Of a DNA stretch of 64,000 nt, positions 1-64,000 are shown piece by piece. Under the pieces are notes generated by a model, which saw only the letters and a list, made by a program, of their open reading frames with translations, had not been told where the DNA came from and did no database searches. Within the stretch, counting starts at the first letter, position 1. Every line of letters begins with the position of its first letter. This stretch comes from a virus, in IMG/VR virus record IMGVR_UViG_3300031237_000002, positions 1 through 64,000 of that record; one strand, given 5' to 3'. The translations under genes were made by a program, and so were the position numbers.

Positions 1-298
1 ACGTACCGGTCGAAGTGGAAGTGTTTTGCGGAAAGTCGATGTTGGCCACTGGCGAAACGCTGTTGTTGGTGACAACCCAGCCGCCAGTGGTACGCGCTAC
101 AGAGATACGAGTGTACTGCGCGTAGCCCCCTTCGTTGGTTCCTTGCGTGCCGCTGTCGGCTGGGTCAGCCGTATGCAGTGAACACCAAAGGTTGGTGAGT
201 GGCGCCGATGCAGCGTTGTCCGCGATGTTGCTGATCGCAACAGCGTTGAAAATCAGCTTGCATACATCATTCTCGAATGTGTCTGAAAAGCCAGCCAT
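1..298 (-). CDS. Virion-associated hypothetical protein, 3' end outside window (copy 1)
   Basis: The start codon is at 298 and the reading frame runs off the left edge. It is nearly identical to the N-terminal two thirds of the complete 145-residue protein at 55104-55541. The protein begins MAGFSDTFENDVCKLIF, followed by a Ser/Thr/Gly-rich region of likely beta structure with no cysteine cluster or membrane segment. Its place between the repeat-rich fibre gene and the internal virion genes suggests a tail or fibre-associated structural part. No specific function is recognised. Confidence 0.75.
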   Translation of the reverse strand, partial: MAGFSDTFENDVCKLIFNAVAISNIADNAASAPLTNLWCSLHTADPADSGTQGTNEGGYAQYTRISVARTTGGWVVTNNSVSPVANIDFPQNTSTSTGT

Positions 299-311
299 GA
301 TTAAATCCTCA

Positions 312-863
312 CTATGCTATACGTTCGATAATAACGATATTACCGTTTTCGTCGCGTTGCGTAACTTTATATTTAGGGAGTACCAGTGGCGGTGTTTTTG
401 GTGCAACCACTGGCGCCGGTTTGACACTTTGTAGTTTGGCAATCTGTTGTTCCAGTTTAGCGCAATTAGCTTGTGCCGCTTCCAGTTGCGTTTGCGCTCT
501 GATCTTATCTTGGCATTCCGCAGCCACTTGCATCCGCAGCGCGTCAATCTGGCTTTGCATTTCTTCCAGATCAGTAGAATGTTTGCTGCGCCTTGCATCT
601 AACTCCTGTTTAGCCGCGTCCTTTACATCGTCAATTTTGTGCAGCAATTCCTTATGCCGTTGTGCCCATTCCTTATTTGACTCTGATAGTTGCACTACCA
701 AAGCCGCGTTGTCATTTTCTGCTTTGAGTAATTTATCTTCTGCCGCTTGCACTTGGCGTAACAGTATTTTGCCGACGCTATCATCACCAGAAGGTGGCGC
801 CTTTGGTGTAATGGCGCTAGCCCGGTTTATTCTACGGTCCAGTAACTGCATTATAGGAGTCAT
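312..863 (-). CDS. Coiled-coil protein (copy 1)
   Basis: A 183-residue protein that is mostly one long heptad-rich, charged coiled coil (about residues 30-145), followed by a Pro/Ala linker and a short C-terminal region containing KVTQRDENGNIV. The start overlaps the stop of the giant transglycosylase gene in an ATGA arrangement, so it is probably translationally coupled. The last three quarters match the copy at 55554-56126, but roughly the first 45 residues do not, so the N-terminus has been exchanged. A structural, chaperone or fibre-attachment role is plausible but unproven. Confidence 0.8.
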   Translation of the reverse strand: MTPIMQLLDRRINRASAITPKAPPSGDDSVGKILLRQVQAAEDKLLKAENDNAALVVQLSESNKEWAQRHKELLHKIDDVKDAAKQELDARRSKHSTDLEEMQSQIDALRMQVAAECQDKIRAQTQLEAAQANCAKLEQQIAKLQSVKPAPVVAPKTPPLVLPKYKVTQRDENGNIVIIERIA

Positions 864-3800
864 TGTGGTGCCTTCCCGCTAATAAGCCCGCGTGCAAACT
901 CAACTGGATTATCAGGCTCTTCGATATAGCCCTGATCTACATCAGTCAAGTACCCAATTGGTTTAGCCAGTGGCGCGACAGGTAAACCAGTCACCATTCC
1001 TACAGTCGTCAGCACATCTTGGATAGGGCGCTTTAATCTGGCTTCGTCTTCTGTTGCAACTTTCCAAGCACCTACTGGAACTCTTGCTATTGCTTCCACT
1101 GCTGATACGGCTGGTGATACGCTCATGCGATCATCATACCATTTATCATTGAACTGGTTAATGCCGATCTGGGTTATTGGCCCAAGTACAGGAACCATCG
1201 CTGTAGCCATGCGAGCCTGACCACCAAAGAACATGGACAGGATGTTATCCAGATAGCCGTCATCGTCATCATCGTCAAACGCTTGGCCACTGACCATCTG
1301 CACAATCGCTTCACCAATCACGGCTGGAATCATAAAGCCCAAAGCGTAAATATACAGCGCCCGGCCACCAGCTTCGAAACCACTTTTGCGCATTGCCTTG
1401 GCAAACTCTGTAGCGTTTAAATTGGCACTCATATTAAAGTAGGAATAGAACATGGTGAAGACGCGTTTAAATGAGCTGCCTGTTTCGAATCGCGATACGT
1501 CTTCCGCATGGAAAGTACCTTGTGTTTGCCGTACAGCCGCATCCGCCTCGCGTACGGCAGACTTTTCATCTGCCCCGTTTTGGGTTGCCTGTTCATACGC
1601 GCCACCCCAAGTAACCATATCGACCACATTCTGCATGCCGGTCTGCATGAAATACCCATGCTCGGTTGCGAAGTCCTTAGCCTTTTTATATTTGCTTGGG
1701 TTAAGCGTGATATTGTCGATGCTCTGCCGAATCTCCATCAACTGAGAAGACAACCGGTTGCGCATAAACATGGACGATTCGTTTACATGGCTGGTGTACT
1801 GTCTTGGGCTACTGGTGTAGCGCCATAAGGCACCAGCCAGATAACGTGGTTTAACTTTAATTGCTGACAAGGACAAGCCAGCAATCTGTTGCAGCGCCAC
1901 TGACACGTTAGCCGCCATCAATTGGAGCCCGGTATTGGTGCGCACGTTATGGAAGAACGAATCAAGCATACGCATGCGCGGGCCTGACGGTTGTTCCACC
2001 AGTTGCAGGGCTGCCCGTTGCAGCCAAGGCATCAGCATCACAGTGCCGACTTCGGAATCCAGCATGGCCAGCGTGCTACGGAAATCCTTGTTGATCGCCA
2101 CGCGGCCAATGTCTTTTACCACTGGTTCCAAATGCGTGAATCGAAGTACCTTCTCGATGTGGCTAGGGATCAGGCCCAGTTCCAGAGACAGGGGTTTAGC
2201 GTAGGCTTCCGTACGCTGCTTGGTGAAGCCACGGCCTGTCGTTGGGAACATAAAGCTGGATGGCCGACCTTCTACCGTTTCTTTCTCGGCGCGAATGTTC
2301 GCGTCCTCGACAATGAACGGGTCTACCAGCGCCGGGAAGTAGCCACCAGCAAACGTGCCGAATGGTGTATTGATTGGCTGCGCCGTCACTTCATTAAAAA
2401 AGAACCCGTACATTGCTTTATGGGATTTCTGTGCGCCCGGTTTTAATTCGTCTAGCAGATCCCAAACCTTCTGCACGAATTCATAATCAGCTTTGTTAAG
2501 CATGCCTTGGCTGTGCATGCGTTCGATAAATTTATCCCAACGTCTGGTGTCCAGTTCACCTTCGCTGTTGAAGGCGCCCCATTCACGGCCACGCAAAAGC
2601 TTCTGCAAATTGGATTGGTTGCCAGTGTGCAGCAGCGCGCCGATCAGTTCGGTTTTATTGGCGAACTCGTAGCCAATTTCTGGTGCGTCAATCTTGCCGA
2701 CTTTAAAAGTTTCCTTCGGCACTGACTTGGCAATCTCTTCGTATTTGCGCAGGATAAGGCGCCGGTCGTCACGATAGCGGTCTGCCGCTTCGCTGACTGG
2801 CTGCCAGATATAGCGACGGAATACACCTTTAGGATCGCCGCTGTCCATGGCATCAGCCCACGATTCTACGCGGCGCAACTGAGCCAGCCCGCCAAGGAAC
2901 CCCATTTTGGTTTTGTCCCAATTGGAAATGGCTTTGGTGTAACCAGCTTTCTTGGTGCCGGGTTTCACCAGAGACATGATAACGCTGGACAGCTCGCCAA
3001 CCACGGTGTCGCGGTCCAGTTTCTCGCCGTCAATCTCTACCTGCCGCGTGCGCCGGGCCATCGTCCACAGGCCGTCTATCGCGTCATTGACCATCGAGAA
3101 GTCAGCCACAGTCAGATCTGCAACAGGACGGCCATCGCTCGATGCCAGTTCCACCAGCTCTGACAGATCCGCGTAGGTTTGTGGATCGTACATGGACATG
3201 GCTTTCATGTAGCTCGCCGCAGTAGCTGCCGCAGCACCAATGCCATGAACGGCTGCTACAGAGCGAGCCGCGTTGACCATGTTCATATCGTAATTTTTAG
3301 CCAGCTTATCGTCAGACTTGGACAGACGTTTTGTCCAGACCTTGATAGCTTTATCAGAGAATGCTTTTTGCGCCGACGCCTCTTTAAACAAAAAGATGTT
3401 GAGCATTTGTTTCTGCTTGGCATCAAACGCTTTATCCAGATTACGCCCGGTTCCCATACGGAACTCATGACCAAGCAAATGATCTTGTGCCTCTTGTGAA
3501 GCGCGCAGCGCGGCTTCCTCATACAACCGTGGGTTAAGCTCGCCAAGTCTCTGCCGGGAAATAATCTGCTGCGCGATATCCTTAAGCACGGCCTTGTGTG
3601 TCAGCTCGCGTTTTGCACCCATGCGTTTAAGAATGCGCAGTTCCATATTGAACACGTCGATCTGTTGCGTGTTCTGAATCTCCATCGCTACTTCCTGCTC
3701 TGTCGTACCCTCAACAATAATGCCGCCATGCTTCTCGCGAATGCGCCGGTTTACTTCTTCGTTGATGGTGTCATTCAACCGTGGCAGACCGATCAACTGG

Positions 3801-6800
3801 CGCACCAGTGATTCACCAGAGTCAAAGCCGAACAGCTCGGCCACTACGTCGGGATGCAGGCCGTTCTCTTTATAGCGGAAAGGCAGATCGCTCAACGTAA
3901 CACCAAGGTCTAGGAGCGCTTGTTTGTCGAGCTTAGTCGATGATAAACCTTCGATTTCAGTACCATCGGGAAGCTTACCAGTATAAAGCCAGTAAGCAAC
4001 ACGGTTGATAGGAACTGCCAGAACTTCCGCACGCACCACCGGCGCCAAGGCTTTCTTTTCATCCCGCCATGCTTGTGTTTTTTCACGGCGCAACTCCTTC
4101 ATGATCTTGGCGCGGAAATTATCTTCTGCGATTAATTTGGCTTCCTCATTTAAATTATTGTACGCGGCGTATTCTTCGCCGGTCATCATGGTTTCGTCCA
4201 TCAACTTAACGTCGTAACCATTGCGCTGATGCGCCTGTTTAATCGCTTCGTCAGTAGCAATCAAGCGGTCCATCACTTCCCTTACTTCTGGTGTCAGGGT
4301 TACATCCAACATAACCATGCTTTTATAAATACGGCTCAACCAGTTTTTCAACTGATGAAAGACAACGCGCAGTTGGAACGAAGGCGCTTTGCCTTCCATC
4401 AAATAAGCTTCGAATCCACGCGCAAACGTTTCGTGTGACTCTGTAGAAATTTTATCATCCGTTGCACCAGTCCATTCCTTGATGGAAGCCCAGTCAGATT
4501 TTAATTGCTCTGGTGCATCAGGCCGTAAAGCGTCTGATCTTAATTCTTCCAGCCAGATGTGCGCACTTTCGTGGGCGAACGTACTGGCATCAGCATTTTT
4601 AAGCAACGCGATCAGGTTCTTGATTGGTACGCTGGCACCACGTTCGCCTTGGAACAGCACGCCCTGCCCGGCATCGACTTTGGTTGGCAGCCGGATTTCC
4701 TCACTGGCTGCCAGATCCCACACGGCTTTTTCACCCAGCATTTCGCCCTGAGCAATCGCCACATCGCGTGGCAGCACGTTGGTGATGTCGATGTAGCCTT
4801 TGCCTGATTCGCTGTCTACCCACACCCCCAGCGCCGCGTTGGGATCTGCTTGAAAGATGTCCCGGTTGCGCCGCATGAATGTTTCCAACTCGCGTGACGT
4901 CGGCGCGCCTTCGGTCACGACACCGCGTTGTGGGTAACCTGCCACGGCCACGCCTTCGGTTCCAGCCAGATTACCGCGTACCGGGTGTATGGTCCCACCG
5001 AACACACCGAACGCCTCTTGGCTGGCTTCACCAGCCGCCACAGCGGCGATGGACGATCCGCGTTCCTCTGGTGTGGCTGGCGGCAGATTGATTTCGCCGC
5101 CTTCCAGATCCAGTGCTGGCCGGTCAGGCGTAGGGATAGCCGGTTCAGCCAGTGATTGATTGTGCACTTCCATTTGCTGTGCCACTTCTGGTGGCAAGTC
5201 GCGCTGAATGGTCAACGGCTGTTCGTTATACAGTACCAGTGGATCGACACCCAGCCGTTCTGCCCGGCTGCGCAGGCGCTCACGCCAGAGCGTGGCATCG
5301 CGAACAGCTTCCTGTTCGCTGGTGCCGATCTGGCGCAGCTTGGTATAGATGTCTTGGTATACAGTAGCCAAGGGGGCTTCCTCGGCTACCTTGGCTGCCA
5401 TCTCTTTTTCCAACCCAGCCAATATAACTGGCTCTGAATCTGCTACTTGAGCGGCTTCGGTTGGTGTCATTTCCCCCGGATTCAACCGGATGTGCGGAAC
5501 AAGCTTTTCGTGGAATGGCGTTCCCGCCAGCTTCTCCGCATATGTTTCAAGAGGGACGACCAGATCGCCGCCCGTAGTTTGCGCTTCCTGATATTGATTG
5601 AGATTGCCAAATACTTCTTGCGCTGCATTAGGTGCACCATCTTGAAATAAAGCATTCCAGCTTTCTATTGGAATAAAGACATCCTTTACAATCTGGTTAT
5701 TGTCTTTTAGATGTTTCACATAATCACCAAAAGCCGCTGGTGAATTCTTGAACGTGCTAGAGCTATTAGCCAAGTCTCCCAAGCTGTGCATAAACTCTTC
5801 GTTTTGAGCCGCCTTTTCCATGTCGGCATAAAGCTCAATTACCCGTGGTCCTGACGCCAGCGCGCCTAATACCACCGTGCCTTTAAAGGCAGCGGTGGAT
5901 TCAGCAACAATGTCTTTCGCATCCTGCCCGCTGACACCAGCGCCCATATCACCCGTGGCCGCTTCCCTGCCAACGATGGTGATAAACTTTTGCATGCCTT
6001 CGGTGAATGTTTCAGTACCGACAGCCGCCGCGTACTTTTTACCGAAGTCTTTCATGGCAGCCATAACCGTTGGCTTAACCAGAATTTGTTTCAGTTCATC
6101 AGTGGTGAATTTACCGATTACTTTATCAATGCCGGGGATGGCTTTGATAGACGTCCTTAACGACGCGAACTCAAGCACTGAGTTAGGCACGGCCACCAGA
6201 AGTGAAGCGTATCGCGCAACAACAGGGTCAATACTATTTCCGTCAACATCTTTAGCATCCTCAAGATCACCGAAGGCTTCACCCACACTTTGTTTATAAA
6301 TTTGCTCGATGTAGGAAGCGTGGAACCCGGCTTTGAAACCACCTACTGCACCAGCCGCTGCGCCGCCCGGTACGGTAGCAAATGCGCCGGGGCCACCCAA
6401 CAGGCCAGCCGTGGCGCCAATCGCCGCGCCAGCCGGTACGCCAAACTTGAGTGCCGTTTCACCAGCCTCAAGGGTCATTGGAACATTCATGCCAACGATA
6501 TTCGCCGCTGATTTAAACCAGCTCGGTGCGCCTTCGTCGAACTGCTGCGCCTTCTCCGCTAATTTTTTCTTAAGGTCGGCGCGCTCTATTTGTTCTTGCG
6601 GTGTGATGTCGCCTGTTACGGCTTTATAACCAAGGCCCATTAATCTTTCTTGCTCGCCGCCTTCACCGAACCCGTGGGGAATAGCTTGCAGCGTAGCCCA
6701 CGACTGTTCCAGAGCCGATAAATTCTCATAATCGCCCTGAGCCAAAGAAGCACGAGTAGGATTTTTAGACAACCATTCAGCAAGTAAAGGAGACTGTCTG

Positions 6801-7435
6801 CGAAACGATTCTGGGTCGAAGTCTTCCTGTTTAGCCTTCTCTTCGATTTCATCTAAGTTGCGCTCAATCAAACCGGTAGGCAGCCCTGTGCGCAACTGCA
6901 TATTGTAAATACGCGAAGCTTGGTCTATAGGCTTTGGGTCCAAGACAGATGCACGCAACACATCGTCTTCATGGTTGTCTGGAAATAAAGCCCCGGCTGC
7001 TCTACGCGCTCCTTGCACGCCGGGGAACAAGCCTTCTGCTTCCGTAACTGGTTGTTGATCCTGATTATCAAAAGCTTGGCTACTGGACAGCACACGCTGT
7101 GTGTACTGCTCCATAACCTGAGACAGATAGTTGCGGGTTTCTTCTGGCATGGCGCTAATACTGCCGCGCTCTTTCAGCCTGCCCGGACCACCGTTGTACG
7201 CGGCAATCGCCATTTCTGGATCACCGCCAAACTGTTTCATTAAATTAGTCAGGTAACGCTTGGCACCAGCCCGCGCTTCTGGTTCATTGAATGGATCTTT
7301 TACACCGTACTCTGCCGCCGTATCATCCATAAACTGATACGGACCTTTAGCGCCTTTAGGGCTTACGGCCATATTGTTTCCGCGTGACTCAACATGCTTA
7401 ACTGAGTCCAGCAGGATTTCCATGTCAAGACTCAT
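860..7435 (-). CDS. Giant internal virion protein with lytic transglycosylase domain (copy 1)
   Basis: A 2191-residue protein. Residues 1-110 form a soluble lytic transglycosylase domain: catalytic Glu16 in HVESRGN and the AYNGGPGRL motif near residue 80. This is the architecture of T7 gp16-like internal core proteins that open peptidoglycan during DNA ejection. A Gly/Ala-rich hydrophobic stretch (about 340-375) and a C-terminal hydrophobic segment before a run of Asp could be membrane-active. A metallopeptidase-like HESAH motif starts at residue 955. The C-terminal half resembles domains of large polyvalent phage proteins. The ATG overlaps the stop of the upstream gene in ATGA. Virion location and ejection role are inferred from family and neighbours. 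Confidence 0.88.
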   Translation of the reverse strand: MSLDMEILLDSVKHVESRGNNMAVSPKGAKGPYQFMDDTAAEYGVKDPFNEPEARAGAKRYLTNLMKQFGGDPEMAIAAYNGGPGRLKERGSISAMPEETRNYLSQVMEQYTQRVLSSSQAFDNQDQQPVTEAEGLFPGVQGARRAAGALFPDNHEDDVLRASVLDPKPIDQASRIYNMQLRTGLPTGLIERNLDEIEEKAKQEDFDPESFRRQSPLLAEWLSKNPTRASLAQGDYENLSALEQSWATLQAIPHGFGEGGEQERLMGLGYKAVTGDITPQEQIERADLKKKLAEKAQQFDEGAPSWFKSAANIVGMNVPMTLEAGETALKFGVPAGAAIGATAGLLGGPGAFATVPGGAAAGAVGGFKAGFHASYIEQIYKQSVGEAFGDLEDAKDVDGNSIDPVVARYASLLVAVPNSVLEFASLRTSIKAIPGIDKVIGKFTTDELKQILVKPTVMAAMKDFGKKYAAAVGTETFTEGMQKFITIVGREAATGDMGAGVSGQDAKDIVAESTAAFKGTVVLGALASGPRVIELYADMEKAAQNEEFMHSLGDLANSSSTFKNSPAAFGDYVKHLKDNNQIVKDVFIPIESWNALFQDGAPNAAQEVFGNLNQYQEAQTTGGDLVVPLETYAEKLAGTPFHEKLVPHIRLNPGEMTPTEAAQVADSEPVILAGLEKEMAAKVAEEAPLATVYQDIYTKLRQIGTSEQEAVRDATLWRERLRSRAERLGVDPLVLYNEQPLTIQRDLPPEVAQQMEVHNQSLAEPAIPTPDRPALDLEGGEINLPPATPEERGSSIAAVAAGEASQEAFGVFGGTIHPVRGNLAGTEGVAVAGYPQRGVVTEGAPTSRELETFMRRNRDIFQADPNAALGVWVDSESGKGYIDITNVLPRDVAIAQGEMLGEKAVWDLAASEEIRLPTKVDAGQGVLFQGERGASVPIKNLIALLKNADASTFAHESAHIWLEELRSDALRPDAPEQLKSDWASIKEWTGATDDKISTESHETFARGFEAYLMEGKAPSFQLRVVFHQLKNWLSRIYKSMVMLDVTLTPEVREVMDRLIATDEAIKQAHQRNGYDVKLMDETMMTGEEYAAYNNLNEEAKLIAEDNFRAKIMKELRREKTQAWRDEKKALAPVVRAEVLAVPINRVAYWLYTGKLPDGTEIEGLSSTKLDKQALLDLGVTLSDLPFRYKENGLHPDVVAELFGFDSGESLVRQLIGLPRLNDTINEEVNRRIREKHGGIIVEGTTEQEVAMEIQNTQQIDVFNMELRILKRMGAKRELTHKAVLKDIAQQIISRQRLGELNPRLYEEAALRASQEAQDHLLGHEFRMGTGRNLDKAFDAKQKQMLNIFLFKEASAQKAFSDKAIKVWTKRLSKSDDKLAKNYDMNMVNAARSVAAVHGIGAAAATAASYMKAMSMYDPQTYADLSELVELASSDGRPVADLTVADFSMVNDAIDGLWTMARRTRQVEIDGEKLDRDTVVGELSSVIMSLVKPGTKKAGYTKAISNWDKTKMGFLGGLAQLRRVESWADAMDSGDPKGVFRRYIWQPVSEAADRYRDDRRLILRKYEEIAKSVPKETFKVGKIDAPEIGYEFANKTELIGALLHTGNQSNLQKLLRGREWGAFNSEGELDTRRWDKFIERMHSQGMLNKADYEFVQKVWDLLDELKPGAQKSHKAMYGFFFNEVTAQPINTPFGTFAGGYFPALVDPFIVEDANIRAEKETVEGRPSSFMFPTTGRGFTKQRTEAYAKPLSLELGLIPSHIEKVLRFTHLEPVVKDIGRVAINKDFRSTLAMLDSEVGTVMLMPWLQRAALQLVEQPSGPRMRMLDSFFHNVRTNTGLQLMAANVSVALQQIAGLSLSAIKVKPRYLAGALWRYTSSPRQYTSHVNESSMFMRNRLSSQLMEIRQSIDNITLNPSKYKKAKDFATEHGYFMQTGMQNVVDMVTWGGAYEQATQNGADEKSAVREADAAVRQTQGTFHAEDVSRFETGSSFKRVFTMFYSYFNMSANLNATEFAKAMRKSGFEAGGRALYIYALGFMIPAVIGEAIVQMVSGQAFDDDDDDGYLDNILSMFFGGQARMATAMVPVLGPITQIGINQFNDKWYDDRMSVSPAVSAVEAIARVPVGAWKVATEDEARLKRPIQDVLTTVGMVTGLPVAPLAKPIGYLTDVDQGYIEEPDNPVEFARGLISGKAPQ

Positions 7436-9267
7436 TGTTCTTTCTCCAAGGCTTTTTTGCCTTCTTCGGCAGAACCACCAGTAATGCTGATCGCGTACGC
7501 ACGTTCAAGCCGCCCTTTCATGCCCTGCTTAATTTGCTGATCACTCCAATCCAGTGGTGCCAATCCTTGGGAGCGCATGTAATTCATGGCGCCTTTCAAC
7601 CAAGTGCTGTCGATGGTTTCAATTGGCACGTAAATATTTTTACGTTGCTCTGGTTTAATGACTGGCGCAGGCAACGACGTGTCGCCACTCCAATGATCTA
7701 CCATCACTTTTTTATCAACCATTTTTTGCATGAGCGTTTCTTTTTCTTCCCGGTTTAAAGTTTTACCAGTGCGGCGTTGCTCCATGTCAATAGCGCCTTC
7801 TACTTCATTGCGCATACGGCCAAGGTATTCTTTCTGCTCAGGACTAAGATTTTTTTCGTAAGGCTTCATGCCAGCGTTAGCCGCGATCACATTAAAAGAC
7901 TCCGCGTCCATGGTGGCTGCTTTAACTGCCTCTGGTGAATTAAGCTTGCGCTTGGCTTGCATCAATTCCTGAGTAAGCGTCTGGCCGATAGATGGTTCCA
8001 GTTTAAGAATCTGCGCCTCTGACAAAGTGTTCAACACTTGTGGGTTGGACAGCTCCCAATAAGTACTAAACCCAGCAGTGGCTTTTGCGCCTTCACGGAA
8101 CGAAGCTTCTGACCGGGCATGTTGTTGCTCTGTCCAGCCACGGTTCACTATGTAATCGCGCAATTTAATTTTGGCTTCACCATCCAATGCCTGATATGAA
8201 GGCAGTGTTTGTAGTGTCGCCAAATCTGCACCGTCATGGTATTGCTGCAATACATCAGCTTCGTTCGATGCCTTCATTTCCGTTACACCATCCTTGTGGG
8301 CCACGGCACGGGAACGCACGTCAGCAATAGCGGCTTTCATTTCTGCCGGGTTATTTTTGTACCGGTCACGCAGCCACGTTTCCATAAGATCGAGGCGTAC
8401 AGGATCATCAGGGCCTTTAGGCCCAAGGTAACCCCAAGCGGTGTCAGCACCACGGATGGACTCGCCATCGACAGTGGCCGATTTAACCTTGTTACCAAGG
8501 AGGACAATTGCCTCTGGTGTCAGCTCGCTTTTAAACTGGTTATAGTAAGCAGCCGCCGCAGAGTCTTTACCCTGAGATAACATCTGGCCGATAACGTCAG
8601 CGTGGATAAGCGTACCGGCAATGCGTTTCTGCTGGTTGATTACATCCACGTCATCCATGCCTTTCAGCCGCGCTTGCCGTTCAATCTCCATATCGGTGCG
8701 CAGCAAGGACATCTGGATCTGGCCCGGTTGGTCCCAATTCAATGCAGCCGATGCGCGCTCGGTGGCCATCAATCCTTCTGACACTGAGTCTTGATAAGCG
8801 CGGGATTGGTCAGCGACATGACGGTACAGGCGCGCATCAAACTGGCGATCCGCGATGCGTGCGCGTTTATCGAAAGCAACCCTTTGTGTATCACTGCCCA
8901 AGCCGTCGCGAATCTGTTTAGCAATGCCTTCGCGTTTTGCCCGGTAGTCTTCCGACAGCGGCTGTTTAACAGCGTTGCCGCCGACGACATTAACAAAACC
9001 ATTTTCCTTGCCGTATTCCAGTTCCAGCAAACCTTTCTGGTAATTCGAAAAACCTTCCTCGGTTTGCGCTTCGTCAATACGCGCTTTCTCTTTTAAAGCC
9101 AAAGCTGTGACGGTATCACCCAACCCGGTAATAACTTGGCCGAACTGGATTTCTGCTTGCGCTTCTGCGCCACGGCGTGGCGTGCTTAATTGCAGACGCG
9201 AGACGCCACCACGCCCCGATGGTGCGGGGCGTTGGCCTAAGTCTTCTGCTGTCGGTAATCTGGCCAT
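7432..9267 (-). CDS. Internal virion protein, T7 gp15-like position (copy 1)
   Basis: A 611-residue, largely helical, charged protein rich in Ala, Glu, Lys and Gln, with no signal peptide or clear enzymatic motif. It lies between a small gp14-like core protein and the giant transglycosylase protein, the slot of the T7 gp15 internal virion protein. I take the ATG at 9267, which overlaps the upstream stop as TGATG; a GTG one codon upstream is possible. The gp15-like role rests on position and composition, not on a recognised motif. The copy at the right end of the window is incomplete. Confidence 0.75.
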   Translation of the reverse strand: MARLPTAEDLGQRPAPSGRGGVSRLQLSTPRRGAEAQAEIQFGQVITGLGDTVTALALKEKARIDEAQTEEGFSNYQKGLLELEYGKENGFVNVVGGNAVKQPLSEDYRAKREGIAKQIRDGLGSDTQRVAFDKRARIADRQFDARLYRHVADQSRAYQDSVSEGLMATERASAALNWDQPGQIQMSLLRTDMEIERQARLKGMDDVDVINQQKRIAGTLIHADVIGQMLSQGKDSAAAAYYNQFKSELTPEAIVLLGNKVKSATVDGESIRGADTAWGYLGPKGPDDPVRLDLMETWLRDRYKNNPAEMKAAIADVRSRAVAHKDGVTEMKASNEADVLQQYHDGADLATLQTLPSYQALDGEAKIKLRDYIVNRGWTEQQHARSEASFREGAKATAGFSTYWELSNPQVLNTLSEAQILKLEPSIGQTLTQELMQAKRKLNSPEAVKAATMDAESFNVIAANAGMKPYEKNLSPEQKEYLGRMRNEVEGAIDMEQRRTGKTLNREEKETLMQKMVDKKVMVDHWSGDTSLPAPVIKPEQRKNIYVPIETIDSTWLKGAMNYMRSQGLAPLDWSDQQIKQGMKGRLERAYAISITGGSAEEGKKALEKEQ

Positions 9268-9827
9268 CACACATCACTCCCAAAAAGATCGCCATATTTA
9301 GAAGCGAAAGAAGTCGCGCCGCTAATAAGAGTGGAGGTGTAATTCTTACCGGCTGCTTTAGATGCGGCGTTGCCTTCAAACAGCGCCGCCGACGCTGCGC
9401 TCTTGCCACTCAGGCGCCGGGCTTGTGCGCCAACTTCATAGCTGCGTGCCTGTTCTTCACCTTCGTACAGGGCGAGCTGCGAGCGATAAGCGCCTTCCAT
9501 GTAGATGTCATTCAGGATGTTGACGACGTTCTGGTCAGATGCACCAGCCCCGGACGCCGCCGCCTTAGCCAGTGTCTTGCTGCCCAGCAACCCGGCCATG
9601 CGCCGTTCTTCGAAGGCGCTACGCTGTGATGCAGCACGAGCCTGACCGGCCAAGTAATCAGCCTGCCGCGCTTCGAACTCGGCCATAATCAGTTCGTTTT
9701 TTGACGTCTCTTCGGCCTGCTTGACAGCAGCCTTACCGGCGTCTTTCTGCCCCTTGGCGCTGGTAATCGTGCCAAGTACAGACAGACCGGCGCCGATGTA
9801 GGGCATTGCAACTGCTAAAGCGCCCAT
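9267..9827 (-). CDS. Internal virion protein, T7 gp14-like
   Basis: A 186-residue protein with a short Gly/Ala hydrophobic N-terminal segment (PYIGAGLSVLGTI), then Ala/Gln/Glu-rich helices and a Gly/Ser-rich C-terminus. This is the usual look of the small core protein of T7-like phages that helps form the ejection channel. It is the first of three consecutive ejection-protein genes (186, 611 and 2191 residues). The start is preceded by a good SD (GGGGAG) lying inside the end of the upstream gene, which it overlaps by 13 bases. Confidence 0.75.
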   Translation of the reverse strand: MGALAVAMPYIGAGLSVLGTITSAKGQKDAGKAAVKQAEETSKNELIMAEFEARQADYLAGQARAASQRSAFEERRMAGLLGSKTLAKAAASGAGASDQNVVNILNDIYMEGAYRSQLALYEGEEQARSYEVGAQARRLSGKSAASAALFEGNAASKAAGKNYTSTLISGATSFASKYGDLFGSDV

Positions 9828-10174
9828 CTGACGTACTCCCCAAATTCACATGGTTCGAAACCAAGGTAAGCCAAAAAGATACCGGACGTTGGAATGTCTT
9901 CGTCACGGTTGGCTATCAGGGTCCATTTATTTTCGTCGGCTATCTTAAGCATGGCTTTAGCGAACTTCATGACCGACAGTTTATTTTTAACCAATACGTC
10001 TTCCTTGCCTTCGGTGAAAACTACCATCTGATCGCGGGTCATACGAATAAACCCGCAAATGCCTACCAGCTTATCGTCAATCTCCAGAAAATAAGCACGC
10101 ATGGTGGGAACCTGAAACGGCAGTTCCCCGTAAAATTCCCCGAACAACTCGGCGGTAGCTGGAATAATTTTCAT
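9815..10174 (-). CDS. GNAT-like small protein between tail and core genes
   Basis: A 119-residue protein resembling a compact GNAT acetyltransferase fold: beta strands around AYFLEIDDKLVGICGFI, and a C-terminal TSGIFLAYLGFEPCEFG that looks like the last GNAT strand-helix. A canonical acetyl-CoA pyrophosphate loop (Q/RxxGxG/A) is not evident, so it may be non-catalytic. Many podoviruses carry a small GNAT-like protein between the tail tubular protein B and core protein genes. ATGA overlap with the upstream tail gene. The activity is uncertain. Confidence 0.6.
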   Translation of the reverse strand: MKIIPATAELFGEFYGELPFQVPTMRAYFLEIDDKLVGICGFIRMTRDQMVVFTEGKEDVLVKNKLSVMKFAKAMLKIADENKWTLIANRDEDIPTSGIFLAYLGFEPCEFGEYVRWAL

Positions 10175-12840
10175 GACTTCTCTTCCACGTCATAAGCCAG
10201 CACTGCCGCCAGCAGAGTTACCGGGCGTGGTGACGTGGCTTGAATGCAGATACGTGCGTCACCGCTCCATTCGCCGGGGAATTCTATAAGCTCTTCGTCG
10301 TACGCGCTATAAAGCGTACCGTCTGGAATGTCTTCTGAGTTTTCCACCAGTGGCATATCATCGAGCACATCAAACGATGGACCAAACTTAAGGCTGCCCA
10401 CCGCCGCATCTGCCAGTACGAAACCAAGCTGCGCAACCCGTTTATGGTAGGTCAGTTGTACAGCCTCTTCGCCACTGACATAAGCCAGCTTGGTGCTTTT
10501 CCATTGCGCCACGTAAGGGATGCCAACCACTGCCGACGTTACAGGTTCTGGCAGCGTGTCAATCATGCCGCCTACCACTGTCTTGGTGCCCAAGTCTTTA
10601 CCATTGCCCCACACTGTAACCACTTTACCTTCCAAGTGGCTAAGCCCGGAAAGCGCCGTGGTGGCTACACCAGAGTAGGAAGCGTGGCTATCGCTGGTTT
10701 TGGTAAAGGTTGTACCGCGTGCTTCCGACTCCAGAGCCCACAATTCGTAATAACGTTTAGTGACGCCATTGATCGTGCGCTTAACCACGTAATAAACAGA
10801 GTCTTCGACGTCGCCCGGTAAAACCATCACGTCTTCTACAATGCCGTCAGTGGTGACAGTCACCCAGCACAGCACGTTTTCGACCGGGTTGTGCACCAGT
10901 ACAGCGGCCTTACCGTCAGCGCGCACGCAGTGAATGCGGGTGTCTGGCAGCCGCTGCACGGCTACGTGGACAAAGCCACTGTCGCCAACCTCTGGCACAA
11001 TGATGGAATCCTCTGTACTGGCGTAGTCACCGACGTTGGCATCAAACGCCAGCTCAAACAGCCGCGTACCGCCGCGCTGCACGAACACGCCACGGGCGTC
11101 TATCTTGCAGGCTATCGCACTGTTCGAACCCTGTGACGAAGCCTCTTTGATGTTGAAGTTGGACGGCGTAAGTGCTTCGTCGAAAGAGGTTGCCCGTGCT
11201 GAGTGTTCCGCCCCTTCGGCACCGACGATAAGCCGTTGCAGTGGCAGCAGCCAGTTAATGTCATCCACTGGACCTGATCCAACAGTACGGTTGATTGGGC
11301 CAGCATCACCAACGGTGTCAGGGTTGAAGTTGTAAAAATCATCCGATACAGATCCGTAAATACCATTCTTACCAGCCCACCATAAACGGCCTTCATAAAA
11401 AGCTACCGCAGTCGGGAAGCCCGACACGGTAGACCATGATCCTTCTGCCCAAAACTTGCTGGCATCGGTCGAACCAAAATCGGTTAGCACTTCCGCGCTA
11501 ACCGAAACTGAACTGGTAAACGCTGTAATACGCGCCACGCCAGTTTTACTGCCAAGCGGATAATCAAGTGTGGCCACCACGGTGCCGGATGTATAGCCGC
11601 CAGTCTTGATACCCAGCCGGTAAAACACAAGCTGATTATCCAGAGAGTCGTTATAAGTGGTAGCGGTGTTAGCCGTAAAGCTGGTGACATCCACCCAGTT
11701 ACCCACTACACCAACCGACCGTTGCAGAAACACGGTAGCAACCCATGTTCCTGTCAAGGTTATGGCGAAGCGCCGTTGCTCGCCTACGCCGCTGGCTTCG
11801 ATAGCACTGGTGAAAGTATTCTGCGCGGCGATGGAAGCCGTGGCGCGCTGACCAACGGAACGGATTTTAAAAATGCAGCCAACGTGGTCTGACAGGAACA
11901 CAGCACGCGAAGCTGTCAGCGTAACGTTGCCGGAAATAGCGCTGGCAGTTAACGTAGTTTCGGTTTTATTTTCAGTAAGGTACGGGCCAGCGTCTGCCTG
12001 ATAATAAACCAGCGACCAAGAGCGAAGGCCACGACGTTCTATTTTACGTTGCAGGAAACCTTTGCAAGCCACAAACAAAATGTCACCACTCTGGTCAGCA
12101 CGGATAAGGCGCAGACTGGCGGTGTTCCATGGTGCAGTGATAGTCATCGCCCCGGCTGCCTCGATGTTGATCGAATCAACCAGCACGATGCGTTTTAATT
12201 CACTACGAAAGCGGATGTTTATGTTACCAGTCGGGGTAAACGCAAGTGAGTGCGTGCCAGTATCCAGCATGGTTTCGCTGACATACTCGTCGCCACCAAC
12301 AGTCGAGCCTACGCGAAAGACAACCGGGCCGCGCTGGATAACGACATGTAAGGCATGCTCTACGTTCTGGTCTGGCGCTGCCACGGTGACGACCTGATCG
12401 CGAATGGCAGCAGCGGTGCCGTCACCAGTCAAACCAAGATAGCCGCCTGTTACCCAAGCGCTGGTGGCGCCAACTTCGTCGTTATCGGTCCAGCTCGACA
12501 CGTCAGTGTCAAAGTTGCCATTGGCTACAGCGGTGCTGACAGATGGGCGAACGATAGGTGTGTCATCCACCCACACGCGCATAACGAGGTTCGTTATTTC
12601 AACGGCTGCCAGATCATCAGTCGAGAAAACGAAAGGTAGGAACCGGGCTTGGGCATCGTTATGAGTTGAGCCCAAATAACCCAAGCCGGGGCGGAACATC
12701 ATGGAGCCCAGTACGCGGGGCATCCAGTTATCCATAATCTCGGCAGAGAAAGACAGGCGTTTCATGTCGATACGCGCAAGCGCAAGCTTCGACACCAGCC
12801 CCCGGTTAAAGCCGTAGAAAGCCGCCGATTTCCTAGCCAT
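10171..12840 (-). CDS. Tail tubular protein B-like (tail nozzle) protein
   Basis: An 889-residue, beta-rich protein. The N-terminus has the pattern seen in many podovirus nozzle proteins: NRGLVSKLALARIDM, then a conserved GSMMFRPGLGYLG. The middle is Ser/Thr-rich with likely beta-sandwich modules. The C-terminal third, containing AQWKSTKLAYVSGEEAVQ, also resembles the end of nozzle proteins. It sits directly after a tail tubular A-like gene and before the ejection proteins, as gp12 follows gp11 in T7. It probably forms the distal tail tube. Confidence 0.78.
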   Translation of the reverse strand: MARKSAAFYGFNRGLVSKLALARIDMKRLSFSAEIMDNWMPRVLGSMMFRPGLGYLGSTHNDAQARFLPFVFSTDDLAAVEITNLVMRVWVDDTPIVRPSVSTAVANGNFDTDVSSWTDNDEVGATSAWVTGGYLGLTGDGTAAAIRDQVVTVAAPDQNVEHALHVVIQRGPVVFRVGSTVGGDEYVSETMLDTGTHSLAFTPTGNINIRFRSELKRIVLVDSINIEAAGAMTITAPWNTASLRLIRADQSGDILFVACKGFLQRKIERRGLRSWSLVYYQADAGPYLTENKTETTLTASAISGNVTLTASRAVFLSDHVGCIFKIRSVGQRATASIAAQNTFTSAIEASGVGEQRRFAITLTGTWVATVFLQRSVGVVGNWVDVTSFTANTATTYNDSLDNQLVFYRLGIKTGGYTSGTVVATLDYPLGSKTGVARITAFTSSVSVSAEVLTDFGSTDASKFWAEGSWSTVSGFPTAVAFYEGRLWWAGKNGIYGSVSDDFYNFNPDTVGDAGPINRTVGSGPVDDINWLLPLQRLIVGAEGAEHSARATSFDEALTPSNFNIKEASSQGSNSAIACKIDARGVFVQRGGTRLFELAFDANVGDYASTEDSIIVPEVGDSGFVHVAVQRLPDTRIHCVRADGKAAVLVHNPVENVLCWVTVTTDGIVEDVMVLPGDVEDSVYYVVKRTINGVTKRYYELWALESEARGTTFTKTSDSHASYSGVATTALSGLSHLEGKVVTVWGNGKDLGTKTVVGGMIDTLPEPVTSAVVGIPYVAQWKSTKLAYVSGEEAVQLTYHKRVAQLGFVLADAAVGSLKFGPSFDVLDDMPLVENSEDIPDGTLYSAYDEELIEFPGEWSGDARICIQATSPRPVTLLAAVLAYDVEEKS

Positions 12841-12845
12841 GATAT

Positions 12846-13487
12846 TTACCCTATCAGTTGACCGCGAGGACCGCGATCACGACGCCCCATGCCACTCCTA
12901 CGGGAGATATTCCAATTGCCTTCTGGCGGGAATGCAGTTGGATCGCCCATGGCATCCTTGCTGCGCGCATCTTTAAGGCGTTGCTGCATAACAGCTATCG
13001 TCAGTTTAAGTTTTTCAGAGCTTTGGGTAAGCGTCCATACGGCTTCCGACGCCAAGTAAGCAGCCACGTATTTAGTGAAGGTTTGCGGCCAGCGCTGCAT
13101 GTCATAGCCATAGTTGTTGGAGTTGGAAATATACCGCACATAGATAGGGTCAATATTGGCGAACCAAAACCCTACCTCTTCCAGCATATTAAGCAGAGGA
13201 ACTTTAAGATCCTCGTCTTGGCATACGCTGCATGTACGAATAAAATCATTTGGTTTGTCGAAGGCGTTTTCAAAACCGAAAGCCGGAACAGTGGCCGACT
13301 TGGTAATTTGCACGGCGCGCATGGCAAAGTTCCATTGCCCTTGTTCCAGACAATAATCCCTTGCGCCATCGTTCCAGATGTCATCCAGCACGCGCCGTGG
13401 TTCGCGGTTTTCTACAAGGCTGCTCAACCGGCGCTCACCAATCAGGCGCAGTGCTTCATTGTAAAGTCCTAATTGAGTAGCGGCCAT
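12846..13487 (-). CDS. Tail tubular protein A-like (head-tail adaptor)
   Basis: A 213-residue protein with the signature of the T7 gp11-like adaptor family: LYNEALRLIGERRLSSL at the N-terminus, a VLDDIWNDGARDYCLEQGQWNFAMRA-type region (here residues about 34-60), and an FDKPNDFIRTC motif. The C-terminal about 25 residues are basic (RRSGMGRRDRGPRG). It is expected to form the ring between portal and tail nozzle. A strong SD (AAGGAG) precedes the ATG. The downstream nozzle gene starts 5 bases after its stop. Confidence 0.88.
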   Translation of the reverse strand: MAATQLGLYNEALRLIGERRLSSLVENREPRRVLDDIWNDGARDYCLEQGQWNFAMRAVQITKSATVPAFGFENAFDKPNDFIRTCSVCQDEDLKVPLLNMLEEVGFWFANIDPIYVRYISNSNNYGYDMQRWPQTFTKYVAAYLASEAVWTLTQSSEKLKLTIAVMQQRLKDARSKDAMGDPTAFPPEGNWNISRRSGMGRRDRGPRGQLIG

Positions 13488-13499
13488 GATGGTAACTCC

Positions 13500-13922
13500 T
13501 TAAAGCGTAATAAGGTGTGAAGCCAACCAAACATTAGCATCCTGTTTGTTAGCGCAACCTTCCCTGATAATTTCCTTATCAGCCTTACGAATAACAACCC
13601 ACTTTTTATGCGGGCCTTTGAATTCAATAAGGTACTGACTATCGACGTCTTCCGGCTCTGCTTCGTCACTGACCAATTTAACGTGGAGAAGCTTGATTGT
13701 TTTGGCCCATACGCGGCCACAACTGACAACCAGCAATTCGGCGTACCATTCATCAGTATCGACGCGGACGCGGATATGATCGTATGGTTGAAGTTTACTG
13801 GCGATGTTCGCAAAAAAAGCCGTGTTCATAACGTCATCAAGAGACGTCCCGGCTTCTACTGTAACTGTCCAGTTAGTGTTTACATGTTCGTCGTGAGCAA
13901 ATCGTGAGGGATCGAGGGACAT
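13500..13922 (-). CDS. Conserved phage hypothetical protein
   Basis: A 140-residue soluble protein of mixed alpha/beta character, without cysteines in pairs, a signal peptide or a membrane segment. It lies between the capsid block and the tail adaptor gene, so a head-completion or capsid-associated role is possible. It has its own SD (GGAG) and follows a strong terminator, implying a separate promoter or partial read-through. Function not recognised. Confidence 0.7.
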   Translation of the reverse strand: MSLDPSRFAHDEHVNTNWTVTVEAGTSLDDVMNTAFFANIASKLQPYDHIRVRVDTDEWYAELLVVSCGRVWAKTIKLLHVKLVSDEAEPEDVDSQYLIEFKGPHKKWVVIRKADKEIIREGCANKQDANVWLASHLITL

Positions 13923-13942
13923 TGTTTTTCTCCAAAAGCAGA

Positions 13943-13958
13943 GGGGCCGTTAGGCCCC
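13943..13958 (-). terminator. Rho-independent terminator after capsid genes
   Basis: On the minus strand a GGGGCC/GGCCCC stem with a TAAC tetraloop is followed by TCTGCTTTT. It lies between the 120-residue capsid-associated gene and the 140-residue gene, so it should reduce transcription from the highly expressed capsid genes into the tail genes. Confidence 0.8.
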
Positions 13959-13968
13959 CCTTAACTTA

Positions 13969-14331
13969 TTAGCTGAACGTTGAAGTCATCAGAGAACCAG
14001 TCGTGAAGCTGGCCGCGCCCGCCGTAGAGACGGAAACGATAGCCCCATAAAAGGAGGTGACAGTGGAACCAGCCGAACTGAACTGTACGCCCATGACCAG
14101 ATCGCCGGGGCGCATGCCCAAAGCTTTCCCGTCAGAGAAGAAACCGGATGCAGTCAAGTCAGTGGTAAGGTTGGTAGAGCTGTAATACCACAAAGCCCCG
14201 CCTTGCCCACCGGGTGCAGCCGGGGTAGTAGTCAGCCCGGTAGTACCTACCACCATGCTCATGCTGGCAGCCAGTACCATCCGTGGTGGGTTGGCAACAG
14301 ACGTAGCCGCTGTAGATCCTGAGTAAGCCAT
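13969..14331 (-). CDS. Small capsid-associated (decoration-like) protein
   Basis: A 120-residue Ala/Gly/Ser/Thr-rich protein, predicted mainly beta, directly downstream of the major capsid gene and before a strong terminator. Size, composition and position fit a head decoration or stabilising protein. A good SD (AAGGGG) precedes the ATG, consistent with high expression. No diagnostic motif was recognised, so the assignment rests on context. Confidence 0.6.
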   Translation of the reverse strand: MAYSGSTAATSVANPPRMVLAASMSMVVGTTGLTTTPAAPGGQGGALWYYSSTNLTTDLTASGFFSDGKALGMRPGDLVMGVQFSSAGSTVTSFYGAIVSVSTAGAASFTTGSLMTSTFS

Positions 14332-14343
14332 GATTGCTTCCCC

Positions 14344-15195
14344 TTATTGAGCGACGAACGCACTGCCGTCGTGGTTAATGACAACTACGCCGCTGTTTTG
14401 CAGCAACTTAGCACCCATGAAAATAGACGCCCGTGCCCATGAATAATCCTGTTCTTCGTCATAGCCAACAGGAGTTTCCATGGAGCCAGTATTAGCCGCG
14501 TGACCGATAGCGCTCTTATGGTACAAGAAGCATTTTTCGGCAGAGGTAGCTTTGCCCGGCAAGTTAGGGTGTTCGATAATCAAGCAGTTGCGCCACCGGT
14601 AAGCCATTGGCTTATCGCGCCACGATGGATCTTGACCGGCGTATGGACGCAGATCAACATATTGGGCGTTGGCGAACTCAGGCGCTTGTTCCAGATACGC
14701 GATAAGAGCCGCAGTGGTCAACAGAGTGACATTGGAATCCCAAGGCACACTGTTGTTACTGAGGATTACGCGGGCGGTTTGAAACAGTGAAACACCGCCT
14801 GTTTGTGTAGCGCCGGTATCGTTGGATGCGGTGTTCAACTCGGTGATAATCGAGTCGTCGATCTTGCGATTGATTACACCCATCGTGGTGTCTTGCATGA
14901 TTTGGCGTTGGTTGCCTTGAGACGCGAAAACGTTAAAGCCTGTTTTGCGAACCAAGTCATGCCATTCTTGCAGGACGGCTGAGTTTTGAGTGAGGTTGTC
15001 CGAACGCGCCGGAATCATACCGTTGGTGCCGCGAGTCATCGCGGTAGCACCGCCAGAATCCGCCACCAAGAAAACTGCCGTGTTGCCTTTGATAACGGCT
15101 TCGGTAGTTGTGGTATCGCGCAGGAGTGATTGTTTCTGCTCAAACCCGGCAATGAACTCCTGCCGGTATTGAGTCTGGAACGCTGTATCTGCCAT
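14344..15195 (-). CDS. Major capsid protein
   Basis: A 283-residue HK97-fold-type capsid candidate. It begins with a helical MADTAFQTQYRQEFIAGFEQ and contains the GMIPARSDNLTQNSAVLQEW region, a QIMQDTTMGVINRKIDD helix and a C-terminal SWARASIFMGAKLLQNSGVV. It follows the portal and scaffold genes in the usual podovirus order. It has its own TATAAT-type promoter element upstream and terminators on both sides of the capsid pair, as expected for the most abundant virion protein. SD AAGGGG. Confidence 0.85.
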   Translation of the reverse strand: MADTAFQTQYRQEFIAGFEQKQSLLRDTTTTEAVIKGNTAVFLVADSGGATAMTRGTNGMIPARSDNLTQNSAVLQEWHDLVRKTGFNVFASQGNQRQIMQDTTMGVINRKIDDSIITELNTASNDTGATQTGGVSLFQTARVILSNNSVPWDSNVTLLTTAALIAYLEQAPEFANAQYVDLRPYAGQDPSWRDKPMAYRWRNCLIIEHPNLPGKATSAEKCFLYHKSAIGHAANTGSMETPVGYDEEQDYSWARASIFMGAKLLQNSGVVVINHDGSAFVAQ

Positions 15196-15363
15196 GTTGG
15201 CATACCCCTTATAAAACGATTAATTTCAACCGCTTCGCTGGGTTGTCTGCTCGTATGGTACTTTCGGGTTATCCTTTCGGGGCCGTTCCCAAACTATCAG
15301 GGCCTGCTACTTGGTATTACTTTTGACGGGGCTCATTGCGAGGTTGTCCGTCGTGTGCTGCTG

Positions 15364-15369
15364 ATTATA
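15364..15369 (-). promoter_or_regulatory. Candidate capsid promoter (-10 box)
   Basis: The 218-base gap between the scaffold and capsid genes (15196-15413) contains a consensus TATAAT on the minus strand about 170 bases upstream of the capsid ATG, just after the scaffold terminator. No good -35 hexamer is at 16-18 bases, so the promoter may need an activator or be weak. The leader downstream of it is about 160 bases and contains no gene that I can see. Confidence 0.45.
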
Positions 15370-15378
15370 CACCAACTT

Positions 15379-15407
15379 CAATAAGAGGGAAGAGCGGCAC
15401 TTCCCTC
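15379..15407 (-). terminator. Rho-independent terminator after scaffold gene
   Basis: On the minus strand, GAGGGAAG and CTTCCCTC form a perfect 8-bp stem with a 7-base loop, followed by TTATTG. It lies immediately after the scaffold stop codon and upstream of the capsid -10 box. Confidence 0.7.
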
Positions 15408-15413
15408 GGTCCT

Positions 15414-16370
15414 TTACTGCTTCGCACGTTCCCTTGCAGTGTACAGCTCACGCAAACGAGCCTGCATTTTCTGGTCGTTGTTGTAAGCTTTACGGTCAGT
15501 CTTCATTACTTTTTCAATCGCGGTGATTTCATCGTCGATTGCCCCGGCCATATTAGCGCCAGCCCCCGGAACTACAGTGGAAACCGGGTTAACAGTCCGC
15601 GCTGTATGCACCAGCCAACGCGCCATATCCGGGTGATTCATCAACGCCGTGCCGTCAGCCAGCCGGGCATTAAGGAAGTTATCCCGAACATCAGCGGGCA
15701 TGGTGTCTACCAGCCCTTTAATCATGTTCACGTTCGCCCGGTACTCGCCACCCCATTCAGCATGCAAAATATCCTCGGACTGAGCCAGATAAGCCGCGTC
15801 TTTCTCGGCCTGCTCTATGGCGCCTTTTTCCTGAGTGCCATAGTACCAAGCCAGCAACTTGTTCACTTGGTCTGGTGTGGCGTTGGTGTCATGCGCGGCT
15901 TTAAGAAAGTCGTCAACAAACGGTTTATCGGCTTCACCGATCACCAAGCCATCCGCCAACTTAAGCGAATAACCTTCGGCGTTTTCAGGAATACCGTGCG
16001 CCTTGCGCCACGCTACCTGTTCTTCTGGCTTGCCCTTATCTGGATAAGGCGCTGTCGATTTAAGTTCGCCGCTGTCTACTTTCTGCCGCAGAGCCTGATA
16101 GCTTTCAAAGATAGCAGCAGGGGAAGCGAAACGATCCAGTGTCTTGGCATGCTTACCATCCGGCGACAACTTGGTACGCCAGTCATCCGGCCAGTCACCG
16201 GCTGGGGGTGTATCCGTTGTGGTGTCAGTTGTGGTGTCGGTTGTCGTATCCGTGGTTGTGGTGTCAGTAGTGGTATCCGTGGTTGTATCAGTCGTGGTGT
16301 CTGTAGTATCACCACCGCCATTACCACCTTCACCTTCTTCGTCCAGATAAAAACGTTTTAAAGTCCACAT
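15414..16370 (-). CDS. Scaffold-like protein with acidic Thr/Asp repeat
   Basis: A 318-residue protein located between portal and capsid, the position of the scaffolding gene. Residues about 21-55 are a low-complexity run of TTTD units (DTTTDTTTDTTT), possibly a flexible linker. The middle (PSDGKHAKTL-type through about residue 230) resembles phage scaffold proteins: helical, with a WLVHTARTVNP segment. The C-terminal 40 residues are charged and helical, as in scaffold proteins that bind capsid. A short hydrophilic N-terminus precedes the repeat. SD GAGGTAA. Confidence 0.75.
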   Translation of the reverse strand: MWTLKRFYLDEEGEGGNGGGDTTDTTTDTTTDTTTDTTTTDTTTDTTTDTTTDTPPAGDWPDDWRTKLSPDGKHAKTLDRFASPAAIFESYQALRQKVDSGELKSTAPYPDKGKPEEQVAWRKAHGIPENAEGYSLKLADGLVIGEADKPFVDDFLKAAHDTNATPDQVNKLLAWYYGTQEKGAIEQAEKDAAYLAQSEDILHAEWGGEYRANVNMIKGLVDTMPADVRDNFLNARLADGTALMNHPDMARWLVHTARTVNPVSTVVPGAGANMAGAIDDEITAIEKVMKTDRKAYNNDQKMQARLRELYTARERAKQ

Positions 16371-16381
16371 TTATTGTTACC

Positions 16382-16663
16382 TCAAGGTTGCTCTGTAGGG
16401 CCATCACGTAAAGCTGACAAATTAATCTTAAGCATCTTTACAATCTGTAAACCTACAAAACGTCGGCCTTCCGCAAAGGAAGTATCCCGATCACTGGTTG
16501 GATGATAAGACAGGTTATACGTACCGCATGCATTTTCGATGATCCATCTTAAAGCTCGTTGCTGTTGTTCGGGCGTGGCTGTTCCATCAGCCAGCATTTT
16601 AATTGCTTTGGCGTCAGCCTTCTCGTAAGGAGGCGGAAACCATGGGGCGTTTTTATTATCCAT
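16382..16663 (-). CDS. Bbp19-like small phage protein
   Basis: A 93-residue protein (start MDNKNAPWF) matching the pattern of the Bbp19-like family found beside portal genes of podoviruses: an N-terminal helix-turn region and a C-terminal FAEGRRFVGLQIVKML motif. The ATG at 16663 overlaps the end of the upstream 50-residue gene; an in-frame start 12 bases further upstream would lengthen the overlap. The exact role in head assembly is not known. Confidence 0.72.
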   Translation of the reverse strand: MDNKNAPWFPPPYEKADAKAIKMLADGTATPEQQQRALRWIIENACGTYNLSYHPTSDRDTSFAEGRRFVGLQIVKMLKINLSALRDGPTEQP

Positions 16664-16808
16664 TAGCTTTACCATTGGTTAATCTAGGCTGACGCCCCGG
16701 CCTTTTAAGGTCTTTCACTTTAGCCTCTTCGCCTTCCTTGGCTAATTCTCCCTTGATTTCCTTTGGGGTTTCAGGCTTACGCATGGTATCCAGCGATTCA
16801 TTTTTCAT
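16656..16808 (-). CDS. Small charged protein between portal and Bbp19-like gene
   Basis: A 50-residue highly charged peptide (MKNESLDTMRKPETPKEIKG at the start, Lys/Glu/Arg-rich throughout). Its ATG overlaps the portal stop as ATGA and its stop overlaps the next start, which is good evidence for a real gene. No known domain is visible; disordered structure is likely. Confidence 0.65.
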   Translation of the reverse strand: MKNESLDTMRKPETPKEIKGELAKEGEEAKVKDLKRPGRQPRLTNGKANG

Positions 16809-18451
16809 CACTGCGCCTGTTTAAATTGACCCTCGGCTTCGCCAAGAGTTTTAGCCACTTCGGCGCCCTGCTGCAAACCAGCCAGAAGAGTCGCCGCCTC
16901 TTGTTGCTGCTGTTGCGCTTTAACCATAGCGTTTACTTCGTCCTCACTGTGTACCCACGCCGCAGGAATACCAATAGCATCGAGGACATCACGCAATGCA
17001 GTCTTAGAATCGATAATGAGCGCGGTAGATGGGTCCAACTGGATCGATGGAACAACATAACTTTGCGCTTCAAGGAAGCGGTTCCCTTTCTCACGCTCGA
17101 TGGCTTCATGCAATGGGCTCTCAAAACGAAACTGTATATTGGCCCCCTGTAAGGCTTTGGGTATATCGAAGGGTGAACCAAACGCGCCAGCTCGCAATAA
17201 AAGCGAGAAAGTTTCTTCACAGAGTGCACCGTTATACTCCATTTCCATTGGCTCAAATAAAGGCAGAGCATCACGGATATATTGCTGGATGCGCTGGCCC
17301 ACTTCGTAAGCTGTCATCTCTGGCGCACGTTGTGGCAGCGTCAGCTTGTTAAGATAAAACGCTTCTGCCAGTTGGAACCTTAAATCTTGGGCCATCTCAA
17401 GGCCCATCGGCATACCTGATTTATCCTGAGACAACGGCCTTAAAACTTCGCCCATCTTTTCATCATAAGCAGAGTCAACCCAAGTAATGCCACCAGCATA
17501 AAGAGCCACGTCAGACCTGATCGCTTCTTGCACTGCGATCATAGGTGGGTTGGTGTGTTTTTCACCGGCTTCCAGCAGGGTATAGGTCATAGCCTGCAAC
17601 AACCGGGCGTCCGGCAGTGCTGCCACGGTAGCTGGCGAGTAAGCGTATTGCGAACCGCTGACTGTCTGCCACCGTGGGATAACGTAGATGATCGAATAGA
17701 CACCAACCTTCTCGATGGTGTGCATATGGTCAACATCAAAGTAAATGGAAACATACGGCGTTTTCCATGGGCCACCATCTACCAGATCAGATTCAACCAC
17801 AATATGCCGACAATCTATTTCTTCGAATGGAGTTTTTTCAGCGGTACGATTAACTTCCGCATGCACTTTACTTGCACCAAAGATACGTACAAGATCCCGC
17901 GCTGTAGGTTTCCATACCCGTGCAACCGTGCCTATTTTACCCTCTTCGTTTTCAGCCCATGCCATATCGCGCAAGTGCCAGCAGCGGTACAGTAACCCGG
18001 TACGTGCCTTGTTCATTTCCACGGAAATAGCGCACTGACCAAACGCGGCAAAATCATGGTCGCCTTCCTTGGTGGCGCGGGTAAACATGGCTGCCCGGTC
18101 GTACATGGCTTTGCGCTGGATCTTGCCAGCCCATTGCAGCCATGCTTTAGCTTCCGGGTCTTGAATGCCGGTAGTCAAGTCGTCAGCCATTTCATCCTTA
18201 ACAGTCGGATGAAACCAAGACTTTTCAGCCGGGCGCAGCATAAAGTTAAAGGAATTGCCCAGCTCACGCCGGGCAATCAGTGGGTAGCTAGTGGACAGGT
18301 TATCCGCAAACTCAGTACCCAAGCTACGACGAATCGTAAAGTCCGCTCGTTCTGGATAAAAGTTTTCCGCCATTTCCTGCCACAAACTTACCAATGACGA
18401 ACGCTTAGTCATAAGCTGTTGCGTCATTTCAAATAATTGTTTGTCGTCCAT
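16808..18451 (-). CDS. Portal (head-tail connector) protein
   Basis: A 547-residue member of the T7 gp8-like head-tail connector family. The N-terminus has the characteristic helix with WQEMAENFYPERADF, then RRELGNSFNFMLRPAEKSWF and a conserved DHDFAAFGQCAISVEMN stretch. The C-terminal 60 residues are Gln/Ala-rich and helical, as in connector barrels. It is expected to form the dodecameric DNA-entry ring that docks terminase and tail. It lies between two small Pro/Ala-rich genes downstream of terminase and the scaffold block. Confidence 0.92.
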   Translation of the reverse strand: MDDKQLFEMTQQLMTKRSSLVSLWQEMAENFYPERADFTIRRSLGTEFADNLSTSYPLIARRELGNSFNFMLRPAEKSWFHPTVKDEMADDLTTGIQDPEAKAWLQWAGKIQRKAMYDRAAMFTRATKEGDHDFAAFGQCAISVEMNKARTGLLYRCWHLRDMAWAENEEGKIGTVARVWKPTARDLVRIFGASKVHAEVNRTAEKTPFEEIDCRHIVVESDLVDGGPWKTPYVSIYFDVDHMHTIEKVGVYSIIYVIPRWQTVSGSQYAYSPATVAALPDARLLQAMTYTLLEAGEKHTNPPMIAVQEAIRSDVALYAGGITWVDSAYDEKMGEVLRPLSQDKSGMPMGLEMAQDLRFQLAEAFYLNKLTLPQRAPEMTAYEVGQRIQQYIRDALPLFEPMEMEYNGALCEETFSLLLRAGAFGSPFDIPKALQGANIQFRFESPLHEAIEREKGNRFLEAQSYVVPSIQLDPSTALIIDSKTALRDVLDAIGIPAAWVHSEDEVNAMVKAQQQQQEAATLLAGLQQGAEVAKTLGEAEGQFKQAQ

Positions 18452-18452
18452 A

Positions 18453-18890
18453 TCAACCCCCTAACTTTTCAAAGCCTTCATCCATACCCTGATCCAGTCT
18501 GCTTTTAGGGGATGTCAAAATGGTAGACAACCTACCACGCCGTTTTCTTTCCAGTTCACCGCGTGCCAGTTCTTCCGTGGTTGGCGCCGAAGCATCACCA
18601 GCGGTAATCTCTGGTGTTGCGATAGGTGTGTTAGGCATAGCAGGCATCTTGGTGGCTGGCGGCAGTTCTGGTGTTTCCGCAGCGGCTTGCTGTTGCTGGT
18701 TCTGCGCAGCCTTCGGCATCTTAGGGCTGAATGCGTTCATCAATGGTTTAGTCAGCAAAGCACCAATCGCCATACCGCTCAAGCCACCGATAGTTGCCAG
18801 CCCGGCAATCGTACCGCCGCCGCCAATTAAACCGCCGATAGCTGCCCCGGCTAACGGGGCTTCCATCACATGCATTTTAGGACCGAACAT
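18453..18890 (-). CDS. Small protein with Gly-rich hydrophobic N-terminus
   Basis: A 145-residue protein with a Gly/Ala/Ile-rich hydrophobic N-terminal half (residues about 12-48), a Pro/Gln/Ala-rich linker and a basic C-terminus carrying RRGRLSTIL. Similar small proteins with an RRGRxST-type tail sit next to podovirus portal genes. The neighbouring 194-residue protein ends in a related motif (RRGRFATLL), so the two may bind the same partner, for example portal or terminase. Function not established. Confidence 0.7.
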   Translation of the reverse strand: MFGPKMHVMEAPLAGAAIGGLIGGGGTIAGLATIGGLSGMAIGALLTKPLMNAFSPKMPKAAQNQQQQAAAETPELPPATKMPAMPNTPIATPEITAGDASAPTTEELARGELERKRRGRLSTILTSPKSRLDQGMDEGFEKLGG

Positions 18891-18901
18891 GGTAAACCCC
18901 C

Positions 18902-19486
18902 CTATGCGCCAAATTTCTCTACAGTTCCACCAAGGCCCGCCAGCAAGGTGGCAAATCTGCCGCGCCGTGCTTTCGGAGTTTCTTTCTTACCGCCAGTAGT
19001 TTCTGTTTGCCCGGCGACATTGCCGGTTGGCGTTGCAGTAACTGGCGTCACTGGTACGCCGGGGGTTGGCCCTACAGTTTGCGGCGCAGCGGGCGCCTGC
19101 ATCTGGTTAGAACCGGCTGATTGTTGTTCGCTATCCCCACCAAATGGAGTAGCCGACAGCAGCGAAGAAAAGTCAGATGGGCCAGAGCCTTTATGCGTAT
19201 CCTTATTACCAACCTTATACGCGTTATAAACTTCTGACCGTTCTACCATATTAAGTTGAGACTGCTGCCCAAGCAATTGTGCAAGTGCCTTGTTATAGTT
19301 GTCGGCATTTGCTATTTGCTGATTGATAGCTTGTGGATTTTCGTCTTTTGGGTTTTTGCCTTGATTAAAACCCTGCCCAACTGCTACGGGTTTATCAGGC
19401 AAGCCTAAGCCACCGGGTAAAGGAGGCAAGCCCATGCCGGGTATGTGGCTAATAATACCGGCCATTGATCTACTTAAACCGCCCAT
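18902..19486 (-). CDS. Pro/Gly-rich hypothetical protein near portal
   Basis: A 194-residue protein of low complexity: a Gly/Pro/Leu-rich N-terminus, a Gln/Asn-rich helical middle with NNMVERSEVYNAYK-like charged segment (residues about 78-92), a Thr/Pro/Val/Gly linker, and a basic C-terminal RRGRFATLLAGLGG. The C-terminal motif resembles that of the adjacent 145-residue protein. Good SD (GAGGT). Likely a minor virion or assembly protein; function unknown. Confidence 0.7.
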   Translation of the reverse strand: MGGLSRSMAGIISHIPGMGLPPLPGGLGLPDKPVAVGQGFNQGKNPKDENPQAINQQIANADNYNKALAQLLGQQSQLNMVERSEVYNAYKVGNKDTHKGSGPSDFSSLLSATPFGGDSEQQSAGSNQMQAPAAPQTVGPTPGVPVTPVTATPTGNVAGQTETTGGKKETPKARRGRFATLLAGLGGTVEKFGA

Positions 19487-19491
19487 GATAA

Positions 19492-21075
19492 CTACCTCTT
19501 CGGCCTTCTGCCCATTATCACCTTAGGAGTGCCGCCTTTTGCACCACGAACAAGTTGATCCCGGCGAGCAATCCATTCACCACCATCAACCATGAACTTG
19601 GGTCCAGCCGACCACGACATAATAACAGCATCACCCTTGTCAGGGGAGCGGCCTAGACGTTTTACAACGTCCTCCTTGGTTTCCAACTTGATCCCTTGCT
19701 TGGTGATTTCAAACGTCGGCGCAGTCAAATCAGCCAGCAACACCGGGTCATCTGGTAGCATGACAGTAGAACCGCCCTCTTGTGATGGGTCCAGTGCTTC
19801 GCGGAATCGCCAGTACGCCTCAGTACGCTTATTGGTGAACTTCAACTGGCGGTCTTTAGTGCGTGTCTCTACGCCCGCTGCGCCCTTGTATGGGACCACT
19901 GGAATATTATTCTCCAGCAAGCATTCATAGGTAGCACCACCATAGCCGCCGCCCATATCGAGCACGATCACGGCGCCATCTTGGCGATGGGATACGATCA
20001 TCCCGGCGACGTCCCGGCCAAGCGGTGTTTCGCGGCCCGGCTTCTCGATCAGCGGGGCAAACCAGTCATCGTGACGTGGGGCCAATACGCTGTTATCCGC
20101 ACCGCCCTGTGCCACGTCTACGCCAATGGCACACATTGGCACGCCAAGCCGTGGGCGCTGGGTCCAGCGTTTCTGCGCTTCGCGTACCCACGCGGTAGGG
20201 ATGCACTGGTTATCATCGTCACGGAACGAAGCCATAAATCCGCCCATAAGGATTGAGCGGAATGGTTCAACCATGGCGTCAAGTTCGGCTTGGTAATTAG
20301 TGTTTGCCAAATAAGGGTTGTCGTTAACAGAAGCCGGGATAAACGTACGCGATTTAGGGCGTACTACTTTACCGTCGTCCAGTTCGTAAGGTTCTGGTCC
20401 GTCTACTTCTGTATCTTTACCGTGTTCATCAGTTACGAACCACCGCAGTTCGCCAATCTTTGCAGGGTTATGGTGGCGTGGGTCCAACCACGGCGCAAAC
20501 ATCTGCACTACCCATGCACCTTCCGAAGACAATGGCGGGTTGGTTGCGATCACCACGCGTGTGCGTTGTTTCGGGTCATCCGCGCACCGTAACCAGCCCA
20601 TAAGAAAACGGATTTGAACTTCGGCAAACTGAGTGCCTTCGTCAAATCCGATAAAGTCGTGTGGGTTTCCTTGCCAATGCTGTTCGTCACCTACACGTGC
20701 AGCGGCACCGAACTCAATAAACTTGTCTTTATTAACCCTTAAACTAGGGGGCGGGCTACCGTTGTAACCCTTACGGGAGCCATTAAACTTAATGGCTTCC
20801 TCGACAATAGAACTAAGGTCCGTGTACTGCTTGCGCATAATCAGGCTACGGCGGTGATTGTTAAACGCCAAGCCAAGCAACAGCGACGTTTTACCACCGC
20901 CCGGTTCACCACCATACAGAAGGATATCCGCTTTGGAGAAATACGCTTCTGTTTGCGGGCCGGGCGAAGGAATCCAGCGCATGCCCTGAGTAGACAACGA
21001 CGCTTCGTTTAAAACCTTGTTCCTATCCTCGTCGGATAGAGTAGCCAAGGTTCCAAGTATCTCGTCAAGATTCAT
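19492..21075 (-). CDS. terL: Terminase large subunit
   Basis: A 527-residue packaging motor. The ATPase domain shows Walker A GGEPGGGKT (residues 55-63), and a Walker B-like FIGFDEGTQF. The C-terminal nuclease domain shows acidic motifs in GVDVAQGGADNSV and VIVLDMGGGYGG. I chose the ATG at 21075, which overlaps the upstream gene by 11 bases; the longer upstream frame uses a non-ATG start. It packages DNA with the small subunit encoded at 22963-23460, separated from it by four virion-type or unknown genes. Confidence 0.93.
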   Translation of the reverse strand: MNLDEILGTLATLSDEDRNKVLNEASLSTQGMRWIPSPGPQTEAYFSKADILLYGGEPGGGKTSLLLGLAFNNHRRSLIMRKQYTDLSSIVEEAIKFNGSRKGYNGSPPPSLRVNKDKFIEFGAAARVGDEQHWQGNPHDFIGFDEGTQFAEVQIRFLMGWLRCADDPKQRTRVVIATNPPLSSEGAWVVQMFAPWLDPRHHNPAKIGELRWFVTDEHGKDTEVDGPEPYELDDGKVVRPKSRTFIPASVNDNPYLANTNYQAELDAMVEPFRSILMGGFMASFRDDDNQCIPTAWVREAQKRWTQRPRLGVPMCAIGVDVAQGGADNSVLAPRHDDWFAPLIEKPGRETPLGRDVAGMIVSHRQDGAVIVLDMGGGYGGATYECLLENNIPVVPYKGAAGVETRTKDRQLKFTNKRTEAYWRFREALDPSQEGGSTVMLPDDPVLLADLTAPTFEITKQGIKLETKEDVVKRLGRSPDKGDAVIMSWSAGPKFMVDGGEWIARRDQLVRGAKGGTPKVIMGRRPKR

Positions 21076-21976
21076 CTTTTTTACCAAATCCAATAGGGCA
21101 TGGATCAACCACGCATTCCGCACAATACCGATGTGGATCAGCATGCGGGCAATCGTCTAGACGTTCTGGCTCTGGATCTTTAACTTCGGCCATCTCAAAC
21201 TTATATTGCTGCATCGCTGCAACCATAGGCGGCTCAAGGAAACGATCAGACGGACCATCCACATTACCCATCCAATCCATCTCTGCCCACTCAAGATCCT
21301 CAAGCGCGCCGCGTAGGTACAGGGTTTCATCCTTGGCGTTCTGCTGCACTTGCAGCGCCTGATTTACCCGGCCTTCCAGTTCCCGGCGCCGTGCCAGAAT
21401 CTTAATCCGTGCGTGGGACGTTTCACTTACACCATAAAGAGGCGATGGCCGGAACAAGTCAGACTCTGGCGGTACACCAACCTCGATGCCATGCGCCTTG
21501 GCGATGATCGCAAAGTATTGGCATCCCAAACGCTGATCCTTATATTCGCTGGCCGCTGCCATATCCACGCCGAACAGGCCAATGCGTTTAAAACCGCACT
21601 CGATGGCCATCGCCATCATATAAGCCAATGACGACGTGAAGAAATAGGGGGAGTATTTCTGGATTAAATCGACAAGTGGCAACTCAATAGAGTTTGGAAT
21701 CTCTGGACGTTTCTCGGCCATCCAGACAGGACCGGGATAACGCGCAAGGAACTGGCAATACTCAGGGCTGAACCACGGTTGCCCCGGTTCGAAGCGGTGC
21801 AGCTCTACCCATGCTTCTGTACGCGGTGCTACACCATAGACGCCGGGGCTGCATCCGCACATTGCCCAGTCTGGATTACCATACGGCGCCAGATTAATAG
21901 AACTAGGCGCAGAGCCAAGCAGGCAGATGTTATCTGCTTCCGTATTAAAGTATTTTTTACGAAGCTCAAGTGACAT
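21065..21976 (-). CDS. Rossmann-like protein, possible DUF115/glycosyltransferase type
   Basis: A 303-residue protein with an N-terminal nucleotide-binding-like strand and loop (NICLLGSAPSS), a WVELHRF segment, and a central RIGLFGVDMAA, a pattern reminiscent of DUF115/Maf proteins and GT42 sialyltransferases. The C-terminus has a Cys/His cluster (CPHADPHRYCAECVVDPC) that could bind zinc. SD GGAG fits the ATG at 21976. Similar proteins occur beside terminases in phages without sugar cassettes, so a role as nonulosonic acid transferase is only a hypothesis suggested by the neighbouring biosynthesis genes. Confidence 0.6.
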   Translation of the reverse strand: MSLELRKKYFNTEADNICLLGSAPSSINLAPYGNPDWAMCGCSPGVYGVAPRTEAWVELHRFEPGQPWFSPEYCQFLARYPGPVWMAEKRPEIPNSIELPLVDLIQKYSPYFFTSSLAYMMAMAIECGFKRIGLFGVDMAAASEYKDQRLGCQYFAIIAKAHGIEVGVPPESDLFRPSPLYGVSETSHARIKILARRRELEGRVNQALQVQQNAKDETLYLRGALEDLEWAEMDWMGNVDGPSDRFLEPPMVAAMQQYKFEMAEVKDPEPERLDDCPHADPHRYCAECVVDPCPIGFGKKDES

Positions 21977-21998
21977 GCGATTTCTCCACAATAAAAGA

Positions 21999-22016
21999 AG
22001 CCCCCTTGCGGGGGCT
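21999..22016 (-). terminator. Rho-independent terminator with GCAA loop
   Basis: On the minus strand AGCCCCC/GGGGGCT forms a perfect 7-bp stem closed by a GCAA (GNRA) tetraloop, then TCTTTTATT. It separates the 150-residue virion-type gene from the Rossmann-like/terminase genes. Confidence 0.85.
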
Positions 22017-22024
22017 AATCAGTC

Positions 22025-22477
22025 TTATGTCGTAGCTTGGAAACCATTACCTGATGCAGTGGCTACGTAAGTCAGCCAAATGGCAGTGGTCGCGCCAATC
22101 AACTCTACAGGAACCCCAAGAGTGGACAGCTTAACCGTGGCTTGCGTAGTACCAGCGGAACTGAAAATCAACGCGTTAAGCGTGTTGACATAAACAGGAC
22201 CGTTAGCAGTGCTGCTGACCAGTACCTTGCGAACGCCGGGTACTGGAGGTTCAAGGTTATATACGGCGCTGGAACCGGCACTGGTGCCAAGGTTCATGCT
22301 ATAGCCGTAAGGTTTTATGTTGGTGCCCGTGCTTTCGTTAGTGGTTACACCAACACGAAAGTCATCAGGCCCTACAAGATACTCACTACGCGAACCGCCT
22401 GATTCACCAGTGGTCAAACGTTGCAAGCCCAAACGACGACCAAAGATCGAAGTAAGAATGCGATTATTAAAAGCCAT
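22025..22477 (-). CDS. Hypothetical virion-type protein
   Basis: A 150-residue Gly/Ser/Thr-rich protein, predicted mostly beta, beginning with a basic segment (FGRRLGLQRL). Similar composition to the 120-residue capsid-associated protein and to the 129-residue product of 22608-22997, so a minor head or decoration role is plausible. SD AGAGGT. It is followed by a strong terminator. No family recognised. Confidence 0.65.
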   Translation of the reverse strand: MAFNNRILTSIFGRRLGLQRLTTGESGGSRSEYLVGPDDFRVGVTTNESTGTNIKPYGYSMNLGTSAGSSAVYNLEPPVPGVRKVLVSSTANGPVYVNTLNALIFSSAGTTQATVKLSTLGVPVELIGATTAIWLTYVATASGNGFQATT

Positions 22478-22510
22478 GTCACACCTCTGCTATTTGCTAT
22501 TGCTAATGAG

Positions 22511-22606
22511 TTAACCGCGATACTGCTTTCCCTTTTGTTTCGTACGTCCCTTTTTCTTTACCACCTTGGCAGATTTCTTTTTAGGTGGATCATTTATAAG
22601 TGTCAT
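22511..22606 (-). CDS. Very small Lys-rich protein
   Basis: A 31-residue peptide in which nearly half of the residues are Lys or Arg (KKKSAKVV, KKKGRTKQKGKQ). The ATG lies two bases before the end of the upstream stop codon region, a coupling arrangement used throughout this operon. A nucleic-acid-binding or condensation role is possible. It is a weak call because of its length. Confidence 0.45.
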   Translation of the reverse strand: MTLINDPPKKKSAKVVKKKGRTKQKGKQYRG

Positions 22607-22607
22607 T

Positions 22608-22997
22608 TTAATCAGCCTGTGCTACTTCGGCCAAGCCGATTACAAGAGTGCGGGCGGCTGCCTGAGCTACTGCAACGCCTGCCGTGGTTTTAGACACCAG
22701 TTGAATATGTTGCAGCCCGGCAAAAATAAGCGGGTCAAAAACGACTACGCGGTTAGCCGACGTAAGATAAGTCAGATGATCGCCAGCGGTGTTATAAACC
22801 GGATAGTAGTTTGTGCTTCCGTCCACTGACGCTTGGAACCCGATAGTGGCATCAGTCCATGCAGTGGACATCTGGATAGAAGAAAGCGTAAGCCCTGAAA
22901 TGTTAATCGAACGGCTTACGCCATCAGCGGCGGTTGATAAGTCAACCGTGGCATAACCACGGCTACTTGGTTTTGACCGGAACAGTTGAGTCGCCAT
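22608..22997 (-). CDS. Hypothetical virion-type protein
   Basis: A 129-residue beta-rich Ser/Thr/Ala protein starting MATQLFRSKPSSRGYATVDL. The ATG at 22997 is preceded by AAGGGG and lies inside the end of the small terminase gene. The pattern IQMSTAWTDATIGFQASVDG looks like a phage structural beta-sandwich. Role unknown; head-associated by position. Confidence 0.65.
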   Translation of the reverse strand: MATQLFRSKPSSRGYATVDLSTAADGVSRSINISGLTLSSIQMSTAWTDATIGFQASVDGSTNYYPVYNTAGDHLTYLTSANRVVVFDPLIFAGLQHIQLVSKTTAGVAVAQAAARTLVIGLAEVAQAD

Positions 22998-23460
22998 TAT
23001 CAATCCCCTTAATATCGTTAATTGCTTTAGATAAAGTAAAAGCGACTCTGCGAGCCGCTTCAATTTCAGTCATTGTGTCAACGGGGATAAGCGTACCCCC
23101 TGTGGTTTCGTGTTCAACCTTCGACTTCCACTGTTCAGGGTGCTTGTTGGTCAACCAAAAGATACAAGCCGGGATGTTAGCTTCGACGTGAACCTGCTCA
23201 CGCATCATACCATCTTTGGTTTCTTTCCACTTGATGTAGTCATAGCCGAGGGCTTTCTTGTACAGGGCTGCCAGCACTTTGGTACTGGCATGATAGGCGC
23301 CGTCGTCCCACGCATAGGAAAACTCGGGGTAGCGATCACGCCACGCCCGCAACATACCTACGGAAATTCCAAGCAAGTTGGCAATCTCCATTTCTGTACA
23401 CCCCAGCATGCACAAGTCGCGTGCGCGGGCGGCGTAACTGGGATCATATTCGGTAATCAT
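22963..23460 (-). CDS. terS: Terminase small subunit
   Basis: A 165-residue protein with an N-terminal helix-turn-helix (ARDLCMLGCTEMEIANLLGI, residues about 13-32) and the C-terminal pattern typical of this family: ALGYDYIKWKE, then ACIFWLTNKHPEQWKSKVEH. It would recognise the phage packaging site and recruit the large subunit. The start overlaps the stop of the pseudaminic acid synthase gene as ATGA, which ties sugar synthesis and packaging genes into one translational unit. Confidence 0.85.
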   Translation of the reverse strand: MITEYDPSYAARARDLCMLGCTEMEIANLLGISVGMLRAWRDRYPEFSYAWDDGAYHASTKVLAALYKKALGYDYIKWKETKDGMMREQVHVEANIPACIFWLTNKHPEQWKSKVEHETTGGTLIPVDTMTEIEAARRVAFTLSKAINDIKGIDNGDSTVPVKTK

Positions 23461-24446
23461 TCTAGATCGTTCCCTAACATGGGTGTACCGGCTTTCATGT
23501 CATGCCGGGCTTTCATGCCAACGAATATATCAAAATTACTAGGGTTAGCGCCATAGTTAGGTCGAAGTATAGCCAGATCATCAGCGGTTATTACATGCCC
23601 GGCTTCTACATCTTTCACCAGCCAGATCGAGCGCCGGTATTGGAAGCTATCCTTCTCGCTTTCCCGACAGCCGAACGTCGCTTCTCCCATGGCCCTAGCT
23701 GCTTGGCGTGATGCAGTAACCATGCTCCTGAATTCGTCAGGCTCTAGTGAAAACTTGGCGTCAGGCCCACCATCCCTACGGGACAAGGTAAGGTGTTTCT
23801 CTATGACTATTGCGCCCAAGGCCACAGCGGCAATGGCGGCAACATTACTAAGGCTATGGTCAGACAGCCCCACATGGAAATTGTGATTACGCATTCTAAC
23901 CAAGGTTTCCAGATTAAAGTCTTCTGCGTTAGCAGGATATGCAGAAATGCAATGCAGATAAGTAATATCAGTTGCACCGTTACTCCTTGCCACTTCGTCA
24001 GCTTTATAAATTTCTGATAGCTCTGCCATGCCGGTAGAAATAATCAGCGGTTTGCGGGTTTGTGCACACGCGGCAATCAGCGGCAAGTGAATAATTTCAG
24101 GCGATGCGATTTTATAAATTGGGCAATCCAACTCAGTTAAAAACTCTACTGCACTTTCAGAAAACGGCGAAGCAAATGGTACGATGCCAATGCTACGCGC
24201 AAAGGTAAACAGTTCTTCGAACCACCACAACGGCGTTACGCCTTCCCAATACAGTTCGCGGTAATTCTTACCAGCCCATGGTCCTGACTCTATTATCACA
24301 TCAGCAGCTATCTCGCTAGGCGTGTACATCTGGAATTTAACAGCGTCAGCGCCAGCCGTCTTAGCCGCCATTATAAGATCAAGAGCGCGATGCTTATCGC
24401 CCAAGTGGTTACAGCTTATCTCGGCAATGATGAATGGATTAGTCAT
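23457..24446 (-). CDS. pseI: Nonulosonic acid synthase, PseI type
   Basis: A 329-residue NeuB-family synthase that condenses phosphoenolpyruvate with a 6-deoxy-HexNAc-type sugar to a nine-carbon acid. The TIM barrel is complete: AEISCNHLGDKHRAL, AGADAVKFQMYTP, a CPIYKIASPEI strand, IISTGMA, HVGLSDHS and IVIEKHLTL. The C-terminal SAF/antifreeze-like domain (about 270-329) contains YRRSIWLVKDVEAGHVI. Details such as QMYTPSE and KIASPE resemble PseI more than NeuB; LegI cannot be ruled out. It is embedded between terS and a 51-residue gene with overlaps on both sides. Confidence 0.88.
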   Translation of the reverse strand: MTNPFIIAEISCNHLGDKHRALDLIMAAKTAGADAVKFQMYTPSEIAADVIIESGPWAGKNYRELYWEGVTPLWWFEELFTFARSIGIVPFASPFSESAVEFLTELDCPIYKIASPEIIHLPLIAACAQTRKPLIISTGMAELSEIYKADEVARSNGATDITYLHCISAYPANAEDFNLETLVRMRNHNFHVGLSDHSLSNVAAIAAVALGAIVIEKHLTLSRRDGGPDAKFSLEPDEFRSMVTASRQAARAMGEATFGCRESEKDSFQYRRSIWLVKDVEAGHVITADDLAILRPNYGANPSNFDIFVGMKARHDMKAGTPMLGNDLE

Positions 24447-24594
24447 GCTTAACCTCTTCGCACTCTTCTGGATGGGTAAGATAATAATGTATCTGCTCTA
24501 ACGTAAGCGGGCCATCCGGTAGCTTATACCACTTAGCTGCCATAGCTTCTTTCATACGCTCAATGTCGAAATTGCACTCGTCATCGTCATTCAT
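24439..24594 (-). CDS. Small acidic protein in sugar cassette
   Basis: A 51-residue acidic protein (DDDEC near the start, HPEECEEVKHD at the end). It overlaps the GNAT gene upstream by 8 bases and the PseI gene downstream by 8 bases, strong evidence for a real coupled gene. No known domain. The pattern PLTLEQIHYYL suggests a short helical fold. Confidence 0.6.
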   Translation of the reverse strand: MNDDDECNFDIERMKEAMAAKWYKLPDGPLTLEQIHYYLTHPEECEEVKHD

Positions 24595-24988
24595 GTTGAT
24601 AGGTCGTCTGAATGAATTTAAAGCCAAGGCTTTCGAAGAATTTGCGGGACGCTTCGTTATCAGGATTAATGTTAGCCAAGAACGGACCTTCAAACCGGCG
24701 CAGCATTTCTTCGATGGCCGCTTTACCGTAGCCTTTACCGTGATGCTTGTTAAACACAAAAATGCCCAGCTCGTTGGCATGGGTCAGGTAGGTAGCGCCA
24801 ACAGGTTCGCCGCCATCGGTAATCAAATACCAAACCTGATACGGCACAGATTTAACGAACCGCGTATGCTCGCCAAAGGTTGGCATAGCCTTATGTGATA
24901 TAGCCTGATTAGGCGTACGTTCCAGCAGCAGTTTATAAAGCGTGTTGATGTCTTCGCGTGAATGCGTGTCAACGATGCGCAGATTCAT
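24587..24988 (-). CDS. GNAT N-acetyltransferase of the sugar cassette (PseH-like role)
   Basis: A 133-residue GNAT enzyme: the acetyl-CoA loop NKHHGKGYGKAAIEEML, and the final strand/helix INPDNEASRKFFESLGF. In the pseudaminic acid pathway PseH acetylates the 4-amino group made by PseC, and this is the best candidate for that step, though sequence resemblance to PseH itself is not clear. ATG at 24988 with SD GGAGG; ATGA overlap with the upstream hisF-like gene. Confidence 0.75.
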   Translation of the reverse strand: MNLRIVDTHSREDINTLYKLLLERTPNQAISHKAMPTFGEHTRFVKSVPYQVWYLITDGGEPVGATYLTHANELGIFVFNKHHGKGYGKAAIEEMLRRFEGPFLANINPDNEASRKFFESLGFKFIQTTYQHE

Positions 24989-25740
24989 AGCCGTACCTCC
25001 CAACCTTTGCTAGCCAAATATTCGCAAGCCTCTTTAGGCGTGCTGTCTGTCCACTGGAAAAAAGCCCCGGCTGCCACGGCACTTGCACCAACCTTAAGTG
25101 CCCGGTTCATGTGCTCATAAGAGCCGCAACCGCCGTTAGCGATAACTGGAATCGAAACCTCTTTAGCGATCTTGCGGATTAGCCCCAAGTCATAGCCGTT
25201 CATCATGCCGTCATTCTTAATGCCAGTGATGATTAGCTCTCCAGCCCCGCGTGCTTCCATTTCATGCGCGAAGGCAACCGGGCTATAGAAGTGCTGTCGC
25301 GTACCGCAGCGCGTCACCAGTGCCCACGAATAGCCATCCCACAAAGCGTCAATGGCTACGCATATAGCCTGACTGCCGAACCGACTAGCGCATTTACCAA
25401 TCAATGCAGGATCGTCGTAGGCAGCGGTTCCAATCACGACTTTATCAGCGCCGCTCGCCAGCAGCGTGCGTACTTGGTCGATGTGCGTAATACCGCCGCC
25501 CGCTGTCACTGGCATAAAGCATTGGTCGGTCAGCTCTTTAATCATGGAATAGTTAGGGCCTTGCGATTGCAGCGTAGCGCCAACATCCAATACGATAAGT
25601 TCATCAACACCACGGGCTTGGTGAATCTTGGCGGCTTGAAAGATGTTGCCGACAACGCGGGACGAATCAAACCGCTTACCTTTAACCAGTGCGCTATTAC
25701 GCATAAGCAGCACTGGTATAACCCTATGCGCTAGTCCCAT
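24985..25740 (-). CDS. HisF2-like acetamidino-modification protein
   Basis: A 251-residue TIM-barrel protein of the HisF family, in the subgroup that works with WbpG/PseA-type amidotransferases to form acetamidino groups on surface sugars. Visible: PVLLMRNSALVKGKRFD at the N-terminus, VTAGGGI, ADKVVIGTAAY, VAIDA and VIANGGCGS phosphate-binding loops. The first catalytic Asp of true HisF (in the PCLDVK motif) is replaced by Met here, while the Asp of VAIDA is kept. No HisH-like glutaminase gene is nearby, so ammonia may come from a host protein. SD GGAGG. Confidence 0.82.
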   Translation of the reverse strand: MGLAHRVIPVLLMRNSALVKGKRFDSSRVVGNIFQAAKIHQARGVDELIVLDVGATLQSQGPNYSMIKELTDQCFMPVTAGGGITHIDQVRTLLASGADKVVIGTAAYDDPALIGKCASRFGSQAICVAIDALWDGYSWALVTRCGTRQHFYSPVAFAHEMEARGAGELIITGIKNDGMMNGYDLGLIRKIAKEVSIPVIANGGCGSYEHMNRALKVGASAVAAGAFFQWTDSTPKEACEYLASKGWEVRL

Positions 25741-25741
25741 T

Positions 25742-26815
25742 TTAATCCTCCACTAACTCAGGCCGCGAAAACCGGTTAATCGTGGCTTGCAATTCAGCGA
25801 TTGTCATGTCGATACGTTCCAGAATCTGGCGAATCGGTACGCCCGCGTAGTGATGTGGGAAGCGCATACCGATTTGAAACAATTCTTCCATGGCATCTGC
25901 GCGGCTGATTACACCATTGCGGATATCCACGGACAATTGAGCGCATGCCCGACCATAGCCATACTTGCGGTGCATCATGTAGTCATGCAACCCGGTCATG
26001 GCGTTATCCAGATTTTCGAAGTTCCACCAGTTAGCCGGGGATGGCATCTTAATGCGCATGCCTGCTTCGACTGCTACATCAGCGTTACGCCGACTATTCC
26101 ACGGGCCAAGGTACTGGCCAAGGAAGTGCATTTCACAACCGGACTTGCGAATAGCCGTAGCATCTGGCGCTTGGTAATCCTGCATGTCGCGCTTGGTTAT
26201 ACCTTCCAGCCCAACCATATCGCTTGCTCTTAAACCGAGGAAGCCGCCGAACTCACTCACCCAGCGTTGAGTCATTTGCCGCGCTTCTTGTGAGCCGATA
26301 GGGCCACCATATGCCGCTTGCGGATTTTCTCCATAAAATACGAGTGGGATGCCGAATTTCACGGCCATGTTTAGAGGGGTAGTAAAAATAGCTACGTGCT
26401 CTGGCCATGAAATGTCACCAACCATAGTCAGCCCGAGATAGTTAAGCCGTGCCCGTACTTCCTGATTCGGCGTTACCTCAATGGTACTGGCATAACGTGA
26501 CAAGTTGCGGATGTTGTAGTGACCTAACTCTGTCAGCATACATGTGGTAGCTGTAACGAGTAGAGGACGAACACCAAGCTTAATAAGATCCATAACTTGA
26601 GCCGTAGAATCTTTACCACCAGACGAAGCGACAATACAGTCGTAGCCACTACTATTAGTACGGCCACGTTCCAACAATCTAACCAAGTCGTTTTTTCGTC
26701 CATCCCAATCGATCCTCTTTTGTTCATCATGGGAAAGGCAAGCACTGCATACGCCATTAACGAATGCAGTGTCTGGCCTTGTATCTGGCATTAAACAGCG
26801 CGTGCATCTATTCAT
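25742..26815 (-). CDS. N-acetyl sugar amidotransferase (WbpG/PseA family)
   Basis: A 357-residue PP-loop ATPase of the N-acetyl sugar amidotransferase family. It has an N-terminal zinc-ribbon-like pair CTRCLMP and CSAC, the PP-loop SSGGKDSTAQ near residue 65, and a C-terminal HHYAGVPIRQIL segment. Members convert an N-acetyl group to an acetamidino group on sugars such as pseudaminic or legionaminic acid precursors. The ATG at 26815 overlaps the stop of a 27-residue gene. It pairs with the HisF-like protein encoded directly downstream. Confidence 0.87.
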   Translation of the reverse strand: MNRCTRCLMPDTRPDTAFVNGVCSACLSHDEQKRIDWDGRKNDLVRLLERGRTNSSGYDCIVASSGGKDSTAQVMDLIKLGVRPLLVTATTCMLTELGHYNIRNLSRYASTIEVTPNQEVRARLNYLGLTMVGDISWPEHVAIFTTPLNMAVKFGIPLVFYGENPQAAYGGPIGSQEARQMTQRWVSEFGGFLGLRASDMVGLEGITKRDMQDYQAPDATAIRKSGCEMHFLGQYLGPWNSRRNADVAVEAGMRIKMPSPANWWNFENLDNAMTGLHDYMMHRKYGYGRACAQLSVDIRNGVISRADAMEELFQIGMRFPHHYAGVPIRQILERIDMTIAELQATINRFSRPELVED

Positions 26816-26895
26816 ATAAACCACCACACCATAAAAATAATTGCAGCAGTTACGCCCATAGCGATAAGGCTGTAAAGGACATCAGGCTCAATCAT
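26812..26895 (-). CDS. Tiny single-span membrane protein
   Basis: A 27-residue peptide, almost entirely one hydrophobic helix (LIAMGVTAAIIFMVWWFI). The stop overlaps the amidotransferase start as ATGA and the start overlaps the preceding small gene by 8 bases. Such precise packing argues for a real gene. Function unknown. Confidence 0.5.
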   Translation of the reverse strand: MIEPDVLYSLIAMGVTAAIIFMVWWFI

Positions 26896-26992
26896 CGTTG
26901 TCTTCCTCGTCAATGTCAGAGAAATAAACAAACATGCAGCCGATCATGATAATCAGCCCTACAGCAATCAGCGCGTAGCCAAAGTAGTCCAT
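26888..26992 (-). CDS. Tiny membrane protein with acidic tail
   Basis: A 34-residue protein: a hydrophobic helix (ALIAVGLIIMIGCMFVYF) and a strongly acidic C-terminus (SDIDEEDNDD). SD GGAGAAAT precedes the ATG. It is the first of two adjacent tiny membrane proteins inside the sugar cassette; they might anchor sugar enzymes or modify the host envelope. Confidence 0.55.
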   Translation of the reverse strand: MDYFGYALIAVGLIIMIGCMFVYFSDIDEEDNDD

Positions 26993-26993
26993 G

Positions 26994-27599
26994 TTATTTC
27001 TCCAGCAGGAAATAGGTAAGGTCGTAACCGTTGTCCTTGTGGTACTTGAACCCATAGTCCAGCAGCTTAAGATCAGGGTACATTTCCATAATCTTGTGCG
27101 CGAAGTCGTCAATCCACAACGCTGACCCTTGCCCGTGGTATTCCACTTCGCGCCGTACTGGCGAGTAGTATTCGGCAATGCAGATGTACTTCGACGAGCT
27201 GTTATAAATCTTTGCCAGCGTAGGGTTAAGTGCCGCGCTTGGTACATGCATCAGGAAACCACGGGTAATCACCAGTGGATATTGTTGTTGCAATGGGATG
27301 TCGAGGAACGCGCCAAGTCGTGCGCCAGTCCGTGACGCCAGTTCTTTATAAGCCTGTTCGTTTACTTCAATGCCCAAGCATTGGGTAGAAGTTGGTGAAC
27401 CAAATGCCAACTTACGCGCCTCATGGATAGCAACAAGGTTTTCGCCTTTGCCAGCGCCGGGCTCAAGTACAGAGTGAGCGTCACCAAGCACCCTATGCCC
27501 AAGCACATCCATCCAAAATATTGAACGATCTTCGAACTTGTTGCGCGTGTGATAGTCAGTACCAAACCCGCTAGACCACATCTTTTCTTGCTTGTTCAT
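26994..27599 (-). CDS. Pseudaminic-acid-biosynthesis-associated methyltransferase
   Basis: A 201-residue class I SAM-dependent methyltransferase. SAM-binding motif SVLEPGAGKGENLVA (about residues 43-57) and an acidic motif II (LGIEVNEQAY). The N-terminal KMWSSGFGTDYHTRN matches the family annotated as pseudaminic acid biosynthesis-associated methylase. It may O- or N-methylate the nonulosonic acid or its precursor. Start overlaps the upstream stop as TAATG. Confidence 0.8.
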   Translation of the reverse strand: MNKQEKMWSSGFGTDYHTRNKFEDRSIFWMDVLGHRVLGDAHSVLEPGAGKGENLVAIHEARKLAFGSPTSTQCLGIEVNEQAYKELASRTGARLGAFLDIPLQQQYPLVITRGFLMHVPSAALNPTLAKIYNSSSKYICIAEYYSPVRREVEYHGQGSALWIDDFAHKIMEMYPDLKLLDYGFKYHKDNGYDLTYFLLEK

Positions 27600-27823
27600 T
27601 AGCAGTTCTGCCCGGTAACTTGAGAGTAATCGACGATTACGTCAGACGACGTAACATAAATGCCAGTGATTTGTTCCTTATCACCAACGTGGCCGCGTGC
27701 AATGCTCATGGCATCTTGCAGTGTGCCAGTCACCACGGTGAATGTACGGCCATAGCCGGGCGCACCACCAATGCCCGCGCCCTGCACTGCTTTAGGCTCA
27801 ACGTTTACTTGATAGACATTCAT
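27599..27823 (-). CDS. Small hypothetical protein
   Basis: A 74-residue protein with a Gly-rich segment (GAGIGGAPGYGRTF) and a C-terminal beta-rich part (ITGIYVTSSDVIVDYSQV). No domain recognised. It lies between the CMP-sugar synthetase and methyltransferase genes and overlaps the latter by one base. Confidence 0.6.
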   Translation of the reverse strand: MNVYQVNVEPKAVQGAGIGGAPGYGRTFTVVTGTLQDAMSIARGHVGDKEQITGIYVTSSDVIVDYSQVTGQNC

Positions 27824-28438
27824 TCATGCTCTCCCGATTGGGTTGCAATATCGTGGATTTAAAACTTCATACATTTGCTCTGCCCGTGCCCAATCCTCTG
27901 GCGTGTTGATGTCGCATACCCGTGAAGCGTCTACATGGATCAACCGCGTATGCTTGGTAATCAGTGGCGAGCCACCTTTAAAGCTGAATGCCATGCCCCA
28001 ATAGAATTGGGCTGCATCCTGTAACGGTGGGTAGCCAGCAGACATAACGTATTCCACATAGTCACCACGCCAGCCGGACAGGATCACATAACCGGCCAGT
28101 AAATCTGCTACATCCATCAGCGGTGCAGTGGCGTACAGGCAACAGACATGATCGTAATCAAGTATTCCTTTACCATTAATGCAGTCAGCTACTACTTCTT
28201 GCGTGCCTGCAAACACCAATGACGGATCACGCCTACGCCATACCTCTGCGCCATATTCCTTTGCAATCTTGGATATCTCTACATCGTCCGTCGATACAAT
28301 GATACGGCTAAACAACCCACTGGCTTGTGCCTTCTCGATGCTATAAGCAATGATTGGCTTGCCGTGGAAGTCCTTGATGTTCTTGCGCGGGATGCGTTGA
28401 CTGCCACCCCGTGCAGGAATAATGCATATAGTGCTCAT
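27824..28438 (-). CDS. pseF: CMP-nonulosonic acid cytidylyltransferase (PseF/NeuA type)
   Basis: A 204-residue nucleotidyltransferase that activates the nine-carbon sugar with CTP. The family hallmark IIPARGGSQRIPRKNI is at residues 6-21, followed by IIVSTDDVEI and YATAPLM. The C-terminal VCDINTPEDWARAE is typical of PseF-type enzymes, which are shorter than bacterial NeuA. It supplies the CMP-sugar donor for a transferase that has not been certainly identified here. Confidence 0.87.
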   Translation of the reverse strand: MSTICIIPARGGSQRIPRKNIKDFHGKPIIAYSIEKAQASGLFSRIIVSTDDVEISKIAKEYGAEVWRRRDPSLVFAGTQEVVADCINGKGILDYDHVCCLYATAPLMDVADLLAGYVILSGWRGDYVEYVMSAGYPPLQDAAQFYWGMAFSFKGGSPLITKHTRLIHVDASRVCDINTPEDWARAEQMYEVLNPRYCNPIGRA

Positions 28439-28647
28439 TACTTGGTGAACTGGCTAAGTGGAGCGAAGCCGCCGTACATGTTGCACGGTTCTTGCCACTC
28501 GGCTGCGCACTTCTCGTTACCCTCAACGAAGCGCGTCCAAGTAATGCCGCTCAAGGTTTCGAAGTCGCTGGTCAGCTTATAGCCAGCACCGAAGACGCCA
28601 GCACTGAAAGCCAGCAACACTACAACGAACCAGATAAAGTATTTCAT
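28438..28647 (-). CDS. Small membrane-anchored protein with KC-CN-FAP motif
   Basis: A 69-residue protein: N-terminal membrane anchor (FIWFVVVLLAFSAGVFGAGY) and a short exported domain with two cysteines in KCAAEWQEPCNMYGGFAP. The rightward gene at 42477-42704 encodes a second protein with the same K-C-x8-C-N-x4-F-A-P arrangement, so these are paralogs. The cysteines could form a disulfide in the periplasm. Confidence 0.65.
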   Translation of the reverse strand: MKYFIWFVVVLLAFSAGVFGAGYKLTSDFETLSGITWTRFVEGNEKCAAEWQEPCNMYGGFAPLSQFTK

Positions 28648-28967
28648 TACAGAACCTCTGCCAGTACGACATCAACGATTTGGCAAGCCGCGTATTTAGG
28701 CTTGCGATTGGATAGTGAACGCATCACATGTTCGACACGCTGGATAATCCGAAGGCGTTTAACATCGGATATACCCGTGGTTTGCATTTGAATCTCAACG
28801 CCGCAATCCTCTGCAAGATGCAGCATGGTGTTAGCGAACTCGACGGACTGGTAAGGGTCAAGGAAATAGCAACGTTCCTCGGCCTGATTACCCGTTTCGG
28901 TTTGAGCACGAATGACGATCTGAGTGTGGTCGTCATTCGTCTCAATGCTAAGTTTGACGCCACTCAT
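28647..28967 (-). CDS. Hypothetical protein
   Basis: A 106-residue soluble protein with an N-terminal beta-rich part (SIETNDDHTQIVIRAQ) and a helical region (SVEFANTMLHLAEDCGVEIQ), and a basic C-terminus. The 75-residue product of 29110-29337 has a similar beta-then-helix layout. Function unknown. One-base overlap with the downstream gene. Confidence 0.6.
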   Translation of the reverse strand: MSGVKLSIETNDDHTQIVIRAQTETGNQAEERCYFLDPYQSVEFANTMLHLAEDCGVEIQMQTTGISDVKRLRIIQRVEHVMRSLSNRKPKYAACQIVDVVLAEVL

Positions 28968-29098
28968 GCTTTATTAAACTTCGACATGAGCCATGCACCA
29001 GCCTTGCGGCCCAGTGCGGTGATGGCGTCGGTGCCGGGCAAGCCCAACAGTGTATAGGCGCCGTACAAAGCCAGTGGATACAGGATAAAGTCAACCAT
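28964..29098 (-). CDS. Small hydrophobic protein
   Basis: A 44-residue protein with a hydrophobic N-terminal half (DFILYPLALYGAYTLLGLPG) that could span or lie on a membrane, and a basic helical tail (GRKAGAWLMSKFNK). The stop overlaps the following ATG as ATGA. Not recognised. Confidence 0.55.
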   Translation of the reverse strand: MVDFILYPLALYGAYTLLGLPGTDAITALGRKAGAWLMSKFNKA

Positions 29099-29109
29099 TG
29101 TCGTAACCC

Positions 29110-29337
29110 TCAATTGATGTATGTTACTTTGTCGCCCATGAAAGGATGGGTTTTACGGTACTCCTTCATTACAGCCTCTACATCCATGCTTGGGTCTTGC
29201 TCCTTAGCCACGTCGATCAATGACACGGCAATCTCTACAGATACTTGCGGTGTGAACAGACATACGTCTGATTCGGTGATAATCCCTACCGTGTCTTCGC
29301 CTACCTTGGCTACTTTGATGTTGCTAGGCCGTGCCAT
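29110..29337 (-). CDS. Small hypothetical protein
   Basis: A 75-residue protein, beta-rich at the N-terminus and helical in the middle (SVEIAVSLIDVAKEQ). I prefer the ATG at 29337, preceded by AAGGAC inside the end of the upstream gene; an in-frame start at 29367 would give 85 residues. Function unknown. Confidence 0.55.
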   Translation of the reverse strand: MARPSNIKVAKVGEDTVGIITESDVCLFTPQVSVEIAVSLIDVAKEQDPSMDVEAVMKEYRKTHPFMGDKVTYIN

Positions 29338-29338
29338 G

Positions 29339-29545
29339 TTATTGTCCTTTGGATTGTGTGCTGCCATCGAGGCTAATGCAGTCAGGGCAGATAGGGTTGC
29401 CTTTAACCACTATCCAGCCTTGTTTGTACAGATCAGCTTTAACTGTACGCATCTGGCGTCTGCCATGCCGTACAAATTCACCAGCCGTTGTCTTATTGCA
29501 TTGCGTACAAACAACCTCAGTCCACAACAAAATACCGATGTTCAT
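29339..29545 (-). CDS. Small zinc-ribbon-like protein
   Basis: A 68-residue protein with two CxxC pairs (CTQC at about 13-16 and CPDC at about 53-56) spaced like a zinc ribbon, and a basic middle (RHGRRQMRTVK). Probably binds zinc and perhaps nucleic acid. Overlaps the upstream gene by 4 bases. Confidence 0.6.
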   Translation of the reverse strand: MNIGILLWTEVVCTQCNKTTAGEFVRHGRRQMRTVKADLYKQGWIVVKGNPICPDCISLDGSTQSKGQ

Positions 29546-29808
29546 GCTATTTCCTCAAGCTCACAGATATAAACCAACTCCATAACGCATTTAACCCCAT
29601 CCAGCGGCCAAGCATGCTTAGGCGTTATCTTTACGTAATCCAAAACCAGCGGCGATACTATAATATGCCCTTCATCCAGCTTACGCTGCACAATACCTAA
29701 TGCCATATCCTTGCACATTTCCATAACAACACCATCAGCCAAAGCGGCTACAGCTTGTTCGTAGCTATCGAAGCTTTTATGCACCATGTCATACCATTTG
29801 CCGTTCAT
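29542..29808 (-). CDS. Small hypothetical protein
   Basis: An 88-residue protein with a helical N-terminal half (SYEQAVAALADGVVMEMCKD) and a beta-rich C-terminal half. No motif or membrane segment recognised. It lies between the aminotransferase and zinc-ribbon genes of the sugar cassette. Confidence 0.55.
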   Translation of the reverse strand: MNGKWYDMVHKSFDSYEQAVAALADGVVMEMCKDMALGIVQRKLDEGHIIVSPLVLDYVKITPKHAWPLDGVKCVMELVYICELEEIA

Positions 29809-29812
29809 AGTC

Positions 29813-30442
29813 TTACCTCCGACTAAAGATGTCGAATTGGCTTAAATCTGGATAGTTGTCATTAGGTAGGGGCGCGTTGGTGTATGGCAGAGTGCTAAGT
29901 TTGTGCATGAGGCGAGCCGCGACGTCCGGCGACATATAGCAGTGATAGCCAATTTCCGTAAACGAATCCTTGTTGGGTGGTACGCCTTCGGTCCTACCAT
30001 CAAAACGCATACGCTTAAGCCAGCGGTATGCGTTTTCGTCATTAAGCAATATCGCACCACCTTGGCTATCCCCCAGTGTCTTGGTTGTGTGGAAGCTGAC
30101 ACACATCATTGTGCCTAACTGGTACATGCCAGAGCTAAAGTATCTGGCGCTATCGTAAATAGGCAGCGGTGACAACTGATACAAACCAGCCCACTTTTCA
30201 TCCCTGAACGTAACCAGTGCACCAGCATGGATAATGGACATGGGGACTGATACATAAGTGCGCTTAGGTATAGACACGACAACAGGCTTGGTAGGATCAA
30301 CCTTGGCTTGGCCTTCGGTGTACCACTTAACAGCCAATAACAGCGCCATCGTGCAACTGTTAACAGTGACGGCATAAGGTGCGCCCGTGTATTCACATAG
30401 CGCTTTCTCAAAATCCCATACAACCTGAAAGGGGCTAGACAT
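29813..30442 (-). CDS. Compact DegT/PseC-like aminotransferase
   Basis: A 209-residue protein related to the PLP-dependent DegT/DnrJ/EryC1 aminotransferases (usually about 370-400 residues). The large domain features are present: FEKALCEYTGAPYAVTVNSC near the N-terminus, and the PLP-lysine region SFHTTKTLGDSQGGAIL (about residues 118-134). The C-terminal small domain is missing or very reduced. In a pseudaminic pathway PseC aminates the PseB product at C4, and this gene directly follows pseB with an 8-base overlap. It may be a minimal enzyme or need a partner; no frameshift is visible. Confidence 0.72.
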   Translation of the reverse strand: MSSPFQVVWDFEKALCEYTGAPYAVTVNSCTMALLLAVKWYTEGQAKVDPTKPVVVSIPKRTYVSVPMSIIHAGALVTFRDEKWAGLYQLSPLPIYDSARYFSSGMYQLGTMMCVSFHTTKTLGDSQGGAILLNDENAYRWLKRMRFDGRTEGVPPNKDSFTEIGYHCYMSPDVAARLMHKLSTLPYTNAPLPNDNYPDLSQFDIFSRR

Positions 30443-31295
30443 TTTTAATAATCTCGCTTAACTCTTCTACGGTTAAACGACGTGCATCACGGCTGCATAA
30501 ATCAGCGCGCATGCTTTCATGCCGTTTCTCGAAAGCCGACAACCCAGTGTGGAATGTCTCGCCACCATAAATAGACACAAAGGCTAAAGCTAAATCGCCC
30601 ATGCTATAAGCTGGCAGCCAGTCAGGTATAACCAGCTCGCCACCTTCCATAGTGCAAACCGTATCCCAAACCAATTTAACGGCTTCGCCCATGGTCATAT
30701 GGAAGCGCGTACACAATGGGTCAGTTAAAGTGATTGGCTTCCAGTGGTTATATTGTGCTTTCCACTTGGGCAACACGGAACCTTGGCTACCAGTGACATT
30801 GCCGTAGCGTGTGCAACTGAATTTAGTTTTACCGTGTGTGATGTTCGCGGCCAGCATCAGGGATTCGGCCAACGCTTTGGATTGGCCGTACGGCGAGCAT
30901 GGCTCAAAGGCTTTATCCGAACTTAAACCGACGACGTATTTAACATTTGAGGCAATTGCTGCCTCGATTACGTTCATCGTGCCCAATACGTTGGTCTTGA
31001 CCATTTCGTCAGGATTGTAGGCCCCGGTTTCGATCCTTTTCAGGGCGGCTGCATGGATCACGGCATCAATGCCCCTGCAAGCTCGCGTGAGCCTCGCCAG
31101 ATCCCTTACATCTCCGACCATGTACCTTACCCTTGGGTCATCTCCGAACGCCTCCAGCATCGCAGCCTGCGCATGCTCACCGCGTGAATAGACGCATATC
31201 CGGGCTATATCGGTTGAATCAAGGAGAAATCTAACGAAAGCGCGGCCAAATGAGCCAGTGCCGCCAGTTACCAAGATGGATTTGATCTGATTCAT
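30435..31295 (-). CDS. pseB: UDP-GlcNAc 4,6-dehydratase, PseB type
   Basis: A 286-residue short-chain dehydrogenase-type enzyme that starts the pathway by making a UDP-4-keto-6-deoxy-hexose. NAD(P)-binding loop VTGGTGSFG (residues 9-17), HAAALKRIETGAYNPDE, catalytic SSDKA (125-129) and YGQSK (136-140). These are typical of PseB/FlaA1-like enzymes, here somewhat shorter than the usual about 330 residues. It is the first gene of the leftward late operon, directly after the regulatory region at 31.3-31.9 kb. Confidence 0.88.
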   Translation of the reverse strand: MNQIKSILVTGGTGSFGRAFVRFLLDSTDIARICVYSRGEHAQAAMLEAFGDDPRVRYMVGDVRDLARLTRACRGIDAVIHAAALKRIETGAYNPDEMVKTNVLGTMNVIEAAIASNVKYVVGLSSDKAFEPCSPYGQSKALAESLMLAANITHGKTKFSCTRYGNVTGSQGSVLPKWKAQYNHWKPITLTDPLCTRFHMTMGEAVKLVWDTVCTMEGGELVIPDWLPAYSMGDLALAFVSIYGGETFHTGLSAFEKRHESMRADLCSRDARRLTVEELSEIIKNV

Positions 31296-31450
31296 CGAGT
31301 CTGTACCAGTTGGTTAGTTTCTGGTGGCCCTGATACGGCTAAACAGCAAGATAGCCAAGTACCTTTCATCGGAAGTTGTACATCCTGACACCAGCTCAAA
31401 TTTGCCCCGGATTAGAAACAGTTTGTCTGTAGTGACTATGAATATCATAA

Positions 31451-31468
31451 GTACACTGGTCAGTGTAC
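31451..31468. promoter_or_regulatory. 18-bp palindrome, likely operator
   Basis: GTACACTG and CAGTGTAC form perfect 8-base arms around a GT centre. On the minus strand a TATGAT hexamer (31444-31449) lies directly next to it, so a repressor bound here could block a leftward promoter for the pseB operon. The -35 region is not obvious. Confidence 0.55.
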
Positions 31469-31478
31469 CTTGTATCAC

Positions 31479-31771
31479 TGTCCCATTTTTTCCCGGAAAT
31501 CTTTACACGTGCACAAATACGTGCCGTTTCAGGTGACACCAGCCGTATAAATACGCATATATGTGTAATTTTTTTTTTTTTTTTTTTTTATTAATACACC
31601 TATACAGCCCCTCTAGCGTGCGGGTTTAACTGTCCCATTTTGCCAATGGGACAGCTATGGGATGTCCCATGTTTTGCTGCATCACGAAACACCACTGCCG
31701 ACGCGCCAAAAATGGGACTGTCGCATGTCCCAATCAAAAAAATGGGACAACCAAATCCCACATAGTGGGAC
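31479..31771. repeat. Cluster of TGGGAC/GTCCCA motifs
   Basis: About eight copies of the hexamer in either orientation. They include a perfect inverted repeat TGTCCCATT-TTGCC-AATGGGACA (31631-31653), ATGGGATGTCCCAT (31657-31670), TGGGAC-8 bases-GTCCCA (31713-31732) and further copies at 31743-31771. The first lies at 31479. Such clusters are typical of replication-initiator iterons or multiple operators. Confidence 0.7.
31569..31589 (+). repeat. Homopolymer of 21 T
   Basis: An uninterrupted run of 21 T (A on the other strand) inside the control region. It could be a DNA-unwinding or bent element, but the exact length may be affected by sequencing or assembly. Confidence 0.9.
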
Positions 31772-31804
31772 GGTATACCGTTCGTCGCCTAACCAAAAAC
31801 CTAC

Positions 31805-31844
31805 TTGACCATCTTGAAAAGCTGACTAGTATAGGTACTGTACC
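31805..31844 (+). promoter_or_regulatory. Candidate early promoter with palindrome
   Basis: TTGACC (31805-31810), a 16-base spacer and TAGTAT (31827-31832) form a sigma70-like promoter about 45 bases before the first rightward gene. A GGTAC-T-GTACC palindrome (31834-31844) covers the expected start site and may be an operator. Confidence 0.5.
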
Positions 31845-31875
31845 AATACAAATTAGCTACAACGGAGTCACCACC

Positions 31876-32046
31876 ATGAAACGCCTTTCTCCTTGCTTCG
31901 TAGCACTGGCCCGGTCGGCAGAGCACCAAGCAATCATCTATCACCATCTCGGTGATGTGGTCGAGGAAGAACACAGCCGCCAGCTCGTTCGCCACTACAT
32001 GGATGCAGCGCGCCGGGCAAAATCACATGAGGTACATGCATCATGA
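31876..32046 (+). CDS. First early small protein
   Basis: A 56-residue His/Arg/Ala-rich helical protein (MKRLSPCFVALARSAEHQAI at the start). The ATG at 31876 follows a purine-rich GGAG SD. It is the first gene after the candidate early promoter, a position often used for host-takeover proteins. Its stop overlaps the next ATG in ATGA. Function unknown. Confidence 0.6.
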   Translation: MKRLSPCFVALARSAEHQAIIYHHLGDVVEEEHSRQLVRHYMDAARRAKSHEVHAS

Positions 32047-32258
32047 ACAGCTATTCAATGAACATTGCAGAGCGTACTGGTGTGCCGCACCCACCGTACC
32101 GCCACTATGCACTTGTGCAGTTGGGTGACAACGAACAACAGGCACGGGCTAAGGCTCAAGAGATTGCCATGATGTTCCGGGATAGCTCACTTGATGGGCA
32201 GTTCCACTTCCAGTTTCAATCGGTGCAATTGCCAGTCCAATACAGTGAGGAAATTTAA
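32043..32258 (+). CDS. Early small protein
   Basis: A 71-residue protein with a helical segment (NEQQARAKAQEIAMMFRD) and a Gln/Phe-rich beta-like C-terminus (GQFHFQFQSVQLPVQY). Coupled to the upstream gene through ATGA. Not recognised. Confidence 0.6.
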   Translation: MNSYSMNIAERTGVPHPPYRHYALVQLGDNEQQARAKAQEIAMMFRDSSLDGQFHFQFQSVQLPVQYSEEI

Positions 32259-32259
32259 A

Positions 32260-32430
32260 ATGAGAATCCAGACCATCGCTAACGGCATGCCGCTCTGCCA
32301 TAGCTGCGCACTTAAAAGCTATATGCGAGTGAGCAAACAATACAGACCATTGGTAAGCCAATGGGTGGTGTACGGTGAGGCGGTTGTGCCACCTAGTGCT
32401 AAACCACATTGCAGCGTTTGCGGTAACTGA
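32260..32430 (+). CDS. Small zinc-finger-like protein
   Basis: A 56-residue protein with two CxxC pairs (CHSC at about 13-16 and CSVC at 52-55), suggesting a zinc-binding fold. SD GAGG precedes the ATG. The second pair lies next to the C-terminus. Confidence 0.6.
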   Translation: MRIQTIANGMPLCHSCALKSYMRVSKQYRPLVSQWVVYGEAVVPPSAKPHCSVCGN

Positions 32431-32439
32431 CTAGCAGGT

Positions 32440-32464
32440 ATTAGCCATCCGTGTGGTGGCTAAT
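32440..32464 (+). other. Stem-loop before DUF932 gene
   Basis: ATTAGCCA and TGGCTAAT form a perfect 8-bp stem with a 9-base loop in the 69-base gap before the DUF932 gene. It lacks a T tract, so mRNA stabilisation or weak attenuation is more likely than termination. Confidence 0.55.
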
Positions 32465-32499
32465 GCCGGACAGTCCGTCCGACACAGGAGAATGGGAAA

Positions 32500-33483
32500 A
32501 TGGCACACTTAATTGATATGACTGGTGGTCGGGCCAACATGGCTTATGTTGGCGAAACCCCATGGCACGGCTTGGGCTCTGCACTGTCACAAGGTGCAAG
32601 CATCGATCAATGGCGTGTAGAGGCTGGCCTGAATTGGGAAGCCATGCGCAACGCTCTGTACTACAGAGACGCGGAAAAAGTAGTACGTAAATGCGAAAGC
32701 GAGATTATTTATCGCAGCGATACCGGGACTCAGTTAGGCATTGTTAGCGACCGCTATAAAATCGTCCAACCAAGCGATGTACTGGAGTTTTTCCGCGACA
32801 TCGTGGGGTCTGGTGGGTTGGAACTGGAAACCGCTGGATCGCTGGACGACGGCAAAAAGGTATGGGCGATGGCTCGCACTGGTGACAGCATGGCCATTAA
32901 AGGTCAGGACCGTGTGGAAGGTTATTTGCTGCTTAGCACTTCGTTTGACGGCAGCATGGCAACTAAAGCGCAGTTCACCAGCGTTAGAGTGGTGTGCAAC
33001 AACACCTTGAGCATTGCCACTGCAAGCAGCAAAGGTGCCGTAGTAGTACCACACAGCGCGCAGTTCGATGCACGCGGCGCCAAGATTGAATTGGGCCTGA
33101 TCCATGGTGCATGGGGCCAGTTCGAAGAACAGGCTGGCGCACTGGCTGATCGTAAACTGAGCAATAAAGAAGCCATGGAACTGCTGTTAAGCGTGATGGA
33201 ACCAACCGTTGCGGATAAGCTGGCAGCCGGTCAAGAAGCTGAATTGAGCACCAAACGCCGTAACCAGATCACCAGCGTATTCGATCTGTTCCAAGGTGCT
33301 GGCATGGGCGCCGGGCTGGTGTCTTCGGCGGGTACTGCTTGGGGGCTGGTAAACGCCATCACCCAATACGTGGACCACGAAGCCGGGCACAACGTGAACA
33401 ACCGTTTCCGGTCTGGCCAGTTCGGCTCTGGCGCGGCAATGAAGAACCTTGCGTTTGCCAACGCTCTTAAACTGGTAGCCTGA
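32500..33483 (+). CDS. DUF932 phage/plasmid-like protein
   Basis: A 327-residue protein of the DUF932 family, common in phages and plasmids. The family start is clear: MTGGRANMAYVGETPWHGLG, followed by the SDRYKIVQPSDVLEFFRDI region and a VRVVCNNTLSIA motif. The biochemical role is unknown; these proteins are usually found with replication or early genes. SD GGAG. The C-terminus is rich in Asn/Arg/Gly. Confidence 0.9.
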   Translation: MAHLIDMTGGRANMAYVGETPWHGLGSALSQGASIDQWRVEAGLNWEAMRNALYYRDAEKVVRKCESEIIYRSDTGTQLGIVSDRYKIVQPSDVLEFFRDIVGSGGLELETAGSLDDGKKVWAMARTGDSMAIKGQDRVEGYLLLSTSFDGSMATKAQFTSVRVVCNNTLSIATASSKGAVVVPHSAQFDARGAKIELGLIHGAWGQFEEQAGALADRKLSNKEAMELLLSVMEPTVADKLAAGQEAELSTKRRNQITSVFDLFQGAGMGAGLVSSAGTAWGLVNAITQYVDHEAGHNVNNRFRSGQFGSGAAMKNLAFANALKLVA

Positions 33484-33491
33484 ATCGATAC

Positions 33492-33507
33492 GGCCCAAGG
33501 ACGGGCC
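33492..33507 (+). other. Hairpin with AAGGAC loop (1)
   Basis: GGCCC-AAGGAC-GGGCC directly after the DUF932 stop codon. Two related hairpins occur downstream at 33896-33909 and 34457-34468, each just after a stop codon and each with an SD-like AAGGAY loop. Confidence 0.5.
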
Positions 33508-33524
33508 TTACTGGAGTTAATGAC

Positions 33525-33707
33525 ATGAGCCGCAAACCTGATTTCCAAATGCTGGTGATTAACGCAATCGGCGCACTGGACAAAATAATCGACTACCGGG
33601 ATGAATACCCCGACGAATTTAAAGAGCTGCCAGACGACATACAGCACGCGCTTTGTCTTGCAGAAGACGCAGCCGCCGAACTCAGTAAGATTGTAGGGAA
33701 GTGCTAA
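33525..33707 (+). CDS. Small acidic early protein
   Basis: A 60-residue acidic helical protein (IIDYRDEYPDEFKELPDDIQ in the middle). It starts with its own SD (GGAG) and ends three bases before the next gene's ATG. No domain recognised. Confidence 0.6.
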   Translation: MSRKPDFQMLVINAIGALDKIIDYRDEYPDEFKELPDDIQHALCLAEDAAAELSKIVGKC

Positions 33708-33709
33708 CC

Positions 33710-33886
33710 ATGAACAACGAAGAAAAAGCCATAGTTAAAAACGCGTTTCGACTGGTGATGCTACTGATTCACAACGAGCGTGAAATTGCCGTGCTGACAG
33801 CTAAGAATCAGAACGCACCCGGATACCTGCACCAACAGTCAGCAGACTTGCAAGAAAAGATAGAACGCACCTTGTGCGATCTTTAG
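33710..33886 (+). CDS. Small helical early protein
   Basis: A 58-residue, predicted all-helical protein, with heptad-like hydrophobics in FRLVMLLIHNEREIAVLTAK and LQEKIERTL. The ATG at 33710 is preferred over a non-ATG start nine bases upstream. Function unknown. Confidence 0.55.
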   Translation: MNNEEKAIVKNAFRLVMLLIHNEREIAVLTAKNQNAPGYLHQQSADLQEKIERTLCDL

Positions 33887-34105
33887 ATTTCCCAAGGCCA
33901 AGGACGGCCACCTTTATTCTTGACACCAGATTCATTTTATTTTCTAGCGACAGCCTTATGTGGCCGAGTCGCTACCCTACGGCACGGAGGATTGGCAGCC
34001 ATGTAACAGACACGATGGTCCTCAGATTAAACTTTAGGAATGGGTAAGCAAGGATTAAACGCCATGGATGGCTAACCAAACATATGGCTCAAGGAGGAAA
34101 TAACA
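33887..34105 (+). other. Intergenic region with hairpin and possible promoter
   Basis: No gene is visible in these 219 bases. GGCC-AAGGAC-GGCC (33896-33909) is the second AAGGAY-loop hairpin. TTGACA (33920-33925) is a consensus -35 box, but the best -10 at 16 bases (TTCTAG) is weak. A strong SD (AAGGAGG) for the next gene is at the right end. Confidence 0.45.
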
Positions 34106-34279
34106 ATGCTGAAAGTGAAGTCTGTACACCTGCATAACGTGCTGCGCAGCGGCGAGCACGTCGGCCACCCGATCTATTTTTCACTGGTGGCAGCCTTCGG
34201 GCATGGCCCCTATGCAATCGCCGCTGGTGTAATGGCCGTGATCTGCTTACTGTTGTTGATCGTCGTAAGTGGAGACTAG
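34106..34279 (+). CDS. Small membrane protein
   Basis: A 57-residue protein with a C-terminal membrane helix (IAAGVMAVICLLLLIVV) and a His-rich N-terminal half. Strong SD AAGGAGG ten bases before the ATG. Possibly an early membrane or host-interaction protein; not recognised. Confidence 0.6.
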   Translation: MLKVKSVHLHNVLRSGEHVGHPIYFSLVAAFGHGPYAIAAGVMAVICLLLLIVVSGD

Positions 34280-34283
34280 GGCC

Positions 34284-34448
34284 ATGCGCAAAGCAGTCAA
34301 GATTGGCCCGTTACACCTGACCTTGACGGATGTGATTTTAATCAAGGTCGGTTTGAGTGCAGCGTTAGCCGCTGCTTATCTGGTGCCACCACCATGGCAC
34401 ATCCCGGTGGGTATCGCATCCAATATGTTCTGGATGTGGCGCCTGTAG
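34284..34448 (+). CDS. Small membrane protein
   Basis: A 54-residue protein with one hydrophobic segment (VILIKVGLSAALAAAYLV) and a Trp/Met-rich C-terminus (FWMWRL). Starts four bases after the preceding stop. Not recognised. Confidence 0.5.
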   Translation: MRKAVKIGPLHLTLTDVILIKVGLSAALAAAYLVPPPWHIPVGIASNMFWMWRL

Positions 34449-34456
34449 ATAGATGC

Positions 34457-34468
34457 GCCAAGGATGGC
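34457..34468 (+). other. Hairpin with AAGGAT loop (3)
   Basis: GCC-AAGGAT-GGC shortly after the preceding stop codon. Weak stem on its own; listed because it repeats the GCC-AAGGAY-GGC core seen at 33492 and 33896. Confidence 0.35.
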
Positions 34469-34485
34469 ACTTAGGAATTAACATC

Positions 34486-34725
34486 ATGAGAATGGCAACC
34501 CGTACAGTAAAGTTTGAAGAGGTAGGCTTTAGCGCTTCGAAGTCCGGTATATGCCCTGTGTGCGGCAAGATTGCACGGCGCAATAAGCATTTCTACCAAA
34601 CACTAAATCCATGGAATGTTAACGCGAATGGCGAGCCAAAGAACGCTGGTGAAATAATACCTGAGCTGCGCACCCAAGCTAAGGCATGGAAAGAAGAACC
34701 CACATACCATGCCAAGTGTGAATAG
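34486..34725 (+). CDS. Small zinc-finger-like protein
   Basis: A 79-residue protein with CPVC and a C-terminal HAKC, together a plausible Cys3His zinc site, and a basic stretch (KIARRNKHFYQ). ATG at 34486 with AGGA upstream. Function unknown. Confidence 0.6.
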   Translation: MRMATRTVKFEEVGFSASKSGICPVCGKIARRNKHFYQTLNPWNVNANGEPKNAGEIIPELRTQAKAWKEEPTYHAKCE

Positions 34726-34736
34726 GAGGGCTGGTG

Positions 34737-34826
34737 ATGGGAGCCACGTGTTTAATGATATCCATGATGGTGCTGGCAGTAGTGCTGTTTGTGGTCTTCT
34801 TGGCGCTGTGCATTTGGAGAGGATAA
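34737..34826 (+). CDS. Tiny membrane protein
   Basis: A 29-residue peptide consisting of one hydrophobic helix (MMVLAVVLFVVFLALCIW). Very good SD (AGGAGG) before the ATG. The following tiny gene starts one base after its stop. Confidence 0.5.
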   Translation: MGATCLMISMMVLAVVLFVVFLALCIWRG

Positions 34827-34827
34827 A

Positions 34828-34887
34828 ATGGGAATGCTATTGATTGTTGTGCTTATGGTATTAGCTACGTGGAGCATTTTAAAATGA
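34828..34887 (+). CDS. Tiny hydrophobic peptide
   Basis: A 19-residue hydrophobic peptide (MGMLLIVVLMVLATWSILK). Overlaps the next ATG. It could be a real micro-protein or a leader for coupling; low confidence. Confidence 0.35.
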   Translation: MGMLLIVVLMVLATWSILK

Positions 34888-35099
34888 TTAGCTTAGGCCA
34901 GTTGAAATTACTCAAGGAGGCAGTAGACGAAGCCGAGTCGTGGCGCGGCATGCACGTTGGATCTGCGCCTGACTGGTATCTTGAAGCGTTCGATAAAAAG
35001 ATCGCTGACATGCGCAAGGCCGTTAAAGCAGCTAAGGAGGATCGTAAAAAACTTATTGAATTTAGCAGCAAGTATCTTGGTGGCGGTAAAGCGCCATGA
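34884..35099 (+). CDS. Small charged helical protein
   Basis: A 71-residue protein rich in Lys, Glu and Ala, helical throughout (KKIADMRKAVKAAKEDRKK). ATG at 34884 overlaps the previous small frame as ATGA. Its stop overlaps the next ATG. Function unknown. Confidence 0.55.
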   Translation: MISLGQLKLLKEAVDEAESWRGMHVGSAPDWYLEAFDKKIADMRKAVKAAKEDRKKLIEFSSKYLGGGKAP

Positions 35100-35299
35100 A
35101 AAAAGAAACACTGTTAAAGCTGATAGCGTGGGAGCGTAACTACTTACGCGACTACGATGTAACGTCAACTGCCCGGCTGTTTCAGGATTTGATAGACAGT
35201 GGTGAAGTGCAGGATATGGGAGATTGGTACAAGGACACAGCCGGGCAATTAATTAGTATGGGCATATGCCACCGACCAATATTGAAGGTGATTAAATGA
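35096..35299 (+). CDS. Small helical protein
   Basis: A 67-residue, predicted helical protein (LIAWERNYLRDYDVTSTARL). Coupled by 4-base overlaps on both sides. No known family. Confidence 0.55.
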   Translation: MKKETLLKLIAWERNYLRDYDVTSTARLFQDLIDSGEVQDMGDWYKDTAGQLISMGICHRPILKVIK

Positions 35300-35586
35300 A
35301 CGGTCCAATTGATGAAGAAATCGCCAAGCTGGCGTGGAAACTTACCTGCTTGATTAAACTGGCAGAAGAGAAAGAAGAAATGGATATCATTAAACGTGTA
35401 CAAGATCCAGAGCAACAAGGTTACATGGCTGGCCCGCTGATGTGCAAGATAACTGGCTGCACACCAGAGTTTCTTTTGGCGTCAGCAGAAGACAAGCCGT
35501 TCCTGCAAGGGGACGACGCTAAACGTGATGCAGGCATGCGCCGCTGGTGCAAAGAACAACTTCGCCATGGCTTGAGGGCAGTGTGA
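35296..35586 (+). CDS. Small protein, tandem paralog 1
   Basis: A 96-residue protein. Its C-terminal half (QQGYMAGPLMCKITGC, then RDAGMRRWCKEQLRHG) aligns with the product of the next gene (QQGYQAAPIICEIGDC, RDNGIIQWCNDQIKLG). The shared Cys and Trp-Cys positions suggest a common fold. Function unknown. Confidence 0.6.
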   Translation: MNGPIDEEIAKLAWKLTCLIKLAEEKEEMDIIKRVQDPEQQGYMAGPLMCKITGCTPEFLLASAEDKPFLQGDDAKRDAGMRRWCKEQLRHGLRAV

Positions 35587-35846
35587 TGGACGTAGAACAA
35601 GCTCTGGAAGCTGGTTTAAAGAAACACGCGGAAGAACTGGATCGTATCAGTAAACTGCCTGATCTGTTTCAGCAAGGCTATCAGGCGGCGCCAATCATTT
35701 GCGAGATTGGCGATTGCAATGCGTGGGAACTGCTCAACGCTACACTTGTGGGGTATGCCCCACCAGACCAACCGGAAAACGTACAACGCGACAACGGCAT
35801 TATCCAATGGTGTAACGATCAAATTAAACTTGGAGAAGAATCATGA
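35586..35846 (+). CDS. Small protein, tandem paralog 2
   Basis: An 86-residue paralog of the preceding protein, starting MDVEQALEAGLKKHAEEL. The ATG at 35586 shares its first base with the previous stop codon. The pair likely arose by tandem duplication within this early operon. Confidence 0.6.
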   Translation: MDVEQALEAGLKKHAEELDRISKLPDLFQQGYQAAPIICEIGDCNAWELLNATLVGYAPPDQPENVQRDNGIIQWCNDQIKLGEES

Positions 35847-36085
35847 AACAGCCTATTGATATCGACAGTGGCATGCTGACCAGTATGCTCGTAGCGCTGA
35901 TGCTGCAACAGGATAAAACCGAATTTACCCTGTCGTTCGAAGAATTCGAAAGCCTCGGTCTGGAAGACTTGGCCATCGAAACTACCTGTGAGACTGACGG
36001 TGGCACCGATGAACGCCCCAGCTCTGTTACTGTCACCATCATCAGCGCCGCAGAAGCAATGCGCCGTGGAGGGTATCAATCATGA
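35843..36085 (+). CDS. Small acidic protein, paralog A
   Basis: An 80-residue acidic protein: an N-terminal helix (MLTSMLVALMLQQ) and a beta-rich part (TEFTLSFEEFESLGLEDLAI). The next gene encodes a diverged paralog with the same layout. 4-base overlaps on both sides. Confidence 0.6.
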   Translation: MKQPIDIDSGMLTSMLVALMLQQDKTEFTLSFEEFESLGLEDLAIETTCETDGGTDERPSSVTVTIISAAEAMRRGGYQS

Positions 36086-36300
36086 GCACGCCTATCGCCG
36101 CTGGGCGCGGTTTGCTGGCCGCTATCATTTCGTCTTTAATGACGGAACTGGGTTTAACCGAATACACCTTGAAGACAGAAGGCATGGAAGAGAAACTGGA
36201 AGGTATAGGCATCGAAACTTTCGCTGAATTCGAAAACGAAGATGATAAAGTGCCAACCGCATTCATTGTAAAAATTACAGATGGACCGGAGGAAACGTGA
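36082..36300 (+). CDS. Small acidic protein, paralog B
   Basis: A 72-residue acidic protein paralogous to the preceding one (LLAAIISSLMTELGLTEYTL, then GIGIETFAEFENEDDK, then TAFIVKI). The two may form a heterodimer. Function unknown. Confidence 0.6.
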   Translation: MSTPIAAGRGLLAAIISSLMTELGLTEYTLKTEGMEEKLEGIGIETFAEFENEDDKVPTAFIVKITDGPEET

Positions 36301-36389
36301 AGTACGTAGGCATGTTCGCCCTGTTCGGCTTTATAGAGTTAGTGGTGTTCATTGGCTACATGAATATCACGGTGATAAGTAAATTCTAA
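36297..36389 (+). CDS. Tiny membrane protein with GTG start
   Basis: A 30-residue peptide with one membrane helix (MFALFGFIELVVFIGYM). The GTG start at 36297 has a strong SD (GGAGGAAAC) and overlaps the previous stop as GTGA. A terminator follows directly. Confidence 0.5.
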   Translation: MKYVGMFALFGFIELVVFIGYMNITVISKF

Positions 36390-36395
36390 AGCATC

Positions 36396-36414
36396 GGGGG
36401 CGCAAGCCCCCTTT
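36396..36414 (+). terminator. Rho-independent terminator with GCAA loop
   Basis: GGGGGC-GCAA-GCCCCC followed by TTT. Same GNRA-type loop as the terminator at 21999-22016. It ends the long string of small early genes starting at 31.9 kb. Confidence 0.8.
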
Positions 36415-36435
36415 GCCGTTACTGGAGAAACGAAA

Positions 36436-36606
36436 ATGGCCAGTGATAGACGTAACCTAGTTGACACCAAAAAACCGCACTATTGGAAAGAGCACGGCAA
36501 GTATAAGGTACGCGACGGCGCATGGGTTTATTGTGGCTTGACGCTGGACCTTTGCCATAAAAGTTATCTCTACTGGAGTATGCAAACAAATGAAAAACCA
36601 TCCTGA
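36436..36606 (+). CDS. Small basic protein
   Basis: A 56-residue basic, aromatic-rich protein (KKPHYWKEHGKYKVRDGAW). GGAG SD. It overlaps the next start by 17 bases. Function unknown. Confidence 0.5.
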   Translation: MASDRRNLVDTKKPHYWKEHGKYKVRDGAWVYCGLTLDLCHKSYLYWSMQTNEKPS

Positions 36607-36778
36607 CACGCCCGGCTTTTGGATGGACTACAAAGTCAAGGTGGCCGAACAGCTACCCGGTAAGTTTATCAAGAAGGGAGAACTAGACAGGGTGATGTAT
36701 AATTACATCAATAACGCCAGCGTTGACGACTGTGTGGCGTTCATCAAGAACATGAGAAGACAGGAGCTATTGGGATGA
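36590..36778 (+). CDS. Small helical protein
   Basis: A 62-residue, mainly helical protein (FIKKGELDRVMYNYINNASV and DDCVAFIKNMRRQELL). Overlaps the downstream ATG as ATGA. Not recognised. Confidence 0.5.
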   Translation: MKNHPDTPGFWMDYKVKVAEQLPGKFIKKGELDRVMYNYINNASVDDCVAFIKNMRRQELLG

Positions 36779-36936
36779 AAGTCTGCCAAGTGCTGTGCAA
36801 GACAGGATGGTACAGCGCATCGTGGACGCGCATCGAGAAAGTGAGAAAGGATAATATGCTGCCAGTGCTTTGCAAGGATACTGACACGGATGCGGCAGGG
36901 CCTTACTGCCGCATCCGGTACGTCAAAGTAAAATAA
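36775..36936 (+). CDS. Small Cys-containing basic protein
   Basis: A 53-residue protein with four Cys (VCQVLCK, VLCKDTD, YCRIRYVKVK) and a basic C-terminus. Its end overlaps the 3' end of the convergent primase-helicase gene by 14 bases and contains a strong hairpin. Confidence 0.5.
   Translation: MKVCQVLCKTGWYSASWTRIEKVRKDNMLPVLCKDTDTDAAGPYCRIRYVKVK
36889..36915. terminator. Bidirectional hairpin between convergent genes
   Basis: GATGCGGCAG and CTGCCGCATC form a perfect 10-bp stem with a 7-base loop at the end of a rightward gene, just before the end of the leftward primase-helicase gene. It probably limits read-through in both directions, although no long T tract follows. Confidence 0.6.
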
Positions 36937-39046
36937 GCCATTCCTTTCCACCTTCCTCGACATCCATGTCGATCTGCCCTGAGAGAACAAGTGTGCTGGT
37001 CAGCTCTTCCATTTCCCGGCGATAGATGTGCATGAACTTATAGGCATCACGCATTGGAACACGGCCGCCACACTTCTCAAGGTACGCCAACAACCGCTTG
37101 GACAACCTTTCGTAATTAGTGCTCGCCATGTAAGCGTCTACTTTCTTGGCGGTATTGGTAGCACTCCAACGCATGAATTTAACCGCTTGTTCGAAGTCCT
37201 TGATGCCTACCACGTCGCGCCCGTCACCAATGGCAAGGATACTGGCGATCTTCATGGTGCTTTGCACGTAGCGTGAATACAGGTTGCCGAATTCGCCTTT
37301 TTGCAGGAGCCATGCAGCGTGGTTAAGCTCTTCTGCTGCAATCTCTACATCTGCCGAATACGTGATGTGCCGACCAAACCCCGGCATGTCACCGATAAGA
37401 TCAGACATCTTGCCCGCGCGCCAGAATGTATTAAGTTTGTCTTTTAAAATCTTAGGTACATTGGCATTAGGCTTTGGGTTGTAGCTGTATGGTGGGTCGT
37501 CCTGCAAACAAACAAAGATAAAACGGTTTAACGTACCGTCATCGAGATGGCTGGACTTGAGCACGTCCCATACCTTGTCAGTGGTGCCGCCAAGGATTTG
37601 CACAAAGGGATTCTCTACGGCTGGCAACGATTTATTGCCGTCCGCGTAGGGTTTAGGTGGCATGCGTACAGCGTTGTACGCCTCAAGGATCGCTCGCCCC
37701 ATGGACGAACCGCTGGAATTATCAGCCATGCCCTGAAACTTGTGCGCCAGTTCGTCAATGCGGATAAGGATGTTTGGTGTGATGTTCAACTGGCGGCGCA
37801 AGGCAGCCTCAGATGCTGGGAAGTCAGACATGCAGTCCATGGCATCGGTGGACGACAGCAGCAAGCCCATGCCGTCAATGGCTTCGTTCTTGCCCGTGCC
37901 CGTTTCACCAACCAAGGCTATATAGAGGTTCAGTTTGCCGTTACGTGAGCCATGCGTGCAGTAGGGGCCGACCAGACAGGCAACCATGGACAGGGCCGCA
38001 GCATAGGCGAACTCTTCCCGTGGCGTATAGGAAACACCCATGATCCACTTGGCGATGTCACCGACTAGGCCAGGGGCTTTCGTGTACAGCTCCATGGGAA
38101 AAGAAAGATCGTCTTTCTTGGGGGCTTTTTCCACCACCTTCCATTTTTCGTTGAAGCCGATCAGGGCTTCGCGCTTGCCTTTGATGGACTTGCCATAGGC
38201 GCGGTCAATTTCCTCCTTGGCAAACTCGACGGCCTTGTCTTCGTTGTTGTTGCGATGATCCATCAGGTACTGGAGCAACGCTTTATCTGTCAGCATGGTG
38301 GCCAAGATGTCTTCGCGGGTAATGCCGAAGTCAATCAGCTTAACCAGAAAGCCCATCATAACCTTGGACCGGTCGATGTCACCCGTGCCCATCACCAAGT
38401 GCTGTTGATCCTTGGTGAATTTAAATTTCTTGTTGGTTAAATCCAGTGGCTGGCCGGGTACGTCGAAGGTAGGCAGCGTAGAGACGGGCTTAGGCGCTTC
38501 GTACAAGTGCATGCCCCAGCTTTCGATGGTCAACAGATCCTTGCCTGTCAACGTGCTGATGGGCGTAGCGTTGTTTTCTTCGAAGGTCACAGTCAGGAAG
38601 CGCGGCGCCGTGCCGAGATAGATTTCACAGTGGGCGCAGCCGGGCGGCGTGGTGTCCAGCGTGTCTTGGAATTGCTTGGCCCAATCCGAAGGCACCCATG
38701 CAAACATGCGGATACCTGTCTTGGATGGGGATTTCTCGGCGTAGGTTTTGAATGGCTGTTTCCACTCTGGTGTAACGTCGTCAAAGTCGAAGCCTACCAG
38801 CGTCCAGCCTTCCAGCTCGATACCGCCAGTCATGACGAAGCCGACACCAGAGATACCGTATTGCTCGTTGACCACATTAACGGCGGACACCAGATCCATC
38901 CATTGGTCCGGCTCTGCCGTGGATATACCATTGCGCCCGTTGTGGGGGATCTTGTCGTACTTGCCACGTTTTGGATTAAAGGTAATTTTAAACGGCACCC
39001 ACCGTTTAAAGGATGCCAAGCCCTGAAAGATTTCGTCGTTATTCAT
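36923..39046 (-). CDS. Primase-polymerase/helicase fusion (DUF3987-like)
   Basis: A 707-residue replication protein. The N-terminal archaeo-eukaryotic primase-like domain has GFDFDD with the metal-binding D87xD89, and a SPSKTGIRMF motif (about 106-115). The C-terminal ATPase/helicase domain has Walker A GETGTGKNE (380-388) in which the usual Ser/Thr after Lys is Asn, and further DUF3987-like motifs (ILIRIDELAHKF, FVQILGGTT). Start chosen at 39046, overlapping the helicase stop by 8 bases. It should prime and unwind phage DNA for the family A polymerase at 44.1 kb. Confidence 0.83.
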   Translation of the reverse strand: MNNDEIFQGLASFKRWVPFKITFNPKRGKYDKIPHNGRNGISTAEPDQWMDLVSAVNVVNEQYGISGVGFVMTGGIELEGWTLVGFDFDDVTPEWKQPFKTYAEKSPSKTGIRMFAWVPSDWAKQFQDTLDTTPPGCAHCEIYLGTAPRFLTVTFEENNATPISTLTGKDLLTIESWGMHLYEAPKPVSTLPTFDVPGQPLDLTNKKFKFTKDQQHLVMGTGDIDRSKVMMGFLVKLIDFGITREDILATMLTDKALLQYLMDHRNNNEDKAVEFAKEEIDRAYGKSIKGKREALIGFNEKWKVVEKAPKKDDLSFPMELYTKAPGLVGDIAKWIMGVSYTPREEFAYAAALSMVACLVGPYCTHGSRNGKLNLYIALVGETGTGKNEAIDGMGLLLSSTDAMDCMSDFPASEAALRRQLNITPNILIRIDELAHKFQGMADNSSGSSMGRAILEAYNAVRMPPKPYADGNKSLPAVENPFVQILGGTTDKVWDVLKSSHLDDGTLNRFIFVCLQDDPPYSYNPKPNANVPKILKDKLNTFWRAGKMSDLIGDMPGFGRHITYSADVEIAAEELNHAAWLLQKGEFGNLYSRYVQSTMKIASILAIGDGRDVVGIKDFEQAVKFMRWSATNTAKKVDAYMASTNYERLSKRLLAYLEKCGGRVPMRDAYKFMHIYRREMEELTSTLVLSGQIDMDVEEGGKEWLILL

Positions 39047-40364
39047 TCTCGAAAGATTCCAACGTAGCGTCTTCCCCGCGTTGCCGTGCAGCAACAACCA
39101 GATAAGAGGCACGGTCTTTCGTGCCCTGCATAATCAGGCGGATAACGCGAATTGTTTTAGGGTTGCCGGGGCGGTTCAAACGGCCAACGGTTTGAGTGTA
39201 GTATTCAGCGTCCGTGGTCGGGGTAAACCAGACTTGCAGATCGCATTGGGAGAGCTGTGCATTAAGGCCGTGCCCGCAGGACTTGGGATGAACAACGAGG
39301 ATAGGGATTTCCCCGGCGTTCCATGCGGCAAGTATCTTGGGATCAGGGCCAAGGAGTTTGGCTTGCGGGAAGGCTTCCAGTATGGCGTCCCGTTCGTGGT
39401 CGAACTGGAACACCACCATAAGCGGTTCGCCGTGCGCTTCGTCTACGATTTCTTTTAGTGCGTCCAGCTTGTCATGGTGTAGCGTGATAACGTTTTTTTC
39501 GTCGTCGTAGATAAAGCCAGCGGACAGTTGCAACAGCTTGCCAGCAGAGCGTTGGCCGAGACGGGCATAGGTCACGCCATCGATGGCCACAACGTCATCT
39601 TGTCTTAGCCGTGCGTCAATTTCCTTTTGAATCTCTTTTACTTTTTTATTGAGTGGGATCACCACGTCCAGCTCTACCGGCTTATGCCACTCGAAAGGCA
39701 TGCGGTACACCACATCCTTAATCGCTTCGTTGATTCTGGCTTCGGTGTCATGCCGTGGAATCCACGCCTTACGCCCGTGCCGGGACACTTCGATAAAATA
39801 GTTTTGCAGGAAAGCTTCCTTGTATTCACCAAGGGATTTGCCAAGGTCAGCCAGATAAACGCTACCCCAAATGTCATGCATGAAATTGGCACGCGGCGTG
39901 CCGGTCATGGGCAAACGCCAAACGAACAGCGGGAGGATAGGCTTGATAGCGCGGAAGGCTTTCGACGCTGGGTTTTCCAGCTTAGAAGATTCGTCAATTA
40001 TAAGAACGGGGAACAAAGCGCTTAGCTCGTCACCAAATTCGTTTGCTGCCCAAATAAGATTTTCGAAGTTAACACCGACGATATCGATGTCGGTATCCAG
40101 AAAAAGAGCACGCCGTTTGTCGGATGATAAGCCAGCGGCGGATGCGTATGTATAGTCAGGCAACCACTTTTCTATCTCTTCTCCCCACACCATATCGCAA
40201 ATGCGTTTGGTTCCGAGGACCAGCGCACGGTGCGTGCTATTGCGTATGGATAAGGCCGTCAAGGCCGTGGCTGTCTTGCCTGAACCGACGTCAGCGAGTA
40301 GCAATTTTGATTCTGGAGCGATGGCGGCGGCGGCTTTACCTTGGGACTGTCTTAACTTGAGCAT
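39039..40364 (-). CDS. SNF2/DEAD-type helicase
   Basis: A 441-residue superfamily 2 helicase. Motif I LLLADVGSGKTATALT (about residues 22-37), motif II LIIDESSKLEN, motif III WRLPMTGTPRAN, and the C-terminal motifs including LVVHPKSCGHGLNAQ and a QTVGRLNRPGNPKT motif VI. Similar helicases occur in many phages with DUF3987 primases. Start at 40364 with AAGGG upstream. First gene of the leftward replication unit. Confidence 0.9.
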   Translation of the reverse strand: MLKLRQSQGKAAAAIAPESKLLLADVGSGKTATALTALSIRNSTHRALVLGTKRICDMVWGEEIEKWLPDYTYASAAGLSSDKRRALFLDTDIDIVGVNFENLIWAANEFGDELSALFPVLIIDESSKLENPASKAFRAIKPILPLFVWRLPMTGTPRANFMHDIWGSVYLADLGKSLGEYKEAFLQNYFIEVSRHGRKAWIPRHDTEARINEAIKDVVYRMPFEWHKPVELDVVIPLNKKVKEIQKEIDARLRQDDVVAIDGVTYARLGQRSAGKLLQLSAGFIYDDEKNVITLHHDKLDALKEIVDEAHGEPLMVVFQFDHERDAILEAFPQAKLLGPDPKILAAWNAGEIPILVVHPKSCGHGLNAQLSQCDLQVWFTPTTDAEYYTQTVGRLNRPGNPKTIRVIRLIMQGTKDRASYLVVAARQRGEDATLESFENE

Positions 40365-40398
40365 GGCGGTGGCCCTTGACAATGTGTTCTGGTGTATT

Positions 40399-40427
40399 AC
40401 TATAGGACATAGACAAATTTTAAGCAA
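40399..40427 (-). promoter_or_regulatory. Leftward promoter for the helicase/primase genes
   Basis: On the minus strand TTGCTT and TATAGT are separated by 17 bases, about 35 bases upstream of the helicase start codon. It faces away from the rightward promoter in the same 105-base gap. Confidence 0.6.
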
Positions 40428-40442
40428 ACAGCAGAAATTTTC

Positions 40443-40470
40443 TTGACAATACAGCGGTGCAACATATTAT
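40443..40470 (+). promoter_or_regulatory. Rightward promoter overlapping the RHH gene start
   Basis: TTGACA (40443-40448), a 16-base spacer and TATTAT (40465-40470). The -10 box touches the ATG of the ribbon-helix-helix gene, so transcripts from here would miss that start. The promoter may instead serve the 212-residue gene downstream, or the RHH start may be misassigned. Confidence 0.5.
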
Positions 40471-40639
40471 GAAGCCTAAAGCACAACAGATTCACATTTA
40501 TTGCACCGACGAGCTTCGTGAGAAATTAAGAATTTTGTCGGAAGCAAATGACCGTACGATGTCACGTCAGGTACAAGCGCTTATCAACAAAGCCTATGAC
40601 GAGTACGTTAAAGCAGCTAAAAACAACCTCAAAGGGTAA
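40469..40639 (+). CDS. Ribbon-helix-helix (Arc-like) DNA-binding protein
   Basis: A 56-residue protein with the Arc/MetJ pattern: a short strand (QQIHIYCTDELREKLRIL) and a helix-turn-helix region (RTMSRQVQALINKAYDEYV). It is likely a dimeric repressor and, by position between divergent promoters, may control the helicase and its own operon. A GTG start 12 bases upstream is possible. Confidence 0.75.
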   Translation: MKPKAQQIHIYCTDELREKLRILSEANDRTMSRQVQALINKAYDEYVKAAKNNLKG

Positions 40640-40643
40640 CGCC

Positions 40644-41282
40644 ATGCTATCAGTAACGTTTCAAGCCGCCATCATCATTGATCCGGCGAACCTGCATTCT
40701 CTCCTTTCTCTGGCCAATACGCCAGCAATCGTGGAACCGTACGCGGCGGCGCCTGTAGCCGTGGCAGCACCAGCCAAGCGAGTGCGCAAAACAGCAGCCG
40801 CTTCAACTGGTGAAGCCAAGCCGAAGCGCACCCGTGCAACCAAGGCCGAGATGGAAGCCCGGCGCGCAGCCGCTGCTGGCGGTGCCCCGGAAACCCCAAA
40901 GCCTACGGCGGCGCCAGAGGCGGGGGCAAGCGAAACGAAAGCATCCGACGCGCCATCAGCGACTACTTCGGCGCCAGTAGCTGACAAGCCGAAACGGGAT
41001 CGTCGTTCCGCTGCCAAGAAAGCAGCAGACGCAGCGAAGGAAGCGGGCAAGGCAGCACCGAAGCCAGCAGCAAAACCAAAGGCTGATCCAAAGCCAAAGA
41101 CAACAGCCAAAGGCGATGCACCTGACGCCAACAAACTGCTGGAACGCTTCGCGGCACTGATCGACAAGGACTTTGCCGGGGCGCAAGCGCTGCTTGGTGA
41201 ATTCGACGTCAAACGTTTCAGTGAAGTACCAGTAGATCAACACGCGGCCTTCGAAGCCAAGCTTGTAGAGTTGGGGGTTTAG
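40644..41282 (+). CDS. Ala/Lys/Pro-rich protein with conserved C-terminal domain
   Basis: A 212-residue protein. The first about 30 residues are hydrophobic/helical, the middle (about 45-160) is a low-complexity Lys/Ala/Pro/Arg region resembling histone H1 tails, and the C-terminal 50 residues form a small helical domain (LLERFAALIDKDFAGAQALL, then PVDQHAAFEAKLVELGV) seen in other phages. It could bind DNA through the tail. Exact function unknown. Confidence 0.65.
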   Translation: MLSVTFQAAIIIDPANLHSLLSLANTPAIVEPYAAAPVAVAAPAKRVRKTAAASTGEAKPKRTRATKAEMEARRAAAAGGAPETPKPTAAPEAGASETKASDAPSATTSAPVADKPKRDRRSAAKKAADAAKEAGKAAPKPAAKPKADPKPKTTAKGDAPDANKLLERFAALIDKDFAGAQALLGEFDVKRFSEVPVDQHAAFEAKLVELGV

Positions 41283-41486
41283 CACTCCGGGCGGGCGCGT
41301 GGGCCGTTGGGGTTTGTCGCCACGTTAAAAGAGAGCCAACGCTTAGAATTCAGGCATGGGATGTGACGTATTTGTCTATAGCTACGCGTAGTAGCCATCC
41401 CTTTTTAAAACGGGGTAGCGCCATTGGCGGCGATGGCCCTATGAGACGGTTTGCTGGTTTGCCCGTCACCCACATAAAAGATCAGC

Positions 41487-41504
41487 CGCTGGCGAAGGCC
41501 AGCG
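41487..41504 (+). other. Stem-loop in intergenic region
   Basis: CGCTGGC-GAAG-GCCAGCG, a perfect 7-bp stem with a tetraloop, in the 246-base gap 41283-41528 that otherwise shows no gene. It is followed by TTAATTC, so weak termination is possible. Confidence 0.5.
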
Positions 41505-41528
41505 TTAATTCAACGACCGAGGTGTAAC

Positions 41529-41669
41529 ATGAGCAAAGTAATTACACTGTTGTGCGCACTGCTTATTTCTGCCTCGGCTCTGGCTGGGTCCACTGGTGGC
41601 GGTGAAGGCGGCGATAAGGTTTTTGATCGCGCCATGCAAGCCAGCCAAGAAGCTTTGGCCAAGCAGTAA
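41529..41669 (+). CDS. Small exported protein
   Basis: A 46-residue protein with a Sec-type signal peptide (MSKVITLLCALLISASALAG), then a Gly-rich short mature part. A cleavage site after ALA is plausible, giving a periplasmic peptide of about 27 residues. SD GAGGT. Not recognised. Confidence 0.5.
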   Translation: MSKVITLLCALLISASALAGSTGGGEGGDKVFDRAMQASQEALAKQ

Positions 41670-41672
41670 AAG

Positions 41673-41714
41673 TAGCTGGGATCATAACCCTTCCCTGAAG
41701 CGGGGTTCCAGCTA
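41673..41714 (+). other. Long bulged hairpin after small exported gene
   Basis: TAGCTGG pairs with CCAGCTA, with an inner AACCC/GGGTT stem separated by a 6-base bulge on one side. It lies in the 157-base gap before the 213-residue gene and may be a processing or regulatory structure. The rest of the gap shows nothing clear. Confidence 0.4.
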
Positions 41715-41826
41715 TGACGGGGGCTTGGCCGTTACCCCTTAAAAACAACGTCCAATTTAGCCACAAGCAAGAAGAATCCCACCACGTACCAGCGAAAAAA
41801 CTAATCACCAAACAGGAATGACGAAA

Positions 41827-42468
41827 ATGGCAAATGATGTTCAAAAATTCTTTGGCGGTCATCAACTCCCCGACCGTGCCAAACTCAACGAAGCACTGGC
41901 GGGTTTCTCTGCTGCAAAAAACGCGCTCATGGGCAAGGCCCTACTCCGGTTGACCAAACAGGGCACTTGGGTATTTGGTGCCGACAGTGAAGCCATGAAA
42001 ACCGGTACGATCCTGATTGCTAACCCTGCATCGCTGGCATCCGGCTATGTGGCTTGGTATCAAAGCAAGATCGAAGGCGAAAAGATGCAACCCCTGTCGA
42101 TGGGTCCGGTAGATCCTGATTCATTGGGGCCGGTTAATTCTGGCAGTATTCCACCGGGTAAAAAAGTGGCGTCCGGCAAGGGATGGGAAAATCAGGCGAG
42201 CATCGATCTGATTACCCAAGATAAAACCCCACTGTCACTGGTGTATAAAACGTCCAGTACGGGCGGCATGCGTACACTGCTTACTCTGGCCGGGGAAATT
42301 GCTTTCGGCTTGAACGACAATCCAGAACGGGCTTACCCGCTTATTGAACTGAATGTAGACTCTTACATTCACAAGGAATACGGCGAAGTCTTTACACCAG
42401 TGCTCGACATCGTTGGCTGGTTGGATGTCGCTGGCAATCCTGTTAAAGATATGTCTAGCTTGTTATAG
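41827..42468 (+). CDS. Conserved phage protein near replication genes
   Basis: A 213-residue soluble alpha/beta protein. Features: KQGTWVFGADSEAMKTGTIL, IANPASLASGYVAWY, and a C-terminal EVFTPVLDIVGWLD. This type is common in podovirus replication modules. The position just before the polymerase region suggests a ssDNA-binding or recombination-associated role, but no motif proves this. The ATG at 41827 fits the AGGA SD better than an in-frame ATG nine bases upstream. Confidence 0.65.
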   Translation: MANDVQKFFGGHQLPDRAKLNEALAGFSAAKNALMGKALLRLTKQGTWVFGADSEAMKTGTILIANPASLASGYVAWYQSKIEGEKMQPLSMGPVDPDSLGPVNSGSIPPGKKVASGKGWENQASIDLITQDKTPLSLVYKTSSTGGMRTLLTLAGEIAFGLNDNPERAYPLIELNVDSYIHKEYGEVFTPVLDIVGWLDVAGNPVKDMSSLL

Positions 42469-42476
42469 GGTGCATC

Positions 42477-42704
42477 ATGAAAAGAATCCTGCTTGTTATC
42501 GCATTGGCTTTAACTTGTGGGATTCTTTTCTCTTGGCCCTTTATTTATTTCCAGCACCATACACAGCTATCGCTGCTGGAAGTCTTCGAAGTTAAATCAA
42601 AGTGCGAAGCCGCGTTCTATCAGCACTGCAATTTGGTTTATTACTTTGCACCTGACCATCCCGCCAAGCAAATTTTCGTAGAGCCTGACAAAACCCCTCT
42701 CTGA
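42477..42704 (+). CDS. Small membrane-anchored protein with KC-CN-FAP motif
   Basis: A 75-residue protein: N-terminal anchor (ILLVIALALTCGILFSWPFI) and an exported part with KCEAAFYQHCNLVYYFAP. It shares K-C-x8-C-N-x4-F-A-P with the 69-residue protein at 28438-28647 in the late operon. Ends just before a terminator and the repeat array. Confidence 0.65.
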   Translation: MKRILLVIALALTCGILFSWPFIYFQHHTQLSLLEVFEVKSKCEAAFYQHCNLVYYFAPDHPAKQIFVEPDKTPL

Positions 42705-42711
42705 CAAACGG

Positions 42712-42737
42712 TACTGGCAAGCGCCAGTATTTGTTGT
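42712..42737 (+). terminator. Rho-independent terminator before the array
   Basis: TACTGGC-AAGC-GCCAGTA (7-bp stem) followed by TTTGTTGT. It separates the small membrane protein gene from the TIGR-like array and suggests the array is transcribed from its own promoter. Confidence 0.7.
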
Positions 42738-42745
42738 ATCATTGT

Positions 42746-42863
42746 AATACAGCCAGCCAATTCAAGAAACCCAATGAGGCAAAGCGAGCCATCCTGCACA
42801 AGAAACCCAGTTTTAAGAAGCGAGTCACTAAAGAAAAGTAACCCACCCCCTTTAAGCGAGCCA
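42746..42863 (+). repeat. TIGR-like array 1 (upstream of tasH)
   Basis: Two 10-nt repeats alternate with 8-nt spacers. Repeat A (AAGCGAGYCA) lies at 42782, 42818 and 42854 with an exact 36-nt step, and a degenerate copy (AATACAGCCA) at 42746. Repeat B (AAGAAACCCA) lies at 42764, 42800 and, as AAGTAACCCA, at 42836. Spacers in order: gccaattc, atgaggca, tcctgcac, gttttaag, ctaaagaa, cccccttt. The last A repeat lies just before the tasH start codon, which is inside the next spacer. The transcribed strand is not known. Confidence 0.9.
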
Positions 42864-42868
42864 CCGCC

Positions 42869-43816
42869 ATGACAAATAAAATTGACATTAAAAAGCTTGT
42901 AGAAAAACATCAGAAACGCCTTTGCGCTTTGTCTGGTGAAACCCTCCCTGATGATTACAGCCTTGTAGATACCCATCGCAAGCAGCACAAGGCGCAAGGT
43001 GGCACCTACACGGAAGAGAACACCATTGTCGCAACGCCGCGTGCGCACATGGCCGAACATGGAACATTGCGCGACCGGGAAGACTGGCTGGAGCAACTTA
43101 AATCCTTGATGGATGATCGCTCCCAAGTCATGAAACTTATTTTTAAAATCAACAACCAGCTTCTGGCTGGCGAACGCCGCACTGACCATCTTTCGGAAGA
43201 CACCGAAGCCATGCTTAATGAAGCGCTGGTGTTGCCAGAGAAACGTCTTACCCGTATCGACAGTGCAATCACCAAGCACCTTAAGGCGCCAGACCGTAGC
43301 GTTCTGGTTGATTCCTTGATGGGCGTGCGTGGCGTCGGTCCTGTTACAGCGGCTGGCCTGCTGGTGTACATCGACCTTGAAAAAGCAGACAGCCCGTCAG
43401 CTTTGTGGAAGTATTGCGGCCTGCATTGTGCCTCACACCAGCGGTATGAGAAAGGCGTAGCAGGCGGCGGTAATAAAACTCTGCGCACCATCCTGTATAA
43501 ATGGGCATTGTGCATGGAGAAAGACGTTAAGAATCCTTACCGTGTTGTTTACGAACAGGATAAAGCGCGTCGGGAAGTATCCGATAAGTTGGTGAAATCC
43601 TACAACACACAAGGAAAGCTGGTGGAAGTGGCATGGAAAGATACCAAGCCTTCCCACCGTCGTGGTGCTGCTATCCGCGTAGCAGAGAAACATTTCCTTG
43701 CTGACTTCTGGATGGTAGGCCGCGAGCTGTTGGGTCTGCCAACGCGTACCCTGTATGTAGAACAAATTTTAAATCACGACGGCATTATTAAACCTGCCGA
43801 ACGCGGTTGGATTTAG
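42869..43816 (+). CDS. tasH: HNH + Nop/IS110-like protein, probable TasH
   Basis: A 315-residue protein. Residues 19-65 look like an HNH nuclease: D34/H36 in VDTHRK, GGTYTEEN with N51, and RAHMAEH with H60/H64. A helical, charged region follows (66-145). Residues about 145-225 resemble the C-terminal domain of IS110/IS1111 transposases and Nop-domain proteins: MGVRGVGPVTAAGLLVYID, LWKYCGLHC, GGGNKTLRTILYKWAL. The DEDD/RuvC domain of true IS110 transposases is absent. The gene is flanked by 36-nt-period dual-repeat arrays on both sides. TIGR-Tas systems are described as such arrays plus a Nop-domain protein, with HNH in TasH; the match in architecture and period is strong, but homology has not been computed. 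Confidence 0.8.
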   Translation: MTNKIDIKKLVEKHQKRLCALSGETLPDDYSLVDTHRKQHKAQGGTYTEENTIVATPRAHMAEHGTLRDREDWLEQLKSLMDDRSQVMKLIFKINNQLLAGERRTDHLSEDTEAMLNEALVLPEKRLTRIDSAITKHLKAPDRSVLVDSLMGVRGVGPVTAAGLLVYIDLEKADSPSALWKYCGLHCASHQRYEKGVAGGGNKTLRTILYKWALCMEKDVKNPYRVVYEQDKARREVSDKLVKSYNTQGKLVEVAWKDTKPSHRRGAAIRVAEKHFLADFWMVGRELLGLPTRTLYVEQILNHDGIIKPAERGWI

Positions 43817-44143
43817 CCATAATCGCTGAGTAAACCATAAACAGTAAGCGAGTCATTGTTCATAAGAAACCCACTCAGAACAAGCGAGTCATTATTCATA
43901 AGAAACCCATTGCGGACAAGCGAGCCAAGATATTAAAGAAACCCATGATTAACTAGCGAGTCATCATACCGAAGCAACCCATAATGGCGAAGCGAGCCAA
44001 CCCATCATAGAAACTCATTTCGTGAAAGCGAGCCATTGAAGAGAAGAAACCCAAGTCCATTAAGCGAGCCATTTCGTATAAGAAACCCAACTCCATTAAG
44101 CGAGCCACCTTCCATGAGAAACCCAACAAGGACTAGCGCATGA
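43810..44143 (+). repeat. TIGR-like array 2 (downstream of tasH)
   Basis: Repeat A (consensus AAGCGAGYCA) starts at 43846, 43882, 43918, 43954, 43990, 44026, 44062 and 44098, exactly every 36 nt; degenerate copies lie at 43810 (over the tasH stop) and 44134 (over the polymerase ATG). Repeat B (AAGAAACCCA and variants) starts 18 nt after each. All spacers are 8 nt: ttgttcat/ctcagaac, ttattcat/ttgcggac, agatatta/tgattaac, tcataccg/taatggcg, acccatca/tttcgtga, ttgaagag/agtccatt, tttcgtat/actccatt, ccttccat/acaaggac. The degenerate first unit has taatcgct/taaacagt. The last spacer contains AAGGA, placed as SD for the polymerase gene. Confidence 0.95.
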
Positions 44144-46134
44144 TTCACTTAGACTTCGAATCCCGCAGTGTCTGCAATCTAATAACAGACGGCACGTACA
44201 AGTACGCGGCACATCCAACCACAGACATTAGCTGTTTCTCATGGTGTATCGGGGATGGCCCGGTATCAGTCTGGTATAATTGGGAACCACTACCAGAAGG
44301 ACTGTTAGCCGCAGTAGAAGCAGGTTTATTAATTGCGGCATGGAACGCCAACTTTGAACGGCTGATGTGGAACATGGTGTTGATCCGCTATGGCGCACCA
44401 GCCTTGCCAATCAACCGTTTCTATTGCGTGGCAGCCAATGCCCGCGCCCGTGGCTACCCCGGCAAACTTGAAAAGGCCGCCCGGTTTGCTGGCCTCGGTG
44501 TCGATAAAGATATGGAGGGTTACAGGTTAATGATGAAGCTGTGCAGGCCACGGCGCATCGAGGAAGACGGCACCATCGTATGGTGGGAAGACTACAACGA
44601 TCTGATCCGCCAAGGCGAATACTGCGCGCAGGATACCGTCGTTGAGCGCGCTATGAGCGTGCTGTTAATGCCGCTCTCTGAACAGGAGCTGGCTGATTAC
44701 TGGCTGTCGGAAGAGATAAACGACAGGGGTATTCTGGTTGATCGTGAACTTGCAACCGCAGCAGTGGTTGGCGCCGAGTCAGAGAAACTAACTTCTGACG
44801 ATATCATCAAGAAACTTACCGATGGTGACGATGATACCGGTCATGGCGCTACGGCGTGCACACAAGTACAGCGTATTTTGAAATGGGTTGAAGAAGAATG
44901 GAAGCCTTTGACCGGTCTTAAATTAGTCGATGGCGAATGGAAGCAGATGCCTAGTCTAGCCAAGAGTGATGTACTCGATGCGTTACAAGAGGATGATATA
45001 CCGCCGCACGTTGCCGACGTCCTTGAACTCCGACTGGAAAACTCTAAGGCGGCTGTATCTAAGTTCGCCGCAATGCTTAATAAGAGCGACGAAGCCGGTT
45101 GCGTCAGAGGTTTATTTGTATTTCATGGGGCTGGACCGGGGCGGTTCACGTCATTCGGTTTACAAGTCCAGAATCTGGTAAGGGAATCAAATCTGGAAGC
45201 GATACCAATCCTCAAAAAGTACGGCATGAAAGGGCTGGCCATGATGGGCGAGCCGGTCAAGATTCTGGCGCAGATGGTGCGACCTGCATTCATGGCAGCG
45301 CCCGGCAAGACATTGTTGGTTGGTGACTTTTCGCAAATGCAAGTAAGGATTACTGCATGGCTGGCCGGGCAACAGAACCTGTTGCAGTTGTTCCGCGACA
45401 ACAAGGATGTTTACTGCGCCTTTGGCTCCATTGCCTTTGGCCGTCCTATCACCAAAGCCGATATCATCGAGCGGTTTGTTTCGAAGGGCTGCATCCTTGG
45501 TCTAGGCTTTGGTGGCGCGGAAGGCGCACTGGCGCGGACGCTTAAGAAAGAAAACATTATCCTGCCATTCAGCGAATTAAAAGAGCACAAGGAAACTTAT
45601 CGTGAAGTCTACCCGGAAATTAAACAACTCTGGTACACATTACGAGACGCAACATTACTCGCTATGTTTTCTCGCGGTACAATTGTACCCGTCGGGCCAG
45701 TTAGTTATATGTACGATGGTGAACATTTGTGGTGTCGTCTGCCGTCTGGACGGCTCATGTGTTACCCCTATGCCAGAGTCGTGCAAGATGATTACGGCGA
45801 CTGCATCGAATACCGTCGAGGTAATCGCAGCCCCAAATCAGGAGTGATGGACTGGCCGGTAGAGCGCTTGTGGTATGGCACCTTTACCGAAAACTTGGCG
45901 CAAGCCATTGAGTTTGACTTGATGATAAGTGCCATGCGCAAGTTGCGCGCCCGCTATGCGGAACGCATGCCAGTACGTATACATGTTCACGACGAGATAG
46001 TTCCAGAGGTTTTAATAGAAGAGTCAGAAGAACTGCTACCAGAATTCCTTGCGCTTATGGCAGAAGGCGAAGAGTGGAGCGAAGGTTTACCAATTGCCGT
46101 GGAAGGCCATATTACTCAGAGGTACGTAAAATGA
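44140..46134 (+). CDS. polA: Family A DNA polymerase with 3'-5' exonuclease
   Basis: A 664-residue replicative polymerase. Exonuclease motifs: LDFES (D5, E7), WNANFERL and YCAQD. Polymerase motif A is GDFSQMQVR (D396), motif B/O-helix RFVSKGCILGLGFGG (R445, K449, L453, F457) and motif C VHDEIV (D618, E619). By spacing with E. coli Pol I, L453 is residue 762 (Phe in E. coli), F457 is 766 (Tyr), and Q401 replaces steric-gate Glu710. No 5'-3' exonuclease domain. The ATG lies in the last degenerate unit of the TIGR-like array, with SD from the last spacer. Confidence 0.93.
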   Translation: MIHLDFESRSVCNLITDGTYKYAAHPTTDISCFSWCIGDGPVSVWYNWEPLPEGLLAAVEAGLLIAAWNANFERLMWNMVLIRYGAPALPINRFYCVAANARARGYPGKLEKAARFAGLGVDKDMEGYRLMMKLCRPRRIEEDGTIVWWEDYNDLIRQGEYCAQDTVVERAMSVLLMPLSEQELADYWLSEEINDRGILVDRELATAAVVGAESEKLTSDDIIKKLTDGDDDTGHGATACTQVQRILKWVEEEWKPLTGLKLVDGEWKQMPSLAKSDVLDALQEDDIPPHVADVLELRLENSKAAVSKFAAMLNKSDEAGCVRGLFVFHGAGPGRFTSFGLQVQNLVRESNLEAIPILKKYGMKGLAMMGEPVKILAQMVRPAFMAAPGKTLLVGDFSQMQVRITAWLAGQQNLLQLFRDNKDVYCAFGSIAFGRPITKADIIERFVSKGCILGLGFGGAEGALARTLKKENIILPFSELKEHKETYREVYPEIKQLWYTLRDATLLAMFSRGTIVPVGPVSYMYDGEHLWCRLPSGRLMCYPYARVVQDDYGDCIEYRRGNRSPKSGVMDWPVERLWYGTFTENLAQAIEFDLMISAMRKLRARYAERMPVRIHVHDEIVPEVLIEESEELLPEFLALMAEGEEWSEGLPIAVEGHITQRYVK

Positions 46135-46565
46135 TCCTCGATCTGAAAGTTAACACTGAGCTGGCCAATTCGCCGGATGCTACTTACCATGAAAAGCTTA
46201 TGGAGATTATCCACTTCACCACTGATTGTGACGATCAGGACGTTATCATTAATATAGTAATTCCTTTCTCTGGTCATATAGTAGAGCTACCAGCGTCATC
46301 TAACGCGCTTCGTGTTTATCTGGATGGTGACGCTTACTATGAATATTCCTACGCGTCCTACTGGAATGGTGAACTGTTGTTAAATAGTGGGACGTTTACA
46401 CCAGTGCTTGTAAACTATCCAATGGTCGGCATGCTAAGCGGCAGCGTACGCAAAAAGATCCCGCACGCTGGCGACCACATCATTACTGTGCAATGCGCTG
46501 GCGGTACAATGAGCACTGTCACCACCATAAAATCCCAACGGCGTTATCAAGTGTGGAGTTGCTGA
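46131..46565 (+). CDS. Hypothetical protein after polymerase
   Basis: A 144-residue beta-rich protein (DQDVIINIVIPFSGHIVELP, then ALRVYLDGDAYYEYSY). It overlaps the polymerase stop as ATGA. No enzymatic motif recognised. Confidence 0.65.
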   Translation: MILDLKVNTELANSPDATYHEKLMEIIHFTTDCDDQDVIINIVIPFSGHIVELPASSNALRVYLDGDAYYEYSYASYWNGELLLNSGTFTPVLVNYPMVGMLSGSVRKKIPHAGDHIITVQCAGGTMSTVTTIKSQRRYQVWSC

Positions 46566-46566
46566 C

Positions 46567-46806
46567 ATGTTATGCAAACGTTGCAATAACCAGATGGTTT
46601 GGGTTGGCTCGATGCACGGCGGCAAGCTGTCGTGCGAGCATTGCGCTAATGACGATAAGGTATTAGGAGGTGGCAACAGTTTGTTGACTGTTAACTTCGA
46701 CGGTCTTAAACAATACCTCTCAGAGTCTAAAGCTGGTAGGGAATGCGGCTCTGGTGTAGGCAGCGGGCCTGACGGTGACATGAACTATATGGATTACGAT
46801 ATATGA
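46567..46806 (+). CDS. Zinc-ribbon protein
   Basis: A 79-residue protein with an N-terminal zinc ribbon (CKRC at 3-6 and CEHC at about 23-26), then a Gly-rich acidic tail. The stop overlaps the resolvase start. It may contact DNA or the replication machinery. Confidence 0.6.
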   Translation: MLCKRCNNQMVWVGSMHGGKLSCEHCANDDKVLGGGNSLLTVNFDGLKQYLSESKAGRECGSGVGSGPDGDMNYMDYDI

Positions 46807-47303
46807 TTATTGGAATCGATCCCGGCTGCTCTGGCGCCGTAGTCATACTCGATGATAACGGTGGGTACATCGCCCATCTGGATACACCACTAATTAAAGT
46901 AGGCAGCAAGAACCGCGTTAACGCGGCGGCGGTTGCCGCGTTTATCCGTGACACGATCAACGCCCAACCCTTTCACCATACCTCACTGGTGCATGCCTTT
47001 ATCGAACAGGTAGGTGCCATGCCCAAACAAGGCGTAGCCAGCATGTTCACCTTTGGTCATGCCACTGGTGTAATGGAAGGCGTCATTGCCGGGGCTGGCA
47101 TTGCTGTCACCCACGTAACGCCGCAGGCGTGGAAGAAATCAGCCGGGCTGATAGGCAGTGACAAGGATGCGGCGCGCTCCCGTGCGATCATGCTATATCC
47201 GTTGTTGCGTGAACTCGATGCCATTGGTAAAGGTCAGGCGATAGCTGACGCTATACTTATTGCCCGGCATGGTATAAACAACAAGAAGGATACACTGCTA
47301 TGA
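46803..47303 (+). CDS. RuvC-like Holliday junction resolvase
   Basis: A 166-residue RNase H-fold nuclease. Acidic motifs: IGIDPGCSGAVV (D6), AFIEQVG (E) and the C-terminal GQAIADAILIARHG (D). Phages use such enzymes to resolve branched DNA before packaging. Coupled through ATGA to genes on both sides. Confidence 0.88.
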   Translation: MIIGIDPGCSGAVVILDDNGGYIAHLDTPLIKVGSKNRVNAAAVAAFIRDTINAQPFHHTSLVHAFIEQVGAMPKQGVASMFTFGHATGVMEGVIAGAGIAVTHVTPQAWKKSAGLIGSDKDAARSRAIMLYPLLRELDAIGKGQAIADAILIARHGINNKKDTLL

Positions 47304-47452
47304 GTTACTATGTACTAGTCATTATTATATACGCTGGCGGTGTCGCGCAAATTAATATGCCTTCTATGGCAGCGTGCTATGAAGCAGCTAAAGATGTTGA
47401 ATCCTATTTAACGCAAGATGGTGCAGCCGTTTGCGTGAGGGCTAAGCAATGA
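47300..47452 (+). CDS. Small protein with hydrophobic N-terminus
   Basis: A 50-residue protein starting MSYYVLVIIIYAGGVAQI, which may be a signal or anchor segment, with two Cys later (MAACYEAAK, AAVCVRAK) that could form a disulfide. ATGA overlaps on both sides. Confidence 0.55.
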   Translation: MSYYVLVIIIYAGGVAQINMPSMAACYEAAKDVESYLTQDGAAVCVRAKQ

Positions 47453-47655
47453 CAGATACAGTAGATGTACGCACCGTAGGTTGGAACAACCCCGAATGCT
47501 GCTATCAGGTAGCAGCCGACGAAGGCTATGAAGACGATGAAGGTGAATGGCATTCAGACCCACAGTTAAGAGACGAACTGTACTGTAGTATAGACACGGT
47601 TAACGCTAAGATGGATTACTGCCACCGCTGTGATAAATATCTGGTGTACCCATGA
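47449..47655 (+). CDS. Small acidic protein with zinc-binding-like cysteines
   Basis: A 68-residue acidic protein (DEGYEDDEGEWHSD in the middle) with CC near residue 18 and a C-terminal CHRC. Possibly metal-binding. Overlaps the next start. Not recognised. Confidence 0.55.
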   Translation: MTDTVDVRTVGWNNPECCYQVAADEGYEDDEGEWHSDPQLRDELYCSIDTVNAKMDYCHRCDKYLVYP

Positions 47656-48299
47656 GCGACCATGCCCGCTTCCCCCCGTCCGGCGCTGACCGCTGGCTGC
47701 ATTGCGGCTACAGCGTAAAGATGGCGCCGTTTTATAAGAGCACTGATAATGCTGCTTCCATTAACGGCACCAATCACCACACCATTGGCTCAATGCATCT
47801 GGAGAACGGCACTGAGCCATCTGATCCCAAGATGCGGATGTACACCAACCACGTAAGAGAGTCCGCCGAAGGCGGCATTCTGTTTATTGAGCGCAAAGTT
47901 ATCATCGTACCAGACTTATGCGACGGTACAGCCGACGCCATCGCCCTGCATCCCGACCACGGCCACGTTATAGATTTAAAGTGGGGCAAGTCTGCCGTTC
48001 ATGCAGACTGCTCACAGCTTAAGACGTACGGCGTGGGCGTGGTGAAAGAGTTTAATCTGGATAAAGATTTCCCCATGCGCCAAACCATCGTGCAGCCGAA
48101 CGGCAGTACAGGCTGGCCGCTTAAGCATTGGGACACCACCGCTGGCGACTTGCTAAAATTTTACAGCGAGAAAATTATCCCGGCCATCGAGATAGGGCTA
48201 AGCCCCAACCCCAAGGCCGTACCCGGTAGCTGGTGCTTCTGGTGCCCGGTAAAGTTCCACTGTCAGGCGTACCTGATTACACATGGCAAGAAGAAATAA
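47652..48299 (+). CDS. PD-(D/E)XK nuclease, DUF2800-like
   Basis: A 215-residue nuclease of the DUF2800/Cas4-like exonuclease group. N-terminal ARFPPSGADRWLHCGYS is typical; core motifs are CDGTADAIAL (D) and HVIDLKWGKSAV (DxK), followed by a QLKTYGVG helix. The C-terminal CFWCPVKFHC plus the N-terminal Cys may hold an Fe-S cluster or zinc. Expected role: DNA end processing or recombination with the resolvase and polymerase. Confidence 0.85.
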   Translation: MSDHARFPPSGADRWLHCGYSVKMAPFYKSTDNAASINGTNHHTIGSMHLENGTEPSDPKMRMYTNHVRESAEGGILFIERKVIIVPDLCDGTADAIALHPDHGHVIDLKWGKSAVHADCSQLKTYGVGVVKEFNLDKDFPMRQTIVQPNGSTGWPLKHWDTTAGDLLKFYSEKIIPAIEIGLSPNPKAVPGSWCFWCPVKFHCQAYLITHGKKK

Positions 48300-48326
48300 T
48301 TTGACAGGCTGATAGGGTGTTGTATC

Positions 48327-48584
48327 ATGAAACTACAGAAGCTGAATGAGCTGTCTGGATACAAGATTTATTTCATAGGAGACAAGGCCGTGGAAAAAGA
48401 TCGGCTTTATCGCTGGCACCCAGCAGAAAGGTTTGTCCCCGGCCCGAACGATCTTCTGTTTGCACCAAAGACAGGCTTGTACGAATTGCAGCAGCGCATC
48501 GCCATGATAATGAAGTGGCGCCAAGCCGCAGAAGAAGAGGCGCTTAACGCCATCCTGATAATGACAGTGGGAGATTTAAAATGA
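48327..48584 (+). CDS. Hypothetical protein
   Basis: An 85-residue protein with an N-terminal beta segment (YKIYFIGDKAVEKDRLYRW) and a helical C-terminus (LQQRIAMIMKWRQAAEEEAL). Overlaps the next ATG. A TTGACA lies just upstream (48301-48306) with TATCAT-like bases near 48323, a possible weak promoter. Confidence 0.55.
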   Translation: MKLQKLNELSGYKIYFIGDKAVEKDRLYRWHPAERFVPGPNDLLFAPKTGLYELQQRIAMIMKWRQAAEEEALNAILIMTVGDLK

Positions 48585-48973
48585 TACTCAGTATGGAACA
48601 AATACTGGATGATATCCAACGCCTTAAAAACGTACGTGAGACTTACAATAAAAACGTGGACGCTGAAATAAGTAAGATGTCCATGAAACTGGAAACGCTT
48701 ATGACTGCTCAAGGCGTTGAGAGCATCAAGTCAGAATTAGCCAGCGCTGGATATCGCAACAACACCAGCGTAGAAGTCAAGGACTGGAACGCGCTTATGG
48801 AGTATGTGGCTAAGAACAACGCCTTTGACTGTATCCAGAAACGTATCGCCCCGGCACAGCTTGAGAAACGAATCAAGGCTGGCGCTGACATTAAAGGCGT
48901 CAGCATCAAGAAATCAAAATCCTTTGTCATCACTGGAGCTAAACAGAATGAAACTGCCAGCAGCGAAGAATAA
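48581..48973 (+). CDS. Coiled-coil phage protein
   Basis: A 130-residue, largely helical protein: an N-terminal coiled-coil-like part (MEQILDDIQRLKNVRETYNK) and a compact C-terminal part (CIQKRIAPAQLEKRIKAG) with SIKKSKSFVITGA. Similar small proteins occur next to DUF2800 nucleases in phages. Function unknown. Confidence 0.6.
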   Translation: MILSMEQILDDIQRLKNVRETYNKNVDAEISKMSMKLETLMTAQGVESIKSELASAGYRNNTSVEVKDWNALMEYVAKNNAFDCIQKRIAPAQLEKRIKAGADIKGVSIKKSKSFVITGAKQNETASSEE

Positions 48974-49142
48974 AAGCCACGTAGTAAGATGTATCGGTGG
49001 GCCATGGCACAATGAATACGTGCGCTTGCCATTCGTAATGTTCTGCTCGCACGACAGCATGACGCTGCGTATCCGGGTAGGCGATCACGTCGGCCAGTAC
49101 AACACGCGAACAGGAGTTTGGAAGAGTGATGGACAATCTTAA
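48948..49142 (+). CDS. Small hypothetical protein
   Basis: A 64-residue beta-rich protein with CIGGPWHNEYVRLP, a segment seen in several small phage proteins. It overlaps the previous gene by 26 bases in another frame. SD GGAG upstream. Function unknown. Confidence 0.6.
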   Translation: MKLPAAKNKSHVVRCIGGPWHNEYVRLPFVMFCSHDSMTLRIRVGDHVGQYNTRTGVWKSDGQS

Positions 49143-49404
49143 GGTAACGATCATTGGCCTGCTCCCGCAGCAGGCCAACACAATACGAAGTATCTACGAC
49201 GACAAACTGGATTTAAAGTTTATCGAAGTAGATACTTCCACCATTAAAATACGTTCTACTGCTGAGTCATCAGATCAAGTGGTGTTAATGACAAAGTTCA
49301 TATCCCATGAAATACGGAACGCTTTACGTAAGCATGATCTTGTTCATTGTAATGGCGGCGTTTCTTCTCTTAAGCTAAAGCTCGATGCTATGCTACGCCT
49401 TTAG
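49129..49404 (+). CDS. Small Rossmann-like protein (DUF2325-like?)
   Basis: A 91-residue protein with alternating strands and helices (LKVTIIGLLPQQANTIRSIY, then QVVLMTKFISHEIRNAL, then HCNGGVSSLKLKLDAML). The pattern resembles DUF2325, but is not certain. Its end overlaps the convergent holin gene by 17 bases. Last rightward gene. Confidence 0.55.
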   Translation: MDNLKVTIIGLLPQQANTIRSIYDDKLDLKFIEVDTSTIKIRSTAESSDQVVLMTKFISHEIRNALRKHDLVHCNGGVSSLKLKLDAMLRL

Positions 49405-49813
49405 CTTTATCCTGACTACGGTTCCAGCTTAAGCCCATCATCCCCATAACCAACGGCCACAACATTTCCATATCGATCTTTGGTACTGGTGGCGTGTAGA
49501 AGCCAAACACTTCCATAAGCCACGGTAAGTAAGGCGCCAAGATAAACTGGCTGAATACTACCACTGCGCACATCCAACCGAACGCCGGGCGCCAGCCACT
49601 GGCCCACTTGTCAGGACTCGCTGCCTCGATCTTGTTGACTTCGACTTGAGCATTAAGCCTTGCTGTTTCATCAGCAAGCTTTGCCAGTGCGAATTGGTTT
49701 TCATCCTTTTGCAGATCCAGTTTATATTGTGCCGCTACGGCTGGGTCTGGAAAAATAATATCCAAACCCTTTTCTATTACACGACCTATGCTGTCAATGC
49801 CTAACGGGTTCAT
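49388..49813 (-). CDS. Holin (3TM family)
   Basis: A 141-residue protein of the phage 3TM holin type: an N-terminal amphipathic part (VIEKGLDIIFPD), a charged helix, then the conserved WASGWRPAFGWMCAVVVFSQ and two C-terminal hydrophobic segments ending in GMMGLSWNRSQDK. It should permeabilise the inner membrane at lysis. It is last in the leftward lysis cassette, overlapping the endolysin gene as ATGA. Confidence 0.88.
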   Translation of the reverse strand: MNPLGIDSIGRVIEKGLDIIFPDPAVAAQYKLDLQKDENQFALAKLADETARLNAQVEVNKIEAASPDKWASGWRPAFGWMCAVVVFSQFILAPYLPWLMEVFGFYTPPVPKIDMEMLWPLVMGMMGLSWNRSQDKAKGVA

Positions 49814-50334
49814 GGTGTGTCCTCTGCTGCAAGTTTAAGATTAAGCGCAATGCGCCGTGCCCATCCTTTGCTGAATGTATCCCATGTGCCGACGTAAGTC
49901 ATAAAATCCAGACGTTCTGCAAGGAAGTACATCAGTACATCATCAAGCGTCATCTTGTTTACGGCGGCTCTGGTGTTAGGGCCAATCTTGCCATCGTCAT
50001 CTACACCAACGCCGCGCTGTAGCATCTTGCTGGTATTGGTCATGCCATGGTTAATGGCTGAGTCGAACAACTGGTAAGACAGCGCAGGCTTCCATTTATC
50101 CATGCCGAGTTCCAGCCACCAGTCACGATAGTAGATCGTCTTGGCCTGTTCGACTGTCAGGTTCTCGATGTCCAGTTCCGGGTAAGTCATGGCGCTGATC
50201 CCGAACTTGGTGCCCTTAAGCAAACCAACCCTGACTTTACCGCTTGTCCAGTTACCTCTGTCGCCGGGGTTTTTCTGAAACCGGCCTTCGTGGCCGATAA
50301 CCCGATCAAACGATTTATTAAATAGGGCGTCCAT
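49810..50334 (-). CDS. Endolysin (GH108 muramidase)
   Basis: A 174-residue peptidoglycan hydrolase. GH108 catalytic motif HEGRFQKNPGDRGNWTSG with the catalytic Glu near residue 16, then GISAMTYPELD and the C-terminal peptidoglycan-binding-type region (GVDDDGKIGPNTRAAV). No signal peptide, so release depends on the holin. I prefer the ATG at 50334; an in-frame GTG at 50343 is possible. Confidence 0.92.
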   Translation of the reverse strand: MDALFNKSFDRVIGHEGRFQKNPGDRGNWTSGKVRVGLLKGTKFGISAMTYPELDIENLTVEQAKTIYYRDWWLELGMDKWKPALSYQLFDSAINHGMTNTSKMLQRGVGVDDDGKIGPNTRAAVNKMTLDDVLMYFLAERLDFMTYVGTWDTFSKGWARRIALNLKLAAEDTP

Positions 50335-50528
50335 TATTTCCACCAGTCTTTAAGGTAAGACACCAACCATGCGAAGCATGAGCCAATGAACAAGATACCG
50401 CCGATAAAGCCTTTCTGCCGCTGTAGGTAGTTTTCTATTTTTTCTAGCCGGTCATCCATCTCGATAAACTTTTCTTCCAGTTCGGTCAGCTTATACAAGA
50501 TAAGGTCTAGCGATTCTTTCTCGTTCAT
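50334..50528 (-). CDS. Small coiled-coil/membrane lysis-associated protein
   Basis: A 64-residue protein: an acidic coiled-coil N-terminal part (LTELEEKFIEMDDRLEKIEN) and a C-terminal membrane segment (FIGGILFIGSCFAWLVSYL). This matches XhlA-like lysis accessory proteins. Strong SD AGGAGG. It precedes endolysin and holin. The longer overlapping frame upstream is a shadow of the glycine-rich gene. Confidence 0.75.
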   Translation of the reverse strand: MNEKESLDLILYKLTELEEKFIEMDDRLEKIENYLQRQKGFIGGILFIGSCFAWLVSYLKDWWK

Positions 50529-50538
50529 TGCGCACCTC

Positions 50539-51192
50539 CTAAGCGTATTCCCATATAATGCAAATGCCTTGGAACCCGGCACCACCAGCAGCAGCGGATG
50601 CAGTACCCGCCGCACATGCCCCACCACCGCCAGCGCCATAACCAGTTGCAGCGTTACCGGCTGACGAGTTGCCACTACCAACAATAGTTTGATGGCCGCC
50701 GCCACCCAATGGAGTGGTGCCGCCACTGCCGCCAAAGGAAATGCCTGTAGCTGGTGCATAGCCCGGCGCCCCGACTTGCCCGCTCGATGGTGTAAGGTTG
50801 GCTGTGCCGCTGCCTGTACCGCCAGCACCGCCAGCGCTAAGGCGTGCAATACCCCCCGCTGTGCCGCCTGTACCGGCTGCACCGCCACCCGCCGTAATGA
50901 CAGATCCGAACGTGGTGTTACCGCCTGCCGTACCGTTATTAGCCCCGGCTGTACCACCCGCACCACCAGCGCCGATGGTGACAGTGACACCAGAGAAAGC
51001 GGACGTAACCCGGCCAGTTACGTACGCGCCAGCACCACCGCCGCCGCCCACCGCGTTGTTAGCCACGGTCGCTGCGCAGCCACCACCACCAGCCCCGCCG
51101 CCTACCGCCTCGACGACAATACTTACCGTGCCGGATGTAGGCGTATAAGTCCCGGTAGACGTTTTAACTTGGACACCAATCAAGCGGGCCAT
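50539..51192 (-). CDS. Glycine-rich tail tip protein 1
   Basis: A 217-residue protein with a short conserved N-terminal strand (GVQVKTSTGTYTPTSGTVS), a glycine-rich body with polyproline-II-type runs (GGGGGAGAYVTG), and a conserved aromatic end (FQGICIIWEYA). Glycine-rich domains like these form receptor-binding tips of phage fibres. It is the last of three related genes. Confidence 0.78.
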   Translation of the reverse strand: MARLIGVQVKTSTGTYTPTSGTVSIVVEAVGGGAGGGGCAATVANNAVGGGGGAGAYVTGRVTSAFSGVTVTIGAGGAGGTAGANNGTAGGNTTFGSVITAGGGAAGTGGTAGGIARLSAGGAGGTGSGTANLTPSSGQVGAPGYAPATGISFGGSGGTTPLGGGGHQTIVGSGNSSAGNAATGYGAGGGGACAAGTASAAAGGAGFQGICIIWEYA

Positions 51193-51202
51193 TTTAAATT
51201 CC

Positions 51203-51856
51203 TCACGAACTATATTCGTAGATAACGCAAACGCCTATTGATCCATTGCCGCCAGCTCTGGCTATCGCCGTGCCGTGCCCGCATGCACCGCCGCCGCCAG
51301 CGCCAAATCCTGTACCGGCATTACCTACCGCACTGGCGCCAGCGATCACGCTACGTATACCGCCGCTGCCCCATATGGACGATCCGCCATAGCCGCCTAA
51401 AGAAACTGTCCCGTCCACCGATTCACCCAGCTCGCCATGCATGCCAGTGAATGCAGCCAAGCTGGCAGACCCACTGGCTGTACCGCCAGCGCCACCGTTC
51501 TGCGCTCTTGGGGAACCCCCGGCTGTGTCGGCAATACCACCAGATCCACCGCCAGCCGTCAGGACAGAACCAAACGTGGTATCCCCGCCCGCTGTGCCGT
51601 TGTTGGTGCCAGCCGCACCGCCAGCCCCGGCTGCGCCGATGGTCACGGTGACGCCAGAGAACCCGGACGTGATGCGGCCAATCGCCAGAGCACCAGCCCC
51701 GCCACCACCTGACCCGGTAACTTGTCCAGAGGTAGCCGGGCAACCACCGCCACCGCCACCACCACCAATGGCTTTAACGACTATGCTATCGGTGCCAGCC
51801 GTTGGTGTATAAGTGCCAGTGGCGGTTATGGTTTGAATACCCACAAGTCCAGACAT
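51203..51856 (-). CDS. Glycine-rich tail tip protein 2
   Basis: A 217-residue paralog of the previous protein. N-terminal TYTPTAGTDSIVVKAIGGG, the shared SGFSGVTVTIGA and NNGTAGGDTTFGSV blocks, and the end GVCVIYEYSS. The variable parts lie between the blocks, as expected for adhesin loops under selection. SD before the ATG and a small gap to each neighbour. Confidence 0.78.
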   Translation of the reverse strand: MSGLVGIQTITATGTYTPTAGTDSIVVKAIGGGGGGGGCPATSGQVTGSGGGGAGALAIGRITSGFSGVTVTIGAAGAGGAAGTNNGTAGGDTTFGSVLTAGGGSGGIADTAGGSPRAQNGGAGGTASGSASLAAFTGMHGELGESVDGTVSLGGYGGSSIWGSGGIRSVIAGASAVGNAGTGFGAGGGGACGHGTAIARAGGNGSIGVCVIYEYSS

Positions 51857-51868
51857 TTTAATTATCTC

Positions 51869-52840
51869 CTAAGTGTTGTATTCGTAGATAAGGCAGATGC
51901 CATCTGTACCGGCACCACCCGCAGCGGCAACAGAACCAGTACCACCACCGCTACCACCTGATCCTTTACCGGCGCCCGCGTTGCCGTTACTGGTGGTGTT
52001 TACTTGCGTGCCACCACCGCCGTAAAGGGTAGAACCGCCTTCACCAGAAAATAAAATAAAGTTGTTATAGGCGTAACCAAGCCCGCCTTGTTCGCCAGTG
52101 ATGCCCATCAAGCTGGACGATCCACTGGCTGCACCGCCAGCGCCACCGCCTGCCGCCCTTGGCAAACCGCCGCCTGCTGGCACGGCAACGCCACCGGACC
52201 CGCCGCCCGCCGACAATACAGAGCCAAATGTGGTGGCGCCGCCTGCCGTACCGTTGTTGGCACCAGCCGCGCCGCCAGCCCCTCCAGCACCAATGGTTAC
52301 GGTGACGCCAGAGAACCCGGACGTGATGCGGCCAATCGCCAGAGCGCCAGCCCCGCCACCGCCAGCCGCCGATGTGCCTACGCCGGGCGCACCGCAACCG
52401 CCACCGCCGCCACCGCCGCCTACCGCTTCAACAATAATGCTGACGGTGCCAGCCGTTGGTGTATAAGCGCCAGTTGCGGTAAACACCTGTATGTTTAACA
52501 GGCCACCCGCGTTAGTACCAAAGGCTGCCAGCGCTGTAGCCGCGCTTGCCAGTCTTGAATTTATAACAGTGCCACCTGACGCGCTTAAGTTAGCCGTAGC
52601 ATCCATATCAAAGTAAACAGCCCATACACCAAAGCTGGCGTTGTACCAGCTTATGTCAGATATAGCTGTCATGGTAAAAGGCACTTTAGCTTCGGACGTA
52701 CCAGCAGCGCCCGCCACGATTTGCGCTATGGCACTGAGTGCGCCAGCTTCGATGGCGTTACCTAAAATTACGGTTTCGCCAAGGCGATCCGTAATTTCCC
52801 GTCTGCTGTTAAGATCCGGCATGCGATCAGTAGTAGTCAT
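51869..52840 (-). CDS. Glycine-rich tail tip protein 3 with N-terminal domain
   Basis: A 323-residue protein. The C-terminal about 200 residues are the same glycine-rich module as in the two downstream genes (TYTPTAGTVSIIVEAVGGG-like start, end GICLIYEYNT). The N-terminal about 115 residues form a separate domain (ITDRLGETVILGNAIEAGAL, then WYNASFGVWAVYFDMD) that probably attaches to the fibre. Its start overlaps the end of the 741-residue fibre gene by 14 bases. Confidence 0.78.
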   Translation of the reverse strand: MTTTDRMPDLNSRREITDRLGETVILGNAIEAGALSAIAQIVAGAAGTSEAKVPFTMTAISDISWYNASFGVWAVYFDMDATANLSASGGTVINSRLASAATALAAFGTNAGGLLNIQVFTATGAYTPTAGTVSIIVEAVGGGGGGGGCGAPGVGTSAAGGGGAGALAIGRITSGFSGVTVTIGAGGAGGAAGANNGTAGGATTFGSVLSAGGGSGGVAVPAGGGLPRAAGGGAGGAASGSSSLMGITGEQGGLGYAYNNFILFSGEGGSTLYGGGGTQVNTTSNGNAGAGKGSGGSGGGTGSVAAAGGAGTDGICLIYEYNT

Positions 52841-55052
52841 GATCTTGCTCCAAAGTGCCTAATGCCGCTGCGATAAAAATAAAGTCTTCGTTGTCTTGGT
52901 TTGGACGGAACCGTTTACGCGGCCCATCGAGGAATTCAGATCGTAGCGCGCCGGGGCCTTTGCCGTTCATCCGCAACGTGGCCGTAGTCCGGCAATCGAA
53001 ACCAGCCTCAACGATGGTCGAGGAATCGAATTCGACGGTTGCTGAAACGATTGCGCTCCACGCACCAGCTCGTATCGTTGGACCCCCTTGTCCTTCCCCT
53101 TCCCAAACCAGCAACGCCGCAGGCGCGGCCAGCCAGTCTGCGCTGATCGTGGCCGTTCCGTTCCATGTCAGGGTTGCAATCGAGGCGCTCGACCATGCGT
53201 TTGAGGCTATCGAGGCGCCGTTCCACAACAGACTGGCAGCAGCAATGGCGGACCAATCAGCCGAGGCGATCCCGGTAGCGTTCCAAGTTTGAACGGCCTG
53301 TGCCGCTGCGCTGAATGCACCGGGGAATATCCCGGTTCCGTTCCACGTAACAGAAGCCACGGCTGTAGAAGACAAGTCAGCCGTCGCGCTCGATGCTCCA
53401 TCCCAAATAAGATCAGCAGCGGCGGTGCTTGACCATTCAGCGCTGGCGCTGGCGCTTACTACCTCTTCACCGTTCCAAGTCAGCGTTGCGGCTGGTGTAA
53501 GGCTAAGACTGGACGCCGCTATTGATGTACCGTTCCATACCAACACTGCCCTAGCTATATCATTAAAAGCAGACGCGGCAATGGATACACCATTCCAAGT
53601 TAAAGAGGCAGCGGCTGGCGCGTTAAAATTAGCCGAAGCAAATGATCTGCCGTTCCATGTCAGGCTTGCCGTTTCAACAGCACTAAAAGCGCCAGCCGAA
53701 ACAATGGCGCCGTTCCACGTAACACTGGCTACGGCGGTAGAACTAAATGCGCTAGCGGTTATGATTACCCCGGCGCCTGTCCACGTTACACTGGCCGTGG
53801 CATCTTGATCGAAACGGGAAGCTGCGAAGGATCTGCCGTTCCACGTAACGCTGGCAGTCGCCGCTGGATTCATCGCTGACGTGGCGGTTGAACGGCCACC
53901 CCATGTCACGCTGGAAGTGAAGGCGCTTTGAACAGTACCACCATCGGCGCGCAGATCCATTTCATTATAAGTAGGATTACTGCCATCGTTGTACATCATG
54001 CCGATAACAATACGTCCAGCCCTTGAGTAGACGTTTACTTTAATCCCGGCGCTGGCTTCTGTAGCGAATAAGGCTGGTGTATCCCACCCAGCACCATCTA
54101 CATTGGATTGCGTATAAATGTCGCTGAGCGTGTCAATGAGTACATGCCATAGCGTAGTTTCATCAGCGCAAAAAGCACTTCTGCATGCGCCGCTGTCTAC
54201 TGATCTGGTGCCAGTTATATCTGCCGAAACTGAAACAGTAGGCGCATCCGCAGAATCAAATGCAACCTCAGTTACGTTAGCCGTTGTAGAGTCAGAGCTA
54301 GGGTATCTTACTTTAGTAGCCCCACCACTTAAGTAAGCCACCCCCTGCCGTACTTGTGCGATTTGAGTTGAGTTTACAGAAGTGTCATAGGCAGCAGGAA
54401 AAGACTCCAGCACGTTGGCGCTGGTTAAAGTTCGTTGGTAAGCATCCGCTGCCGTGTCATTGATAAAGAAGAAGTGCATCCTGTCACTTGATCCTTTTAC
54501 GATTGAACCGGCATACCAGTTCTGGCTGGCGCCGCCATTATCTACAAGGATATCGATAGTCCAAACACCAGCCTCGCGCCGGGCGTAATACACACGCTCC
54601 AGACTGGATATACGGTTGCCGTTGTACAGGACAATTACATCACCGTCATCGCGTACCGCGATGTCGCATTGTGAAGTGGTAGCTGTAACACCTACAGCGT
54701 CATCATCAAGGATCAGCTCGTTGGTAATTACCCACGCGTCAGTGGACATATCAAACGTGTGGTATTTTAAATCAAAGACGGTAGAGCCAGACGAGTCAGC
54801 AGATAGGACGTGGATAACGTCATCTACTTGGAAAGCCTGCACTGCGCGGATGGTGTTGTTTACGGTAATGTCAGAACCGACGTTGCTAAAGCTGGACGTA
54901 GGGTCAGTAGCTTTGAAGGCCCTTAAAAGTGTGGCCGTTGTGCCCTTACCGAATACGTATACGTTTCCTGTAGACGATATAAAAGGCTCGGTGATATTAA
55001 GAATATTACCGATTGCTGATTCTAAGCCAGTTACGATTACCGGGAGTGCCAT
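52827..55052 (-). CDS. Tail fibre with beta-propeller-like N-terminus and 20-residue repeats
   Basis: A 741-residue fibre candidate. Residues 1 to about 375 are beta-rich with repeated strand pairs (CDIAVRDDGDVIVLYNGN, RIVIGMMYNDGSNPTYNE), resembling a sialidase-like beta-propeller, although clear Asp boxes are not visible. Residues about 380-700 contain about sixteen repeats of about 20 residues with core ASVTWNGxSxAASAF. The C-terminus is short, acidic and Asp/Tyr-rich (LEQDHDYY). It probably builds the shaft carrying the glycine-rich tips encoded downstream. Confidence 0.75.
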   Translation of the reverse strand: MALPVIVTGLESAIGNILNITEPFISSTGNVYVFGKGTTATLLRAFKATDPTSSFSNVGSDITVNNTIRAVQAFQVDDVIHVLSADSSGSTVFDLKYHTFDMSTDAWVITNELILDDDAVGVTATTSQCDIAVRDDGDVIVLYNGNRISSLERVYYARREAGVWTIDILVDNGGASQNWYAGSIVKGSSDRMHFFFINDTAADAYQRTLTSANVLESFPAAYDTSVNSTQIAQVRQGVAYLSGGATKVRYPSSDSTTANVTEVAFDSADAPTVSVSADITGTRSVDSGACRSAFCADETTLWHVLIDTLSDIYTQSNVDGAGWDTPALFATEASAGIKVNVYSRAGRIVIGMMYNDGSNPTYNEMDLRADGGTVQSAFTSSVTWGGRSTATSAMNPAATASVTWNGRSFAASRFDQDATASVTWTGAGVIITASAFSSTAVASVTWNGAIVSAGAFSAVETASLTWNGRSFASANFNAPAAASLTWNGVSIAASAFNDIARAVLVWNGTSIAASSLSLTPAATLTWNGEEVVSASASAEWSSTAAADLIWDGASSATADLSSTAVASVTWNGTGIFPGAFSAAAQAVQTWNATGIASADWSAIAAASLLWNGASIASNAWSSASIATLTWNGTATISADWLAAPAALLVWEGEGQGGPTIRAGAWSAIVSATVEFDSSTIVEAGFDCRTTATLRMNGKGPGALRSEFLDGPRKRFRPNQDNEDFIFIAAALGTLEQDHDYY

Positions 55053-55073
55053 GGCAGATCCTCGCGGGTATTC

Positions 55074-55097
55074 AGATGGATACCCGCATTGCCCTAA
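55074..55097 (-). other. Hairpin before the fibre gene
   Basis: GCGGGTAT and ATACCCGC form a perfect 8-bp stem with an 8-base loop in the 51-base gap before the fibre gene, ending right before its SD (GAGGA). No T tract, so a translational or mRNA-processing role is more likely than termination. Confidence 0.5.
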
Positions 55098-55103
55098 GGA
55101 TCA

Positions 55104-55541
55104 TTAATCCAGCGTGAAGCTGGATGCAGTGGTCAGCCGTGGTGTAACGTTCTGGCTAAAGTTGATGTTAGGGCTGATCGTACCAGCCGCAATGATCTTG
55201 CCAGCAGTCGAAGCGGACGTTACACCAATGGAAGCGTGGGTAAACGTACCGGTCGAAGTGGAAGTGTTTTGCGGAAAGTCGATGTTGGCCACTGGCGAAA
55301 CGCTGTTGTTGGTGACAACCCAGCCGCCAGTGGTACGCGCTACAGAGATACGAGTGTACTGCGCGTAGCCACCTTCGTTGGTGCCCTGAGTACCTGTGTC
55401 GGCTGGGTCAGCCGTGTGCAGCGAGCACCAAAGGTTAGTGAGTGGTGACGATGCGGCGTTGTCCGCGATGTTGCTGATAGCAACAGCGTTAAAGATCAAC
55501 TTGCAAACGTCATTCTCAAATGTGTCTGAAAAGCCAGCCAT
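55104..55541 (-). CDS. Virion-associated hypothetical protein (copy 2, complete)
   Basis: A 145-residue beta-rich Ser/Thr protein starting MAGFSDTFENDVCKLIFNAV, with a HTADPADTGTQG segment and the end TPRLTTASSFTLD. It is the complete version of the partial gene at 1-298. Similar proteins occur with tail fibre genes in many phages, where they may cap or attach the fibre. No enzymatic motif. Confidence 0.72.
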   Translation of the reverse strand: MAGFSDTFENDVCKLIFNAVAISNIADNAASSPLTNLWCSLHTADPADTGTQGTNEGGYAQYTRISVARTTGGWVVTNNSVSPVANIDFPQNTSTSTGTFTHASIGVTSASTAGKIIAAGTISPNINFSQNVTPRLTTASSFTLD

Positions 55542-55553
55542 GATTAAATCCTC

Positions 55554-56126
55554 TTACGCTGTTTGTTCAAAGGTAACAATATTACCCATTTCGTCACGTT
55601 GTGTGACCCTGAATTTCAACATAGGTCTAGCTGTTGGTTTAGGTGCTGCCACTGGTGCAGGCTTGGCACTTTGTAGCTTCGACACTTGTTGCTCCAGTTT
55701 AGCGCAATTACCTTTCTCTGCTTCCAATTGAGTTTGCGCCTTGATCTTGTCTTGGCGTTCCGTCGCCATTTGCCCGCGTAGTGCGTCAATCTGACTTTGC
55801 ATCTGTTCCATTTCGCCACAATGCTTACTACGCATGGCGTCCATTTCCTGTTTAGCCGCATCTTTTACATCCAAGATTCTGGCCGATAAAGTTTTTTGTA
55901 ATCCTGAAAGCTCCTTGCTTACGTCTGCCAACTGCGCCACTAATGCGGCGTTGTCAGCTTCTACCTTGATTCGTTTATCATCAGCCAGTTTAATTTCAGC
56001 TTTAGCTTTACGCTCTACATCAGCCGCGTAGCTGGCCATCATTTTATTAGCGGCATTCTCTGACACTGGTGTATCGGGAATGCTGCCCCGGCCCAACTTC
56101 TGCTCCAGCAATTTTAACTTGCTCAT
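55554..56126 (-). CDS. Coiled-coil protein (copy 2)
   Basis: A 190-residue coiled-coil protein. From about residue 50 it matches the copy-1 protein (DNAALVAQL, MQSQIDALR, KVTQRD-like FRVTQRDEMGN), while the N-terminal 45 residues are unrelated. The start overlaps the giant protein stop as ATGA. Role unknown. Confidence 0.8.
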   Translation of the reverse strand: MSKLKLLEQKLGRGSIPDTPVSENAANKMMASYAADVERKAKAEIKLADDKRIKVEADNAALVAQLADVSKELSGLQKTLSARILDVKDAAKQEMDAMRSKHCGEMEQMQSQIDALRGQMATERQDKIKAQTQLEAEKGNCAKLEQQVSKLQSAKPAPVAAPKPTARPMLKFRVTQRDEMGNIVTFEQTA

Positions 56127-59100
56127 TGTGGTGCCTTCCCGCTAATAAGCCCGCGTGCAAACTCAACTGGATTATCAGGCTCTTCTATATGGCCTTGTTC
56201 AATCTCGGTCAAGTACCCAATTGGTTTAGCCAGTGGCGCGACAGGTAAACCAGTCACCATGCCTACAGTCGTCAGCACATCTTGTATAGGGCGCTTTAAT
56301 CTGGCTTCGTCTTCTGTTGCAACTTTCCAAGCGTCATATGGAACTCTTGCAACAGCTTCCAGTGATGATATGGCTGGTGATGCGCTAATGCGGTCATCAT
56401 ACCATTTATCATTGAACATGTTGATACCGGTCTGTGTCATTGGCCCCAGTACAGGAACCATTGCCGTAGCCATGCGGGCCTGACCACCAAAGAACATGGA
56501 CAGGATGTTGTCCAGATAACCATCATCGTCGTCATCATCGAACGCCGCGCCGCTGACCATCTGCACAATCGCTTCACCAATCACGGCTGGAATCATAAAG
56601 CCCATGGCGTATACGTACAGTGCCCTGCCACCAGATTCAAACCCACTCTTGCGCATTGCCTTGATAAACTCGGTAGCGTTTAAATTACCGGCCATGTTGA
56701 AGTAGGAATAGAACATGGCGAAGACACGCATAAGCGCTGTGCCGGATTCGAAACGCGATACGTCTTCGGCGTGGAACGTGCCTTGAGTTTGACGAACAGC
56801 CGAATCTGCTTCGCGTACCGCCGACTTTTCATCTGCCCCGTTTTGAGTTGCCTGTTCGTAGGCACCACCCCAAGTAATCATATCGACCACGTTCTGCATA
56901 CCAGTCTGCATGAAATACCCATGCTCATTGGCGAAGTCTTTAGCCTTTTTAAACTTGCTTGGGTTAAGTGTTATATTGTCGATGCTCTGCCGAATCTCCA
57001 TCAACTGCGAAGACAACCGGTTACGCATAAACATTGACGATTCGTTTACGTGGCTGGTGTACTCTCTTGGGCTACTGGTGTAACGCCACAAGGCACCAGC
57101 CAGATAGCGTGGTTTAACTTTAAGTGCCGATAAACTTATGCCAGCAATTTGTTGCAGCGCTACTGACACGTTAGCCGCCATCAGTTGCAGGCCGGTATTG
57201 GCGCGCACGTTGTGGAAAAACGAATCCAGCATACGCATGCGCGGGCCTGATGGTTGTTCCACCAGTTGCAGCGCACTACGTTGCAGCCAAGGCATCAGCA
57301 TCATAGTGCCTACTTCGGTATCCAGCATGGCCAGCGTGCTACGGAAATTCTTGTTGATTGCTACCCGGCCAATGTCTTTAATGACAGGCTCGATGTGCGT
57401 GAAGCGTAACACCTTCTCGATGTGGCTAGGGATCAGCCCCAGTTCCAATGACAGAGCTTTCCTGTAGCCTTCTGTACGTTGTTTGGTAAAGCCACGGCCT
57501 GTCGTTGGGAACATAAAGCTGGATGGCCTACCTTCTACTACTTCTTTCTCGGCACGAATGTTCGCGTCTTCAACAATGAAAGGATCTACCAGCGCCGGGA
57601 AGTATCCACCGGCAAACGTGCCGTACGGTGTATTGAGCGGTTGCGCTGTTATCTCATTGAAGAAATAGCCGTACATTTCTTTGTGTGATTTCTGCGCGCC
57701 CGGTTTTAATTCACCAAGCAGATCCCAAACCTTTTGCACGAATTCATAATCATCCTTAGTTATAATACCAAATTTGTGCATGCGCTCAATAAATTTATCC
57801 CAACGTCTGGTATCTAATTCCTCATTAACTATTACACCCCAGTCTCTACCTACCAAAAGCTTCTGCAAATTGGATTGGTTGCCGGTATGCAGCAGCGCGC
57901 CGATCAGTTCGGTTTTATTGGCGAACTCATAGCCAATTTCTGGCGCGTCAATCTTGCCTACTTTAAAAGTTTCCTTCGGCACTGACTTGGCAATCTCTTC
58001 ATATTTGCGTAGGATAATGCGCCGGTCATCACGATAGCGGTCTGCTGCTTCGCTGACTGGCTGCCAGATATAACGACGGAACACGCCTTTGGGGTCGCCG
58101 CTGTCCATGGCATCAACCCACGATTCGACGCGGCGCAGCATAGCCAAGCCGCCAAGGAATCCCATCTTGGTTTTATCCCAATTAGAAAGTGCCTTGGCAT
58201 AACCGGCTTTCTTGGTGCCGGGCTTCACCAGCTCCATGATTACGCTGGACAGCTCGCCTACTATGGTGTCGCGGTCCAGCTTCTCGCCGTCAATCTCAAC
58301 CTGCCGGGTGCGCCGGGCCATTGCCCACAGGCCGTCTATCGCGTCATTGACCATCGAGAAGTCAGCCACTGTCAGATCAGCAACAGGGCGCCCATCGCTC
58401 GATGCCAGTTCCACCAGCTCTGACAGATCCTCAAAGGTTTGTGGATCGTACAAGGACATGGCTTTCATGTAGCTGGCCGCTGTAGCTGATGCGGCACCAA
58501 TGCCATGAACGGCGGCAACAGAGCGAGCCGCGTTGACCATGTTCATATCGTAATTTTTAGCCAGCTTGTCGTCAGATTTAGACAGGCGTTTTGTCCAAAC
58601 CTTAACAGCTTTATCAGCAAATGTTTTTTGTGTTGACGCTTCTTTAAACAGAAAGATGTTGAGCATTTTTTTCTGCACGGCATCAAACGCTTTATCCAGA
58701 TTGCGCCCTGTGCCCATGCGGAACTCACGGCCCAGCAGATGATCCTGTGCTTCCTGCCCGGCGCGCAGCGCGGCTTCTTCGTACAGACGTGGATTAAGAT
58801 CGCCCAGCTTTTGCCGGGAGATAATTTGCACGGCGATATCCTTAAGCACAGCTTTGTGTGTCAGCTCGCGTTTAGCGCCAAGGCGTTTAAGAATACGCAG
58901 TTCCATATTGAACATGTCAATCTGTTGCGTGTTCTGAATCTCCATCGCCACTTCCTGTTCTGTCGTGCCTTCGACAATAATGCCGCCGTGCTTCTCGCGA
59001 ATGCGCCGGGATACTTCCTCATTGATGGTATCGTTCAACCGTGGCAGACCGATCAACTGGCGCACCAGTGATTCACCAGAGTCAAAGCCGAACAGCTCTG

Positions 59101-62100
59101 CAACCACGTCAGGGTGCAGGCCGTTTTCCTGATAGCGGAAAGGCAGATCGCTCAACGTAACACCAAGGTCTAAGAGCGCTTGCTTATCGAGCTTAGTCGC
59201 TGACATGCCTTCGATTTTAGTACCATCAGGTAGAACACCAGACCACAGCCAGTAAGCAGCGCGGTAGATAGGAATCGCCAGAATTTCTTCACGAACAATC
59301 GGCGCCAACGCTTTCTTCTCGTCCCGCCATGCTTGTGTTTTTTCACGGCGCAACTCCTTCATAATCTTGGCGCGGAAATTATCCTCGGATATTAATTTAG
59401 CTTCCTCTGCCAAATTATTATACGCGGCGTATTCTTCGCTGGTCATCATGGTTTCGTCCATCAGCTTGATGTCGTAACCATTACGCGAACGGGCTTGCTC
59501 GATGGCAGCATCCGTAGCAATCAAGCGGTCCATCACTTCCCTTACTTCTGGTGTCAGGGTTACGTCCAACATAACCATGCTTTTATAAATACGGCTCAAC
59601 CAGTTTTTAAGCTGGTGGAATACAACGCGCAGTTGGAACGAAGGCGCTTTGCCTTCCATTAAATAAGCTTCGAATCCACGCGCAAACGCTTCGTGTGATT
59701 CAGTGGAAATTTTATCGTCCGTTGCACCAGTCCATTCCTTGATGGTAGCCCAGTCAGATTTAAGGCTATCTGGTGCATCAGGCCGTAAAGCGTCCGCCCT
59801 TAATTCTTCCAGCCAGATGTGTGCGCTTTCGTGGGCGAACGTACTGGCGTCAGCGTTTTTAAGCAGCGCGATCAGGTTCTTGATTGGCACCGATGCGCCG
59901 CGTTCGCCTTGGAACAGCACGCCCTGCCCGGCATCGATTTTGGTTGGCAGCCGGATTTCCTCACTGGCGCCAAGATCCCACACGGCTTTCTCACCCAGCA
60001 TTTCACCCTGAGCAATCGCCACATCGCGTGGCAGCACGTTGGTGATGTCGATGTAGCCTTTACCAGACTCACTGTCTACCCACACGCCCAGTGCCGCGTT
60101 GGGGTCAGCCTGAAAGATATCCCGGTTGCGCCGCATGAATGTTTCTAGCTCATGTGACGTTGGCGCACCCTCGGTCACGACGCCCCGTTGTGGGTAGCCT
60201 GCCACGGCCACGCCTTCGGTTCCGGCCAGATTGCCGCGTACCGGGTGTATGGTCCCGCCGAACACGCCGAACGCTGCTTGGCTGGCTTCACCAGCCGCCA
60301 CAGCAGCGATAGACGATCCGCGTTCCTCTGGTGTAGCAGGCGGCAGATTGATTTCGCCACCTTCCAAATCCAGCGCTGGCCGATCAGGCGTAGGGATAGC
60401 AGGTTCAGCCAGTGATTGATTGTGCACTTCCATTTGCTGCGCCACTTCTGGTGGCAAGTCGCGTTGAATGGTCAACGGCTGTTCGTTATACAGCACCAGT
60501 GGATCAACACCCAGCCGTTCCGCCCGGCTGCGCAGGCGCTCACGCCAGAGCGTGGCATCGCGAACGGCTTCCTGTTCGCTGGTGCCGATCTGGCGCAGCT
60601 TGGTGTAGATGTCTTGGTAGACCGTAGCCAAGGGGGCTTCCTCGGCTACCTTGGCTGCGAACTCTTTTTCCAACCCGGCCAATATAACTGGCTCTGAGTC
60701 CGCCACTTGAGCGGCTTCGGTTGGTGTCATTTCCCCCGGATTCAACCGGATGTGCGGGACAAGCTTTTCGTGGAATGGCGTTCCCGCCAGCTTTTCCGCA
60801 TATGTTTCAAGAGGGACGACCAGATCGCCGCCCGTAGTTTGCGCTTCCTGATATTGATTGAGATTGCCAAATACTTCTTGCGCTGCATTAGGTGCACCAT
60901 CTTGAAATAAAGCGTTCCAGCTTTCTATTGGAATAAAGACATCCTTAACTACTTGGTTGTTGTCTTTTAGATGTTTCACATAATCACCAAAAGCCGCTGG
61001 TGAATTCTTGAACGTACTGGAGCTATTAGCCAAGTCCCCCAAGCTGTGCATAAACTCTTCGTTCTGCGCTGCCTTTTCCATGTCAGCGTACAACTCGATT
61101 ACCCGTGGCCCTGATGCCAGCGCGCCTAATACCACTGTGCCTTTAAAGGCAGCAGTGGATTCGGCAACAATGTCTTTCGCATCCTGCCCGCTGACACCAG
61201 CTCCCATATCCCCAGTGGCGGCTTCCCTACCGACAATGGTGATAAACTTTTGCATGCCTTCGGTGAAAGTTTCAGTACCGACAGCCGCCGCGTACTTTTT
61301 ACCGAAGTCTTTCATGGCAGCCATAACGGTTGGCTTAACCAGAATCTGTTTCAATTCATCAGTGGTGAATTTACCGATTACTTTATCAATGCCGGGGATG
61401 GCTTTGATAGATGTCCTTAACGACGCGAACTCAAGCACTGAGTTAGGCACGGCCACCAGAAGTGAAGCGTATCGCGCAGCAACAGGGTCAATACGATTTC
61501 CGTCAACATCTTTAGCATCCTCAAGATCATCGTAGGCATCGCCCACACTCTGTTTATAAATCTGCTCGATGTAAGAAGCGTGGAACCCGGCTTTGAAACC
61601 ACCCACTGCACCAGCCGCCGCGCCGCCCGGTACGGTAGCAAATGCGCCGGGGCCACCCAACAGGCCAGCCGTGGCACCAATCGCCGCACCAGCCGGTACG
61701 CCAAACTTGAGCGCCGTTTCACCAGCCTCGATGGTCATTGGCACATTCATGCCAACGATATTCGCCGCCGATTTAAACCAGCTCGGTGCGCCTTCGTCGA
61801 ACTGCTGCGCCTTCTCTGCTAATTTTTTCTTAAGGTCGGCGCGCTCTATTTCTTCTTGCGGGGTGATGTCACCAGTTACGGCTTTATACCCAAGGCCCAT
61901 TAATCTTTCTTGTTCGCCGCCTTCACCGAACCCGTGGGGAATAGCTTGCAGCGTAGCCCACGACTGTTCCAGAGCCGATAAATTCTCATAATCGCCCTGA
62001 GCCAAAGCAGCACGAGTAGGATTTTTAGAAAGCCATTCAGCAAGTAAAGGAGACTGTCTGCGAAACGATTCGGGGTCGAAGTCTTCCTGTTTAGCCTTCT

Positions 62101-62698
62101 CTTCGATTTCATCTAAGTTACGCTCAATCAAACCGGCTGGCAGCCCTGTGCGCAACTGCATATTGTAAATACGCGAAGCTTGGTCTATAGGCTTTGGGTC
62201 CAAGACAGATGCACGCAGTACATCGTCTTCGTGGTTGTCAGAGAATAGGGCAGCCGCAGACTTGCGGCGCTCTCCTTGAGCGCCGGGGAACAAACCCTCA
62301 ATCGGCGATACTGGTTCTTGATCCTGATTATCGAAAGCGTTGCTGCTGGACAACACACGCTGTGTGTACTGCTCCATAACCTGTGACAGATAGTTGCGGG
62401 TTTCTTCCGGCATAGCACTAATACTGCCGCGCTCTTTCAGCCTGCCCGGTCCACCGTTATACGCGGCGATGGCCATCTCTGGATCACCACCAAACTGATC
62501 CATAAGTCTGGTCAGGTAACGCCGGGCGCCTTCGCGTGCTTCTGGTTCATTGAATGGATTTTTAACGCCGTACTCTTCCGCCGTATCATCCATAAATTGA
62601 TACGGGCCTTTAGCGCCTTTAGGGCTTACGGCCATATTGTTTCCGCGCGACTCAACATGCTTAACTGAGTCCAGCAGAATTTCCATATCAAGACTCAT
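56123..62698 (-). CDS. Giant internal virion protein with lytic transglycosylase domain (copy 2)
   Basis: A 2191-residue homolog of the product of 860-7435, exactly the same length and highly similar. It retains the catalytic Glu16, AYNGGPGRL, the HESAH motif, and the C-terminal Asp run. Changes concentrate in a short variable stretch at about residues 118-150 and scattered conservative positions. Conservation of length over 6.6 kb despite many base changes shows purifying selection. Confidence 0.88.
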   Translation of the reverse strand: MSLDMEILLDSVKHVESRGNNMAVSPKGAKGPYQFMDDTAEEYGVKNPFNEPEAREGARRYLTRLMDQFGGDPEMAIAAYNGGPGRLKERGSISAMPEETRNYLSQVMEQYTQRVLSSSNAFDNQDQEPVSPIEGLFPGAQGERRKSAAALFSDNHEDDVLRASVLDPKPIDQASRIYNMQLRTGLPAGLIERNLDEIEEKAKQEDFDPESFRRQSPLLAEWLSKNPTRAALAQGDYENLSALEQSWATLQAIPHGFGEGGEQERLMGLGYKAVTGDITPQEEIERADLKKKLAEKAQQFDEGAPSWFKSAANIVGMNVPMTIEAGETALKFGVPAGAAIGATAGLLGGPGAFATVPGGAAAGAVGGFKAGFHASYIEQIYKQSVGDAYDDLEDAKDVDGNRIDPVAARYASLLVAVPNSVLEFASLRTSIKAIPGIDKVIGKFTTDELKQILVKPTVMAAMKDFGKKYAAAVGTETFTEGMQKFITIVGREAATGDMGAGVSGQDAKDIVAESTAAFKGTVVLGALASGPRVIELYADMEKAAQNEEFMHSLGDLANSSSTFKNSPAAFGDYVKHLKDNNQVVKDVFIPIESWNALFQDGAPNAAQEVFGNLNQYQEAQTTGGDLVVPLETYAEKLAGTPFHEKLVPHIRLNPGEMTPTEAAQVADSEPVILAGLEKEFAAKVAEEAPLATVYQDIYTKLRQIGTSEQEAVRDATLWRERLRSRAERLGVDPLVLYNEQPLTIQRDLPPEVAQQMEVHNQSLAEPAIPTPDRPALDLEGGEINLPPATPEERGSSIAAVAAGEASQAAFGVFGGTIHPVRGNLAGTEGVAVAGYPQRGVVTEGAPTSHELETFMRRNRDIFQADPNAALGVWVDSESGKGYIDITNVLPRDVAIAQGEMLGEKAVWDLGASEEIRLPTKIDAGQGVLFQGERGASVPIKNLIALLKNADASTFAHESAHIWLEELRADALRPDAPDSLKSDWATIKEWTGATDDKISTESHEAFARGFEAYLMEGKAPSFQLRVVFHQLKNWLSRIYKSMVMLDVTLTPEVREVMDRLIATDAAIEQARSRNGYDIKLMDETMMTSEEYAAYNNLAEEAKLISEDNFRAKIMKELRREKTQAWRDEKKALAPIVREEILAIPIYRAAYWLWSGVLPDGTKIEGMSATKLDKQALLDLGVTLSDLPFRYQENGLHPDVVAELFGFDSGESLVRQLIGLPRLNDTINEEVSRRIREKHGGIIVEGTTEQEVAMEIQNTQQIDMFNMELRILKRLGAKRELTHKAVLKDIAVQIISRQKLGDLNPRLYEEAALRAGQEAQDHLLGREFRMGTGRNLDKAFDAVQKKMLNIFLFKEASTQKTFADKAVKVWTKRLSKSDDKLAKNYDMNMVNAARSVAAVHGIGAASATAASYMKAMSLYDPQTFEDLSELVELASSDGRPVADLTVADFSMVNDAIDGLWAMARRTRQVEIDGEKLDRDTIVGELSSVIMELVKPGTKKAGYAKALSNWDKTKMGFLGGLAMLRRVESWVDAMDSGDPKGVFRRYIWQPVSEAADRYRDDRRIILRKYEEIAKSVPKETFKVGKIDAPEIGYEFANKTELIGALLHTGNQSNLQKLLVGRDWGVIVNEELDTRRWDKFIERMHKFGIITKDDYEFVQKVWDLLGELKPGAQKSHKEMYGYFFNEITAQPLNTPYGTFAGGYFPALVDPFIVEDANIRAEKEVVEGRPSSFMFPTTGRGFTKQRTEGYRKALSLELGLIPSHIEKVLRFTHIEPVIKDIGRVAINKNFRSTLAMLDTEVGTMMLMPWLQRSALQLVEQPSGPRMRMLDSFFHNVRANTGLQLMAANVSVALQQIAGISLSALKVKPRYLAGALWRYTSSPREYTSHVNESSMFMRNRLSSQLMEIRQSIDNITLNPSKFKKAKDFANEHGYFMQTGMQNVVDMITWGGAYEQATQNGADEKSAVREADSAVRQTQGTFHAEDVSRFESGTALMRVFAMFYSYFNMAGNLNATEFIKAMRKSGFESGGRALYVYAMGFMIPAVIGEAIVQMVSGAAFDDDDDDGYLDNILSMFFGGQARMATAMVPVLGPMTQTGINMFNDKWYDDRISASPAISSLEAVARVPYDAWKVATEDEARLKRPIQDVLTTVGMVTGLPVAPLAKPIGYLTEIEQGHIEEPDNPVEFARGLISGKAPQ

Positions 62699-64000
62699 TA
62701 TTTATTCTCCTTGCCTTCCAAGGCTTTTCTGCCTTCGTCCGCAGAACCACCAGTTATGCTGATAGCGTAGGCGCGTTCAAGTCTGCCTTTCATGCCCTGC
62801 TTAATTTGCTGGTCGCTCCAGTCAATAGGCGCATACCCAGCAGAGCGCATGAAATTAATAGCGCCTTTCAGCCAAGCGCCATCGATGGTGTCAAGCGGCA
62901 CGTAAATTTTGCTGCGCTGTTCTGGCTTGATAATAGGAGCTGGTAACGATGTGTCACCGCTCCATTTATCCAGCATGACTTTTTTGTCAACCATCTTACG
63001 CATCAAGGTTTCTTTTTCTTCCCGATTTAAAGCTTTGCCAGAATCGCGTTGTGCTACGTCAATGGCAGCCTCTACTTCATTGCGCAACCGGCCAAGGTAT
63101 TCTTTCTGGTCTTCACTGTTATTTTTCTCGTAAGGTTTAAGCCCTACGTCAGCAGCCACCACGTTGAACAGTTCAGCGTCAATGGTGGCAGCTTTAACAG
63201 ACTCAGGGCTATTAAGCTTACGCTTATCTTTAACCAGATCCTCTGTTAACTGACGGCCAAGGACAGGCTCCATAGCAAGGATCTGTTTTTCCGACAGGGT
63301 ATTAAGCGTCTGCGGATTGGACAGTTCCCAATAAGTCGAGAAGCCACGGGCTGCCTTTTCACCTTCCCGGTATTGAGCATCCATGCGCGCATGCTGCTGT
63401 TCGCCACGGCCACGTTGAACGATATAGTCACGCACTTCTGTTTTGGCTTTACCATCCAACGCTTGGTAAGAAGGCATTGTTTGCAATGTCGCCAGATCCG
63501 CACCGTCATGGTACTGCTGCAAAACGTCGGCTACGTTCGACGCCTTCATTTCCGTTACACCATCCTTGAATGCAACGGCACGGGAACGTACGTCAGCAAT
63601 AGCCGATTTCATTTCTGCCGGGTTATCTTTGTACCGGTCGCGCAGCCACGTTTCCATAAGATCGAGGCGGACAGGATCATCAGGGCCTTTCGGGCCAAGG
63701 TAGCCCCAAGCGGTGTCAGCGCCACGGATGGACTCACCATCAACAGTGGCTGATTTAACTTTATTGCCAAGGAGGACAATTGCCTCTGGTGTAAGCTCGC
63801 TTTTAAACTGGTTATAGTAGGCAGCCGCCGCAGAGTCTTTGCCTTGAGATAACATCTGACCAATTACGTCGGCATGAATTAAAGTGCCAGCGATACGTTT
63901 TTGCTGGTTGATTACGTCAGGGTCATCCATGCCTTTCAACCGCGCTTGCCGTTCAATCTCCATATCGGTGCGCAGCAAGGACATCTGGATCTGACCCGGT
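62698..64000 (-). CDS. Internal virion protein, 5' end outside window (copy 2)
   Basis: The C-terminal about 433 residues of the homolog of the 611-residue protein at 7432-9267; the start lies beyond 64000. Strongly similar throughout with scattered substitutions, and a slightly different C-terminus (EGKENK versus EKEQ). It overlaps the giant gene by one base instead of four. Confidence 0.75.
   Translation of the reverse strand, partial: PGQIQMSLLRTDMEIERQARLKGMDDPDVINQQKRIAGTLIHADVIGQMLSQGKDSAAAAYYNQFKSELTPEAIVLLGNKVKSATVDGESIRGADTAWGYLGPKGPDDPVRLDLMETWLRDRYKDNPAEMKSAIADVRSRAVAFKDGVTEMKASNVADVLQQYHDGADLATLQTMPSYQALDGKAKTEVRDYIVQRGRGEQQHARMDAQYREGEKAARGFSTYWELSNPQTLNTLSEKQILAMEPVLGRQLTEDLVKDKRKLNSPESVKAATIDAELFNVVAADVGLKPYEKNNSEDQKEYLGRLRNEVEAAIDVAQRDSGKALNREEKETLMRKMVDKKVMLDKWSGDTSLPAPIIKPEQRSKIYVPLDTIDGAWLKGAINFMRSAGYAPIDWSDQQIKQGMKGRLERAYAISITGGSADEGRKALEGKENK

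What the first reader, a model, noticed from the sequence alone, without database searches (positions are those of the whole stretch)
42746..44143. Probable TIGR-TasH RNA-guided system embedded before the phage DNA polymerase gene
Two different 10-nt repeats (AAGCGAGYCA and AAGAAACCCA) alternate with 8-nt spacers at an exact 36-nt period: eight intact units downstream and about three upstream of a single gene. That gene encodes an HNH-like N-terminus joined to an IS110/Nop-like domain and lacks the IS110 DEDD domain. Published TIGR-Tas systems consist of dual-spacer arrays processed into 36-nt RNAs and a Nop-domain protein, with HNH in TasH. The match in architecture and period is close; assignment is by eye.
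Basis: partly seen in the sequence, partly recalled or inferred. Interest (0 to 1): 0.97.

Follow-up and report, generated by a model that had tools for sequence, protein, structure and literature searches.

The report
Phage TIGR-TasH RNA-guided DNA-cutting system

Summary
In detail: two alternating 10-nt repeats and 8-nt spacers at an exact 36-nt period flank one gene (11 matches in 64 kb against 0.11 expected).

The 315-aa protein passes the NCBIfam TIGR-Tas cut-off, is 56.5% identical to the experimentally active TasH of Salicola phage CGphi29, and its AlphaFold model best matches the TasH-tigRNA-dsDNA cryo-EM structure (TM 0.87). It lacks the IS110 DEDD domain. The HNH-domain residues D34, R37, N51, H60 and H64 are invariant in 20 phage TasH proteins.

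Across 21 TasH phages (289 units) the repeats are conserved and the spacers carry no shared information. A co-linear sister phage keeps TasH beside the same upstream gene with entirely different spacers; a relative without TasH has other DNA there. This fits reprogrammable guides, not a structural repeat.

Likely mechanism: 36-nt dual-spacer RNAs guide a TasH dimer to cut both strands of foreign DNA. A systematic search found no excess of natural targets. One unit matches the sister phage's DNA polymerase gene at 15/16, as a lead only. New member of a known kind.

The parts
42714..42742 (+). weak sigma-70-like promoter (CTGGCA-17-TATCAT) just before the upstream array
   Evidence: 3 found in the region against 2.8 expected by chance, so position only; not evidence of function
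42746..42863 (+). upstream TIGR array: 5'-truncated edge repeat, 3 units, closing full edge repeat (42854-42863)
42869..43816 (+). tasH, 315 aa, RNA-guided HNH-Nop nuclease
   Evidence: NCBIfam NF052498 above cut-off; PDB 21kl_A E=7e-111; 56.5% identical to Salicola phage CGphi29 TasH
42917..43066 (+). HNH domain (residues about 17-66): D34, R37, N51, H60, H64 invariant in 20 TasH; beta-beta-alpha in the model
43082..43804 (+). coiled coil and Nop/IS110-like RNA-binding domain (residues about 72-312)
43810..43845 (+). first, degenerate unit of the downstream array; its truncated edge repeat overlaps the tasH stop codon
   Evidence: same layout in L102, L104, L108, L110
43846..44138 (+). eight further units of the downstream TIGR array (edge AAGCGAGYCA, 8-nt spacer A, loop AAGAAACCCA, 8-nt spacer B), closed by truncated edge TAGCG
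44126..44133 (+). last spacer B (ACAAGGAC); contains the AAGGA ribosome-binding site of the DNA polymerase gene
   Evidence: sequence; inference
44140..46134 (+). neighbour, not part of the system: family A DNA polymerase
   Evidence: PHROG phrog_17 E=1.2e-85

Best explanation
This is a phage-borne TIGR-TasH system. The two arrays are transcribed and cut in the middle of each edge repeat into 36-nt tigRNAs (half edge, spacer A, loop, spacer B, half edge). The AAG...YCA / AAG...CCA ends shared by edge and loop repeats act as box D and box C and seat one tigRNA on a TasH dimer. Spacer A pairs with one DNA strand and spacer B with the adjacent stretch of the other strand, so the target reads 5'-A-(0-2 bp)-reverse complement of B-3'. 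The two HNH domains then nick each strand 5' of the base that pairs with spacer position 5, which for 8-nt spacers predicts a break with 6-nt 3' overhangs. The most likely role is competition with other mobile DNA (co-infecting phages or plasmids), with spacers replaced over evolution as targets change. Shown here: anatomy, homology, fold, conserved HNH residues, spacer turnover. Taken from published work on SpTasH and TasR (PMC12045711): processing, pairing rule, cleavage. Inferred: expression in this phage, the overhang length, and the biological role.
For: Array. Protein family: NF052498 above cut-off; all 20 distinct TasH collected match it. Nearest characterised relative: Salicola phage CGphi29 TasH, 56.5% identity over 98%, whose array has the identical edge repeat AAGCGAGYCA and 8-nt spacers. 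Fold: pLDDT 91; best matches 9w04 TasH-tigRNA-dsDNA (TM 0.87), then TasR 9mty (0.53) and IS621 (0.46). HNH-domain residues invariant. 289 units from 21 TasH phages: 1.44 bits per column in edge, 1.29 in loop, 0.03 in spacers A and B. Edge positions 4 and 7 covary: C-G in 236 units, T-A in 21, all from phage L121, T-G in 17, matching the extra edge pair described for TasR. Sister phage G002: TasH 62% identical and next to the same upstream gene, all spacers different.
Against: No small-RNA or cleavage data exist for this locus. No natural target is supported: exact matches in the correct geometry are no more frequent than in control geometries, both in 2.9 Mb of phage DNA and in 0.97 Mb of relatives of this phage. 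The Pfam HNH model does not reach significance in this protein; one of 12 TasH members matches it at E = 0.00058. By motif spacing, the position of the first HNH histidine is an arginine (R37) in all TasH, including the active SpTasH. No rho-independent terminator follows the downstream array. Published TasR gave no protection against phage or conjugation in E. coli.
Confidence: 0.95

Rival explanations
1. The protein is an IS110-type RNA-guided recombinase and the repeats are degenerate element ends or bridge-RNA pieces.
For: Pfam Transposase_20 (E=1.9e-7) and NCBIfam IS110 (46.8 bits) match the C-terminal half; IS621 is a weaker fold match.
Against: The IS110 score is far below its cut-off of 140 and covers only profile positions 132-312 of 343, without the DEDD catalytic domain. 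An HNH-like domain lies there instead. Regular dual-repeat arrays flank the gene in other TasH phages.
Confidence: 0.02
2. The 36-nt repeats are a replication-origin or protein-binding (iteron-like) array next to the DNA polymerase gene and have no guide role.
For: Location in the replication module, directly before the polymerase gene.
Against: The same repeats sit beside tasH in 21 phages in different gene neighbourhoods, for example after the major head gene in CGphi29. Spacers carry 0.03 bits per column while repeats carry 1.3-1.4. In sister phage G002 the downstream array is separated from the polymerase gene by other DNA.
Confidence: 0.02
3. It is a TIGR-TasH locus that is decayed or silent in this phage.
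For: Several repeats are degenerate (TAGCGAGTCA, TAGAAACTCA, GAGTAAACCA); no terminator and only a weak promoter; no Shine-Dalgarno motif visible before the tasH ATG.
Against: The ORF is intact and keeps the invariant residues of 20 TasH. Repeat variation of this size occurs in other arrays, such as L103 and L109, and in the experimentally processed CGphi29 array.
Confidence: 0.08
4. It works like TIGR-TasH but serves the phage's own life cycle (for example cutting or nicking its own genome, or controlling the adjacent polymerase gene) rather than competition.
For: The last unit doubles as the leader and ribosome-binding site of the polymerase gene, so processing could affect its expression.
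Against: No unit matches the phage's own 66.7 kb with 2 or fewer mismatches in the target geometry. The array-polymerase fusion is not kept in sister phage G002.
Confidence: 0.07

Closest known systems
SpTIGR-TasH of Salicola phage CGphi29 (Faure et al. 2025, PMC12045711; PDB 9w04, 9w02, 9w03, 9vzx, 21kl)
   Same: HNH-Nop protein, 56.5% identical over 98%; identical edge repeat AAGCGAGYCA; 8-nt spacers; 36-nt period; truncated terminal edge repeats
   Different: loop repeat AAGAAACCCA instead of AAGACAACCA; arrays on both sides of the gene; sits in the replication module rather than after the major head gene; no terminator after the array; unrelated spacers
TasH of sister phage G002 (IMGVR_UViG_3300037470_000177, L103)
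   Same: co-linear genome (MCP 86%, TerL 74%, polymerase 60%, TasH 62% aa identity); tasH downstream of the same gene and upstream of the polymerase gene
   Different: all 18 spacer pairs read differ; extra third array about 1 kb upstream; small genes between array and polymerase
TIGR-TasR (Thermoproteota archaeon, PDB 9mty)
   Same: Nop domain, dual-spacer 36-nt tigRNA, fold match TM 0.53
   Different: RuvC instead of HNH, 9-nt spacers, other repeats
IS110/IS621 bridge-RNA recombinase (PDB 8wt6)
   Same: related RNA-binding domain (TM 0.46)
   Different: DEDD catalytic domain, bridge RNA, recombination; no dual-repeat array

Membership tests
TIGR-Tas (TasH) | two different alternating 8-12-nt repeats separated by short (8-9 nt) spacers, 36-nt period | tested here: met
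TIGR-Tas (TasH) | array next to a gene for a Nop-domain protein of the Tas family | tested here: met
   NF052498 103.5 bits against cut-off 100; fold match to TasH and TasR
TIGR-Tas (TasH) | N-terminal HNH nuclease domain | tested here: met
   TasH over full length in sequence and fold; beta-beta-alpha at 34-63; D34, R37, N51, H60, H64 kept. Pfam HNH itself not significant in this protein.
TIGR-Tas (TasH) | edge and loop repeats share box C and box D ends | tested here: met
   both begin AAG and end YCA/CCA; rule
TIGR-Tas (TasH) | array begins and ends with truncated edge repeats | tested here: met
   truncated starts at 42746 and 43810, truncated end TAGCG at 44134; the upstream array ends in a full edge repeat
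TIGR-Tas (TasH) | rho-independent terminator after the array (described in the source as typical, not defining) | tested here: not met
   none on the + strand after 43846; array runs into the polymerase gene
TIGR-Tas (TasH) | spacers vary between loci | tested here: met
   0.03 bits per spacer column across 289 units
TIGR-Tas (TasH) | processing into 36-nt tigRNAs bound by Tas | not testable with these tools
   needs small-RNA sequencing
TIGR-Tas (TasH) | tandem-spacer RNA-guided cleavage of DNA | not testable with these tools
   needs biochemistry
IS110 recombinase | N-terminal DEDD RuvC-like catalytic domain | tested here: not met
   IS110 profile matched only from position 132, 46.8 bits against cut-off 140; no DEDD Pfam hit
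CRISPR-Cas | one repeat of about 25-36 nt with spacers of similar size | tested here: not met
   two 10-nt repeats, 8-nt spacers

The most novel reading that the evidence does not exclude
One guide of this array has an identifiable natural target: the DNA polymerase gene of rival phages. Unit 8 of the downstream array (CCTTCCAT/ACAAGGAC) reads 5'-CCTTCCATGTCCTTGT-3'. It matches the polymerase gene of sister phage G002 at 15 of 16 positions with no gap (codons for KDMEG), while this phage's own polymerase differs there by four synonymous bases and would be spared. TIGR-TasH would then be a weapon between related phages.
Probability: 0.1. Interest if true: 0.75.

Novelty: new member of a known kind. 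Interest (0 to 1): 0.4.

Why it matters
TIGR-Tas systems were described in 2025 and their natural targets, spacer origin and role are open questions. This locus adds a clear TasH close to the only TasH with published biochemistry and structures that I found. It also adds a useful comparison: a co-linear sister phage with TasH but wholly different spacers, and a relative (G021) with other DNA at that place. That makes it possible to test, in one phage lineage, what changes when the system or its spacers change. The 8-nt spacers and short protein are of interest for compact genome-editing tools.

Tried and rejected
Self-targeting: no unit matches the phage's own genome with 2 or fewer mismatches in the A+rc(B) geometry. 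Targets in other phages: no excess over shuffled pairs in 0.8 Mb, over control geometries in 0.97 Mb of 21 relatives, or in 2.9 Mb for 1308 distinct spacer pairs (6 units with an exact hit against 2-7 in controls). IMG/VR scans for the targets of units D2 and D4 gave 48 and 18 stretches that look like database background and redundancy. A scan for the D8 target gave 50 stretches, 4 of them in polymerase genes (3 from one related group) and most in unrelated genes encoding KDMEG. Register sliding of spacers on a common target, suggested by L116 (CGAAACGG and GACGAAAC with the same spacer B): 4 cases against 0-3 in shuffles, not convincing. TasH prophages in GTDB genomes: none found with the patterns used. 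Close relatives of the polymerase in IMG/VR by short patterns: none, though G002 and G021 were found through TasH and the major head protein. IS110, iteron and CRISPR readings rejected as given under rivals.

Full report
Observation. Two 10-nt repeats, AAGCGAGYCA and AAGAAACCCA, alternate with 8-nt spacers at a 36-nt period on both sides of one gene. The half-unit pattern with up to 3 mismatches is found 11 times in the 64-kb window, all in these arrays, against a chance mean of 0.11. The edge repeat occurs exactly 10 times in the whole 66,677-base virus record, nowhere else than here. I add one unit: the downstream array starts at 43810 with a truncated edge repeat that contains the tasH stop codon. 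The same fusion of stop codon and first edge repeat is seen in relatives L102, L104, L108 and L110. There are thus 3 upstream and 9 downstream units. By the published convention AAGCGAGYCA is the edge repeat, because the arrays start and end with truncated copies of it, and AAGAAACCCA is the loop repeat.

Protein. The 315-aa product matches NCBIfam NF052498 (TIGR-Tas endonuclease, 103.5 bits, cut-off 100) and only the C-terminal part of IS110. phmmer against the PDB gives TasH (21kl and seven further entries) at E = 7e-111. tblastn gives Salicola phage CGphi29 at 56.5% identity over 98%, the SpTasH reference of Faure et al. (PMC12045711). That phage's array uses the same edge repeat and 8-nt spacers. 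An alignment of 20 distinct phage TasH gave an AlphaFold2 model with pLDDT 91. Its best PDB matches are the TasH-tigRNA-DNA complexes (TM 0.87 for 9w04), then TasR (0.53) and IS621 (0.46).

Active site. D34, R37, N51, H60 and H64 are invariant in all 20 TasH; position 36 is H, D or S. By motif spacing (D-x-[HD]-R-x-x-P...GG...N...H...H) the arginine R37 stands where a canonical HNH has its first histidine. This alignment is my inference; it also holds for SpTasH, which cuts DNA in an HNH-dependent way, so it is a family trait and not a defect.

Relatives. One scan of IMG/VR with the repeat pattern returned 90 stretches, nearly all carrying arrays and most with a Tas protein nearby. A profile scan returned 22 TasH loci. 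In 289 units from 21 TasH phages the edge repeat holds 1.44 bits per column, the loop repeat 1.29 and both spacers 0.03. Edge positions 4 and 7 change together (C-G, T-A in phage L121, T-G), as expected for the extra edge pair seen in the TasR structure. No spacer pair is shared between distinct TasH phages; identical arrays occur only in near-identical contigs (L047/L090, L106/L107, L116/L117).

A natural comparison. The record G002 (contig of L103) is co-linear with this phage over most of its length: major head protein 86%, terminase 74%, polymerase 60%, TasH 62% identity. Its tasH lies downstream of the same gene and upstream of polymerase, yet all spacers differ. G021 belongs to the same lineage (head protein 84%, polymerase 55%), shows no TasH match and no array, and carries other DNA at that place. 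So in this lineage the locus holds TIGR-TasH in two phages and other cargo in a third; where TIGR-TasH is present the guides turn over fully.

Targets. The published rules (spacers pair to opposite strands; cut 5' of the base paired to spacer position 5; 8-nt 3' overhangs for 9-nt spacers) fix the geometry as 5'-A-(0-2)-rc(B)-3', because the alternative order would give 5' overhangs. With 8-nt spacers this predicts 6-nt 3' overhangs. In this geometry there is no excess of matches over controls anywhere I looked, and none with 2 or fewer mismatches in the phage itself. The best single lead is unit D8, which matches the polymerase gene of G002 at 15/16 with no gap; the phage's own gene differs at the homologous site by four synonymous bases. 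I estimate about 0.03 such matches by chance for 12 units on that genome, before allowing for the other genomes and geometries tested. Exact copies of the 16-mer occur at the homologous polymerase site in 4 of 50 IMG/VR stretches, three of them from one related group. I treat this as a lead only.

Verdict. This is a TIGR-TasH system, a new member of a known kind; its biochemical mechanism is very likely that of SpTasH, and its biological role, probably competition between mobile elements, is inferred and untested.

Noticed in passing
window 1-11405 and 55244-66677 of the record (window end plus L190): About 11.4 kb is repeated in the same orientation at 88.7% identity (83% over the first 0.6 kb), offset about 55.26 kb. 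Several relatives are about 55 kb, so the record seems to run past one genome length into a divergent strain, or holds a large duplication.
   Followed up: partly
window 23457-31295, - strand: A pseudaminic-acid biosynthesis cluster on a phage: PseI synthase above cut-off, PseF-, PseB- and PseC-like proteins below cut-off (PseC partial), Pse methylase, WbuX amidotransferase and a WbuZ-like protein; conserved in sister phage G002.
   Followed up: partly
L031 10552-11415, L054 10401-11294, L059 493-1308: A second group of array-linked Tas proteins carries an HNH-like N-terminus with DRI(I/T) or KRII in place of DHI and a C-x-x-C-[DE]-W end without the final histidine; possibly an inactive HNH.
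   Followed up: partly
L116 5137-5208: Neighbouring units have overlapping spacers A (CGAAACGG, GACGAAAC) with the same spacer B, as if two registers of one target had been taken; the overall number of such cases is not clearly above chance.
   Followed up: partly
L313-L315 (G021, reverse complement about 34266-34410): At the place of TIGR-TasH this relative has two runs of GGCNN pentanucleotide repeats, each ending in the same GCATGGGTGCTTTATGCACAAG hairpin-like sequence.
   Followed up: no
L003-L092: TIGR arrays with this edge repeat are common in IMG/VR phages; most of the 90 pattern hits belong to Tas proteins only distantly related to TasH, some with 30-48 units.
   Followed up: partly
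window 44126-44138: The last spacer B and truncated edge repeat double as ribosome-binding site and leader of the DNA polymerase gene; not conserved in G002.
   Followed up: partly

Follow-up and report, generated by a model that had tools for sequence, protein, structure and literature searches.

The window analyzed here, the whole stretch of DNA under study, comprises 64,000 of the 66,677 bases of IMG/VR record IMGVR_UViG_3300031237_000002. Two short-repeat arrays (42751 to 44138) flank an open reading frame (ORF) at 42869-43816, and the second array runs up to a DNA polymerase gene. The features are listed by window position, with the basis for each in brackets.

40443-40470, + strand: sigma-70-like promoter, 11 of 12, before the rightward operon (consensus scan)
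42751-42858, + strand: upstream TIGR array of three 36-nt units (half-edge AGCCA at 42751-42755 through AAGCG of the last full edge, 42854-42863)
42869-43816, + strand: tasH, RNA-guided nuclease with HNH and Nop domains, 315 aa (NCBIfam, solved TasH chains, CGphi29 identity)
43815-44138, + strand: downstream TIGR array of exactly nine 36-nt units (sequence, half-edge profile)
44098-44107, + strand: last full edge repeat AAGCGAGCCA, with the putative last processing site at 44102/44103 (sequence)
44103-44138, + strand: predicted last tigRNA, AGCCA-CCTTCCAT-GAGAAACCCA-ACAAGGAC-TAGCG, 36 nt (36-nt processing pattern and sequence)
44108-44115, + strand: spacer A of the last unit, CCTTCCAT (sequence)
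44116-44125, + strand: loop of the last unit, GAGAAACCCA (sequence)
44126-44133, + strand: spacer B of the last unit, ACAAGGAC (sequence)
44128-44132, + strand: AAGGA, Shine-Dalgarno-like, within spacer B (ATG of polA 7 nt downstream)
44134-44138, + strand: terminal half-edge TAGCG (its TAG is a stop in the polA frame and fixes the start)
44134-44143, + strand: stretch following spacer B, TAGCGCATGA (sequence)
44140-46134, + strand: polA, family-A DNA polymerase with a 3'-5' exonuclease motif, 664 aa, MIHLDFE... (Pfam, PHROG, identity to L102)

Elsewhere in the window, 860-8728 and 56123-64000 are two 7.9-kb copies that are 88% identical, each with a 2191-aa ORF, and a 0.6-kb piece recurs at 1-629 and 55244-55871 (83% identical). 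Either a giant gene has truly been duplicated or the contig was assembled across two strains.

The product of the ORF between the arrays passed the NCBIfam model NF052498 (TIGR_Tas_endo; 103.5 bits, cut-off 100), and a profile built from this product and its relatives matched the solved TasH chains at 1e-153. It was 56.5% identical, over 98% of its length, to a protein of Salicola phage CGphi29, which is SpTasH in the naming of Faure et al. 2025 (PMC12045711). Furthermore, the product matched Transposase_20 and combines a Nop-type (IS110-like) RNA-binding domain with an HNH nuclease. Based upon the cut-off, the structures and the identity to CGphi29, the ORF is TasH, and the flanking repeats therefore form a TIGR-TasH locus, which lies in the replication operon of a tailed phage. 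In TIGR-Tas systems the array is transcribed and cut into 36-nt tigRNAs that Tas binds, and the two spacers of a pair direct the cutting of opposite DNA strands; these systems have no known natural role. The guide-RNA array of the preliminary description is this TIGR array, processing into units being known for the family, and the 36-nt unit length in the window is consistent with maturation into 36-nt tigRNAs.

Each unit consists of the edge repeat AAGCGAGCCA, an 8-nt spacer, the loop repeat AAGAAACCCA and a second 8-nt spacer, and these 10+8+10+8 nt units flank tasH on both sides. The downstream array opens with the half-edge AGCCA (43815-43819), which overlaps the tasH stop codon TAG (43814-43816) by two bases, and closes with the half-edge TAGCG (44134-44138). 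The whole gap between tasH and polA is occupied by the array, half-edge to half-edge, and edge repeats truncated at both ends are a feature by which TIGR-Tas arrays are recognized. For comparison, 53 IMG/VR stretches with exactly the same edge/loop repeat pair were gathered, together with IMG/VR arrays carrying the pair in reverse order, seven arrays from bacterial assemblies and 28 loci found via TasH alignment. Among the 47 related arrays ending on a loop, the first five positions of the following edge (AAGCG) were conserved at 60-87%, compared with only 4-34% for positions 6-10; the window array therefore ends at TAGCG, position 44138. This boundary is far beyond chance, and the half-edge profile rules out a chance pseudo-repeat at the array end. 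It also fits the published picture of truncated terminal edges and mid-edge processing (PMC12045711). The polA ATG had been placed in a terminal degenerate repeat; it does lie at 44140-44142 within TAGCGCATGA, but the supposed degenerate repeat is a normal 5-nt half-edge, TAGCG.

Like the window array, the TIGR-TasH array of CGphi29 (SpTIGR) alternates edge and loop repeats with spacers of 8 nt in a 36-nt unit, and it has half-edges at its ends. In contrast, the CGphi29 array ends in a rho-independent terminator (GCCCGC-CACAGA-GCGGGC-TTTTTT), whereas the window array has no terminator and runs into polA. Such a terminator was typical, not defining, in the first TIGR description (PMC12045711), and it is missing in most related arrays as well as in the window. 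Translation through the array, suggested by an ATGA overlapping polA and by the stop-free repeats, was considered and rejected, as the spacers were not depleted of stop codons. The array region was unmatched in Rfam. Spacer targets within the window did not exceed the shuffled expectation, and when spacers were paired according to the published tandem geometry, the window contained 2 self-target matches (at most 2 mismatches) compared with 2-5 in shuffles. Near-identical spacers of the same type were frequent within single arrays: over window positions 43846-44125 and 20 related array loci, 44 pairs with at most 1 mismatch were found, compared with about 5 (maximum 10) in two kinds of shuffle. 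Nine of the 44 pairs lay in adjacent units, with TTGTTCAT/TTATTCAT and AGTCCATT/ACTCCATT as examples from the window. TIGR arrays thus seem to grow by unit duplication, which is relevant to how they expand.

The polA product matched Pfam DNA_pol_A (1.8e-21) and PHROG 17. Its start is fixed because the reading frame is closed by TAG (44134-44136) two codons ahead of the ATG, residues 5-7 form the exonuclease motif DFE, and alignments with relatives begin at residue 1-2; the start codon at 44140 is certain, being the only possible ATG. It stands 1 nt past the terminal half-edge. The ribosome-binding site of polA is accordingly carried by the last array unit, as had been proposed, with AAGGA at 44128-44132 and 7 nt separating it from the ATG.

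On the + strand from 42743 to 44140, neither a sigma-70-like promoter nor a terminator-like site was detected by the consensus scan, and the same scan found no terminator-like site on this strand after the downstream array. Therefore polA is probably read through from upstream with the array as its leader. An alternative is that a polA promoter lies inside the array and the last unit serves as leader only by chance; promoter and terminator statements at this locus come from a consensus scan that other phage promoter types would escape, yet the scan yielded no sigma-70-like site on the + strand, and we regard an internal promoter as very unlikely. Just before the upstream array, at 42710-42742, a weak promoter-like site (CTGGCA-17-TATCAT) comes after a GC-rich hairpin and is possibly the TIGR cassette's own promoter.

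Published work has shown that TIGR arrays are processed into 36-nt units by cutting in the middle of the edge repeat, that processing requires Tas, and that minimal arrays required full edge repeats (PMC12045711). Since full edges are needed, a final cut within 44098-44107 is more likely than one at the terminal half-edge. By sequence, a cut at 44102/44103 would give a 37-nt polA leader that keeps both ribosome-binding site and ATG, while a cut at the half-edge would part AAGGA from the ATG, leaving one base before it. The preliminary description suggested that array processing could cut or free the polA mRNA and so link the system to replication control; in its activating form, release of a translatable polA mRNA would switch on replication. 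Cutting the last full edge would indeed yield a 37-nt leader with Shine-Dalgarno and ATG, and the predicted folding of that region was no stronger than in shuffles (z 0.61), but the uncut leader also folded no more strongly than shuffles (z 0.82). With no unusual predicted structure to be removed, processing would bring polA translation no obvious gain, and a cut after TAGCG (44138) would not free the mRNA as supposed: it would remove the ribosome-binding site and leave a 1-nt leader. The contact between array and polA is, moreover, not conserved, and activation by release appears highly improbable.

Relatives were recovered by the repeat pattern and the TasH alignment; searches with TasH and polA as single proteins returned none. 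The nearest relative found, an IMG/VR phage (L102, group G007), has the same order of array, tasH and array in a colinear replication region, with tasH 62% and polA 60% identical and polA aligned from residue 1. Unlike the window, it carries an 85-aa and a ~190-aa ORF between array and polA, neither of which was matched within the window, and its polA start overlaps the ~190-aa ORF, not the array. The array/polA contact, absent in this relative, is therefore a lineage-specific state, gained or lost by one of the two phages since their split, and this counts against the proposal that array processing frees or controls polA mRNA and links the system to replication control. The relative also holds three separate TIGR arrays within 2.6 kb (L102 2753-5334), each directly upstream of a gene of the same operon.

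Two further IMG/VR phages have arrays directly ahead of family-A polymerases that are only about 25-30% identical to the window polA. In L034 (G001), the array ends 6 nt before the polymerase ATG (...ATTACAAGG-AAGCG-GAGAGA-ATG), an arrangement similar to that in the window, but that polymerase is ~30% identical and tas lies 2 kb away. In L010 (G002), the array is directly upstream and the polymerase ATG is 24 nt past the half-edge; here, unlike in the window, the Shine-Dalgarno follows the half-edge. In L099 (G004; 2503-2590, reverse complement), the start region of tas lies wholly within the terminal array unit: the Shine-Dalgarno AGGAG straddles spacer and edge, the ATG is built from the edge's final CCA plus TG, and the tas ORF is open in frame through two array units. 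Given the junctions before the L034 polymerase and the G004 tas, some coupling of array and gene is conceivable. In IMG/VR, 10 stretches matched the exact junction (a perfect loop, then 8 nt, then WAGCGNATG); none of them was within an array, and they were discarded as chance matches.

Across related arrays, array ends are often close upstream of genes and leader-type arrays are common: by mechanical ORF calls (at least 100 aa) and simple start scoring, a gene started within 60 nt past the array end at 53 of 112 ends, compared with 24.9 at random positions. A terminator followed the array at 10 of 112 ends (0.7 at random), a lower bound that misses the CGphi29 terminator. The genes behind related arrays included tas, a UvsX-like recombinase, parts of an SbcC-like exonuclease, a small terminase and a ParB-like protein, with tas 0-60 nt downstream in about 25 loci. 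Overlap of the terminal unit itself with a gene start was only marginally unusual (10 of 81 ends, compared with 6.0 +/- 2.1 at random intergenic points and a maximum of 11 in 200 such draws). Terminal spacers showed no enrichment in ribosome-binding motifs, with Shine-Dalgarno matches of at least 5 nt in 3 of 47 terminal and 47 of 1364 (3.4%) internal spacers. Related arrays thus do not support the suggested link to replication control, since neither start sites nor Shine-Dalgarno motifs are clearly overrepresented in their terminal units.

These comparisons also bear on a model of occupancy, in which plentiful Tas would bind the last 36-nt unit uncut, or the half-edge would be cut, so that the ribosome-binding site is hidden or removed and polA translation lowered, with tasH likewise controlling itself via the upstream array. 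The predicted last tigRNA includes AAGGA and stops 1 nt short of the polA ATG, the tasH ATG lacks a good Shine-Dalgarno and stands 5 nt past the upstream array's last full edge, and both the arrays close ahead of tas and the terminal-unit start regions (entire in G004, nearly so in G001) are consistent with this model. However, the contact is not shared by the nearest relative, starts in the terminal unit are not clearly enriched, and most gene-abutting arrays have their Shine-Dalgarno beyond the half-edge, where processing would spare it. Truncated terminal edges may also escape cutting (PMC12045711). Control by occupancy is accordingly unlikely, and the comparative data do not favor a regulatory reading of the junction.

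The most probable explanation, and one we hold with fair assurance, is close packing of the TIGR array against polA with no dedicated control switch. The cassette would be packed tightly into the replication operon, and the array, having no terminator, would become the polA leader; this packing would put the polA Shine-Dalgarno in the last spacer and the ATG one base beyond the half-edge. Tas protein and a host RNase would cut the full edges, with the final cut at about 44102/44103, and the remaining 37-nt leader would keep its ribosome-binding site and ATG intact. Translation of polA would then proceed normally from cut or uncut transcript.

Many TIGR arrays lack a terminator and are found in the leader of tas or of a replication gene (DNA polymerase, UvsX-like recombinase, SbcC-like exonuclease), a placement that puts them inside phage replication operons. 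It is improbable that in phages with arrays leading such genes the binding of the last unit by Tas, or its maturation, sets downstream translation, the array serving as a leader with a cis-regulatory function by which Tas supply would be coupled to the synthesis of Tas itself and of DNA polymerase. If array maturation alters downstream expression, TIGR arrays would act as regulatory leaders in addition to supplying guides; if it does not, their placement would reflect economical packing.
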